A DNA stretch of 60,000 bases, taken from the NCBI RefSeq assembly GCF_026151205.1, contig NC_087082.1, positions 10,550,901 to 10,610,900 of the forward strand. The letters run 5' to 3'. Of the stretch, positions 1 to 60,000 are shown piece after piece (within the stretch, counting starts at the first letter, position 1; every line of letters begins with the position of its first letter). Source of the DNA: Bolinopsis microptera. Its lineage: Eukaryota; Ctenophora; Tentaculata; Lobata; Bolinopsidae. The notes below the pieces were generated by a model. It was not told where the DNA came from and ran no database searches. It saw only the letters and a list, made by a program, of their open reading frames with translations. Made by a program: the position numbers and the translations under genes.

Positions 1-161
1 TGCCAGGTTATTTGGGAGGGTACAGAGCCCCGGAGATTGGAAACCCCTCTAGTGGCCCGGTCTATAATAGTAGTAGTAGATATGTTTCACTGTACTCCAA
101 AGTATACAATACAGCTAACAGCAGTTTATTTACTTTTAGGAATTGAATAAGTTAACATCAC

Positions 162-633
162 CTATGACAGTGTTGTCAAGAAAGGCAGCAAGCTTGCAGC
201 TGAAGGCTCCTCCGACAGTGAACAACCACTGGTCTCTGATCAGAGAACCTATCGTCATCGGCATCCGAAACTGCCTGGTTGTGATAAAGTATTAATATCG
301 TTTACTAGGCTTTACTGAGTATAACCCCCCAATCTTCAGGATTACCAACACAAATGACTATAAACTTATAACTTTACAAAGTAAGTTTCCGGTCGGGAGC
401 TCCTCATTTACTAATTGCACAAATATATATCGGTGATAATCATGATATCACAAAATTCATAATCTTCGCCCCGGTAATAGTTACCCATGATAAGATCTGC
501 GACGGCGAGGTTGATGATGTAAGCGTGCCTAGCAGTTCGTAACCATCTCAGCTGTATGTAGGATATGATAAAGAGGAGGTTCCCGAATATCGCTGCTAGA
601 CAGAACAGGGACATGGACCCTATCCTGAGGGAC
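162..633 (-). CDS. Partial class A (rhodopsin-like) GPCR, exons covering TM1 to start of TM3
   Basis: Two exons can be read. The first, about 633 to 485, encodes TM1 with the family motif GN (AIFGNLLFIISYI), then RT..HAYIINLAVADLIMG, the TM2 LAxAD signature. It starts at a tttgtttcag acceptor and ends at a GTAACT donor. The second, about 274 to 162, encodes MPMTIGSLIRDQWLF, a Gly-Gly stretch and SCKLAAFLDNT. These carry the TM2 proline, the extracellular-loop-1 Trp and the TM3 Cys that forms the conserved disulfide, and the exon ends at a GTGATG donor. Later exons would lie left of the window. Ligand and subfamily cannot be told. Oddity: the only plausible donor leaves one base after the last codon, while the acceptors near 275 and 271 leave one or zero bases, so the frame does not close. 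That means a pseudogene, a base error or an unseen micro-exon. Class assignment is fairly sure; integrity is not. Confidence 0.55.
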
Positions 634-746
634 CTGAAACAAATGAGGGTTAGGGGACATGTACCCTATCCTGAGGGACCTGGAACAAATGAGGGTTAGG
701 GGACATGGACCCTATCCTGAGGGACCTGGAACAAATGAGGGTTAGG
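609..746. repeat. 46-bp tandem repeat, three copies, overlapping the GPCR exon acceptor
   Basis: Three copies (609-654, 655-700, 701-746) begin GGACATGGACCC or a one-base variant and end GAGGGTTAGG. The first copy contains the 3' splice acceptor and the first bases of the GPCR TM1 exon, so the acceptor is present three times. Confidence 0.9.
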
Positions 747-815
747 GGACGGCTATTTGGAAGGCTCTTCATTCTGGTGAAGTTTGTTTTGGGTGATAAC
801 AAGACCTGGTTACAT

Positions 816-914
816 TTATTGTATAATGTATAAACAAGTTATTGTATAATGTATAAACAAGTTATTGTATAATGTATAAACAAGTTATTGTATAATGTAT
901 AAACTATAAACAAG
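816..914. repeat. 23-bp AT-rich tandem repeat, about four copies
   Basis: The unit starts TTATTGTATAATG and ends TAAACAAG. Three copies are exact; the fourth carries a small internal duplication (ACTATAAAC). Confidence 0.9.
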
Positions 915-3900
915 TGGTAAACAAGTTGGTTTGTTCAATATATCTTGGAGTGGTTATTTAAATGTATAAGTGATACGAAATGTTTGTTTAGCAAGAGCTT
1001 TCAAAATACATGTGTAAATCGTATTCATATATTTTGCCAAAGAGATGCAGTAAAACTAAACTCGCGCGCACGTACATATTGTACAATGTACAATGTACAA
1101 TTATGTACATACAATATACATTATACATACCTCTGCGTATAATGCATGATGTTTATGCGCTCTGAAGGAGTGTCCGAAATTAACAAGGCTTCACTGCAGT
1201 TCAGCATCCTCTAATCTCCAATTTCAACTTTTCATGTAAATACGATTGGCTTACGAATAATGATGTGAATGAGCTTAAATCTCTATTTGCCACTGAATCG
1301 AGCAATATATCAATATGTCGAATAGGCTTTGAATGCAGAAATAACATGAGCAACTTAATAAACTTAATAGTAGTAGTAGTAGTAGTAAGAACTTAGATGG
1401 AACTTAAGTAGCGTGTAATTTAGGCTGAGAGCTGTCTAATGATCACAACCGTTGCCATTATACTAACAATTCTATTTACCCCCTTTACTATTATGCCCCC
1501 TTCACTGTTTTTCCAGGCATCTAGACTCATTGGAAGTCGTTCAGCAGGCATATTTTAAGTTCATAACATTATAATTCAATGTCAAAGATGACAGGAATAA
1601 GAAATAGTTCTGTGGAGGTTTTTAAGAAATTTGCGCAAAATACGCGCCAGCATTGTTAATTTAGTCAACAATTGAAAAAAATATCATTCGAATTGGTGGA
1701 TGACACCACATCACAACGCCTTCATACACTTCCGGCCTAAATCTAACGATGGGAAGCTATTATCATCCCAAAAAGTACCACAAAGTTCTATTTTGATCAT
1801 ATTTTTTTTAGTTCCTTCGACCGGAGGAGGAACCCAAAAATTGTGTACTGATGAGGACTTTAAAGGTGGTATATACGTGGTTTTACGTGGGAAGAATACG
1901 GTTTTATCTGAAGTTGGACTGAGCAAGATAAAAATATTCTTTCACCAACGATGATGCTGTAAGACGGAAATATTATCTGAAAGAAAATTTGACTCTAAAA
2001 AATTGATGGAAAATTGCGATTTTTATCAACTTTGGTGCTCCGTTGTGATGCAAGTTCTTTTTTAAATCTGTTGAAACTTTTCATGCTTTTCAAAATATAT
2101 ATAAAATGCCAATAGGCTGAATTTTACGGTGATTCAGAATTGCATTGGATGCGCACGCAACGTCCGCTCAAAGTTTGCACGTGCGAAAGGTGAGAATTTC
2201 GCTCATTTGTGATTTCGATTAGATTCTGCTTTCCCACGACAGTTAAGTGGCATTATATATGAATTTAATGCCAACTTGAAAGAGGAAAAGGTGGCACATT
2301 CAGTCAGTGATCGACAGATATCTTACCCAAACACAAGGAAATGTTTTCAAAGGTAAAATTTCGAAATCGTTGAAATGACCTCCTTATTAATGGAGTTATC
2401 AGTTTATATTTCGACTTTGTAAAGTACCCTGTCATTTTAAAAAAGAGATGATAATAAAAAGACATGAGATTTGACCAAAACCCATAATTGGGTAGAGTGG
2501 ACCGCTGCCAGTGTCTCTCTTTCTCAAACAAAAGGAAATGATATTAATTTGAATGACCGTCCGCAAATGAAAAAAATGCAGAGAATGAAATCGGTCTCTC
2601 GCTTTTCCCATTCATTTACAATTGTAATAGATTAAGAAGAACTACCCTAAGCCGGCAGCTGTACTCGGCAATAAATTAATAATTAACAATAAAACTTTTG
2701 AAAGTCAGAGATAGAGAGCTACTCTTGCTGCCAAAAATAGCAGGCACGTACAGGAGAGTCACGTCAAAATGCTGTGTAAAGTTGCCATAGTGTATTAATG
2801 CCATTCAAGTGAAGGTATTATGAGCGTCAAATGAACATGTTACATTTGCCAACTACACCTTGGATTACAAATGCGAGGTGAGCGAACTTGCGACTCTGTT
2901 AACGGCGCCAGCACAATTTAATTGTTCAAACAGTGGATTCATTGTTTTACTTTAGTTATGGTGATTTGTAGAGAGTGTAACCAACATGACGCCTTCCAGA
3001 AGTCACAGAGAAGGGTTAATGAGATTTCTAATTTCGTAGAATTATTTAACTTTACTGATAGATTCTGTAAATATTAATATAATCATTAGAATGCAGTGTT
3101 AAGTTGGAAAGGTTCAAACCGTATTATACAACTATAATATAAAACTTACTCTGTTAACATACGCTCCTAATTACATAATTAGTTTGGGTGCACAGCAGCA
3201 CATTGCTGCACTGGCACAGTGCATAGCGACTCATCACCATAGCAACATAGTTCATAGCGACATATCGCAACCATTACATTTCAATCATGCAAATTCTCTC
3301 TGATCGACCAATTCCGAAACCAAAATGGACCAGAACAAACGTAAGTAAGAAGCAGTAAGAAGACCCAATGTGCTTTAATACCTGCCCCTAGTAATCTCCG
3401 TTAATAACGTTATTAAACTCTTATATAATTTATCAAGGTAATTTATAAGGTGAAAGCTGTAGTGCTTTAACTCACAATCCAAAGGAAATTTATTCTGCTG
3501 AATAGTAAGAATTAATATCCGACCTTGACGTTAAAGATTTAAGTTTAATAAATGTCGAATACCTCTTAACACCTATAAGTATAACGGATTTTGCTTTGAA
3601 AATAAACGAGTATAAGCGACGAGCACTTATTAATATCCAGGCGATTAAATTGGCTTAATAGGCAGGATTCCTTTAAATTTTATCACGTTTCCTAAATGTT
3701 CAAAAGTTAAAACAGAGAAAGGTTAATTTACTATATAGCAAGCAATAACCTGTCGTAGAGAGGTAGAGTTTCGTTCATATCTGCACCGTCTGAAGTCTTC
3801 CTCCTCAGCTGGTACCAACCTTTTACTTGCTATAATAAAGATGGGCGATTATGTACAAACAAATTTAGTGAAATTAAGACAAGTTAATAATTAGTAGCGA

Positions 3901-5128
3901 TCGGTAAAATGAATATCTGGTTGGATCACCGATTATACGCAGAGCGGGTTTACTATAGTTGTAAGGTTAAGGTATCGGGGGCAATGAGGTGGTTCAAGGG
4001 GAGATATAAACGTTTTAATGCGAAGCATTTGAACGAAATATAGAGATCAAATAGTCGACATGATCGAGCTGCCAAAACATGTTGCCAAAACGCCGTAAGT
4101 GCTTCATCAATGTTATTTTAAATAGTGAATTTACAACTGGAGAACTTGCACTAGCATAAAACTAGCTATAGTTCCGAGAAATTCAAAGTTGCTGTTTACG
4201 TAATACCTGTCACATAGCTATCAGCCTTATGCAAGGTGACAGTTTGACCAATTTTGCCCTTAAGTCGTCTCCAAGTTTAAGGATCGTCATTGATAGCGTT
4301 GTGACAGCTTTTACGGGAGGAATTAATTACTGCATTACCAATATTTATAAAGGAGCACTATCGCAACTACTTGAAATACCGACATACTGCACACGGTTCT
4401 GAAGGGTCACGTTTCCTAAAGCACACACTGAAGAGTGAAGATCATGAGATAGGAGCACTTGATTGAAAGTTGAACATTGTGACTGATTGGAAATTGACTA
4501 AATTCTAAGAATGTCGAATTGGAGTTTGAGACCATGTTATGATGGGTATCAATATACTATTATATTATAAATTATTTATAAGGTGACATATGTCTATTGA
4601 GTAGAGCAGGTCTTTATAAGATACAAAGCAGAGCAAAGAGATCTCTTTAAGATAAATTTGATATTTTGAGTTGGAACCCCAACACGTTTCAAGCAAGTCA
4701 ATAATAGGAAACAGTGACTTACCCGAGAATCTAAACAACTCTTGCACGAGGATTTACATAACTCTCTACTACCAACGACTCAAAGATCCGGATAGATGAA
4801 TTTAAAAAGTGCTAAATACTCCTTGAATAGACGTCGAAGCATTTTATGATTACAATTATAGCCCACGATAATTGGGCTTCTAATTAGATTTCTCAATCCA
4901 ATTTATAAACTTGACATTTGAAGCGCCCACCCACTCAACCCACTGTTATATGGATGGTATGTGTCAATAATCAAGTACATACTGGTTAACTAGTACCGTC
5001 GGTGGGTTATTAAAGTATTAATCACCTATTACAGTGTTATTTGAGCATATCATTATCAATGAAATCTGATAACACCACCCATCCTTGACTGGGTAATTAT
5101 AGCCTGATTGCGCCCCTGAAGATCAAAC
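915..5128. other. Intergenic stretch, no gene recognised
   Basis: AT-rich single-copy sequence. An (AGT)n microsatellite lies at about 1368-1387. ORFs here are short, have no family motif and overlap on both strands (for example 1700-1954). One weak first-exon candidate is at 3325-3340: an ATG in a good context followed after 16 bases by a consensus GTAAGT donor. No matching downstream exon was found. Confidence 0.5.
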
Positions 5129-5130
5129 TA

Positions 5131-5943
5131 CCTTAGTACAGAATATTTGTACGTCACGAGTTTTGTACGGATATTTTTTATACGGCATTGATTTTATACG
5201 ATTGCATCAATCTCCCAAAGAACAGAAAAAAATCCGTTTAGTGACTAGAAAATAGAAATATAGAAATTAATCAATCAGTGTAAGACGAGAAAACGGATCC
5301 ACTAAGCCATTAGTGTCCATTATGTTCTGTGCGTCTCTTAATGATTTTACTGCTTTCCAAATTCCTGCAGTATGACCCTTGCGCTGTAGCTGTTATGGGA
5401 AAGTTCAAAACAAATCTGGGGCCTGTATGTGTGGGCCATGTGCCAATTGAAATCTCAAGATTTGTCTTCTATTCTCTTGCGAGAGGCTGTTCGTTCAGTG
5501 TGGCAATCAAGGAGACGAAAGCCTATAGGTCACCTCTGACTCAAGGAGGTTTGGAGGTCAGATGTCTTGTTACCGCCTCCTGGACAAATGAAGAATACCT
5601 TTCATTCCTGAAAAGCAGCATCGAGAAACGATACAGTGCTCTCGATAACGAGAAGGACGATTCATCTGATATTCTAAGAAGTATCAACATTCCTGAAAAG
5701 GAGTCAGACTCTGAGAGTGATGATGAAGCTGAAGACGATATAAACATGGTCGATTTATCGGTGTCCAGTAACTAATTTCCAATTTATTACTCTATCATCA
5801 ATGTTGTATTTTACTATAAATATAGAGTTTTTCTTCTTTGAGAATGGAAAATTTATACGACACAAAATTTATAACCCATAAATTTTATACGAAAAATCGA
5901 AATTCGTATAAATATTGTGATGTATAAATATTGTGTACTAAGG
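5131..5943. mobile_element. TA-flanked TIR DNA transposon carrying a HIRAN-like ORF
   Basis: The left end (CCTTAGTACAGAATATTTGT...) and the right end read on the opposite strand (CCTTAGTACACAATATTTAT...) form inverted repeats of roughly 45 bp with scattered mismatches. The element is bounded by TA on both sides (5129-5130 and 5944-5945). Both arms contain several TATACG/TTATACGA motifs. A TA target suggests the Tc1/mariner type or another TA-targeting superfamily. No transposase is encoded, so mobility would need help in trans. Confidence 0.7.
5341..5775 (+). CDS. HIRAN-like domain protein, transposon cargo
   Basis: The open frame runs from about 5329, but codon 1 there is GTG; the first ATG is at 5341, giving about 144 aa. 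The core (roughly residues 10-75) reads DPCAVAVMG, then VGHVPIEISR, then SPLTQGGLEVRC. This spacing of AVAV, GH(V/L)P.EIS and GGLEV is shared by HIRAN-like proteins that recur in animal genomes, often in transposon settings. HIRAN domains bind DNA ends in SWI/SNF helicases, but that activity is not shown for this group. The C-terminus is acidic (ESDSESDDEAEDD) and looks disordered. The ORF fills the middle of an 813-bp inverted-repeat element, so it is probably carried or captured by that element. The N-terminal part of the domain may be missing. The family call is from pattern memory and is moderately sure. Confidence 0.5.
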   Translation: MILLLSKFLQYDPCAVAVMGKFKTNLGPVCVGHVPIEISRFVFYSLARGCSFSVAIKETKAYRSPLTQGGLEVRCLVTASWTNEEYLSFLKSSIEKRYSALDNEKDDSSDILRSINIPEKESDSESDDEAEDDINMVDLSVSSN

Positions 5944-5945
5944 TA

Positions 5946-7074
5946 TGCTGAATATGAAGGAATGCAGAATGACTTGTAGTGGGTGCTTGTATAATGCTCA
6001 TAAGAGGATACCAACATACCGATCTTGGACAAAGATCGATTATTAGACAGTGATCTGTGAACATGCATGTATAAGCTATAGTATACTGATTTGAAGTTGA
6101 CCTCTGGCCAATCTTGGTTCAGATGCTTTTGGAGCAATTAAAGGGCAACAAAAAACAATACTTGATGGAAGCAAAGTTAAGTAAAATCGTAAAGAAGCGT
6201 TTTTACAAAAAACGTTGAGTTGGCAACAGCTCAAAACTTCAATAGGTATTTTTCTGTCATCAGACGGAGTAAAACAGTAACGGCGCTAAAAACCCGCAAT
6301 GTTTCGAGAAAATGGCAAATGGTGATGACACCCTCAAAATTTGGCAAATCAAGACGTGCTTCTTCATATGGCTGCTCGTCAAGCAATATTTCAACAAGCA
6401 TCTGGTATCAGCCATAACGTTCAATTATCTAATAATGAGCATAAAGTGTGCTGAATAAATTAGGAACAGAATTAGTTTGTTGATAAGTTCAACAAGAATT
6501 TGTAGTTAGTAGTACCAGCTAGCTAAACTTCCAAAAATTCAAAATATTGTGACATTTCAAATAGAAAATGTAACAGCTATTACTTTATTGTATTTGAGAG
6601 AACACGTGCAAGCATGATCCATATCCAATAATCAAGCAGTAAGCATGACAAATCCAATAACCAAGACATATTAATTAACCCACAAAGTCACAACTTAATT
6701 TGGATATAACTTTTCTGCTACCGGACTCCTCGGAGAAACACCAAACATTTTTAATTAAGACTGTGAGTTGTTTAGTTTCTGATTTAAATTAAGGGAAACT
6801 GCTAGGAACCCCGATCTTGCTTGGTCATCATTGGGAGTGGAGACAGCTCTATATGCAAAATGAATGACAAAGTATAGCTAAATTAAAACTATTTGGGCGA
6901 TATCAATATACTTGTAGCCCAAGAGAAATTTGCTGATGTAATAAATAGAATCCTGAATTAAATCTCGTCTAACCAGGTATCAAAACAACAAGGACGACAT
7001 TCACATTAATTACCATTAATCAATCACATCAAAACACCGCTACCGTTAAGATGCTCAGTCCGTCAACTTAATAC
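5946..7074. other. Intergenic, nothing recognised
   Basis: AT-rich sequence with no repeated unit, no coding motif and no RNA gene that I can support. The short ORFs at 5853-6137 (minus) and 6220-6417 (plus) lack any family signal. Confidence 0.5.
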
Positions 7075-7076
7075 AC

Positions 7077-8688
7077 CAGTGTAGTTACCATAGTAACAGT
7101 GTAGTTACCATAGTAACAGTGTAGTTACCATAGTAACAGTGTAGTTACCATAGTAACAGTGTAGTTACCATAGTAACAGTGTAGTTACCATAGTAACAGT
7201 GTAGTTACCATAGTAACAGTGTAGTTACCATAGTAACAGTGTAGTTACCATAGTAACAGTGTAGTTACCATAGTAACAGTGTAGTTACCATAGTAACAGT
7301 GTAGTTACCATAGTAACAGTGTAGTTACCATAGTAACAGTGTAGTTACCATAGTAACAGTGTAGTTACCATAGTAACAGTGTAGTTACCATAGTAACAGT
7401 GTAGTTACCATAGCAACAGTGTAGTTACCATAGTAACAGTGTAGTTACCATAGTAACAGTGTAGTTACCATAGTAACAGTGTAGTTTATAGTTACCATAG
7501 TAACAGTGTAGTTACCATAGTAACAGTGTAGTTTATAGTTACCATAGCAACAGTGTAGTTACCATAGTAACAGTGTAGTTTATAGTTACCATAGTAACAG
7601 TGTAGTTACCATAGTAACAGTGTAGTTACCATAGTAACAGTGTAGTTACCATAGTAACAGTGTAGTTACCATAGTAACAGTGTAGTTACCATAGTAACAG
7701 TGTAGTTACCATAGTAACAGTGTAGTTACCATAGTAACAGTGTAGTTTATAGTTACCATAGCAACAGTGTAGTTACCATAGTAACAGTGTAGTTTATAGT
7801 TACCATAGTAACAGTGTAGTTACCATAGTAACAGTGTAGTTTATAGTTACCATAGTAACAGTGTAGTTACCATAGTAACAGTGTAGTTACCATAGTAACA
7901 GTGTAGTTACCATAGTAACAGTGTAGTTACCATAGTAACAGTGTAGTTACCATAGTAACAGTGTAGTTACCATAGTAACAGTGTAGTTACCATAGCAACA
8001 GTGTAGTTACCATAGTAACAGTGTAGTTACCATAGTAACAGTGTAGTTACCATAGTAACAGTGTAGTTACCATAGTAACAGTGTAGTTTATAGTTACCAT
8101 AGCAACAGTGTAGTTACCATAGTAACAGTGTAGTTACCATAGTAACAGTGTAGTTACCATAGTAACAGTGTAGTTACCATAGTAACAGTGTAGTTACCAT
8201 AGTAACAGTGTAGTTACCATAGTAAGTGTAGTTACCATAGTAACAGTGTAGTTACCATAGTAACAGTGTAGTTACCATAGTAACAGTGTAGTTACCATAG
8301 TAACAGTGTAGTTACCATAGTAACAGTGTAGTTACCATAGTAACAGTGTAGTTACCATAGTAACAGTGTAGTTACCATAGCAACAGTGTAGTTACCATAG
8401 CAACAGTGTAGTTACCATAGCAACAGTGTAGTTACCATAGTAACAGTGTAGTTACCATAGTAACAGTGTAGTTACCATAGTAACAGTGTAGTTACCATAG
8501 TAACAGTGTAGTTACCATAGCAACAGTGTAGTTACCATAGCAACAGTGTAGTTACCATAGCAACAGTGTAGTTACCATAGTAACAGTGTAGTTACCATAG
8601 TAACAGTGTAGTTACCATAGTAACAGTGTAGTTACCATAGTAACAGTGTAGTTTATAGTTACCATAGCAACAGTGTAGTTACCATAGT
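7077..8688. repeat. Minisatellite of ~80 units, each a match to the RFX/X-box site
   Basis: The unit is gtagttaccatagtaacagt (20 bp), repeated about 80 times with very few changes. Each unit holds GTTACCATAGTAAC, an imperfect palindrome. It fits the RFX-family X-box consensus GTNRCC-N(0-3)-RGYAAC: GTTACC, AT, AGTAAC. The commonest variant, AGCAAC, keeps the Y position legal. Eight units are 28 bp long, with an extra TTTATAGT (near 7482, 7530, 7577, 7742, 7789, 7836, 8083 and 8648). Two blocks with the same long/short order (from about 7530 and 7742) point to unequal crossing-over. One unit near 8223 has lost four bases. No gene was seen within 2 kb. Confidence 0.95.
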
Positions 8689-8690
8689 AG

Positions 8691-11600
8691 TAAAGAGTAA
8701 CCACCCCGCTCCTCAGTGGTCAACACGAGATTAACGATGGTGAATAGCCAGGGCAGTAAACCTTGCCCGGACCAGGCGTACCTCCACCCACCCAACTAGT
8801 GAGATATTTCAACTTTTATATGGATACCCGGAATATGGAGGTGCTAGTGATCTGACTGCTCCTGGTGATGATATCATGATGACAGAGCAGATATCTTGTG
8901 CAACAACTATGGCTACATAGTCTAGGTGGCATGACGACGCACGCGCTGCCCCCCTTCAAGAATCCATTGCATGACTGGATCTCGTAAACCTGTTCTCTCA
9001 GTCGCTATACCTAACACGCAGCTATCTGTGATGGTCATTAATTTCAGGAGCTCTGTCAGAGCACGTGGCTGGTAGTTGGTGGGAGTGGTCAGGTTATATC
9101 TACAGACACGGAAAATTTACCGATACTAATACGAGGTACTTTAGTGGCTAGACGGTGATAGGTGTGATGCATATTAGCTGAAATTGGTGGGAGTTCCAGA
9201 CTAAGGTGTCAATCATGATTCTCAGAATCAGATTCTTAACATGACCTATCTGTGAAAGGTGCATGTTCGGATAATTCATCGCCATTTTCTCGAGGTTTAG
9301 TCAGGGGCACATATCACACATGGTATAACGTTTAGTAAGGGCACATATCACACATGGTATAACGTTTATCGGACTGCACCTGTTCCAATACCTGTTTCAA
9401 TATACTACGAATATGAAAGAAATAAAAATGATTGGAGGGGCAATTGGTATGTGCGAATACACGATTAGCTTATTAATTTTTGCTTTTTTGTTTAATTTTT
9501 ATTGCTTAACGTTGCAGAGTTTGCACAAAATATATCGCTAAAAAAAGATGAAAACAAAAGAACTGGAGTTGACCCCTTCGTCTTGAATTGGTCATTGCCT
9601 TAACACATCACCTTATATATACTGCCATTTTGCCGCATAAAACGCCTACAACATCAAACAATCTCAAATCATTATCACAGCAGCCTCCACTTCACGTAGT
9701 GTACCCATATTAAATGCGGATTGTCCGTTATTATCATTAAGTCTTTGCTCTGCATAAAGGCATAGCTCAACAGAAAGCTGTGGAACGAAGGACATGCGTT
9801 TTAAGTGCTGTATTAAGCGATCGATTAATACCAGTTATGGCAATAAAGAGTCTTTAATGCCATAAGTATTACTTATATTTAAGACAATATATTGACTATC
9901 GTGCGATTTATGACTTTGATCCCAGACGAAGCACGTCACTCTTTACCGAACGCAGATGGAGTCAATTAACCCCAGTGCATTAGTTGAAATTAAAAATGTT
10001 AAATGGAAATATGTATTTATAAAACCATTTAACGCAAAATAATAGCCGTGATAAAAATGAGTTGGTAAAAAAGAAACTATTCGTACAATCATCAGTGAAT
10101 GGTGACTCCTCAAGATCAGACTTACAATCTCTAAAAATATTTGTGTTAATTAGAAAGTAAGAAGACCCTGTCAACAACGCAATTTTGAACTGGTCATACA
10201 AAAGTCAAACCCGTACAAAGCACTGAAATAAAAATCATTTTTACAATACTACTTTTACTTTTTGCAGCTTTAACCAAACAAAAGTCTGCCATTCAAAAGC
10301 TGAATGACAGATATGTCGAAGCGCTACATTTAACGAATAAATTAGCTAATTTACTGTGATCGCAGCACTCGTTTTATAGGCTTGTTCGGGCGGGGAGGCG
10401 TCCTGGACGGACAAAATTTCATGACCTGCCTAATACTTTACAGTAATTAAGGAATTTAAATTCGTGGGAAGAAGTAAAGGATCTGCAACCTTGCGAATTT
10501 GAAATTACTCAATTCTATTGACTGTGAGATGTTTTAAACATAGGGAAAGTCTTTCCCTTGCTCCGCCAAGCAGTACTACACTTCGAATTAAAACCGCGAG
10601 AAAAGTTTGAAGGGAGCTATAATTATGGATTATGAATTGATTCAATTGTTAAAGATTTGAAATGGTATTGTCTGGGTTAATTGAAGTCCATTAATACTGG
10701 TTGTAAATAATGCGTAACAATACCGTTGTTACAAAAAATGAATTAATAACCTTTACAATTTACAAAGTGAGGGCTAGGCACTGGTTGTTGATTAAATTTC
10801 ATCGCAAAATTTATTTTTTGGGGCGAATCGGCCATGACTGGTTCACAGTTAATTCCGGGTGTTTTATTTTAGTACATCTATTATATGCTATATTATAAAA
10901 CTATGTGGACAATGGAACAGTTCATAGCAGCTGATAACCACTAACGGACTAACAAGGCTGAACCTATTTTCAAAACATCAACGAGCAGGAATAAAAATCA
11001 TACAAGTAATAATATTACTCATATGATTTTTTCTGTAATGATAAATATCACTACAATATAGTACAGAGATAAAAGACAAATATGACAATTGTGGGACAAA
11101 CCCGGAGGGTGGACCTTGTTAGTTTGAGAGGGAAAGAGCTAAACTCTGTTGTTGTTCTGCAATCGCCTTTTATAATCACTGTTTTTACCTATTGCTCTCG
11201 TCTAATCGTCTTTAGTCACTGTTTTACCTATTACTCTCGTCGTTCATGATCTGGAGCGTGCTGCTTAGAGTGGACATTGTGTTAACGTCTCCTTATCTCA
11301 TCGTCCTTGTTGGTGAGGTTTGCGAGAGTCCAAAAGGGTTATAAGCGTTATGATGAAACTAAAGGGTTTAACATTGCAAAGGAGCCTAGCTTTGATCTTT
11401 TGATGATCTATATATAAAATTGCGGGTGTGAATGGTAAGAGAAGGGTCAGATTGGACTAAGGGTAGTCAGCTGTCAGAGTGCCCATTAGAACAGCCTCTG
11501 AAGTAGTCAGCTGAGACGTTGGGACCCACGGAGAGGTGAAATTGTTGGTAAAGATCATCTTGAGGAAGCCTCCTCTCACAGTGAGAGTTATATTTAAAGA

Positions 11601-12462
11601 TGCTAGTAAACCTACTATAGTCTGTGGTAAGCAGATTAGTAATATTACAAGGTGGTTTTATGTCGGAACCAGTTAACCTTTATTAAGAGTTACTTTATAT
11701 CTCATTCACCAGATGAATTATAGTTCAAGTTGCAACCTTGGAGTCCTTGGACCTGGATTCTTCGGCTACTGAAACATGGCATGAAATACGGCTGTGGCTA
11801 GAATCCCACCCCCATAAATTTACTTCATATATCAGTACAACATGGCCTGTATGAATTGTAGATGATGTGACCAGCAATGAGGATATAAGCAGGTGAACTA
11901 GCACTGTTACCATGGTAACTACACTGTTACTATGGTAACTAGCACTGTTCAGCCAAGTCGCCCAACCATACGATACTGCAGGACCAATGACTCAATAGCC
12001 ATGCAATTGCAAAGAACGCTTTGTAACCGTTAAACACAAGCATTATGGACAAACCCTGTCTCACTCAGCACCGTTTTCCCTATTCTAGATTCGCAAAGTC
12101 TGGCTGACTGAGGGTACGTCACGTGATAACACTTAGAAACGTTATGTGAGTGGGAGTTATCAGCCACGTGCTTAATGAGCCGGGTCCCAGGCTGAATTTA
12201 TCCATTTAAACAAAACTTGTACACAACACTGCAAAGCAACGACACATTTGCTTGATTTGTGATTGGTAGATTTTGGTTTTATAATTTGAGTCAAAATTTA
12301 AAAATTGCCACACTGGTTATACGTGTATGCGCGGAGATAAAACCGATTAATACACGAAAGCATTTATATGGATTAAATTTGTTTAATTTCCTTTGTAATA
12401 CAGAAATTTGCTAAAAATAGAGCCAGATATTTTCCTCACATCTGAACTGGAAGTAGAGAAAG
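8691..12462. other. Intergenic stretch with small repeats
   Basis: No coding motif was recognised. A two-copy tandem repeat of about 35 bp (GGGCACATATCACACATGG...) lies at 9298-9368. A hairpin-like pair of CACGTG motifs lies at 12120-12170. The ORFs 9980-10201 and 11725-11913 (minus) and 10710-10898 (plus) show no domain. Confidence 0.5.
11901..11950. promoter_or_regulatory. Pair of X-box-like palindromes, outlying copies of the 7-8.7 kb unit
   Basis: GTTACCATGGTAAC (a perfect palindrome) and GTTACTATGGTAAC sit 20 bp apart, joined by TACACT, and read as the reverse complement of the minisatellite unit. Both fit the RFX consensus on one strand or the other. Whether they act is unknown. Confidence 0.5.
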
Positions 12463-12767
12463 CAGTGGCGTAACGAAGGGCCCCGCTGACCCTGCTGTGC
12501 GGGGGGGGGGGGGGGGGCGTCTTAGGGGGGGGGGGCCAAATCGTCGTTTGAATGTGGGACAATTTCGAAAACTTAACTAAAGTATTAGCAAAACTGCACG
12601 TTTTGCTCTAGATACACACTTTTTTAGAGATTTTACCGGCGTATCCTCTAAAATCACCTTATTTGTTCAATTTTAGGGAGGGGCACCAAAAGGGGAGGGG
12701 GCGCCAATAAGGGGGCGCTTTTTCGGCGGGGGGGGGGGGGGCGCCAACAGGCAACGTTACGCCACTG
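12463..12767. mobile_element. CAGTGGCGTAAC-type MITE (hAT-like), about 305 bp
   Basis: The left end CAGTGGCGTAACGAAGGGCC and the right end, which is the reverse complement of CAGTGGCGTAACGTTGCC, are inverted repeats. AGAGAAAG (8 bp) occurs immediately left (12455-12462) and two bases beyond the right end (12770-12777), as expected for the 8-bp duplication of hAT transposons. The interior has long G runs and GGGGGCGCC blocks and no ORF. CAGTGGCG ends are typical of hAT non-autonomous families. Confidence 0.7.
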
Positions 12768-13767
12768 CGAGAGAAAGTAAAACTAAAAGGGCTGCAACTC
12801 TCCGAGTATAGGAAAAGAAGTTGTGTTCATCCACAAGCTCTGACATTTATATTTCACAACCACTTTCATCAGACTTGTAGTAACGGTCCGAAGAACCAGC
12901 TATAGTGAGACAAAAAAGAAAATATATTCAGTACTTCAACGATCTATAAAGCATCTTCTGCATTAAGGTTGAATTAGAAGGGTTTCTTAATTTGAAACAA
13001 ATATGCTACTTTAGTTTTGTATAATATATGCATCTTTGACGGTATCAAAAATGAAGTATATTCAAAAGACACCTCAGACTTTTTCAAACGTGAGGCATAT
13101 TATCTAACTACCTGTAAAAGTGCAATGTGACATTATCATATTATATTTGACTATTTACTGCAGGCGGTACTGAGTACTAAGACTAAGGGCATTGAGGCTG
13201 CGGCACTGGATAATTTTTGCTCCTTTATAATATAACATGATATCAGTAACCTCACCAGTCCCAACTCCAAGAAATGCAGACATTTTAAAAGTTTCACGAG
13301 TGATCGATATTTATACAGTCATGCGTCGTGAGCTTTAAATTTGACTACGGAGCGTCATGATTTGGTCTAATCGTTGCTATTATCACACAGCGTAAAATCA
13401 AAATGGACAAAGAACAGTGGTATCGGTTCCTTGTCGTCATAAAATCATGTACAAAGCTGCAGTGAGAACGAGCGATAACAATTTTTCTGGATGGCTCAGC
13501 ATTGTATCATGTATGCGACCATTCAGAGTAAGGGTATATAAATTTTGAAGCCAAGTCATGACAGAAAGATGTCTCTGATGACAGAAGTATCATTAAAATA
13601 TAAAAGTACCAAAAAAATTTCAATTTGTCTCTTGAACGTCCATTCCTGAAATTTACAAATAATCAAAAATGGATGAATTTTGTTATGTTGTTGAAAAGCT
13701 TTAAAAATATCTCGATTATACCTTTTACAAAACGAACTTGAAGTGTTGGCAGTTCCTATCACTAAAT

Positions 13768-13880
13768 GGGTAATAGAAGCGTTAAAAAGGTATATACCTA
13801 CCATCGGTGGGGTAATAAAAGCGTTTAAAACTTTAAAAGGTATATACCTACCATCGGCAGGTAATAAAAGCGTTTTAATC
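13768..13880. repeat. Tandem repeat, two to three copies of about 55 bp
   Basis: Copies share GGTATATACCTACCATCGG and GGTAATAAAAGCGTTT. The first copy is partial. The unit contains the palindrome GGTATATACC. Confidence 0.8.
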
Positions 13881-14258
13881 TACCTTAGACCCATCAGTGA
13901 TTCGTTTACACACCAAATTTTTATAATACAGCAAAATAGACAAAGAAACCTGCAGAAATTTATACCCAATTCCCATTATTCAGAATCAGCTATATTGACA
14001 AATTGAAATAAAACCATAATTTATCTATTTTACCGTTTAGTTTACTAACGTGTTCTTAATCATTCCATTGTTGAAGGAGTAGGACCGAGTGCTATAGTTT
14101 ATATGAAAATAACACGACAAAGACATGATAAAACACCGCACACAGGATAAAGCAGCTAACAGTACGGGATCTAACAAAAGGTAAATTATCAGGATATATA
14201 TGCACCTGTTTTAATGATAACAACACGGATCTAATTCTATACTCTAATATTCAAGCTC

Positions 14259-14344
14259 GCACGTGCAGTGGTAATGATTATTTTCCTCTGTGTGTCCTGC
14301 GTTAGCCCCGTTAGCACGTGTGATGGTAATCATTATTTTCCTTC
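14259..14344. repeat. Imperfect direct repeat of about 31 bp, two copies
   Basis: GCACGTG followed by TGGTAATGATTATTTTCC (14259-14289) recurs as GCACGTG and TGGTAATCATTATTTTCC (14313-14344). Confidence 0.6.
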
Positions 14345-14426
14345 GCACGCTGGACAAACACAGCTCCTGGAAATATCCCCAGGCTTGCAGGTTATCTGAT
14401 GGTTACCTAGGTTACCTGATGAATTG

Positions 14427-14800
14427 TAAGAGCCGCGGGTGGGCGGTGGGATGATTAGGACTTCTACCTATACCAGTTGCACTGTTACAACTTACGGCCA
14501 AACTTTCTACAATCTAGTTGTGTGAAACTTTAAGTTGCTATAGATGCCAGGTAATGTCTCCGTCGAAATTATACTAGACCACAAGTTTATCAAAATACTC
14601 GTCAATCATGATATTAGCCTATGAAGATTGAAGCATATGAACCACTACTGATCACCGCTATGATTAATTTAAATTATATAAAGATTCCTAGATTAATATT
14701 ATCAATTATCATGGACCATAACTTAAAGAGCCGGGGCCCGGGACGATTATGACTTCTGCCTACCATTTGCAATGTTAGTGTTACGACTTAATACGACCCA
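14427..14800. repeat. Diverged direct repeat pair of about 75 bp, 300 bp apart
   Basis: 14427-14505 and 14724-14800 share AAGAGCCG, a GGGATGATTA/GGACGATTA core, GACTTCT.CCTA, and a run ending in GTTACAACTTA/GTTACGACTTA. They look like old copies of one unidentified repeat. Confidence 0.45.
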
Positions 14801-15749
14801 ACCAATCGCCAATCATGACCAAACAGCAAACATCAACAGAGTGGTGGTGAGACCGCCTAATTGCCAGGATGTCAGATAAAGAGTCTATAAAAATTGTATT
14901 ACAATGATTATCCAAATTTTATTTATCAATCAAGAGGTTAGTCGTTAAAGCCGAGGATGCAACGTATCTACAGTAATTAACAGTATTTTTATCTTGTATC
15001 TTGTGAATGAAATGAGAAAGGAAGCGTGAAGATAGAGAATAAAGCAGAAATTCAGGCCACAAAAGTAACTGAAAACGTATGCGGAGTATAACACTAATAC
15101 ACAGCAAAGACTCCTCACGAGAGAGAGAAATTGAGGATGGTCACGTCAGTCCCCTCTCTCTCACTCCCTTGTCATTAATTACAATCCAAGGTGTTTCATA
15201 CTAGTATTACACAAGTAAAGAAGATTGATGAATAGTGTCACAACTTCTGTGGAGTTAGGTTGAATAAGGAGACGGCCGTCGCGACTTAATCCTCGTGCTA
15301 CGAAGCTATATTGAACACCTTACGGTATATTAAACTACTTAAGTTGCCTATAATTATTGAATTATTGCAGATCATTAATTACAATAGCAGCGTTTTGGAG
15401 GACGACTGAGCTGTCAATCAATGGTGTCGACTTTCCAAGTTGGTTATTATTCATACAGCTTGCGAGGTTCCCGTGAGACGAGCATGATAAAGGGTGGTAT
15501 GAGGTATCTCCGGTATCTCCGGACTCCGGTATCTCCGGACTCCGGTATCTCAGGTATCTGTGAACAGTGGCAAGTGAAATGTTCGGAATATCTTACTTCA
15601 ATATCTATGATGGTTTCACTTGCACAAGATATTCTTATGATTTTTGAGGAGTTCTTTATGATAGTTTCATAGGACATGCAAAGTAAACGCTCCGAAGGGG
15701 ACAGCAAAGGATGCAACAAAAAATAATTCACGACCTTTTTTTTCCCCCT

Positions 15750-15817
15750 TTTTTAGGACATTTTAGGTGGGCGGCAAAAAATTGCGGGGGCCGGCGCATA
15801 GGTACGTTTTGCCACTG
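15750..15817. mobile_element. Fragment of a CAGTGGC-ended MITE
   Basis: Read on the minus strand it begins CAGTGGCAAAACGTACCTATG, followed by a CCGGCCCCCGC block, resembling one end of the 12.46-kb element family. The other end is missing. Confidence 0.35.
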
Positions 15818-18255
15818 ATTAGAACCTTATATTTACGTATTGTGTCGTATTGACATTGTGATGGATTTAATAAACATTATAAGCAAAACTTATCAAACAG
15901 CATTAACCCCATATCGTAAAGGCCACTATACTAGTACTATTACTACATCGAATAACCGTTAGTTCTGAGTACTGAGTAATACATATATATATTAGATAGC
16001 CACAAGTTGCCCCAACCGAACCCCAGGCAAATAATTTCATTATGTTATTGGTAAATTTACGATGTGTTCAGCCTGCACGTGTGACAGATTGATTGGTCAC
16101 GTGCAAGATTATCTGCGTGACTTATTGGTCCCTCATGTCATCACGGTCAGAGCTGCGATTTCATCAGAAACTCATGATAATCACGAATTAAACAGTTTGA
16201 TACATATACAGATGAAAGCGATCACGGCTATAATCGTGCGTAGAAATTTATAATTTAATGATCAGTTTGGTATAATCTTGATAATTTAACCCAAAATATT
16301 GCAATGATTATGAATTCACGCTAATCGACTGCTGATGAGGAAGGCCAGCACAAGGGCTATAAATATCCTGGTTATATCTATCAAGATTGGGTAAATGTCC
16401 CCCGAGGATTACACTTGCCATAAAGTTAGGAAATTAGCCGTTAGTTTCACTTGTTACCTTCTGAGTTCATGCTAACAGTGTTAGTGTTAGTAACACTATT
16501 GCATAATTCTAATGCTTAGCATGACTGACAAGAGACTTTGAAAACCATGATGAGTTATAAAATTTATTCGTTTGGAAATTTATCCTAGAAAATATAGAAT
16601 AAAGATAGAAACATCGAAACATTTGGATTCCATTGCTAAAGCATGAGTGACGGTTTTCGTGGAATCATGCGCATACCTGTTGAGTACAGACTACAGACTA
16701 CAGACTACAGATACTATAGCGAATAATTTTGGAGCAGAATTAGAATTTGTGTCCAGTACCTGACTCAACTTATTTTTCTTATACTTATAATTTCAACTTT
16801 CATTGGTCAGATAAAATTATATACAGATCAAGGTCACGTATTTCTGATGAGACGAGGAATAGACACTCGTTTATACTGATTTAAGGTTCACCCAAATGTT
16901 AAAACTAAAAACTCACCATTGAGGGACCTGAGAGTGAGCTGTATTTGATCTCGTAGCCGTATCAATTAATCAAACCACAAATACCATGATTAATATAACA
17001 CAACTCGTATACTTGAAATCTGAGAATATCTTGAACTCCAAGTCCTTGTTAACAAGTACTAGTAGCACCTCGAACTCATATTAACAATGAAATGATCACC
17101 ACTTTTACTGATAAGTGCGAACGGTGGAACCGAGCACACATTCTTTCAGTTCACATTCCTTCAGTTCACTGATCTGATTCAGAGTTCCGAGTCTGGAATT
17201 GTGATTATTTGGCCGGATACGGAACACTGCCATGGTGCTAATGAATTTAATTTTCTCCAATCATTATTAGTTTCTGATCAGAGTCCTCCTATGGAATGGT
17301 GCAAAATGGTTCTATTATTACCGGAGCTCACCCTCTTTTTAAAGTTTTAACAACGTAAAGCGGAAAAAGGTCGGAGATTTTGGAACTACGTCGCGTCTCA
17401 GTCAATAATTTTTCCAATAACTTTAAATTAAGCAATTTGATAAATTCGAAAAAATGCGTAGGAGCATCCTACAAAATGCCGTGAATTAGAAATAATGGGA
17501 GTAATTAAGTTACTGCAACAAAATTCTGATCCAGAAGGGACGTTAGAGACGACAAAAGGCTGCCACAATATTTAGGCAGATCCATGCCTACTGTTATGGG
17601 ACCAGGGTTCTATCCCAGATCCTCGGAAAATTGCAGATCTAATTACCCTATAATTCCCAATAACTGTAGGAGTAATTATCATCATCCAGAAGATGTAATT
17701 CAAATTCGCGTCAGTTGCATATTATCCCAATTCATGCAGCCGTTATGTTGCGTAGTATTTCAGTAAGACAATCTGGTGTATTGAAACGGGTATTGTAAAT
17801 GTCGTTAATGTAGAATTTAGCGAGACTTCATCACAAATTGGTTGAGGTGATAGCAGAGTGAAAAGTAAATTCAGCAACTATTACAGTGGACAATTTAAAT
17901 TTACGACATTATCTGATTTTATAAATGTTTCCGGCACAGTATTTAAACTGTCGCAAATTAATAAAATAAATTTATCAACCAAGGTAAAATAAATTTGGGG
18001 AAATTCGTTCGGATTGCTCATCAATCTATCAATAAAGGTTTCTGAAACTGCTATGAAAAGATAAATGCAACATGGCAAGATCAATTTGTTATCCAATGCA
18101 ATTGTGTATATTCAAAACTAATCCTTTCCCAAACTTTCCCATACTTAACAGGTTACCCTTAACCCTACCGTTTGTTTGGCATTTGTCCTTAGTTTCACAA
18201 ATACTAACATTGACAATATGATAAATTACAAACAGAAATTAGGAAAATGATTTCG

Positions 18256-18318
18256 GCTGGCCTAACGTTGCCTGTTGGCGGGGTCGGCGGGCCCCTTCGT
18301 TACGCCACTGGCTGGCCT
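18256..18318. mobile_element. 47-bp remnant of the CAGTGGCGTAAC MITE with an exact 8-bp duplication
   Basis: GCTGGCCT flanks the remnant on both sides (18256-18263 and 18311-18318). The body joins the right end of the 12.46-kb element (AACGTTGCCTGTTGGCG) directly to its left end (GGGCCCCTTCGTTACGCCACTG). The first CAGTGGCGT of one inverted repeat is absent although the duplication next to it is intact. Confidence 0.75.
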
Positions 18319-21300
18319 GTAAGATATACCTTAAATATCATATTACTCACAGAATGTTTAGCTTATACGGAGGATACTATTTGAGATCTTAGGACAATGG
18401 TTCTATGATGAAGATGCAAGTAAAAGCTTGTGGTCAAAATGTTCTTGTGGCTGTCGAAAAAGAGAGAGAGAGATCATTGTTCTCCCGTGTATTTATGGAG
18501 GAGACTGATCGCTACACAGGTGTCTAACAACACTCCAACAAGTTTAGCTGGTCATGACCCCACTCACCACACGCGTCAATGGAAATGGTTGAGTCGAGCG
18601 GGGGGTGAGGAATCTATATTAGCTCTAAATATACTAATATATGAATGTCTTGAGAGTTGCATTTGAGGCAATTTACCCAGAAATAAATCTCCTTTCTAGT
18701 TTTACAGCACACCATAACTATAGAGTAACAAGTCTGTAATAATCGGTTTCTAAGAACTATTGAAAAAAACGATTATTACTCGGTACAATGACGGTTGGAA
18801 TAATGATTGTAAATTTCTCGATAATGTAAATATATAAGGACTATGTCTCAGAGATGAATGACGATCTAATGCTAATGGTTGATAAAATTCGCAACTACAA
18901 AAGTGACTGAAACATTGATCACAGTTGGCGAGGGAGGAGCCATACACCACGGCAGAACTAACACTATTTATAACATGTCTAATAGCCTCCCCGAATTGAG
19001 TGTGATGGATTATGGGGCTGTAGTAATATGGGTGGGTGGAAAACATTCCGGGGGCTTCATCCGGGGAGACCTTGCAATGTGGAGCATCAATTGGACGATG
19101 TGGTCATGCAGGTAAAACATGAGGTAATTTGTCTTACAGAGGCTCCTGACTCATCCTCGTTATATTGAGTTATTGGAACATTCACGACAAATATTGAAAT
19201 AAATAATATGATCAATGATACGAGCCCCAGCACCGGCTGTAAAGGTAATCCCTAGAATCCTAAAATACGATCAAGTTCCGTATACTGATATTCGGGAGGA
19301 GGCCCTGTCAATTTGTAGATCCTGCCAACTTATGGGATCGAGATGAAATAGGGAATCAGGTGAAAATTAAAATCAGGTACAGGAGTTACGGGAGAGGATC
19401 TGAAAGTCTCAGGGTCGCCCAATCACATACGATTTGTTAAATTATACTCTACCTCGGATTAACCTAAGACGGTAGATAAGAAATCGGTCCGTGCTGTTTT
19501 GTCCCGGATTTAGACTCATCCTGTAATCACTGTCTAGCCAAAACGTCCTCACTTATACCGAGAGTGTCAAATAGCCACAAAAATGATTAATACTAATATA
19601 AACCAACGGAAATGATCGCCCTTCAAACCAAAAGCCACTGCCAAAATACCGCTTATATTCGCTATAACATTAAGTTTAACACAAGTTCCTCTCGCCAGGG
19701 CACTAAATTAGAGAAACGTGGAAGCCCGCGTGCTGTCCCAGCATCTTTTGAGAAGTGTTAATAGGATGGAATTAGGCACCTTTAGCACCAGCTAAAGGTT
19801 CGACCGACAGGTTCAGGGTAAAGGCTCTGTTGCAGACCGGTCAACTTCAGTGCACTCCTCCTGTCTCAGCGCTTCGCGTGTTCAGACCTTTTGGAGCTTC
19901 CCAAGTTGTTGCAGAGTTGAGTTTTTGAAAGGAACTTCTGAAGACAATTACGGAAATATGTTTGCATTACTGTATTCATACGAGGGTTAGCGCTGGCAAA
20001 TTGAGGGTTACAAATCTGTTGCAAGGTGTGCGATCAGCGCAAGGTGTTCTGGATAGCACGATCTTAACGCGGGAACCTTTGGAAGGTTGGAATATTCTTT
20101 ACCACCACCTTGGTTCTGGAATTATCCTTGCAAGGCTGCAGAATTTCTTTTGTGACTCATTATAAGTCACGGCTCCAATATTACTCGTAAAGCAAGTTAT
20201 ACGTAGAGTCAATATTCATTATTCGTGCTGTTTTATTACAATAAATCTATGCCATATTTTCTAATAATCATGTCGTAGAACCGCAGAGAAAAGTAAAATG
20301 TTGTAAATTTGTCGAAAATCAATCAAAGAATTAGATATCCATGATGATAAACGTGCAAATCTAAATTGTAATCTATAAATTCATTAGAATATGTTCGGAC
20401 CATGCTTACGGATCGAACGGATGAACTGTTTCGGCTCATGTTTAGGCATATCATAAAGTCTAGGATATCGGCACAGTGCAGACGCCACACAATTATGGGT
20501 GATGAATGATCATGACAGTGACAGATACAGCAATAATTAATTAGACTTGGAAGAGCTGATAATTTCTCAAGTGCGAATATAAAGAGGAATCTGCCGCGAA
20601 TTTTCTGAGACAATGCCAACTCAACTCTGTCCTCGAACTCAAAGATAATATTTAAACATGCATGATCTTTGAAATGTTTGAAATGTTTGAATCAACAATA
20701 TCTTTGTTAACAAATACATTATAACCCTTGTCGTTATCTACCATGGCATCAATTACCGCTAAATTAAGCCCAAACATTTGGAGTCATATCACTCCCGATC
20801 CTGCTGCTAATCTCAATCTGTTGCTATAGCAACTATACTTTTGGCTCATGTTTATTTCATTCGGTTCCACAAACTCATCCTTATTCATGTAACACAGCTA
20901 TTTCCTTCGATCCTAACCCTCTCCATTTGGTATTTTCAATATTATTAGGGCACTTAATTCTCATGTGCTTAATTGAATGCCAGGCAAAGCACCCTGCCTA
21001 CCTGCCTAGGTCGATCCAAAAGAAAAGCACCAGACCAATATAATATTCTCTTGTGGGCCTCGCTTTAAAAAAAGGGAAAGTTACAATTCAAAGGTGAGGT
21101 GATTCTAATTTCTAGTGGTTATATTGACACAGTTGTTAACTGTTGGTAACTCATTGTTCCGATTACACTGCTTCAAAACAAGGAAAAAAGATAAGACGGT
21201 TAAAAAACTACGAAAGATAAAATTACTATCATTAAGCCGATCAAACCTGGGCGTAAGGTCATATCAATAATCAAAAACTGAAACTCATCTCCGAGCTTCG

Positions 21301-21389
21301 GCTGAGGAGTGAGGACCTAAAAACAAATTCATCGCTCTCCTTGCCGATCTATTATCCTGTCGGAGGTTGACGTATTCTAGATAACACGT
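18319..21389. other. Intergenic stretch, no gene recognised
   Basis: Contains a short AG microsatellite near 18461-18474. The ORF pairs at 18750-19115 and 20323-20619 have no domain. Nothing else can be supported. Confidence 0.5.
20820..20833. promoter_or_regulatory. Isolated X-box-like palindrome
   Basis: GTTGCTATAGCAAC is a perfect 14-bp palindrome one base off the GTNRCC half-site of the RFX consensus. It is a single site with no gene in view. Confidence 0.25.
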
Positions 21390-22162
21390 CAGGCTTGTCC
21401 GCCGTGGCTAAATGGATCGGCGGCGGCGTTTCACTAAAATTACACCGGCGGCGGCGGCGTACGCCGGCGTGAGCCGTGAAATCAAGGCCAACTAAATTGA
21501 GGTCTATGAAATATGAATATGATCATGTACTTAATTTGGGTAATTTAGACTTAACTTCAACAAATGATGTTGGTATATTGTTATGTTATTATCTGCTATC
21601 AAATAAAAGTTGAGACAAATTGATACAATTATTTTATTTAAGGTAAAATACATAAACAATAAATTATTGCTGAAATCAATAGATCTCTCAATCTTTTTTG
21701 TTGGAAACAAAATCATAGTTTTTAGAACAAAACAGTGTATATTTGAAATTTTTAACATTCATCCTAGATCGCTGACTAGAAAGAATTAAACCTGCAGCCG
21801 ACCAGGTTCTTTCAATTTTCGCACTACTGGCAGGTATACAATGCACTTATACTTACTATGTTTGAGAGTATTGGGAAAGTTTTTTGCCTATCGGCCCAAA
21901 ATCTTTAAAAAATCTGTAAAATTTCTTCTTCAGTCAAACTTATGAGTAGGTAGTTACTGTTAGCTAAAGGTGTGTATCATGTGTGTGTTGCCCCTAGCCG
22001 CTAATCGCTATAAGTAACACTGATATCTTCAAATGAAGACAGAATTATTTTGAAGTCAGAAAATGCACGCCGTACGCCGATGTACGCCGGGGTGTATCGG
22101 CGGCGTTCGGCGTGGCAAAATCACCCGGCGGCGGCGGCGTTCGGCGGCGGCGGACAAGCCTG
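21390..22162. mobile_element. hAT-type MITE, 773 bp, CGG-rich ends, exact 8-bp duplication
   Basis: TAACACGT occurs immediately left (21382-21389) and right (22163-22170). The ends are inverted: CAGGCTTGTCCGCCG on the left and its reverse complement CGGCGGACAAGCCTG on the right. Both subterminal zones are rich in CGGCGG and ACGCCGGCGT, unlike the AT-rich middle. An 8-bp target duplication points to the hAT superfamily. No transposase is encoded; the ORFs at 21531-21758 and 22050-22247 are incidental. Confidence 0.85.
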
Positions 22163-25100
22163 TAACACGTTACAAGTAAAGTTAGGCCGAGGCCTCTGCA
22201 AAGGTATAATATTAATTCAAAGACATATCTTATTATCAGTTAGTTAACTTATTCACTTTCTATCAACCTCAACCTTCAACAGATAATAGACAAGTAAAAA
22301 CAGTCGGCCGGTATAGGACCGATCTTTTGTAATCCGTGTGATTAATATCACCCCAGAGCAGACGAGTACCTTGACAGGAGTCTAACAAAACCTCTAAATC
22401 GCTTCAAAAGGGTGACCAATTGTTCAGCATTTCCTATTACCATTGGCTCGCGTCCTTTTAATTTAAATTGCCAATCAAGGGCGTCTGCATCATACGTTAT
22501 CAGTTATCAAGGAGTCAAGGAGTTATCAGAGGAAAATGTTGGAATGCTCCAAGAACCACTATATCATATACCGTCCACCAAAAGTTGGGAATTGCAATAG
22601 AATTACGCTACAAAAAGCTAAAAATTGCCAGCTCTTCGCGGCTGCCAGATAATGCCACTCCAATCTCGACCACAAGAAAACCATTAAATTTGTGCAGATC
22701 CCCTAGTCCGCGTGAAGAACCACCCCGTGTTCTACGCAAACTCACTATTGTATATTACAGAGCTTGCAGGGCGGCCATCAACGTTTTACTGCGGTAACTT
22801 ATATAATATATAGAGTATCTTATATAGAGTCGCAAGAAATTGAACGGACTCTGATGAAGGCTTGTATTTGAGTATTTGATGGAATTGCAACAAGGGCCAG
22901 CAGCTCACCAAGAAAGAAGCCCTCTGATATCTGGTTGATTAATCGGTTACTGTCGTCGAGCTTTGCGTGATGTTTAATATCGTGTAAAGTTTAATATCGT
23001 GCGGGGAGCACTAAATTATGGGGAAGTCGCGCTAAATTATGGGGAAACCGGAAATTTACAATATTTGGACAATTTAGATGGTGCAGTGCAAAATTGGGAT
23101 ATGGTTTTCATATTACGCATTCAAATATTCTCATGCTCCCATTTTCCTGGCATTATGTCAATAAAAGGTTCTATACAATTACAAAGTTTTACAGGAGGTG
23201 GGAAGGTTCAGACTTCAGAACTGAGCTCATACAGTTATATAATGAACATGATTATTCGTTGATTTTAAATGGTTCTCGGCCGATTTAGCGAATTGAAAGT
23301 TGACACTTGAAAATGACCATGCTCCAAGTCCAATTCATGAACTGAAACTGAAAAAACCAGAAACGAAATAACAATTTACCAGGTTGCCTGAAGACTAGAA
23401 GTTCAAACTAAAATAACTGTGGAGAGGTTCTACGGCCTCTAAAAAGCAACAGCTACGTGAATATAAGGGACTGTACACGTAAGCCAGGGGGAGGGGGAGA
23501 GGGAAGGGTGTAGAAAATTGAGAAAGCTTTTGTAATTTCCACAATGGTTATGTGTAAAGACGACTTTCAGAGGGGGAGGGGTCTTCAATCGCCAAATAAT
23601 CAAAATTGGATTTTTAAAGAGTGACTGTACCTGGGTGGCTCGCAAAAGAATAGCATGTTGATGCTTTGCCTACCTCTGTGTTGCCTACTAAACTGGTCTT
23701 AGTAAACTAACTATAATATGTATATATAGTATATACTGTATACTATATTTTTATAGTATACGTGGTCTACGTGGCGAGGTAGTGCGCAGCTTTGTCAGTT
23801 AGTGTAGCTATAACCCTCCAAGGATAGAATGCCGGAGAAAGCTATGGAAAATGAAGAAGGTAAATTAGTGGCAGTAGGTATGAAGATGAATTATAAAATG
23901 CTCGGAAGCCGAATGGATGAAACCCAGAAGAAAAACTAAATCAAATTTAAAACAGGCATTAAATCAATCCGATCTGATCCAGTTCCACGGGCACGATAAG
24001 AAGCTTGCTACGGGTTGCAAAGTTGACAATAGCAATAATATGTTGGTTGTTGAATCTTGAACTATGGCTAACGTAATATACAATTAACGATCCCTAAATT
24101 AATCGTCCTAGAACATCAACAACTTTAAATGCGGGAGATTTTAGTTACTAGTTAATATTAGTTATTATATACCGTATCAATATAATAATCTTACTATATA
24201 TAAAGCGAGACGATATATATATATATATATATTTATCTGTACCATTTTACTGACACCACGGCATCAACTTTAACACGGGTTTCCGCAAAAATCGTACAAG
24301 ATATAAAACTGAGACTTTTTTAACTGATTCAAATGCTTTAATGGCCTTCAAATCAGCATGAAAAAATAAAAAATTGGCCATGAAATAAGAATTTTAGTGC
24401 CCAAAATTTGGATCCCCAAGTGGTGTCAAAAACGCGATTTAAATAGGTGATAATTATTTTAGTCTCTTGAGTCTTGACACCACTTTAGGGTTATACGGGT
24501 TCCTGCTAGTATTATTAATATATATAAATACAATAATTTATAATATTAATAATATATGTTAACATAATAATATTAATATACTAATTACTACAGTTATAAA
24601 CTGTTGTTCGGATCAGTGCACTCGTATGGTAATTGATAGCTCCGGTATTCGATCAAACTTTTGCACATATCGCCGTAAAGTTGGGGTCAACGTCCGTTGT
24701 TTCTTCAGTACTAAAATTTATAACTATTTCTGCAGCATCTTCTTAAAGATGAAATGGTGTTTTAAATCAGGATAATGCTGTAACTAACTTTAATAATAGT
24801 AAAATATTTATGTATTTACCATTGCATAACAACATTTAGTTTATCTCGCTAATTCTCTAATTGCAGGAGGAAAAAAATGTTCCTATTCCATAGAATGAAC
24901 CAGAACAGATCACAGATTAAACATTTAAAAAACTAAGGGCTGAAAAACGTGGGAAGGTTTGATACCGATCTGAATCTTTGACGACTGCATAGGTCGAACG
25001 ATAACCGAGAAATAACACATTAAATTTTGTCACGCTTGAACAATTAAAGTGGCGTGTTTGAGCTTAATCAACTCAGAGAATTTTCTTTGAAGCTTCCTCA

Positions 25101-25562
25101 ATGAGGAACAAACCACCTGCTGACTCATCGAGATGTTCAACAAAGCTCCTAAAGCCAAATGATAAAAGATTAGATATTGAAACTTTCAAATTCAGCTGAC
25201 AGAGAGCCGGAGAGCGATGAGCAAAAGATTATAATTTTTATAATTTCACCTCACGGAGCTGGACACTGCAATTGTTTTAGATTGTTCGAGAAGTTGGGAG
25301 GGGTCACGTCTTCAAACTTCTTGCTACGGAGTTGTCAGAGGATAATAAGCGCTCTGTTGACTTATATAGTAATCATCGGCTCACAATTGTTTTTCGTTAT
25401 GGCTATTAACCGGTCATTAGCCGGCTATTAGCCGGCCAATAACCGGTCAACATTGTACCAATTTGCCCTAATAGCAGTCAGAAACTTCAGCTTTGGACAT
25501 AAAATATGTTAAGACGATGAATTATATATTTATTGATCGCCAAGTCAGGACGCGATGACAAA

Positions 25563-25683
25563 AAGCTACATTTGCCGGGGTTTTCGGCTTGGTGCCTGGA
25601 AAGCAAAACTGCATGTTTGCCGGGTGTTCAGCTTGGTGCCTGGAAAGCAAAGCTACATTTGCCCGGGTTTTCAGCTTGGTGCC
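25563..25683. repeat. Tandem repeat of about 45 bp, nearly three copies
   Basis: Copies share TTTGCCGGG, TTCAGCTTGGTGCC and TGGAAAGCAAA. The repeat explains the repetitive ORF at 25533-25730, which I do not regard as a gene. Confidence 0.8.
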
Positions 25684-26330
25684 ATGCAGGTTCCACCAAT
25701 AATCAATTGATCAACGGCCGGATAATGTAAATATTTATACTAAGCCACAAAGCTGTAAGGGAAATTGTGATTCAGTTCGTGATATTTCTCTCGAGATTAT
25801 TATAATTAAACGTTTTATAGTTTTGAGGAAGAGTCGAGGATTAACAATATATGAAGGAACAGTTATTTTAATGAGCTCTGGCAGTGGGAGCTAAGTTTAT
25901 TCTCAAAAAATAAATTTGACTCTCAGTACAGCTATACATCCAAAATACTGGTTTTGAAGACATAGAATTATACCGTACATATTAGCACATTGGATAGGGT
26001 TGACATTATTTATTATGTAAGTATGTACGACGCTAATCCTAACCATATTCCTAACAAAGCAAACCTCTAAGATCATCATCATTTCTGCGGAGATCTCGAG
26101 CTGCATTAAACTAAATTAAAAGCAATGAAAGCAGCAGTTATAAAAAAAAGGCGGTTGTACCGCTGGAACAGTAATATCAATAGAATGAGTTCAAAAGAAG
26201 CAGATAACTTTATCACCATCTTATCTTTATGTAAGCACCATTGATATATTCCTCATCATATTCCAGTTTACAGCTCCAATTAGTTCCCAATCACCACAAC
26301 ATTAATATCGCCCTTCTTGGAAACCTGCTA

Positions 26331-26372
26331 CGTAAATTGTTTGACAGCCTTCGTAAATTGTTTGACAGCCTT
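26331..26372. repeat. 21-bp exact tandem duplication
   Basis: CGTAAATTGTTTGACAGCCT plus one base occurs twice in a row. Confidence 0.9.
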
Positions 26373-27245
26373 GGCTACCATACAAAATATAAACATTGCT
26401 GACCTTGTCCTTCCAATGGAACTATTGTGGACCGTCATAATTGTAAAAGAATAAATTTCTGAAAACATTCATCTTTGTTTGAAGTCAGGGCCAGGGTTAG
26501 CCTTAAATCTTAATTCTGACTAATTCGCGAGGTTCTCACCAAATTGAGAGTAAAATTGTTTGAGTTTCGTGCATTTGAATTACGTTGACGCATATCTTCG
26601 GTGAAGCTATTTCGTTCTTCGGAGCAGCGAAGGAAATAAGTGCACACACAATTGACAGCATAGGAGCGCCTTTCTTGAAATTGAATAAACCATGTTTAGT
26701 GTTTGGTTAAATATTAAGTGAGCTGCGGTGGCAGTGAATATTGAGGCTCTGGTGATTTTGAGGAATTCCAGTTGAGTAAGGAAACAAAATTTCCACGTGT
26801 ACCACGTGGAGTTTACAGTTCTTGCTTGACAGAAAGAATCGGATCGTGTGCCTAGACCCTATTTACAGATGATGGACCCATTCCATTATATATAGGTCAG
26901 ATTATCGAGCTTGAACACTCTTCTCAATTGTTTAGATTTACGTTATGTGACCTTGTCTAAACATCAGCCGTTCTGCTTTCTTCTGATATGTTAGTCCTTG
27001 CTTCATTTTCTAAGCGTGCATGAAGATTAAGATGGTCAGGTTGGTGCATAGAGGTAACATTCTAACCGTTGGCCAGCACGATTCACTTCAATTCATATCA
27101 TGCACTTCGCAGCAAGCCCATTATACTATTAAACTATTATAGACCCATGTGTCCAAATCACACTATTTAACCGTTGACGATTTCGCGACTATTTCGCGAT
27201 TCAGTAGTGTCGCAACAATACGGGAGCCCACATGAGTGTCAAGCG

Positions 27246-28372
27246 GAAAAAAATTTTAAAAATTTTAAACCCTTTTTTTTTTCCCTTTTTTTTTTTTTAA
27301 ATTTTTTTTTTAAAAATTTTTTCCCCCCCCAAAAAAACCCCCCCCCCCAAAAAGGGGCCCCCAAAAAAAAAACCCTTTTTTTTTTTTTAAACCATAAAAA
27401 CAAAACCCCCCCAAAAAAAAGGGGGCCCTTTTTTTTTAAAAAAAAAAATTTTTTTTTAAAAAGGGGGGGGGGGGGGAAAAAAAAAAAAAAAATTTTTAAA
27501 AAAATTTTTTTTTTAAAAAGGGGGAACCCCCCTTTTTTTTAAAAATTTCCCCAAAATTGGGTTTTTTTTTTTAAAAAAAAAATTTTTTTTTTTTTTTTCC
27601 CCCCCAATTTTTTTGGGGGAAATTTTTTTTTTTTCCCAAAAAAAAAAAAAATTTTCCCCAACGGGGGTTTTTTTTTTTTTTAAAAATTTTAAAAAAAAAT
27701 TTTAAAAAATTTTTTTTTTTTTAAAAAAAAAAAAAAATTTTTTTTAAAAAATTTTAAAAAAAAAAAATTTTTGGGGGGAAATTTTTTATTTTTTAAAAAA
27801 ATTTTTTTAAAAAGGGGGGGGGGGGAAAATTTTTTTTTTTTTTTAAAATTTTTTAAAAAAAAAAATTTTTTCCCGGGGGGGGTTTTAAAATTTTTGGGGG
27901 GTTTAAAAAAAACCCCCCGGGGGGGGGAAAAAAAAAAAAAAAATTTTTTTTTTTTTTGGGGTTTTTGGGGGGGGTTTTTTTTTTTAAAAAAATTTTTTTT
28001 TAAAAAAACCCCTTTCCCCCAAAAAAAATTTTTTTTTTTCCCCTTTTTTTAAAAGGTTTTTTTCCCCCCCCCCTTTTTTTTGGGGTTTTTTTTTTTTTTT
28101 TTTCCCCGGGGGGTTTTAAATTTTTTTTTTTCCCCCCAAAAAAAAAAATTTTTTTTTAAATTTTTTTTTTTAAAAAATTTGGTTTTTTTTTTTTTTTGGG
28201 GGGGAAAAAACCCCCCCCCGGGCCCAAAAAAAAAAAAAAAAAATTGGGTTTTTTTTTTTTGGGGGGGTTTTTGGGGAAAAAAAAAGGGGGAAAAGGGGGG
28301 GGTTTTAAAAAATTTTTAAAAATTTAAAAAGGGTTTTTTTTTTAAAAAAAATTTTTTTTTTGGGTTAAAAAA

Positions 28373-28407
<35 letters not shown>

Positions 28408-29144
28408 TTTTTTTTAAAAAATTTTTAAAAAATTTTTTTTTAAAAAAAAAAAATTTTTTGGGGGGGGGGGGGTTTTTTTGGAAGGGTTTTTCCCCTTTTT
28501 TTTAAAATTTTTAAAATTTTTAAAAAATTTTTTTTAAAAATTTTAAAAAAAAAAAAATTTTTTTCCGGGTTTTTTTAAAAAAAATTTTTTAAAAAAAGGG
28601 GAAAAAAAAAAAACCCCCCGGGAAATTTTTTTTTAAAAACCTTTTTTTTTGGGGTTTTTAACCATTTTTTTTTTTTTTTGGGGTTTAAATTTAAAAAAAA
28701 AAAAAAAAAAAAATTTTTTTTTCCCCGGGGGGGGGTTTTTTTTTTTTTAAGGGGGGTTTTTCCCCCCTTTTTTTTTTTTTTTTAAAAAAAAATTTTTTTA
28801 AATTTTCCCAAAAAAGGGGGGCCCGGGGGAATTATTTTTTTTTTTTAAAAAAAAAATTTTTTTTTTTTTTTTCCCCCCCCTTTTTTGGGTTTTTGGGGGA
28901 AATTTTAAAAAATTTAAAAAAATTTTTTTTTTTTAAAAATTTTTTCGGGTTTTTAAAAAAAAAGGGGGGAATTTTAAAAAAAATTTTTTTTAAAAAACCC
29001 CCCCAAAAGGGGAAAAGGGGGTTTTTTTAAAAAAAAAGGGGGTTTTTTAACCTTTTTAAACCCCCTTTTTTTTAAAAATTTTTCCAAAAGGGCTTTAAAA
29101 TTAATTAAAAAAAAAAAAAATTAAAAATTTTAAAAAAAAACCCC

Positions 29145-29176
<32 letters not shown>

Positions 29177-30256
29177 GGAAAAAAAAAAAATTTTTTTCCC
29201 AAAAAGGGGAAAAACCCCCGGGGGGGGGGGGGTTTTAATTAAAAAAGGGGGGGAAAATTTTTAAAAACCCCCCGTTTTTTTTTTTAAAAAAAAAATTTTT
29301 TGGGGGGGCCCAAAAGGGAATTTTTTTAAAAATTTTTTTTAAAAAAAAAAGGGGGGTTTTTTTCCCCCGGGATTTTAAAAGGGGGAAAAAATTTTAAAAA
29401 AAAAAATTTTAAAAAAATTTTTTTTTTTCCCAAAAAATTTTTTTTTTTTTTCCCCCCAAATTTTTTTAAAAAAATTTTTTTTTTTTTAAATTTTTAAAAA
29501 TTTTTTTTTTTTTTTTAAATTTTTTTAAAAAAAAAAAAAAAGGGGGGGGTTTTAAAAAGGGGAAAAATTTTTTTTTTGGGGGGGGAAAAAAAGGGGGGGG
29601 AAAAAAAAGGGGTTTGGGGGGGTTTTTTAAAAAAAGGGGGAAACCCTTAAAAAAAAAAAAATTTTTTTGGGAAACCCCCTTTTTGGGATGGGTTTAAGGG
29701 GTTTTAAAAAATTTAAATTTTTTAAAAGAAAAAATTTTTTTTTTAAAAAAAAAAAAAAATTTTTTTTTTTTTTTAAAAAAATTTTTGGGGGGGGTTTTTT
29801 TTTCTTTTTTAATTTTTGGGAAAAAAATTAAATTTTTTTTTTTTTTTAATTTTTTTTTTTTAAAAATTTTTTTTTTTTTTTTTAAAAAAAAAAAGGGGGG
29901 AAAAAAAAAAAAGGGGTTTTTTTTTTTTTTTTTTTTTCCCCCCTTTTTTTGGGGAAAAAAAAATTTTTGGGGAAAAAAGGGGGTTTAAAAAAAAAAAAAA
30001 AAAAAAAAATTTTTTTGGGGACCCCTTTAAAAAACCTTTTTTTTAAAAATTTTAAAAAAAAAAAAAAAAAAATTTTTTTTAAAAAAATTTTTTTCCTTTT
30101 AAAAAAATTTTTTTGGGTTTTTTTTTTTTAAAAGGGGGGAAAAAAAAACCCCCCTTTTTTTTTAAAAAGGGGGGGGGCCCCAAAATTTTAAAAAAAAAAA
30201 TTTTTTTTTTAAAAAAAATTTCCAAAAAAAAAAAAAAAAAAAAAAAAAAACCCCCC

Positions 30257-30295
<39 letters not shown>

Positions 30296-31134
30296 TTTTT
30301 AATTTTTTTAATATTTTTTTTCCCTTTTTTTTTTTTTTGGGGTTTTTGGGGGGGGGAAAAAAAAAAAAAGGGGGTTTTTTTTTTTTAAAAATTTTTCAAA
30401 AAAAAAAATTTTAAAAAAAAGGTTTTTTTGGGGAAAAAAAAAAAAAAGGCCCAAAAAAAATTTTTTTTTTTTTTTTTCCCCCCAAAAAAAAGGGGGGGTT
30501 TTTTAAAATTTTTTTAAAACCCTTTTCCCTTTTTTTTTAAAAAAAAATTTTTGGGGGGGTTTTTTTTTTCCCCCCAAAAAAAAAGGGGGGTTTTTCCCTT
30601 TTTTGGGGGGGGTTTTTTTTTTTTTTTTTTGGGGTTTTTTTTTTTTTTTTTTTCCCCCCCCCCCCCTTTTTTTTTTTTAAAAAATTTTTTTAAAATTTTT
30701 TTTTTTTTTTTTTTTTTAAAATTTTTTTTTTAAAAGGGTTTTTTTTAAAAATTTTTTCCCCCCTTTTTTTTTAAAAATTTTTTAATTTTTTTTTCCCCTT
30801 TTTTTTTTCCCCTATTTTTTTTCCCCCCTTTTTTTTTAAAAATTTTTTTTTTTTCCCCCCCCCTTTTTTTTTTAAAAACCCCTTTTTTAATCCCCCAAAA
30901 AAACCCCCCCTTTTTACTTTTTTTTTCCCCCTTTTTTATTTTTTTTTATACCCCCAAAAAAAAAAATTTTTTTTTTTTTTTTTTTTTAAAATTTAAAAAA
31001 TTTTAAATTTTTTTTGGGAAAAAATTAAAAAAATTTTAAAAAAATTTTTTTTGGGGGGGTTTTTTTTTTTGGTTTTTAAATTTAAAAAATTTTTTAAAAA
31101 ATTTTAAAAAAAAACCCCCCCCTTTTTTTTTGGG

Positions 31135-31166
<32 letters not shown>

Positions 31167-34100
31167 CGCCCAATTTTTCAGGTCCCTTAAAAAAAAACCA
31201 TTTTTTAAAAAAATTGGGGATTTTTTAGTGTGAAATTTTTTTCAGGGGTGGGGGGGGGACGTTGCCCAAATCGCTGCAAAAAAAAAATTTTTTCAGGTTT
31301 CGGGGGAGCATGGGGGGAAAATGGGTTTTTTCTAAAAAAAACCCCCTTTTTTTTTAGGGGCAGTTGTGGGGGGGGGGGACATATACCATACAGACCACGG
31401 GGGGCAAGCAGGGGGACCTTTTCATTTATTTGGGTTATATTTTATTTTTTCCCCTTTTTTACTAAAAAAGGGCATAATTAAAAAAACTTTATTTTTTAAC
31501 CCCCCTTTATTTAATTTTTTTTAAACCCCCTTAAAACAAAATTTTTCCCCCCTTTTTTGGGTGTTTTTTTTAGTTCAAAAAACATTTTTAAATTTGATGT
31601 CGGGGGGTTGGGGACGGGAAAAAAAAAAATGTTATGTTGAGTTTTTTTTAAGAAAAATTTTAAAAAAAAAGCCCGCCGGGGCCCCGTTTTACGGAAATTG
31701 GGTTTTAAAAAAAAAAACCCAAAAAAATTTCCCCCAAAATTTCAGGTGCCTTTAAAAAAACCCCATTTTTTTAAAATTGATTTTTAGAGATGTAAAAATT
31801 TTTTTCAGGGGCTTAAAGGGGGGTTGGGGGGTTTCCCCAAATGGGGGCTCCCAAAAAAAAATTTTTCAGGTTTTTGGGGGAGCATGGGGGGAAAAAAGGG
31901 GGTTTTTTTCTGGGGAAACCCCCTGTTTTTTACCACGATTGTTGGGGGGAAAATTTTTTACAGAAGATTAAATAATAATTTCGGGGGAAGGGGGGCCCCT
32001 TTTTCCCAGTCAATTGTGCTGAAATTTAAGTGTCCATAAATTTCAAAAGTTAAAAAGTTTTTACACCCATTTCCGCAACACAGGTCTTCCCAAAAAAAAA
32101 TTTTTTTTACACTTTTTTTTTCAATGAAATTAAAAAAAAAAATTTTAAAAAAAAAATTTTTTTTTAAAACACCCCTTGGGGGACGTAAATTCATTTTTTT
32201 TAAAAAAAAAAACCTTTTTAAAAAAAATTTGTTTTTGGGGGAAAAAAAGGGTTGAAAAATAAATTTTTTTAAAATTTAAAATTTTTTTAAAAACCCTTTA
32301 AAAGGGAGAAATTTTTAATTCAAAAATCTGGGGAAAAATTTTTTAAACCTTTGGGTTTTAATTTTTCCCAAGGGGCATTCTAAAAATCTACCGGAATTTT
32401 TTTTTTTCTACCCTTTGGGCTTTTTTTTCATAAAGTTTTTTCGCCCTTTTGATTTTGGTTTTTTTTTTAAAAAAAATTTTTTTTAAAAAAAAAAAGGGTT
32501 AAAATTTTTGCGTTTTTATTTTTTTCCTGGGGTTGGGCCCTCCCTTTGGGGTTTTTTTGGGGGGAGCCCATTTTTCTGTTTTTTCCTATAGGAAAAAAAA
32601 ATTGGGGCTTTTAGGCTATTTTTTTTTAAAGTTAAAAATTTTCAAAAAAAATTTTTGGCCCCAACTTTTGGGGGACAGGAAAAAAATTTTTGGGAAAAAA
32701 TTTTGTTTTTAAATTTTTCTTTTTTTTTTTAAAAAAATTTGGGGCTGGTTTCCCCTTTTTTTTCTTTTAAATTTTAAAGATTTTTTGGCCGGGTTGGGGT
32801 TTTCCAGTTTTTTCTTAAAAAATTTTTTTGGGGGGGAAACCCTTTTGGGAAAGGGTTTTTAATTTTAAAGGGTTTATAAAAAAAAAAAAAATTTACATGA
32901 AAAAAAAATTTTTCGGCGAAAAAAATTAATTAGAGGGGCGCCCCCCCGAAAAGGGTTCCCCCCTCAAATTTTTTTTGCACTTTGGGCGAAAGGTGGAAAT
33001 TTTTTGGGGTTTTCCCTTTTCGGGGATTTCCAAAAAAATTTTTGGGTTTTTCCCCCGGGACAGTTTTATGTCTTTATTTAGGGGAATTTTAAATTTTGGC
33101 CCAACTTGGAAGGGGAGAAATTTAATTTGGGTATTCGGGTTCATTTTGATGGCCCGTTTAATTGTTTTCCCTAAACTTTAAGGGAAAATGTTTTTTTTTT
33201 TAAAAAGGGGAAAATTTTTTGGGAAATCGTTTTTGGAAATTTTCCCCCCTTTTTTTAATTTTGGAAGTACAGTTTTTTTATTTGGATTTTAAAATTAAAA
33301 ATTTTACCCTTTTAAACCCTTTTTATAATCAAAAAAGAAAAGGGATTAATTTTTCCAAAAAACCCCAAAAACCCATGGGAAAGAGGGGGGAACCGGGGCT
33401 CCCCATTTTGGGTTTCTTTTTTCCCAAAAAACCAAAAAGGGAAATGATTTTTTTTTGGATTTGGGGAACCCGTTTCTAAAATTTTGGAAAAATTTTTACC
33501 GGAAAGGGAAATGGGGGTTTGGGCTCGTTTTTTCCCCCTTTCTTTTTTTTCCCAAATTGAAAATAAAAAAAATTGTGATTAAAAAAAAAAGAATTTACCC
33601 AAGGGAAAGGCCGGGAAATTTCGGCTTTTGAAGTTTTTCTTTTTTTAAAACTTCGGGTTTTGTTCAAAAAGGTAAAAAAATTTACCCCCCTTTGGGGTTC
33701 CCTTCCCCAAAAATTACTAGGTATCCCCCCCCCAAAAAACGAAAAACCCCAAAAAGAAAATTTTTTTTAAACGAAATTGATTGATGAAAATCAATCAAAA
33801 AACTTTTATAAATTTTAACCAAATTTTGGGGGGAAAAGGCCGTAAAAAAATTAAAAAAAAAAAAAAAAAATTGGGAAAAAAAAAGGGCGAAAGGGGGGGA
33901 CCGGAATTTTAATTTTTTGGGGTATTCTTTTTTTTGCTTTTTAAAAAAAAGGTTTCAATAAAATTTTAAATTTATCTTTTCCCTTTTTTTGTTTGGGGAA
34001 AAGAGAGGACACGGCCCAGGGGGGTCCCACCCTTTTTATTGGGGGGTTTTTTTTTTTAAATTTTTAAAAAAATTTTAACCGGGAATTTTAACATTTATTT

Positions 34101-37100
34101 AAAGGGGAAAAAGGGGGGGGGGAGGGGTTTGGGTGCCGGGGTAAATTTGAAAGGCCTGTTTTTAAAAGGGGCCCTAAAATTAAAAAAGTTAAAAAAGTTA
34201 ACAGCCATTTGGGGCCCCCCAGGACTTGAAATTTTTTTTAAGGGGGGTTTTTTTAAAATTTTTTTTAAAATTTTTAAAAAATTTTTAAAAAATTTTTTTG
34301 GGGCCCGTAAAAAAACCCCCCCCTTGGGGGGGGGAGGGTTTAAATTCGGGGGGTTTAAAAAAAACCGGGTTTTTTTAAAAAAAATTTTTGGTTTTTTTTG
34401 CCCAAAAAAGGGTTTTTAAAAAATTAAACTTTTAAAAAAAATTTTTTTTTTAAAAAACCATTGGGAGTAATTTTTTTTAAAAAAATTTTGGGGAGGGGGG
34501 AAATTTTCCCCCTTTAAAGAAAAATTTGGTTTTAAAAGAAATTTTTTAAAAAAATTTCCCCCCCAAAAAAAAATTTTTTTTTCAAAGTTTTGGCTCCTTC
34601 ATAAAAATGGGTTTCTTTCCATTGAAGTTTGTTTTTTTTTTTTTTAAAGGGAATTTTTAATTTTAAAAAAAAAAACCTTTCAATTTTTGCGATTTATTTA
34701 ATTTTTTCTGGTTTTGGGGGGCCCAATTTTGTCCTTGGGTTGGGGGGGGAAGCCCCCAGTTTTCTGCTTTCCATGGGGGTTAAAAAAAAAATTTTTGGGG
34801 GGCATTTAAAACTATTTTTTTTAAATTTTAAAAAAACCGAAAAATTTTTGCCCCAAGGGGTTGGGGGGGGCCCCCCCCCCCCAAAAATTGGGGAAAAAAT
34901 TGGAAATAAAAATTTTTTTTAAAAATCACGGGGAAAATTGGGGGTTTTCGTAAATTTTTTTTTTGGTTAAAAACTTTAGGGGGGTTGCCGTTGGGGGAAT
35001 TAATTTCCTTTTTTTAAAAAATATTTTGGGAAAATTTTGGGTTTTGGCTTTTTAAAATTTAAATTTATAAAAACCCCCAAAATTACTTGAAAAAAAAATT
35101 TTTACGGGGGGGATTCAAATGGTTTTAAGGCCCCCCGAAAAAAACCGGGGCCCCCGCTAAAGGGGGTTTTGCCGTGCGAAAAAGGGGTGGTTTTGGGGGG
35201 AATTTTTTTTTGTTCATTTGTTGTTTTTCCAAAAACCCAATTTTTTCTGTTTTTCCCAAAGGGAAAAATTTTTTTTTTTAAGGGGGGAAACCCAATTTTT
35301 TTTTGGAATTTTTTTAACCCAAAAACTTGAAAATAAAGTTTTTTTAAAAGTGGTTTTTCAGTCAGGGGGATGGGGAACCGGGAAAAGGGTTTCCCTTTTA
35401 ACAAAAGGGGGGGAAAAATTTTTTTTAAAAGGGAAAAAAAATTTTAAAAAAACCCGTTAAAATTTTTTCCCTTCCTTTTTTAAATTAAATTTAAAGAAGT
35501 TTTAACCCCATTTTTTATTTTTTCGACTTTTTAAAAAAAGGTTCCCTTTGGACTTTTAAAAAACCCAAAAAAAAAAGTTTGATTTTTTCCCAAAAAAACC
35601 CCAAAATTTCAGGGGTAGAGGGGGGACCGTTTGGGCCAGGGGTCTCTTTTTTCCCAAAAAAAAGGGAAAATTTTAAATTTTAAATTTTGGGAGGGGGGGG
35701 ACCTTTTCCTAAAATGAAAAATTTTGAAAAACCGGGGGAATTTAAAATGGGTTTCGCCCGCTTTTCATTCTTTTTAAAAAATTTTTTTTTTTTTTGATTA
35801 AAAAGGGAACTCCCCAAAAGGCCAAAAGGGACTCGGGGAAATTTGGAAGTTTCCCAAATTTAAAAAAAACTTCCCAGCTTGTTCAAAAAAGTTTTTAAAT
35901 ACCCCCCCTTCCCCCTTTTCCCCCCAAAAATTTACTGGGTTTATTTTCCCCAAAACGCAAAAAAAAGATTTTTTTTACGGCTTTCGGGATTTGATTTTAA
36001 TTTAAAAAAGGGAAACTTTTTTTTTAAAAATTTTTGGGTTTTGGGGGGCCGTAAATTTGGAAGGGGAAAAAAAGCGGGGGGGGGGGGAGGGATTTTTCTT
36101 TTTCCCCGGTTATCTTTTTTTTGGCTTTTTGAAAAAAGGGGTAAATTTAAAAATTTTTAAAATCATTTCCTTTTTTTTTGGGGAAAAAAAAGGGGGGGGA
36201 AACTGGGCCATCCCGGGCCCATTTTTTCCCCCCGGGGTTATGGGTTTTTTGGGTTTTTAAAAAAAAATTTTTTTTAAAATTTTTTTTTTTCTTAAATACA
36301 AAAACATTTTTGGGGTTTCGCGGGAAAAAAAAAAAAAGTTTTTGCAAAAAAAAATAAAGTTTTTTCCCCAATAATTACTTTTTTTTTTTTTTTTATTGTT
36401 TTCTTTTTTTTTTTTTAAAAATTTTGCTTTTTAAAAAAATTTGTTTTTTTTTTTAAAGGGGGCCATTTTAAAAAGGTCTTTTTTTTTTTTCCCCCCGGGG
36501 GGGGCCTTTCCATCGATAAAAAATTTTTTATTTTAATGGGAAATTTTTTATTTTTTTTAAGGTCACGGGGGTTTTTTTTTGCATTTTTTTTTAAATTTTC
36601 CCCTTTGGGATTGGCAAAAAAAAAAAAAAAAAAAAATTTTTGGGCATTTAATTTTTCGATTTTAAAAATTGGGGAAAAAAACCTCAAAAGAAAAAAAAAA
36701 TTTCGTCCCCAAAAAAATTTTTTTTTTGTTTTCGGATTTAAAAGGGGAAAAAAATATTCCCCCGCTTTAACCCAGTTTAAGAAAATTATATGCTTTTTTA
36801 CAAACCCTTTTGCAAAATACTTTTTAAAAAATCCTTTTTTCCGGGTTGAAATTGGCAAAAATGGGCCAAGGTTTTGAAAAAAAAAAGATAGGGAAAGGAC
36901 CCGGGGGGTTTGGGTTCTTTTTTTACAATTACTTTTAAAAAAAAAAAAAAAATTTTTCCCGAAAAAAAAAAAAAAAGTGAGCTTTAAAAAGTCAAAGGGA
37001 AAAAGGGGCCATCCCGGTTTTCCCGGGAATCTTTAAAAAACATTTTTTTTTTAAAAAAATTTTTCCGACATCCCCCTATTTTCGCCAGGGTTGGGTGGGT

Positions 37101-39367
37101 TTTTATTTACGGAAAGGAAACCGGGTTTAAAAGGAAAAACGGGCACAAGTTTAAAAAAAGCCCGCATTTTTTTAAAATGGGGGTGAAAAAACAAGGGGGC
37201 CGGACCCTTTTTAAAGGGCCTCCTTTTTCTTTGCTTTTTTAAATTTTTTTTATTTTTTTTAACCGGGGTTTGGGGGTTTTTTGGGTTTTTATTAAAAAAA
37301 AAGTGGGTTTTAAAATTTTCCCGGGGCCAAACTAGAAAAAAATGAAAAAAAAAATTTAAAAGGGGGTTTTTGAAAATTTTAAAAAGGGAGGGGGTGGACA
37401 TTTTTTCCCCCAAAAATACTTTTTTTTTTTCTAAGGGGCCCCTCGGGCAAAAACGGAATTTATTAAAAAAAAAAACTGATGGAAAAAAAAATTTTACACT
37501 TTAAAAATCTGTCTTTTAAATTTCCCCAACCAAAAATTCCATTAGGGGGGTTTTTTTTAAGTTTTTGGGGGGTTTTACCTTTAAAGGGGGGGTTGTCTGG
37601 TTAAACCAAAAAACCCCCAAAAACCGGAAAAAAAACCAATTTTTGCGGTTGGTTTTTTAAAAAACTTAAAAAACCCATAGTCATTGGGGGGGAAAAAACA
37701 AAAGGCCTAAGGGGGGACGGGGAAAACTTTCCCCATATATTTAAAATTTTCCCCGGGGGAAATTTTTCTCGCCTTTTTCAAATTTAAAAAAGTGATAAAA
37801 AAAAAAAAAATTTTCGGGGCAAAGGGAAAAACTTTAAAAAACCCCAAAAAATTTATTCACCAAACCGTATTGTTCCAGGAAAAAAAAACCACTTTGGGAC
37901 GATCCGCCACCCCAATGGTCCCCGTGCCCCCTTTTTAAAGGGAAAAGGGTCGGGTTTAATTTCACGTTCTCCCGTTTTAAAAATTTTAAAAATCGTGGGG
38001 GTTTTTGTTTGTGGTTTACTAGGGGGTTTTTTTTTGGGTTTTTTTAAAACTACGTGAAATAAAAAAATTTTTTTTCCTTTTTGGTAGAGGGGCAAAAAAA
38101 AAAACATTGATAAAGGGGCACATTTTCCATATGAATTTTTTTTCCCACAAGGTTTTTTCTGGGCTCTACGTCAACAATCATCAAGAGGGGACGGGGTTTT
38201 GGGGTATTTGGGAAAAAAAATTTAATAAGGGGAATTTTTCTTTTCTCCGGGGAATTGGGGGGAGTTACATAGGGGGTTAGCTAGGAAAAAAACCATTTTA
38301 CAAATTTCAATAAATCGCGAATTCATTTAATTTTAATTTCAATACCGGGGGTTTAGAAAAACCTTTTGACCTTTTAAGGTGTTTCTTAGGGGTCAAGGGT
38401 TCCCCGTGACCTTATTTTTTAAATTTTTAAAACTCGACGTTACTGCGTAAAAATTTTGGGAATTAAAAAAATGGTTTTTTTTAACCATTTTTATTTATTT
38501 ATTTTTTTGCCAATTTTTTTTTTTACTGTTTGATGAAAAAAATTTTTTAGGGAAAATTTTTACATGTGATAACAAAAATTTAAATTTCCTGTTTTAAAAA
38601 ATTAAACCAAAAAGGGGAAGAAAATCTTTTTTTTCCCCCGGGACAATTACATTCTTGATGGTCCCCCTGGGGGTTTGAAAAGGGGGAGGGGGAAAAAGGA
38701 ATTTTTAAAATCCCCCCCTTCCCACTGGGGGGGACAATCAGGGTGGAAATTATTTCGTCGTTTAAAAAATTACCGTACTTTTTTTGGGGGTTTTAGTCCG
38801 TGTTTTTCCCCCGGGGTTGGAAATTAGTAGGTTTAATCAGTATAACTTTTAAAAAAATTGCAAGGGAATGGGATAAGGGGCTAAATTTTAAATTTACAAA
38901 AAAAAAATTCAAAATTTTCAACACCGAATTTTTAAACCTACGTTTTTAAAAACCAGGGGACATTAAATGAAAAATTTTAGGGAAAAAAAAATTAAAAAAC
39001 CAGTAACTTGTTACTTGACACTATTTTTTTGTTTTTTGGGGGTTTCGCGGGGGAATAGCAGTTTAAATTTTAATGATTTTTTTTTTTACTTTTTTCGCAA
39101 AGGGGGGGGCGTTAAAAAAATTTTTTTTTTTTTTTTTTTGTTTTACTTTTTTTTCATTAAATCCCTTTGAAGGAAAAAGAAATGGGAAAAGTTTTTTTTT
39201 AAAAAATTTTGGGGGGGAAAGTTAAATAAAAAACGCTCCTCTTTTGAGGGGGTAAAGAAAAAAAAAAAAAAGGGGGAGGGGGGAATTTTAAAAAAAAAAA
39301 AGGGGGAAAAATAAAAAAAAAAGGGGGAAAAAAAAAAAAATTTAAAAAAAAAAATAAAAAAAAAAAA

Positions 39368-39402
<35 letters not shown>

Positions 39403-41729
39403 CAGCCCCCCAAAAAAAGGGGGGGGGGGAGGGGGGGGGGGGGGGGGGGGGGAAAAAAGGGGGAAGGGAAAAAAAAGAGGGGGAAGCAAAAAAAAGGGGA
39501 GGGGGGGAAAAAAGGGGGGTTTTTTTAACTTAAAAAAAAACAAAAAATGAAAAGGGGGAAAAAGGAAAAAGAAAAAATTAAAGGGGTTTTCCCCTTTGGG
39601 AATAAGGGAAAAAGGGAAAAGGGGGAAAAAAATTTTTGAAAAGGGGGAAAGGAAGTAAAATGGGAAAAAAAAAAAAGGGAAGGGAAAAGGGGGGGTAAAA
39701 AAAAAAAAGGTGTTGGGGGGAAAAAGAAGAAGGGGGTCCCCCGGGATGGAAAAAAAGGGGAAAGGGGTAAAAGTAAAAGGTTTCAAATTTTAGGAAAAAA
39801 AGGGGGGGGTAAAGGGGAAAGAAAGGGCCCACGTTTTGGGAAGAATAGAAGTGACCCCCGGGGAAAAATTTTTCCCCCCTGTTTTTTTTAAACTATTTTT
39901 TTTTCCCCTGGCAATTTTTAACTTTCAACTAAAAAACCATTTTAAAATTACTTTTCAAACAAAAACTTTATTTAAAAAAACAAATTTTTTTATAAACTTT
40001 AAAAACCCCCCTTTTTGGGCCCTTTTTTTAAAAAATTTTTTTTTTAAAAAAACCCTGCCTAGTTCGGGGTTGGGGAAAGGTTTTTGGGATAGATATGTTT
40101 GGGTTTTTGATTTGCCCCAAATAATCCCTTTCATTGCTTTTTTTTTTAAGCTTTAAAAAGCATTGGGGGCAGGGGTTTTTTTTTAGCGCGTTTGGGGCAT
40201 TTTTACGGGGGGTTTTTCGGGCCGCGGGCATCCAAAAGGGGTTTCCGCTTGGTTTTTAAGATCGGGGGGGAGATGCACCCTTTTCCCCCTTCCCCCGGCT
40301 GCAAAGGGGGATTAAAAAAATTAAATTAAAGGGGGGACGGGGGTTTTTTGAAATTTAATGATTTTGATTCCCGTTATCGGGGAAACGCGCCCAAGGTTTT
40401 TTGGGGCCCCCAAAACTGGGGGGGGAACCAAAATTTTAAGGGGTTTTTAAAATGTTTTTTAACCGTTGTGGGGGATTTTTACAAAATATGATTTTTTACG
40501 GGGGCAAATTTTTGTTGGTCAGGGGGGGGAAACAGGGGGAAAAAAAAATTTTAAAACCATTTTTCCCCCAACTTTTTTTTTACCCCAAACCCCCGGTTTA
40601 AGGGGGGGGGTTTTATTTTTAGTTTTTTTTTTTTTTTTAAAACGGGCCCCACGTTTTTTTTTAATTTTATTTTTTTTTAAAAAGGGTTTTTGCAAAAAAT
40701 GGTTGCCCCGGGGAAACAAAATTTGGAATTACCTTTAAATTTTTCACCCCAAAAAAGGGTTTTTTTTTTAAGAAAAATTTTTTTATAAAAAAAAAGGGAT
40801 TTTTTTTTAAAATTTTTGGGTATAAAAAATTTTTATTAAAAAATTTTAATAAGGGGGGCCCTACACTTTTTTCCCGCCCTAACTTTTAAAATTTCCCCCA
40901 AATTACCTTTTTTTTCCCTTTTTTTTGGGGGGATATTTTTTTTAATTTGGGTTTAAAATACTTTTTCCCAATTTTTTTTATTTCTAATTAAAAAATTTTT
41001 TTTTGAAAAGTTTTTAAACTTTTAATTAACACTTTAATTTATTTTTAAAATTTTAAAAAAAGTGTTTTTTAGTTTTCCCCACTAAAAAAAAATTTTTTTT
41101 GAAAAAAAAAAATTCTAATTTCCCTTTTCCCCCCCCCAAAAAAAAGGGGGGATTTTTTGGGTTAAATTTGGGGAAAATTTATTTTGGGGGAAAATTTCCT
41201 GCCCTGGGAAAAAATTTTTATTTTTTCGAGCAAAAAAATTTTTTTTTTTAATTTTTGGGGGGAATTTTTAAAAAAAAATTTTTTTTTTTTCCAAAATTAA
41301 TTCGGAAACTTTTTTCTTTTTTTTTAAAAAAAATTGAAAAAAGGGAAAAAAAGGGGAAAACAAAAAAATTTGGGTTTTTTTTTTCTTTTTGGGTTTAGGA
41401 AAAAAGGAAAAGAAAAAAAATGGGTAGTTTTTTGGGGTAAAAAAACCATTTTGTAAAATTTCGGAGTTTTAAACCTATTGGGGTCTAATTTTCAAAGGTT
41501 TTTTATTAAAAAATTTTTTATTTTTCCATTTAAAAAAAAATTTTACGTTGGAAAAAAAAATTTAAAAAATTTTTTAAACCGGGGAAAAATTTTTAAAAAT
41601 TTTTAAACCGGGGGGGGGAACCCCTTTTTACCAAATTAAATTAAAATAAAACAGAAAATTTGGTAAAACCAAAAAATTGCCCAAAAATAAAAATTAATTT
41701 TTTTCCGGGTTTTTCCCCGATAAAAAAAA
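27246..41729. other. Homopolymer-collapsed region, probable base-calling/consensus artefact
   Basis: From 27246 nearly every base sits in a run of three or more identical bases, with all four bases represented. The effect is strongest at 27.25-31.16 kb and eases rightward, where scraps of ordinary sequence show through. Normal composition returns abruptly at about 41730. No known biological repeat has this texture. Every open frame in it encodes mainly Phe, Lys, Gly, Pro and Asn (TTT, AAA, GGG, CCC, AAT/AAC) and is not a gene. The true sequence and even the true length here should be treated as unknown. Confidence 0.85.
31225..31960 (+). repeat. Two blurred copies of one repeat inside the homopolymer region
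   Basis: 31225-31400 and 31795-31960 share, in order, TTTTTTTCAGGGG, a CCCAAAT block, TTTTTTCAGGTTT, GGGGGAGCATGGGGGGAAAA and a CCCCCT...TTTTT block. They are about 570 bp apart. The pair shows that real repeated DNA underlies the corrupted calls. Confidence 0.55.
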
Positions 41730-44138
41730 TGCCTCAATTAGATACCACTATATAAAAGCGGTAGTGAAGCAGAAACCTCTGAAGTTCTGGCTCCTGCCTG
41801 GCCCCACTAAATGGTGCATCCCTTTTCGAGTCAAATAAAATGTGTGCATAGTTATGGGAATCCTGATCGTGAGGAAAACTTAGCATTAACGAGCAAACTG
41901 TTCTTTGTAATATTAGAATATCACGATTATATATTCGATATTATATACTCATTGAAGTTCAGAACTTTGTCTCTTCCCTCTAAACTGCTGAAAGAAGATT
42001 AGGGAGTGTAACAAATACCATTGTTAATCATGCTGATGCTCTCATGGCCAATGCGAAAGTAAATCTAATGTCACGTTCTCACGTGCATAAAAGCATATAC
42101 TGTAAAATCTCAGCAGCTACATACCTGCTGCTCTCAATCAAGAGGTTGTCAGGGTACATTCTCTATATCCGACGCTGGAACGAGAATAATGTAACAGTAC
42201 ACGAGAATAATGTAACAGTACACGAGAATAATGTAACAGTACACGAGAATAATGTAACAGTACACGAGAATAATGTAACAGTACACGAGAATAATGTAAC
42301 AGTACACATGGTCCCAACTGAACTACTGGTTTCAGTCAGGACCATGTGACACCGAGGGAGTGTTATAGATGTTTAGTTGGGGTACTCGAGAACAGAAGCT
42401 GTGAGCGGAATTAAGTTGCGTTAAACAGTATGCACTAAACTGGTGAAGCACTTAGATTAAGTTGTGTAAAACTGGGCTTATCCGAAGAAATCGGAGAGCT
42501 GGACTGAAAACCCTGGAATCAATAGATATATCACAAACTGAAACGGTAATTCATTTAATCCTGTTTCGAAAGCATTCTTAGTAAATAATTTCAGATATAT
42601 AACAGCCCTCTTTACATGGCTTCGGAATGGCCCCAACGTTCGAGTTTTTCAGTGAAACTTTTAACAGCAAATCAGGGAAGTGTTAAAAATATTCGGCTGT
42701 CCACGATCATGCTATTCAGTGATCGATTAGTAAAGCATGCGAAACTCATCTCATTCTGCGGAGAGTCTATTTACTTGTGAAGACTGAAGATCGAAAATTT
42801 CGTGGAAATAACCAAGTATTCTCTTTTTTGTTTACTGAAACCTACAGGAAATTAAGATGAGCAAAGCGCTGCTTGTATCAGACATTACTTTTGAAATTCT
42901 GAAGAAATGATCGCGGTTATTGTCAATGCAGACCTAGTTGCTTAATCGTATCTTAAATTTTCCTTAACCTTAACATGAACCATGATTAACAAAACCTACA
43001 AAATTTGAGGAAGGGAACAAAGTCGTATAGTAAAACGACCTTAACATCTTGCAATTGTTTACAAATATTTGATGTAGTTTAAGCTGCAGAATCAAAATGC
43101 TTTTCATCATATTTCTTTGCAAGCAGAAATTAGTTGCAGGGGAATAATTTTACTGTTAGGGTCTAGTTAAGTGCTGATGCAAAGTCAGAAATGCTAGTCA
43201 ATTATATCTCTAATTTAGGATCTGTTCAAGTTTTGATCGCTAGGAATGTATATATGCTAAATTATTTTATAATGCTCACGGATGTACAGGAAATTTCAGA
43301 TGTGAAGACTTTAATCCACACGATCCTGTACATATACGTGTCCCGTTGAGAGGCCATGTGGTTCAGATTGCGCGCGCACTTTGTGCGTACCATCTATTAT
43401 AAAATTTACAGTCGCGTTTTCCAAAGTATAGCAAAAGAAGACCGTTTTGATGAAATTTGTCATTCTAAACATGTGTACATCACTTCATGCGGCTCATTTA
43501 TCGAACCGTGGAGAACAAATTCTAGAGATTTAGCTAGTTTGTAAATGTGCTTAATTCCAGAAACAATGGTTGCCATACATTTTAATTTTAGGCTTCAAAT
43601 TTGAGTCAGAATCTTGAAAATGGTTTCAATAAATAATCAGTTACTACAAGAATTTTCATAATCTCCCATTCTTAATTTAGAAACACAAAAGGGATAAAAT
43701 TAAAATTATCGAAGCTTCAAATAAGATTGAGTAAGAACGAAATTTAAAAACTGGTATGCCAGTTTACTTCTACAATCCATGTTATTCCACACATTTCTCT
43801 ATGTAGCAGATGCTATGTACAGCTGGATCTAAAGATTTACGCTTAACAATTATTAGTTTTCTTCTGTAACCAAGTTTGAAATCTTATGGGACGGCTCTCA
43901 AGCCCAGTATCATACGTGTCCCAATTAAACTAACGATCGTGGCATTGTGTAGTCAGTGGTGTAAAACTTAGCACAGTGAACATTCATCAGTTAAAAAATG
44001 TCAATTCTTATCAAATATTTAACATATTATCTTATTAACCATAATGATTTCATTAGCATTATAAAAAATTCAAATAGTCTAAAAACACCGTCGACTGTTC
44101 CGGTCTACAAAATACATTGGCCTAAAAGTACTAGTTAT
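41730..44138. other. Intergenic stretch 3' of the DnaJ gene
   Basis: Normal-complexity AT-rich sequence. Apart from the 21-bp array at 42181-42306 I see no feature. The ORF at 43356-43544 has no family motif. A clear AATAAA for the DnaJ gene on the minus strand was not found close to its stop. Confidence 0.5.
42181..42306. repeat. 21-bp tandem repeat, six exact copies
   Basis: The unit starts CGAGAATAATGTAACAG. Because 21 is a multiple of three, it gives a repetitive ORF (NNVTVHE six times on the plus strand, 42044-42349) that I take as incidental. Confidence 0.95.
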
Positions 44139-47100
44139 CTAGTTGCAGACAGTAGAAGTGGAAACACTGTTTCCAGATCGGGTGGTGGTCGTCCTGCAGT
44201 TGCCTTGTGTAGTATGAGTGGTGTGTGTTTTGAAACCGTTATCATGTTCTTCCTCGTCGTCGTCAAAGAACGCGGCAAAACCTGACCTTGGTGGCTGAAA
44301 CAGAGAATATTTAATCAAAGTAATCAGATATCAGTTCTTGATTTGTGTGGTTTAAATAATATCAAATATTGTTAAAGAGTTAGCTTTACACATAACATTC
44401 TTAAGGCCACAGGGGGGGGGGGGGGGGGTCCGAGGTCGAAAAAACGTTTTTTGCCAGTTGGCAGACCACGTACTATCTGACGCTTGCACACCACCCTTAG
44501 CCCCCCAGAGCGCCTAGTTTGTCGTAAAATTGAGGTTAACTATTGCCTTTTTAATCAGTTAACCTCACAAATAACCAGATCTTAACATTTTGTTGCTCTC
44601 ATCACAAGTTAAACTTATCAATGGGTATCAATTGGCCATCCAATGTGAACAGAACTATTATATGTCCTTTATTTGTTGGAAAATTGAGGTTAACATATTT
44701 TCTCAGAATCATTCTTTTGACTCTCCTGAATAATTTATTTACCACCTCAAAAACCTATCTTCTCCTAGAGCTTTTATTCTTTTCACCTCAAATTTGGAAC
44801 TTATGTTCCTGACATAAATTTAAAAGTTTGTTATGTAACGATTGTTGTAATTTTGCTCCTAACTCTTTTTATGAGGTTAACCATTTTAAATTTTGTAAAT
44901 TTTGTAACCCGCACTCATGGTTAACCTCATATCTCAGCTTTGGAGCAAGATATCATAAATCGTTACATAACAAAAACTCAAAATACCTTGAAGAACATTG
45001 TTGCCAAGTTACAAGGTTCTAAGTCATAAACTGAAAAAGAAGATAGATTTTGAACACAATTTCATATAAAGTTTTCATTTACAATAGAATTACAGGTAAA
45101 CCTCAAAATTCAACGCGCGATATCTTCAAATAGGAAACTTTGTTTTCGGTAAGAACAAAAGCATTTGAAGATTTAGATCGAGCTCTACAACATATCTCAA
45201 AATCTCAAAATTGACCTCGGACCCCCCCCCCCCCCCTGTGGCCTTAAAAGTTGATATACGTGATTAAAAAATAGTTTAAAGAGATGAAATCTTTTCAACT
45301 AACCTCATGGTTGTGCTGATGATGCTGATGATGCTCTTGGTGATGATGGTGCCCATTATGTGTTTGATGGCTATGGCTGGTGTGTTGGAAGTGCTCGTTC
45401 CCAGTATGGAATGATTGGTGCTGGTGATGGTTCCCATGGTCATCAGACCATGCATGCTGTTGAAAGTCCCCAAAGTCGTCATCATCGAAGTTGAAGTTAA
45501 AGTTGTTCATGAACTCATCGTAATCAAAGCCGAACCCTTCAAAGCCATCGAATCCGCCGAAATCGCCCATTTTAACAGTAAAGGCCTGCCCTTGATCGAA
45601 ACCATGACCACCGTGAGGACCATTTTGGAAGTCGTTAGATTCCGGATCACCTCCGTACATGTCGTATTGCTTTCTCTTCTCTGCGTTCGATAGAACATCA
45701 TACGCTGAAAAATTGTTGATTTAACTAACCCAACTGTAACTTAAAACTTTCAGTTCCAAACTATCATGAAACGTTACATAGTAAGAAATGAGTATATATA
45801 TATAATTGGCAGACCTCGGTTTTAAAATTTCATAATATTGATAAACAGTAATACACAGATTAATCGAATTTATGAAGGAGCAGTTTGATCTCGAACGAAA
45901 TCAGTTCCTTGGATAATTTCATCGTTGGAACATAAGTTTTGTTGTTAAATATATTATTGGGTGGAACTTTTTGAAGTTTCAACTGCATCTGATTCCAATA
46001 AATTTTTATTTATGAAGGAGCAGCACTCGTCATTTTCCGTCACTACCGACTCAGTTTTATGATAACAACTGTTTGAATTGTTCCTGTTCACTGTTGATTC
46101 TGCCAGTGCAGTGACGTATTTTTACTTTTATCAGTTGGTATTACCACTTTCACCTATTTCCAGATAGTTTTGGGAAAACTCCACTTTAACATAGGTAGCC
46201 GATCGAAAAACTGCAAAAGGAAAATCGACGTCGAACCCGAAAAATAAAATTAGTCTTTAAAGATTCAATAAACTTAGCGTGAATCGTTTCAATTAATGCT
46301 TCTTACAAATCGTTTTTAAAATTACATCTCTGGTCGAAGTTGTGTTTATAAAGGAGCAAGTCAGGAATAATGAAAAATTATCTGCATTATTATATTAAGT
46401 GTGTGGAGTTTCTTGCAGTTGTTTGTTATTTTATTAATGTATCTTCATTAGCGTGTATTTGTTCCTAAAATGAGTTTTGCGAACATCTGTACACAACTTC
46501 ACTCTGTACTTGTTGAGTTTTCACAGATTTTTTAATTTATACACACGTTTTGGTTACATAAAATTTAACTCAACTAAAGTCTTCAGGATGTTCGGAAAGT
46601 ACAGTAAGGCCATTTATGGCGGCATAGCAGTGGCCGGGGTTGTTGGGGTTTGGCGTTTCACGAGTTCGGGAAATAGTTGTAAACCATTCCCCACCATACG
46701 ATCCAAACACTCTCTTGTGGCAAAGCATGTGACCCCGGAGGTGTGGGACAAACTCTCCAATATCAAGACCAAGACTTCAGGTTTCACATTGGAGAAGGCG
46801 ATGGCTACAGCTGTTGAGTTTGACAACCAGCACTGCGGGATCTATGCGGGAGATGCAGACTCATACAAAGATTTTGCTGCTGTGTTTGATCCGCTGATTC
46901 AAGAGTATCATGGTATCAGCCCAGATGCCAAACATACATCAGACATGAATGTTGATAAGATTAAAGGAACGATCGATCCACGAGCACCTGTTCACTCAGT
47001 CAGAATCCGAGTAGGTAGATCCTTTGAGGGATTTGGCCTGTCTCCTGGTATTACAAAACAACAGAGACTGGACTTAGAAAAGCTTCTGCAGAATGCATTA

Positions 47101-48623
47101 AACTCATTGGGCGGAGGTCTTAAAGGAGAATACTATCCTCTAACAGGAATGAAGGAGACGATCCGACAGCAACTCGTAGATGATCATTTCCTCTTTGTGT
47201 CTGGAGATCCAAACCTTAAAGTTGCTGGGATGGAAAGAGATTGGCCCGAAGGACGTGGAATCTACCACAATAAAGAAAAAACTTTCCTGGTTTGGGTAAA
47301 CGAGGAGGATCAAACACGCATCATCTCAATGCAGAAGGGAGGTGATGTCAGAGCAGTCTTCAAAAGACTAGCTGCAGGAATAGAAGCCGTTGGAAAGTCT
47401 GTGAAAGCAGCCTCGGGAAAAGAATTTTTACTGGACGAGAAGTACGGCTACATTCACTCCTGCCCTACAAATCTTGGAACTGGAATGAGGGCATCGGTCC
47501 ATGTTGACCTTCCCGGATGGACAGCTGAAGGTCTGGGTACACTACAAGCACGATGTGAACAGCTCAACTTGCAGCCCAGAGGTACAAGAGGTGAATCTGG
47601 TGGACAAACTGGAGTAACCTATGATATCTCCAACAAGCACAGACTAGGATATTCAGAGGTGGAGCTAGTACAAACCATGATAGACGGAGTCAACACTTTG
47701 TACAAAGAAGATCTAAAATTACAGAGAAAACATAAATTGATCCAATAGATTGTGGACACTACAACATTCGGACTCTCGTAAACAATCTAAATTGATCGCA
47801 ATTCTAGTGAACTGGACTTTTGACATCTAATTTTATTTAACAAACAATGTACATATGTTATGGAATTAATACCTAATAAGTAAAAGCATTGTGGTTATTT
47901 CTCTAAATTTACGAAGAATTAAACCCAAATTGCAATATTCGTTCAATAATAAACAACAATTATAATGATCAAGAAGAAGATTCAAATAATATAATAATAT
48001 CATGAATGGAAAAATAAATCAAGAATAAGTTACCTTTGGCCAGTTCCTTAAATTTCTCCTCTGCTCCAGGGTCTTTATTCTTATCGGGGTGATATTTCAT
48101 AGCTAATTTTCTAAACGCTCTCTTGATATCTTTCTCCGATGCATCCTTCTTTACACCTGATCAGGAAACAAAATGAACTTTAATTACGCTCAAATTCATT
48201 GATTTAAAGCTAGTTTCGTAGCCGGATTGAAACGATTAAAATGTAAATTTGAGGCATCAATATTAATCTACTCAGTGCTCCTATCACTGAGAGTAGCCGC
48301 TCTATGTAATTCTAGTGAACATAGAACATAGTTTTAAACTAATTACAACACTATACATCTATTACATTTATTGAGCATTATGTAACGCGATGGAGATATT
48401 TTAAGCGGGTAATATCCTGTGACCTGTCCAAACCCAGGATATAGAACATGAATACTTTGTTGTAACTTTGTACCAAAAGCATCAATAAAAATAAGAATGT
48501 TTATCGAAGAGAAAACAGAAACTTGAAGATCTAGAAACTATTGTACCTACCAAGTTGCTCATAATAGTCGGGAACAGAGGCAACGACACAGAGGACTGAG
48601 AGGAAAACAACGAGACTCTTCAT
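44139..48623 (-). CDS. DNAJB9: DNAJB9/ERdj4-like ER co-chaperone, four coding exons, complete
   Basis: Exons: 48623-48551, 48156-48034, 45704-45304 and 44294-44139, joined at GT-AG sites in matching phase, giving 250 aa. Residues 1-18 ([18 protein letters not shown]) are a signal peptide. The J domain is at 19-81 with HPD at 47-49 and [16 protein letters not shown] Gly/Phe/Asp-rich stretch follows ([24 protein letters not shown]), then a very His-rich segment at about 149-199. The C-terminus ([11 protein letters not shown]...TVCN) matches the vertebrate DNAJB9 tail with its two Cys, which settles the family; human DNAJB9 is 223 aa. J proteins of this class stimulate the BiP ATPase in the ER lumen and help degrade misfolded proteins. 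No KDEL is present, as in DNAJB9. Without the last exon the frame would stop six bases into intron 3. No ER-stress element was seen upstream. Intron 2 contains the kinase gene. Confidence 0.88.
44405..45243. mobile_element. TTAA-flanked fold-back MITE with poly-G inverted repeats, in DnaJ intron 3
   Basis: TTAA lies on both sides (44401-44404 and 45244-45247). The ends are inverted repeats: GGCCACA, a G run, then TCCGAGGTC on the left, and the reverse complement on the right. The interior is also largely self-complementary: GTTATGTAACGATT pairs with AATCGTTACATAAC, and GAGGTTAAC occurs several times in both orientations. A TTAA duplication is the mark of piggyBac-type and some other transposases. 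None is encoded here. Confidence 0.75.
45868..46360 (+). promoter_or_regulatory. Three copies of a TTTATRAAGGAGCA motif upstream of the kinase start
   Basis: ATTTATGAAGGAGCAG occurs at 45868-45883 and 46008-46023, and TTTATAAAGGAGCA at about 46345-46358, all within 720 bp of the kinase ATG and on its strand. A fourth copy lies at about 4345 (TTTATAAAGGAGCA). The TTTATAAA form resembles a TATA box. A promoter role is inference; they could equally be remnants of a dispersed repeat. Confidence 0.3.
46588..47748 (+). CDS. Phosphagen kinase, arginine-kinase type with mitochondrial-like N-terminus
   Basis: Reversibly transfers phosphate from ATP to a guanidino substrate to store energy. I start at ATG 46588 ([12 protein letters not shown], 386 aa); the open frame reaches 46477 but begins there at TTG. 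Residues 8-24 form a hydrophobic, Arg/Lys-flanked segment like the presequence of mitochondrial creatine kinase. Then come the N-domain (about 38-125) and the catalytic domain (about 135-375). Seen: VRIRVGRS (139-145, phosphate-binding Arg), WVNEED (E240), R244, CPTNLGTG with reactive C292, R301 and RGTRGE (R331, E336). The short guanidino-specificity loop (HCGIYAGD), Y107 in place of the creatine-kinase Arg, CPTN and the RGE glutamate favour arginine over creatine. [13 protein letters not shown] is more creatine-kinase-like. The coding part is one exon; a cttcag just before the ATG may be the acceptor of a 5' UTR intron. The gene lies wholly inside DnaJ intron 2, on the opposite strand. Confidence 0.9.
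   Translation: MFGKYSKAIYGGIAVAGVVGVWRFTSSGNSCKPFPTIRSKHSLVAKHVTPEVWDKLSNIKTKTSGFTLEKAMATAVEFDNQHCGIYAGDADSYKDFAAVFDPLIQEYHGISPDAKHTSDMNVDKIKGTIDPRAPVHSVRIRVGRSFEGFGLSPGITKQQRLDLEKLLQNALNSLGGGLKGEYYPLTGMKETIRQQLVDDHFLFVSGDPNLKVAGMERDWPEGRGIYHNKEKTFLVWVNEEDQTRIISMQKGGDVRAVFKRLAAGIEAVGKSVKAASGKEFLLDEKYGYIHSCPTNLGTGMRASVHVDLPGWTAEGLGTLQARCEQLNLQPRGTRGESGGQTGVTYDISNKHRLGYSEVELVQTMIDGVNTLYKEDLKLQRKHKLIQ
47948..47953 (+). promoter_or_regulatory. Candidate polyadenylation signal of the kinase gene
   Basis: AATAAA 200 bp after the kinase stop and about 80 bp before DnaJ exon 2. The transcript could therefore end within the host intron. Confidence 0.4.
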
Positions 48624-48681
48624 GATAACTTCCTAAATAGCCTTCAGTAAATTAATGATATAATTATCATGTTCTTGCATA

Positions 48682-48938
48682 AGTATTACTGTTTCAGTCC
48701 TTACCTTTTATTCAAGTAAAGTTTTGGGTAGTTTAGATTAAATACTCCTGAGTATAACTATAAACCTATAAGTATTACTGTTTCCAGTCCTGACCTTTTA
48801 TTAAGTAAAGTTTTGGGTAGTTTAGATTAAATACTCCTGAGTAAAACTATAAGTATTACTGTTTCCAGTCCTTACCTTTTATTCAAGTAAAGTTTTGGGT
48901 AGTTTAGATTAAATACTCCTGAGTATAAGTATTACTGT
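48682..48938. repeat. Tandem repeat of 76-89 bp, three copies plus a stub, just upstream of the DnaJ start
   Basis: Copies start at 48682, 48771 and 48852; a partial copy starts at 48928. They share AGTATTACTGTTTC, AGTAAAGTTTTGGGTAG and AAATACTCCTGAGTA. The array begins 59 bp before the DnaJ ATG, so it occupies the promoter or 5' UTR region. Confidence 0.9.
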
Positions 48939-48994
48939 TGGTTGCAATAGTGTTGATTGATCCATAGTACTTAATATAGGGTGTTTACTGTTTA

Positions 48995-49943
48995 GGGGGG
49001 GGGGGGGGGGGGGCAATGGGTATTTTTTTGTGAAACTTGATTTCGAGATAGCAGTTGACCAACAAACTAGGACCAGTGACCGAACTTTTGAGGGGGTCCT
49101 GGACCCCAACCACCAAACGGTAGCCACGCCCATATTTGGTCCAAATTAGGCCCAATTTAGCCAAATACCCTGACCCTGAACATGCCCAAAACCCATATTT
49201 TATGTGTCAATTTAGGCCTCCAAAAAAATTTGGCGGCCAAATTCTGAATTTTGCAGTGCAAATTTTGGAATTTGTCCGCCAAATTTTTTTGGAGGCCTAA
49301 ATCAAAATTCGGCTTCCCACAATAAGGTCGAAATGCGATTTAGAGTCGATTTCGAAAATTTCATGCAAAAATTTTGAAAACTTATTAAGTTATTTCCAAA
49401 TTAATGAAATCAATTCCGCGAATATCACGGGCAATTTTATAGGGTGTTCATTTTTTGGGGTATTTTCGCCTTAGTATCCATATTTAAACAGATATAACGC
49501 TATAACTTACAGAGAATATGTAGTTTAGGCTTACCTTTCATATAAAGCTAGTCTCATCCAAAATATTGATATTTGACCAATTTATGGGACGAAATCTATT
49601 AAATTTGGTACATATGCCAAAATATGGGCATATGGTTTTTGGCTCATAACTCAGTCATTTTTTGTCCAATCTTGATGAAATTTCACATACGAGTTCAGGA
49701 GACCACTAGCTACAAGAAGAGTGCATAAAATATGGGTTTTGGGCATGTTCAGGGTATTTGGATAAATTTGGCCTAATTTGGACCAAATATGGGCGTGGCT
49801 ACCATGCGGGTACCGTTTGGCGGTTGGGGTCCGGCACCCCCTCAAAAGTTCGGTCACTGGTCCTTATCTCGAAATAAAGTTTCACAAAAAAATACCCATT
49901 CCCCCCCCCCCCCCCCCCCCCCCGCCCCCCCCCCCCCCCCCCC
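48995..49943. mobile_element. Long-TIR non-autonomous element with poly-G/poly-C ends
   Basis: A run of 19 G opens the left arm, and long C runs (49901-49944, broken by one G) close the right arm. The arms themselves (49014-49205 and about 49725-49900) are inverted repeats of nearly 200 bp with small indels. They share ATGGGTATTTTTTTGTGAAA, CCAGTGACCGAACTTTTGAG and TTTGGTCCAAATTAGGCC. No target duplication is obvious and no ORF is credible. Confidence 0.75.
49211..49302. repeat. Central hairpin of the long-TIR element
   Basis: TTTAGGCCTCCAAAAAAATT, then TGGCGG, pairs with CCGCCAAATTTTTTTGGAGG and CCTAAA. The arms are about 33 bp around a loop of about 25 bp, so the element has an inverted repeat nested inside its outer inverted repeats. 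Confidence 0.8.
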
Positions 49944-50200
49944 CTCATAACTCAGTCATTTTTTGTCCAATCTTGATGAAATTTCACATACGAGTTCAGG
50001 AGACCACTAGCTACAAGAAGAGTACATAAAATATGGGTTTTGGGCATGTTCAGGGTATTTGGATAAATTTGGCCTAATTTGGACCAAATATGTGCGTGGC
50101 TACCATGCGGGTACCGTTTGGCGGTTGGGGTCCGGCACCCCCTCAAAAGTTCGGTCACTGGTCCTTATCTCGAAATAAAGTTTCACAAGAAAATACCGAG
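49643..50200. repeat. Tandem duplication of the right arm of the long-TIR element (period 301 bp)
   Basis: 49643-49899 and 49944-50200 are almost identical, both running from CTCATAACTCAGTCATTTTT to GTTTCACAA.AAAATACC. Only the first copy keeps the C run after it. The same 68-aa ORF appears in both copies and is not a gene. Confidence 0.9.
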
Positions 50201-50975
50201 TCCAATCACAGAAAGTTAACCATTAACTAAAGATGAGAGCTTGGACATCGACAAAAATCACACTCCAAACGACGGGGGAAGAGATAAAAGGAAAGTAAGC
50301 TGCTGGGCTCAACTAATTTTGATAATTCAGTTAAACAAAAATTTCAGTTAAACAAAAATTTCAATTTTATGCCATTTATTACAGATTAAACAAGTTTACA
50401 ATAAATCAATTTGATATTTAACGAAATCCTAATTCAATGTGCAGTATGGTTGTCACTCTTTAAATAGATTAGATATAGGTTGACGGGGCAAAGGAGTGTG
50501 CGTGCTGTTCGCTATTACCCACACCAAACGGCAACCTAGTAAATGTTTTGTATGAACACCGGTCTCCATCACGATACAAAATTAGGATTGTAGAATTTAT
50601 TGTATAACTATTAGTGCAGTGGAGGTAGCGGTGTGGTGCATTAATAGAGTGACAGCCTACTGATTTAGAGTTGTTTTTAAGTGAGCATAATGGGTGTATT
50701 TTTGGATCTAATGGCAACTTTAAAATTTGTTCTTTTAATCATTTATTAAATATCAGTTTAAAAATATATAAATCTGGAATCTGTTCACTCTGTGAACCAG
50801 TCCTATAAAAATTTCAAAAACCCTCCTAAATTAAATATTAAAAACGTCTCAGTAATGGAAATAGTCATACAATTAAGATATTAACCAAATTCTTAATATC
50901 TACCTAGTAAGAGAAAAATACCTACCTAAGTCAATTTCTACCTGTAATACACTAAATATTAGGTTAAATACATAG
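50201..50975. other. Intergenic, no gene recognised
   Basis: AT-rich. A 17-bp unit, CAGTTAAACAAAAATTT, is duplicated in tandem at 50328-50361. The 82-aa minus ORF at 50469-50717 has no domain. Confidence 0.5.
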
Positions 50976-51652
50976 GTGGACACTCAAGGAGACGTTGCAG
51001 CAATGCAATTTTACTCCATAGCCACTAGACCTATAATAGACCTATAATAGATGATCTCAGAGCTTATGCAGAAGCAACCATGGTGTGGTACGCTGATGAC
51101 AGCTCTGCATGTGGAAGCTTCATACAACTTCTTCAGTGGTGGAATAGACTTTGTGACATCGGTCCGGGATATGGGTATTATCCCAACGCTAAAAAGACCA
51201 TTCTAATTGTCAAGAATCTTAAAGACCAGGCTGTAGCAGAGACACTATTTGGGCATCTTGGAGTAAAGATCACGACATCTGGAGAACGTCACCTTGGTGC
51301 AGTGGTAGGATCAAAGAAATACAGGGAAGATTACATCAAAGAAAAAGTTGAGAAATGGATAACAGATATTGAACAACTTGCTGATATCGCTTCTGAAGAA
51401 CCACAGCTGGCTTATTCAGCCTTCACCAAAGGAATATGCCACCGATGGAGGTTCTTCATGAGAACAATACCTGACACTGCAGAGTACTTTGCCCCACTGG
51501 AGAGCAAGATCATGCATGTGCTCATTCCAGCCCTCCTCGGTCGTCCAGTCAACCAGCACGAGAGAGATATCCTCGAACTTCCTGTTCGTTGTGGCGGGCT
51601 AGGCATCATCAATCCTGTCAGAATAACATCCCGTGAATATGCTTACTCAGTA
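50976..51652 (+). pseudogene. Reverse-transcriptase element fragment, part 1 (TQGD to YADD and beyond), interrupted
   Basis: Remains of an older retroelement. TQGDVAAMQFYSIATRP (from 50982) carries the RT QGD motif. An exact 11-bp tandem duplication (ACCTATAATAG at 51029-51039 and 51040-51050) then shifts the frame. Subtracting it continues into VWYADDSSACG (the catalytic YxDD), a GYYPNAKKTILIVK block, GERHLGAVVG and ELPVRCGGLGIINPV. This belongs to an RT lineage with WYADD...GPxxGYxPNAxKT and GGLGIxNP blocks that I associate with cnidarian and other invertebrate genomes; I cannot name its superfamily. The 5' part is missing. At 51652 the frame is cut by the LINE insertion and resumes at 58424. 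The last residues of the visible 202-aa ORF (after 51652) are encoded by the inserted DNA. Confidence 0.75.
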
Positions 51653-51657
51653 GTTTT

Positions 51658-51891
51658 AATACTTTCAACACTACTATATAACAAATAATTTGAGGACTAG
51701 CAATGGTTATGTTAACAATGAACTAGAGACCTTGTTTGGACGATGGGGGGCTCAAGGAGGATGGATCACTGCTCCTAGAAAATGAGTTGAGTTGTCAGTT
51801 CGGTTCGTCATGTGTTCACATACCACTAGTCACTACACCTAATAAAAAACCATTGCTAGTCCAAAAAATTATATAGTAGTGTTGAAGTATT
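51658..51891. mobile_element. Small inverted-repeat element (MITE-like) at the 5' end of the LINE insert
   Basis: AATACTTTCAACACTACTATATAA and GGACTAGCAATGGTT on the left recur inverted on the right (AACCATTGCTAGTCC, TTATATAGTAGTGTTGAAGT), with arms of about 50 bp. No target duplication is clear. It may be a MITE inserted in the LINE 5' UTR, or an inverted 5' structure of the LINE itself. Confidence 0.6.
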
Positions 51892-52259
51892 CCAAGATAG
51901 GCATTCTCTGAATACCTGTCTCAACAAATTTTTTGCCCTGAATTTATTTATTTTTACTCTGAAAATTCTGCTCAAACAATTTTACCTACACACTTAACAA
52001 TTTCAAACCAAATCACCCCATCCAAACCCAGTTTGTCCTGTTGTTGTTAGTGTGTCTGACCTTTGAATGATTTACATATTTTTGAATACTTCAATCACTC
52101 TTTTGAAAGTTCTTGAAAAAATTCTATTGAATCATATTCCCACTTAACCCACCTCATATCACTCACAATGAACTGGCTGATGCTCTTCTCCTTTCAGGTG
52201 CAGGGGTCTGTCCAAGCTGGCCCCCTGGACTCCGGACATATCTCTGATATCATATCATC

Positions 52260-54341
52260 ATGGCTACTACCTCAAGTGCTAGTACCCAAAGGCGTTCCCC
52301 CAGACACACTCCTCCTCCTACCAACCCAGGATCCAGAGCTAGCATGTCACCATCCGGCAGAGGAGCTTCCTCCCAAAAGAAGAAACCTCTAGCAGACAAC
52401 AAAGCCCTGCGCAGGAACAGCCCTAGTGCAATGGCCCAGAAAGCTGTGCTGGGTAAACGCCCATCAAAGTCACCCCAAGAACAACCAGAGACATCTGTTC
52501 TTAAACCTCCAGGTAATCTGGTTATTGAAAAGATCAGCCCAAACCTGATATCAGCTTTAGAATCATCGAACCTCAGAGAGAGCCCCAGCAGTCCAATGAG
52601 CCCTCTGTACAAGTCCTTTCCTCCATTCTCCCGTGCTGAAGAGTCAGCTGAAGAACTTGAAATCCAGGATAAACCTACAGTAAAACAACGGGCTTCAAAG
52701 AGTGATTGTCCTTGCCGATCAACATCAGATGGTAAGGAATGGAAGTTCAAGTGTACCAGATGTTTTCAGCACTGGCATGCTTCCTGTTGCAATCTCAAGG
52801 GTGCTAACAACATTCAGCACGATACACCTCTTGAAGCTTCTCTGAATATGATTCTCTCAGAATGGCTATGTCCATGGTGTTTCGATACATCATTCCCCAG
52901 ACCAGGCTCCAGCATGTCAGCCAAGATGGACAACAACCTAAAGAGCTCTGTAGACTACAGCCAGAACATACAGGCTATATCAGATGCTATTTCTAATGCT
53001 GTTGGTAACAGTATGCCTACTGTGGAGATTGTATCCCTGGAGACAAGACTGAAGAAGCTGAGTCAAGAGATTCATGAATTTCAGCAGTCCAGAAGTCCAT
53101 CTGAAGCACCACCTGCTACAGAAATCCCCCTCCCTAAATGCACAGAACCTCCAGTGTGTGATTACCTGGTCGATGTGCTAAGTGCTGAGATCCTCAAAGA
53201 AGTTACAGAGTTTCTCCTGGAGAGCCAAGCTAGTAATAAGTTCATCCCGAAGAATGGAAGACAGGTCCTCAAGTTTGGGGAAGACTACTCTTATACTGGT
53301 GATTCAGACCCACCCCTATCCCCCACAATCCCAGCACCCCTTGCCTCAGCCATAGACGCAGTTACATCAAAGTGCAGACTGACCCATAAGCCCAACTCCA
53401 TCCTAATAAACTACTACCCTCCCTCAGTTGATACCACCACTAGTAGCAAGCTCCCTTTTCACTCTGACGATGAGTCTGAGATTATTGCTAACTCAGAAAT
53501 TGCTACTATCAGCATAGGCGACGTCAGGAAGGTGTGCTTTAAGTGCATCTATGAGACCGGAAACGAAGCCTCAACTGAGTATGTTCATAGTGTGAGTCCA
53601 GAATCTAACTCAGTGTATGTGATGACACGATCGTCACAAGCCTGGTATCGTCACGGTATTGATGAAACAGGTCCTGCTGAAACTCAGTCTTCTGTGCAGA
53701 CAGGAAGGTTCTCCATCACACTGAGAACTGTGAGCAAACAGTTTAGCCGGAGCTGCATCATCATGGGCGACTCTAACACCAAGCCCATCAAGTTCGGTGT
53801 CGGTACTGGAACCCTTGGACAGTCCTTCCCAGGTGAACGTGTTAAAGCCAACAAGGTCAGTGCAATAGACCCTAAGCTCTGCATTGGTTATAGCAACGTC
53901 ATCTTAGTTTGTGGGACCAACGATCTACGAGTTGAAAATGTGCAGTCACCTGGTGATATACACCAGCTGGTAGACATTCTCCACCTGAAAATCCAGCAGA
54001 TCCAGAAACTGTGCCCTAAGGCGAAGTTGTTTGTCACAGCAGTTTTACCGTCTAGACTCCCTAAGATGAATAAAAACATTATGGCATTCAACAGCTTGGT
54101 TGATGAAATGTTGTACTCTAGCTTTAACCAGACTGTATGGCACCTTGGTGTTGGCCACTTTTTAGACGGTAAAGGGTTGCTTGCTATGAAACTCACGAGA
54201 AATGGTGATGAAATCCATCTCGGAGAGCTTGGTATTGCTAAATTTGTGAGATGTCTGAAACAGTGGGTGTATGTGAGGGAGAGACAGGAGAGAGTAAGAC
54301 AAAGGAAGGCCACCCGACCAGTGGGAGTTTATCCCACTTAG
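52260..54341 (+). CDS. LINE ORF1 protein: PHD-like finger plus SGNH/GDSL esterase domain
   Basis: 693 aa from an ATG in a good context (atcATGG). Residues 1-145 are Ser/Pro-rich and basic, probably disordered. Residues 150-207 form a PHD-like zinc finger (CPC, CTRCFQHWHASCC, LCPWC). From about 497 to 670 lies an SGNH-hydrolase domain: GDSN (nucleophile Ser, about 502), VCGTND (about 551-555) and GDEIHLGELG with the block V His (about 650). Esterase-bearing ORF1 proteins are known in CR1-clade LINEs, where they bind RNA and act in the retrotransposition particle. The ORF ends at TAG 54339-54341 and ORF2 starts seven bases later in the same frame. All three catalytic blocks are present, so it looks functional. 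Confidence 0.85.
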   Translation: MATTSSASTQRRSPRHTPPPTNPGSRASMSPSGRGASSQKKKPLADNKALRRNSPSAMAQKAVLGKRPSKSPQEQPETSVLKPPGNLVIEKISPNLISALESSNLRESPSSPMSPLYKSFPPFSRAEESAEELEIQDKPTVKQRASKSDCPCRSTSDGKEWKFKCTRCFQHWHASCCNLKGANNIQHDTPLEASLNMILSEWLCPWCFDTSFPRPGSSMSAKMDNNLKSSVDYSQNIQAISDAISNAVGNSMPTVEIVSLETRLKKLSQEIHEFQQSRSPSEAPPATEIPLPKCTEPPVCDYLVDVLSAEILKEVTEFLLESQASNKFIPKNGRQVLKFGEDYSYTGDSDPPLSPTIPAPLASAIDAVTSKCRLTHKPNSILINYYPPSVDTTTSSKLPFHSDDESEIIANSEIATISIGDVRKVCFKCIYETGNEASTEYVHSVSPESNSVYVMTRSSQAWYRHGIDETGPAETQSSVQTGRFSITLRTVSKQFSRSCIIMGDSNTKPIKFGVGTGTLGQSFPGERVKANKVSAIDPKLCIGYSNVILVCGTNDLRVENVQSPGDIHQLVDILHLKIQQIQKLCPKAKLFVTAVLPSRLPKMNKNIMAFNSLVDEMLYSSFNQTVWHLGVGHFLDGKGLLAMKLTRNGDEIHLGELGIAKFVRCLKQWVYVRERQERVRQRKATRPVGVYPT

Positions 54342-54347
54342 TTTATC

Positions 54348-57300
54348 ATGATTATGAAACTTATTAAAGATGTGTGCGACCCTTGTAGTAAATACATTAA
54401 TATTGGCCAGCCACTCTTAGAATGTGAAAATTGCAGCAAAGTTGTTCATACTAAGTGCTTCAGATCCGCGAAATTTACAAGCAAAAACGGTCTATGGATG
54501 TGCAGTGATTGCTGTAGTACAATAGAAGATAGGTATTGCCCATTTCCAAGCAGCCAAAGATATGATGATTCAGATAAATTCTATGATACAAACAACCAGG
54601 AAGATGTCACCATAGCTAAATTCTCTTCAATACTTGAAGACTGTAAGCGTTACACAAAACAAGAACTAGCAAACTCAATCAGCAAACTTTTTCCTGAGAA
54701 AAATAAAAATTCTGCTTATCTGCCCGCTCTGTTTTGCAATATAGATGGGTTTGCTAGTAATTTTGACAGCTTTTTAATAGAACATAAGACCCTCCCGTGT
54801 AATTTTGATGTCATTGGATTGGCTGAGACCAACATCGATCCAAGCCAACAAGGCTTATACCAAATCCCCTCCTATACAACATTTTGTCAAGTACCATTCC
54901 CTGATAAGAAAAAAGGAACAGGAGTATCCTTATATGTCTCTGATCGCCTGAATGCTGTAGTAATCGAAAATCTATCTCACTGTACAAAAGATATTGAGTG
55001 CTTATTTGTTGAAATTACTCTTAGCTCGGGTGATAAACTGACATATGGGGTTGCTTATCGTCCTCCAAATGGCTGTAGTGAGACCTTTTGTCAAACTCTT
55101 GAGGATATATCTAAGCAGTTGGCTGGTAAAAAGTTCCATATTCTTGGCGATTTTAACTCTAACCTCCTCAATGTACAAACCTCCAGCCAGCTATTTGAGG
55201 ACACGTTACTTCGTAACAATATGTATCCTACTATATCACTTGCTACCCACTTCCGTCCTAACTGTAAAAACTCATGTATTGACAATATCCTCACATCAGA
55301 GATAGATCATGTACTTCTCTCCGGTGTATTGAATGATAGGATTGGTGACCATGCCTTTATATTCACCTTCACGTCAATTCCTACCGAAAACAGTACTGAA
55401 AAACTTAAACATGTTCGCTACTATGATTATTCAAGTTCCAAACTCACTAATTTTGTTAATGAACTCGAGGTGAAGGTGAATGACTTGACTCCCTCGGTAA
55501 ACTTCAATGAGTTCTTAGACTGCTTCAATGAAACACTTGATAAACACTGTAAGCTTGATGTACCAAAAGTTACCAAAAGGACACCCAAACTTAACCCGTG
55601 GATTACCGATGGAATCATTGTCTCAGTTGAAAGAAAACATGAACTCTGTAGAGACTGGTCAAGCACTGTAACAAATAGAAACCCTGAGGGTAATGTACTG
55701 CTCTATAAAGTCTTCAGTGACTACCGAAGAATGCTTAAAAGTATTATCAAGGTCGCCAAACGATCGTACTACTGCAATGAAATCCATAAAAATATAGAAA
55801 ACAGCAAAAAAACGTGGCAGATAATCAATGAGCTCAGGGGCAAGAAAAAGAAGCAAACTAAGCCTCCCTTTATCATAAACAACGAACGAATCATGAATCG
55901 TAGAGTCATAGCCAATGGATTCAACTCTTACTTTGTTTCTATTGCCCCTAAGCTCAATGAAACACTTAGTAGCAGTGAGGCCTCTGGTTTACCAATTCTC
56001 CCTATAAAAACATTCTATGATTTCCTTGGAAAGACTAATGAAAAATCGATTATGTTAGAAGACTGTACACCTTATGAGATAACGGAAATAATAAAAGGAT
56101 TTGAAAATGGAAAAGCAAGTGATATTCCTGTTAGTGTAATCAAAAGATCATCTCACGTAATTACACCGATCCTTAGTCGATACATCAACATCTTAATGTC
56201 TAATGGCACGTTCCCCGACGTTCTAAAGACTGGTAGAATAACTCCTGTATTTAAGAAGGGAAACCCTGAAGAGATAGAAAACTACCGCCCAATCTCTACT
56301 CTCTCTATATTTGGTAAAATCTTTGAAAAGATCATTTACTCAAGAATATATTCGTTTGCTAGCTCACAGGGTATAATATCTAAAACACAATTTGGCTTCA
56401 GGCAGTCACACTCTACTTCACATGCAGTTAATCACTCAGTAAACCTTATAACTGAATCTCTAAAACTTAAGCATCATGTCTTAGGCATATTCATAGACCT
56501 TAGCAAAGCTTTTGATACAATAGATCATGGTACATTACTTGTCAAATTACAGGGCTATGGGATACGTGGGGTGGCAAATGATCTTATAAAAAGTTACTTA
56601 ACAAATAGATCACAATATACTGAAGTTGTTGGTGAGAAATCTGACGCCTTGAAAATACAGTTTGGAGTCCCTCAGGGTTCGATTCTTGGACCTCTCTTAT
56701 TTCTCCTATATATTAATGATATCGCCAACAGCTCCAGTTTGGGATCATTTGTCACCTTCGCTGATGACACCAATATATTTGTGACTGGGAAATCTAAAAA
56801 GGAGGCATATATGCGTGGTAATTCTCTTTTAGCTAGTTTATATTCCTACATGCGAGCAAACAAACTCCATGTCAACTTGTCTAAATGCTGTTTCATTCAC
56901 TTTAAACCAGCATCGTCCTCCCAGACTGACAATAATTCTGAATATACTCTAACCATTGATAACTTTCCAATAAAACAAGTTGCATCTGCTAAGTTTCTGG
57001 GAGTCGTAATCGATGAAAAGCTAACCTGGGAAGAACATATAAAATCACTTAGGCGTTCTCTCAGCCATGCAACATCAACTCTCTGCCGCCTACGCTGCTC
57101 CCTCCCAGATTTCTTACACCGCCAGTTGTATTACACTCTATTTGAATCACACCTCTCCTATTGTATCACGGTTTGGGGTGGGGCAGCCAAAACTCGTATA
57201 AGTTCTGTATTCAAAGCACAAAAATATTGTCTCAGGGTACTGTTTGGCGACAGGGAGGCATACCTAGATAAATTTAAGACCTGTGCTCGTGCTCGACCGT

Positions 57301-57743
57301 TTGGCAACCAAAATCTGAACAAAAAATTTTTCTTGAAAGAGCACACGAAACCTTTGTTCAAGGAACACGGAATACTTGCCGTCCAAAACCTGTACACTTA
57401 CCATTGTTTCCTTGAGCTCTATAAAATCATGAAATTCCGTGCTCCGATTTCCCTCCATGAAAATTTCACCTGCTCAAGTAGGAAACCCACCCTTATACTA
57501 AGCCAAGCAGACCCCCCTGACAACTTCAATAGCAGAACGACTCGTATTTGGAACGTAATTGTGCCTAAGCTTGGTATACGTGACTACTGTCTAAGTGTGG
57601 CCTGCCTGAAGTCTAGGATGAAGCAATCACTGCTCGTCAACCAGCATAACCATGCTGATCTTGATTGGACAAACAAAGATTTCGAATGCTCTAATCTAAA
57701 TTTTGACATTAAGTCTACCCTAGGGTCCACACATCCAAAATGA
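54348..57743 (+). CDS. LINE ORF2 protein: PHD finger, apurinic-like endonuclease and reverse transcriptase
   Basis: 1131 aa. Residues 10-66 are a second zinc finger (CDPCSKY, CENCSKVVHTKCF, WMCSDCC). The endonuclease/exonuclease/phosphatase domain spans about 120-340: LAETNI, GVAYRPP, LGDFNSN (about 265-271) and the catalytic GDH (about 331). The RT spans about 640-900: ENYRPISTLSIFGKIFEK, FIDLSKAFDTIDH (about 714), GVPQGSILGPLLF and FADDTNIF (about 803). A C-terminal region with WGGAAKTR...LQKxxLR-type spacing follows, and no RNase H. The order EN then RT, without RNase H, fits the CR1/L2/Jockey group. The protein nicks the target and primes reverse transcription there. The copy is uninterrupted. 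The start chosen is the first ATG after the ORF1 stop; a second in-frame ATG follows two codons later. Confidence 0.92.
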   Translation: MIMKLIKDVCDPCSKYINIGQPLLECENCSKVVHTKCFRSAKFTSKNGLWMCSDCCSTIEDRYCPFPSSQRYDDSDKFYDTNNQEDVTIAKFSSILEDCKRYTKQELANSISKLFPEKNKNSAYLPALFCNIDGFASNFDSFLIEHKTLPCNFDVIGLAETNIDPSQQGLYQIPSYTTFCQVPFPDKKKGTGVSLYVSDRLNAVVIENLSHCTKDIECLFVEITLSSGDKLTYGVAYRPPNGCSETFCQTLEDISKQLAGKKFHILGDFNSNLLNVQTSSQLFEDTLLRNNMYPTISLATHFRPNCKNSCIDNILTSEIDHVLLSGVLNDRIGDHAFIFTFTSIPTENSTEKLKHVRYYDYSSSKLTNFVNELEVKVNDLTPSVNFNEFLDCFNETLDKHCKLDVPKVTKRTPKLNPWITDGIIVSVERKHELCRDWSSTVTNRNPEGNVLLYKVFSDYRRMLKSIIKVAKRSYYCNEIHKNIENSKKTWQIINELRGKKKKQTKPPFIINNERIMNRRVIANGFNSYFVSIAPKLNETLSSSEASGLPILPIKTFYDFLGKTNEKSIMLEDCTPYEITEIIKGFENGKASDIPVSVIKRSSHVITPILSRYINILMSNGTFPDVLKTGRITPVFKKGNPEEIENYRPISTLSIFGKIFEKIIYSRIYSFASSQGIISKTQFGFRQSHSTSHAVNHSVNLITESLKLKHHVLGIFIDLSKAFDTIDHGTLLVKLQGYGIRGVANDLIKSYLTNRSQYTEVVGEKSDALKIQFGVPQGSILGPLLFLLYINDIANSSSLGSFVTFADDTNIFVTGKSKKEAYMRGNSLLASLYSYMRANKLHVNLSKCCFIHFKPASSSQTDNNSEYTLTIDNFPIKQVASAKFLGVVIDEKLTWEEHIKSLRRSLSHATSTLCRLRCSLPDFLHRQLYYTLFESHLSYCITVWGGAAKTRISSVFKAQKYCLRVLFGDREAYLDKFKTCARARPFGNQNLNKKFFLKEHTKPLFKEHGILAVQNLYTYHCFLELYKIMKFRAPISLHENFTCSSRKPTLILSQADPPDNFNSRTTRIWNVIVPKLGIRDYCLSVACLKSRMKQSLLVNQHNHADLDWTNKDFECSNLNFDIKSTLGSTHPK

Positions 57744-58418
57744 TTATCTTGAAATTGAAAATTAGCTGGGTGTGCATTTTCCTTTGTCTTACTAACGTGT
57801 GTGAGCGCAGTGTAGTGAGAAAGTGTTTTTAACAGATTTATTATTAGACTTAGGATTATGATTTTTAATATATTACATTGATATAAGATTTATTTTTGAT
57901 AGGTACTTAATAAAGTTGATGAATTTCCCTCCCTATTAAAATTTTAAACCCATTTAGTGAAAATTGATAAACGAAGATCTAGATATTGATACATATTATA
58001 ACCAACATTGCTTATATTCTGCCTTGTAAACAAAGAGCAAATCTTCTTAATGCCTTCTTCCTGTCCTAAAACTAAAACTTCATCCTATTAAAGTAAAGGC
58101 CAGTTGTTACCACAAGCTATTATACCGTCCCTCTCAAAAACATGCCTCAGCCTCCATCAAAAACAATTTTAGTTTTCAGTCCTTCTAGTTTCCAAAAATC
58201 TACCGAGCTAGTGTTCTGGTGTGCACAAAAGCCCCTAAGCCCGTGCATTCCTTGCCCCGCTAGCTGCCAGTCCTTGACAAACTTCCAATAGCAAAGATCA
58301 ACTAGTCATTTACAAATTGAGCACTATACAATTTTAATTGTTTTAAATATTTGACTTTGTAAAATGAGCTAAAACATTGATTTATTAGTTTCATTGATTT
58401 ATTAGTTTCATTGAGTAG
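57744..58418 (+). other. LINE 3' untranslated region
   Basis: No ORF. AATAAA lies at 57909-57914. The last 40 bp carry the unit TTTATTAGTTTCATTGA twice, directly before the CAGTA duplication. Sequence between 57915 and 58375 could be LINE 3' UTR or a further small insertion. Confidence 0.55.
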
Positions 58419-58423
58419 CAGTA

Positions 58424-58706
58424 ACTAAAGACCACGTGAGTTTGATCAACCAACAAGACCCGGATATCACCAAGCTGGACATGGGCAAGATAAAAGAAAA
58501 GAAAGAAGAACTGAGGAAACAGAAAGAGGAGTTTCTCTCTCAAAGGTTCAAGGTGCTCCACAAAGAATCAGATCATCAACTAAAGAACCACTTAGACCAA
58601 TCAAGAGAGAAGGGAGCCTCAACATGGCTTTCGACACTACCACTGAAAGACCTCAACTATGTTCTGAACAGGCAGGAGTTCCAAGACAGCATACGCTTAA
58701 GGTATG
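58424..58706 (+). pseudogene. Reverse-transcriptase element fragment, part 2, downstream of the LINE
   Basis: Resumes the frame broken at 51652. It reads TKDHVSLINQQDPDITKLD, a Lys/Glu-rich helix (KIKEKKEELRKQKEEF), then REKGASTWLSTLPLKDLNYV, NRQEF and LRYG. A GAxxWLxxLPL...LNxxEFxDxxxLRYGW block normally follows the RT of this lineage and leads to a Cys-rich segment. Here the match ends abruptly at LRYG (about 58706) where other sequence, perhaps an LTR, begins. The apparent start at 58436 is an internal GTG, not a real start. Confidence 0.7.
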
Positions 58707-58707
58707 G

Positions 58708-59126
58708 TTGTGTGAGGTTCTTGTAATTGCACTTATTCAATGAAACCAGGTAATGAATGAGGAACAACTTACAATGAACTGTATTACATAGAATAACCTA
58801 AAGGGGGATGTCGTTAGATAATAGTATATAAAATAGGCTGACATCACACCCTCTCTTCAAAAGTTGAAAAACCCAATTCTATAAGAAAATTTCAAGCCCA
58901 GTTAAAATCGTATAAGGTTAACAATGTTCAATAAATTAAAAGAATTAATAAATAGCATCGGTTTGTTTGAGTCAATTTCAAATACCCTAAAGATATCGAC
59001 AAAATAATAATTTTAAAATATGAACTTGATAAATCTCTCAAAAACAAAAGTGTTCTCATACATTCTCGAAAACATGTTCAATAAACACCATATCAAAATA
59101 GGTCAATAAAAATCATAAATAATTCA
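58708..59126 (-). repeat. Candidate 3' LTR / 3' non-coding region of an LTR retrotransposon
   Basis: Lies between the end of the RT fragment and the integrase ORF. Bounds TG...CA are proposed: TGTGTGAGG on the left and TTCA before ACTCCCCT on the right, which on the minus strand would be a purine tract AGGGGAGT just before the LTR. The second LTR is outside the window, so this cannot be confirmed. A competing plus-strand signal (AAAGGGGGA then TGTCG at 58801-58813) is present. Confidence 0.25.
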
Positions 59127-59298
59127 ATAACTCCCCTAAAAACCATATAAATCTGGCGGTACAAACAGGTTTAGAAAACTATCAATGTATCAACTAATAA
59201 CATTAAACACTATTGCATTGATTACAGTCATAATGAAAAGTGTTTATAGATTCAAAAGTCTATTCAATCTGGTCAATGAGTCTATTACCTATTACAGC

Positions 59299-60000
59299 TT
59301 AAATAGAGACTCTGCCTGAGCGTGTAGCATTAGATGAAGTAGGTATAACCTCTGCAGTAGCGACCTCTTCCGTAGTTTCGGTACTCTCCTCAGTAACGAT
59401 CCCCGTCTCCTTAATGGTTTCCTCAGGATCCCTTAGGCAATCCTCTATTGCTTCAGGGCTTTCTGACAGAACATGTTCCCTAAATCTCCGCATATCAAGG
59501 GTGTCTATCAGTGTCTGATCCAAAAGGTTTTCCACCGGCGATGTAGGTGTAGTAGATATCAGTAGTGTAGGATCCGGAGCCTTTATGGTACTGGTAGTGG
59601 GTAACGATGGCATGATGATCTCATGGAGTCTTGGTGTGTTTGTTGCTTCCACCTCTTCAGTATCTGTTGATGTTCTGCTTGCAACGGGTTCTTTTCTGGT
59701 GCCTGCGTCCATCATCAGGTTACTGTGATAAATTCTATGTTTACCCTTAGAATCTGTGATTTCCCAGTTGACATTGCTGAGTTTCCTAACAATGTGGAAT
59801 GGTCCATCAACCCATTTAGGCGAGATCTTTTTATGTTTACCATGTGTACGCTTTATTAGCACTCGGTCTCCTTGCTTCCACTCCTTACTCTCCTTTGAGG
59901 CATTCTTGTCATGTTGAATCTTGTATGCTTTCTTGGCCATGTCACGATTGTGATTAGCTGCTACTAAGATCTCTTCTTGACTGAGCTCATTGGTAATACT
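59299..60000 (-). CDS. Integrase C-terminal part of a Ty3/gypsy-type LTR retrotransposon, 5' end outside window
   Basis: The frame is open from the right edge (at least 20 codons before the first Met at 59940-59938) to a stop at 59299. It reads NHNRDMAKKAYKIQHDKNA, then KQGDRVLIKR, KISPKWVDGPFHIVRKL and NWEI, with YHSNLM shortly after. This is the GPY/F module at the C-terminus of Ty3/gypsy integrases, which helps multimerise the enzyme and hold DNA. The remaining 130 residues are Thr/Glu-rich and of low complexity, ending SGRVSI. Transcription runs leftward; the core integrase, RT and gag would lie beyond 60000. Superfamily is fairly sure; family is not determined. Confidence 0.75.
   Translation of the reverse strand, partial: SITNELSQEEILVAANHNRDMAKKAYKIQHDKNASKESKEWKQGDRVLIKRTHGKHKKISPKWVDGPFHIVRKLSNVNWEITDSKGKHRIYHSNLMMDAGTRKEPVASRTSTDTEEVEATNTPRLHEIIMPSLPTTSTIKAPDPTLLISTTPTSPVENLLDQTLIDTLDMRRFREHVLSESPEAIEDCLRDPEETIKETGIVTEESTETTEEVATAEVIPTSSNATRSGRVSI

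Follow-up and report, generated by a model that had tools for sequence, protein, structure and literature searches.

The locus raises the question of whether a tandem array whose units match the X-box, the consensus of RFX/DAF-19 transcription factors, is kept for that match, or whether the match is a by-product of how the repeat grew and spread. The window, the 60,000-nt stretch of Bolinopsis microptera DNA analysed here, is C11:10550901-10610900 of a genome of 264.65 Mb in 232 contigs.

Make-up of the array and its X-box match

TRF, run on the whole window, detected a tandem array at 7077-8689 (period 20, 77.9 copies, 92% matches), a minisatellite in the sense of head-to-tail units of about 10-100 bp. 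Splitting its forward strand at each GTGTAGT yielded 78 units, with the first core at 7084-7097 and the last intact core at 8658-8671. The commonest unit, GTGTAGTTACCATAGTAACA, accounted for 60 of the 78 in identical form; a further eight carried AGCAAC, eight were lengthened to 27 bp by a TATAGTT insert (four with T and four with C), and the remaining two were one unit of 18 bp and one broken at the terminus. Three of the 27-bp units (7479-7599, forward strand; cores 7491, 7538 and 7585) alternated with 20-bp units, and a like alternation was observed again at cores 7752, 7799 and 7846. Two runs of three AGCAAC units (cores 8371/8391/8411 and 8511/8531/8551) occupied 8371-8564 on the same strand. 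The longest repeated block of the unit-type map included both of these runs, and its length was reached in 26 of 2000 shuffles; the repeated block suggests block duplication within the array. The sole 18-bp unit contained a degraded core, GTTACCATAGTAAG (8213-8226, forward strand). A second mini-array of the same family was found in the opposite orientation at 11896-11949 (GTTACCATGGTAAC, a TACACT spacer and GTTACTATGGTAAC; reverse strand), and an isolated near match, GTTGCTATAGCAAC, with one mismatch to GTTRCCATRGYAAC per strand, at 20820-20833.

The X-box is worded in the available text of one source as GTNRCC-N(0-3)-RGYAAC (PMC10530576). Strict matches to this wording numbered 76 in the 78 units, and GTTRCCATRGYAAC with at most one mismatch gave 159 strand matches in the window, compared to a mean of 0.12 in 100 shuffles. 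The array is a true and striking match to the X-box consensus. A preliminary description had proposed about 80 tandem X-box sites, with a T-to-C variant (AGCAAC) that stays within the consensus; both points were borne out, the variant being present in 12 of the 78 units. The exact 20-bp pitch of that description did not hold, as nine of the 78 units, the terminal one apart, were of another length. RFX dimers on one face of the DNA are likewise not what the array would offer, because a 20-bp step makes 1.9 turns at 10.5 bp per turn and so rotates each site by about 34 degrees relative to the one before. In this array alone, the only substitution was T to C (12 copies), by which the motif is kept, and the motif was lost in two units by deletion or end decay; these events are too few to decide.

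Several other features were observed in the window. Among 10 reading frames scanned against Pfam, the match nearest the array was 7tm_1 at 411-665, below the curated cut-off. The stretch 27270-41613 contained long homopolymer runs (A/T, some G/C), had a GC content as low as 22% and dozens of rows in the TRF output, and looks like homopolymer-inflated, poorly corrected assembly sequence. At 46474-47748, a single open frame spans the gene of a phosphagen (guanidino) kinase (Pfam 2.4e-68); the kinase's anthozoan-like match is not diagnostic, since the best-scoring structure consisted of two matched stretches and the score was apparently their sum. A 301-bp unit was repeated 1.8 times at 49643-50197 (98% matches, TRF). 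Two adjacent long reading frames were located at 52248-57743, the first with a 2OG-Fe(II) oxygenase (AlkB-like) domain (1e-18) and the second reading like an endonuclease-reverse transcriptase; together they are likely a non-LTR retrotransposon with an AlkB-like domain.

One core with many spacers

Genome-wide, the GTTRCCATRGYAAC class gave 2643+2405 strand matches, compared to 11+12 for the reversed control; members whose centre is ATGG are counted once per strand, so the number of sites lies between 2524 and 5048. The X-box core GTTACCATAGTAAC was matched 1378 times (761 forward and 617 reverse; reversed control, 0 + 2), whereas its sister core GTTACCATAGTTAC was nearly three times as common, with 3774 matches (1735+2039; reversed control, 0 + 4). 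On contig C1, 84 of the 86 places with GTTACCATAGTAAC lay within the first 2.64 Mb of 26.2 Mb, toward one contig end. The core was absent from eight random 4-kb stretches (one with 2796 N), a sample too small for density.

Twenty stretches were read for other arrays, most of them in the first 2.7 Mb of C1; because most were chosen for GTTACCATAGTAAC or GTTRCCATRGYAAC, their proportions do not estimate those of the whole genome. TRF identified 191 non-redundant arrays in 217 kb, and minisatellites of many kinds are therefore abundant in the stretches read. Removal of two loci overlapping the window left 186 arrays, and window positions 27000-42000 were left out of the counts. An exact search match was lacking in 166 of the 186, with ATGGTAAC as the top shared 8-mer in 21 (0.4 expected from shuffles); a core-like stretch was present in 24 of the 166, and 14 of these had period 21. 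Among the 21-bp arrays read, the commonest exact unit was ACTACTAGTTACCATAGTTAC, which was found in some rotation or strand in eight of 13 period-21 arrays checked.

The periods of core-bearing arrays ranged from 20 to 91, and one core was joined to many spacers: TGTATTA, TGCAGCAG, TGGGGCT, TGGACGTGCT, TAGTAGT, TAGTAGCTAC, spacers of 25 nt and 77 nt, and others. Some form a graded series, from TAGTAGT through TAGCAGT and TAGCACT to TACACT, which we read as probable descent. Other core arrays had spacers seemingly unrelated to ACTACTA (TGGGGCT, TGGACGTGCT, ATGCTCTATCTCG, 25 nt and 77 nt), and these are poorly explained by common descent alone. Part of the spacer diversity is ascertainment, since the loci were picked by the core.

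The window array is probably one branch of a genome-wide minisatellite superfamily, pieces of which settle at new loci and expand locally. The superfamily would consist of units mostly 20-27 bp long, some longer, with a shared core of about 14 bp, GTWACYATRGTWAC. One unit or a few at a time would become established at new, unrelated loci, perhaps as short pieces inserted at staggered breaks where the target is duplicated, and would then grow by slippage or unequal exchange. In the window's branch, we infer, the second core half may have changed from GTTAC to GTAAC, which would give a palindromic core with the X-box match as a by-product.

Alternatively, the core itself might drive the birth of arrays, core-bearing sites being liable to break and to duplicate in tandem through a bound protein or a hairpin; human minisatellites with their shared core are a proposed parallel. 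Such an origin would agree with the joining of one core to several seemingly unrelated spacers at periods of 20 to 91 bp and with the clustering of GTTACCATAGTAAC at one end of C1, and the TGCAGCAG unit folds at -6.1 kcal/mol, with 15 of 200 shuffles as good. The window unit, however, folds at only -2.8 kcal/mol (24 of 200 shuffles as good) and the unit of the commoner core at -0.5 kcal/mol (145 of 200), and unrelated minisatellites are abundant in the same neighbourhood. A palindrome or hairpin was rejected as the driver, as the commoner core is not palindromic. We consider core-driven birth unlikely.

Possible RFX binding and the test of motif retention

The units might instead be kept as X-boxes, the array serving as an enhancer, a boundary or a sink for RFX protein. 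An RFX-type DNA-binding domain was matched at two places in the genome: C9:5271499-5271684 (68% identity, query residues 2-63, E 2.1e-24), which holds one TAA, possibly an exon end, and C4:11987230-11987382 (47% identity, query residues 5-55, E 2.9e-9). Because the consensus match is exact and these two places match an RFX-type domain, binding of RFX to the window array is plausible. The 76 strict matches in the array and the abundance of the GTTRCCATRGYAAC class over its reversed control also speak for a functional array. So does the spacing of half-sites: an X-box with a gap of 0-3 was present in 33 of the 186 array consensus units and in none of the reversed control, although at loci chosen by motif. 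Inverted half-sites at gaps 0, 1, 2 and 3 were found in 1, 6, 24 and 2 arrays, at gaps 4 to 7 in 0, 0, 1 and 1, and at gaps 8-15 together in 18; the excess at gaps 0-3 over gaps 4-7 looks RFX-like, yet the numbers rise again at gaps 8-15. A CCTAG centre is common to five of the six gap-1 cases, and these five may therefore be one related group.

Retention of the motif lends no support to such a function. In the commoner sister core the second half-site is lost; the ACTACTAGTTACCATAGTTAC unit has AGTTAC there, outside RGYAAC. Core changes were counted in the seven of 12 aligned arrays with an X-box consensus, the other five being left out: the X-box was kept by 10 of 35 distinct core substitutions and broken by 25, compared to a random expectation of 12 in 42 possible single changes. 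No preferential keeping of the X-box was seen in these seven arrays, where a weak effect is possible with 35 changes. Mean substitution types per site were alike in core (about 0.39) and spacer (about 0.42), as averages over the 12 aligned arrays. Furthermore, GTTGCCATGGCAAC, which we take to be a strong X-box, was not among the 33 arrays with gaps of 0-3 and had 123 sites genome-wide. Selection for RFX sites is unsupported by the genome core counts and the within-array changes, and a functional RFX/DAF-19 array is, in our judgement, quite improbable.

Variants that break the motif as often as they keep it had been set beforehand as the sign that would speak against an RFX array, and this pattern is present at the family level (3774 broken compared to 1378, and 10 of 35 changes kept). 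From the RFX reading of the preliminary description, the exact consensus and the possibility of binding stand, and retention of the motif across the family fails. Its other suggestion, a neutral repeat with a palindrome that happens to match the motif, fits the data better.

The sites of GTTGCCATGGCAAC showed an arrangement of their own. Among the first 100 strand matches listed, many lay 1236-1283 bp apart, in pairs or a triple, on several contigs. At L047:1-3301 (C1:14850300-14853600), the copies were carried in identical repeats spaced 1243 bp, which read as an LTR-like or tandem element with an X-box consensus.

Dispersal, flanking duplications and known systems

A genome search for the window's own unit, suggested earlier, yielded 100 matches to the 20-bp unit with the TACACT spacer: 57 on C11, including one in the second mini-array, and 43 on six other contigs (C2, C3, C4, C7, C10 and C13). 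Nine stretches with this unit contained arrays of a single to few copies, 11 cores on C2 and 38 on C13. After masking of repeat words, blast detected no similarity among the flanks of the nine stretches or between them and the flanks of either window array, and the left flank of the window array was single copy in a genome-wide search.

Direct duplications were sought around core clusters as a word of at least 9 bp shared by left and right flanks, with shuffled partners as the control; clusters near locus ends (116 to 114) and loci overlapping the window were dropped. A shared word was found at 52 of 114 clusters, compared to 4 to 9 in eight shuffles, many of them within longer tandem repeats. 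When the word had to lie within 12 bp of both ends, 18 of 114 remained (200 shuffles: mean 0.65, maximum 4). Another, looser test gave 22 of 114 (shuffled mean 1.3), and one on TRF boundaries, with the same 9-bp minimum, found shared words at 11 of 40 core arrays and 25 of 191 others (shuffled means 0.7 and 2.0); many of the looser-test cases were within longer tandem repeats. In the strictest test, the word was also limited to two nearby occurrences, and duplications flanked nine of 114 core clusters, seven of 177 core-free arrays (GTAAC relatives in two cases) and 14 of 5000 random intervals. Core clusters strongly exceeded random intervals (Fisher p 6e-10) and did not differ significantly from other arrays (Fisher p 0.19), so flanking duplications accompany arrays in general and specificity for the core is unsupported. 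No direct duplication was detected around the window array.

Three cases were clean: a 13-bp word around a 14-bp core alone (L009:6445-6458), a 13-bp word around 35 bp of repeat (L010:4021-4055) and 42 bp on both sides of seven cores (L018:5921-6060). The L018 case is the clearest of the three. Its 42-bp duplicate consists of an exon start and what looks like the splice acceptor before it; the exon reads LMLEFCALGAMDTILKELDRGLDEEAIKIVTKQTLE and resembles STK10 and SLK kinases (best E 1.7e-6). Because this is a conserved exon of the host, the duplication would be later than the gene. The L018 case fits repeat insertion at a staggered break; local duplication, with the repeat growing later at the junction, is a possible alternative. 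Within L018:5771-6103, which takes in this duplication, a one-unit copy bounded by ATGTACTG was observed on the exon's other side. Several of the inserts between direct duplications were 14-35 bp long and nearly all repeat. The duplications may point to staggered breaks into which short pieces were inserted before they expanded. Empty sites were sought with joined flanks: those of L042 matched only L042 itself in the genome search, and in the fetched DNA the junction-spanning blast matches listed were self matches and one between two repeated copies at L020, which is not an empty site.

It is doubtful that bare monomers of about 14-35 bp move by themselves without a transposon shell, duplicating about 7-42 bp of target, seeding arrays and scattering thousands of RFX-type half-sites and full X-boxes, at least once into a splice junction, with RFX perhaps titrated or recruited. 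Carriage by a DNA transposon (Helitron/Helentron or MITE), with the arrays as its internal or terminal repeats, would fit the dispersal to unrelated loci and has an oyster Helentron precedent in the available text of PMC7492417, but it is very unlikely, as the left flank of the window array has no second copy in the genome, the masked flanks of the window and the nine same-unit stretches share no common module, and several duplicated-flank inserts hold little besides repeat.

The superfamily reading, with settling of pieces followed by local growth, bears on the open question of how minisatellites are born and arrive at new places, for which this genome offers thousands of matches to one core in many contexts. 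Because some inserts of one or two cores are apparently caught between duplicated host sequence, a founding event could be read by comparing individuals, and the route by which the family founds arrays is the part worth following. The array is also a warning that an exact, repeated transcription-factor consensus can be a by-product of repeat spread. Literature searches found no paper joining minisatellite, X-box and RFX, subscription papers being mostly outside their scope; the full 14-mer core was not among the matches listed for motif letters, and among the matches listed for such repeats none was recognised as the window repeat.

As with the Jeffreys core of human minisatellites, many arrays here share one short core in differing surroundings. 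The human core is GC-rich, whereas the core here is GTTACYATRGTWAC-like.

Compared to the RFX/DAF-19 X-box, the half-sites, their orientation and their spacing are exact in 76 of the 78 window-array units. Animal RFX motifs are described as enriched near transcription starts in the available text of PMC10530576; here they are tandem minisatellite units whose relatives freely lose the second half-site. In Trichoplax, the ACAGT microsatellite is over-abundant and a proposed binding site (PMC2871265, in part). There, as in the present family, a single motif stands out by its abundance among the tandem repeats of an animal, but motif and unit length differ. Satellite-like repeats of Crassostrea gigas are spread by Helentrons according to the same oyster text (PMC7492417), and like them the present repeats form short tandem arrays dispersed over the genome; unlike them, as far as that text describes them, no shared transposon module was found at the window array or the nine same-unit stretches. 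For molluscs, independent shuffling of satellite monomers has been proposed (PMC5139131, in the part available), with one satellite having junctions within a palindrome. Like the satellites described there, the present repeats occur in anonymous sequence as single monomers or short arrays with abrupt junctions; here, however, the unit measures about 20 bp, and host sequence is directly duplicated on both sides of some pieces.
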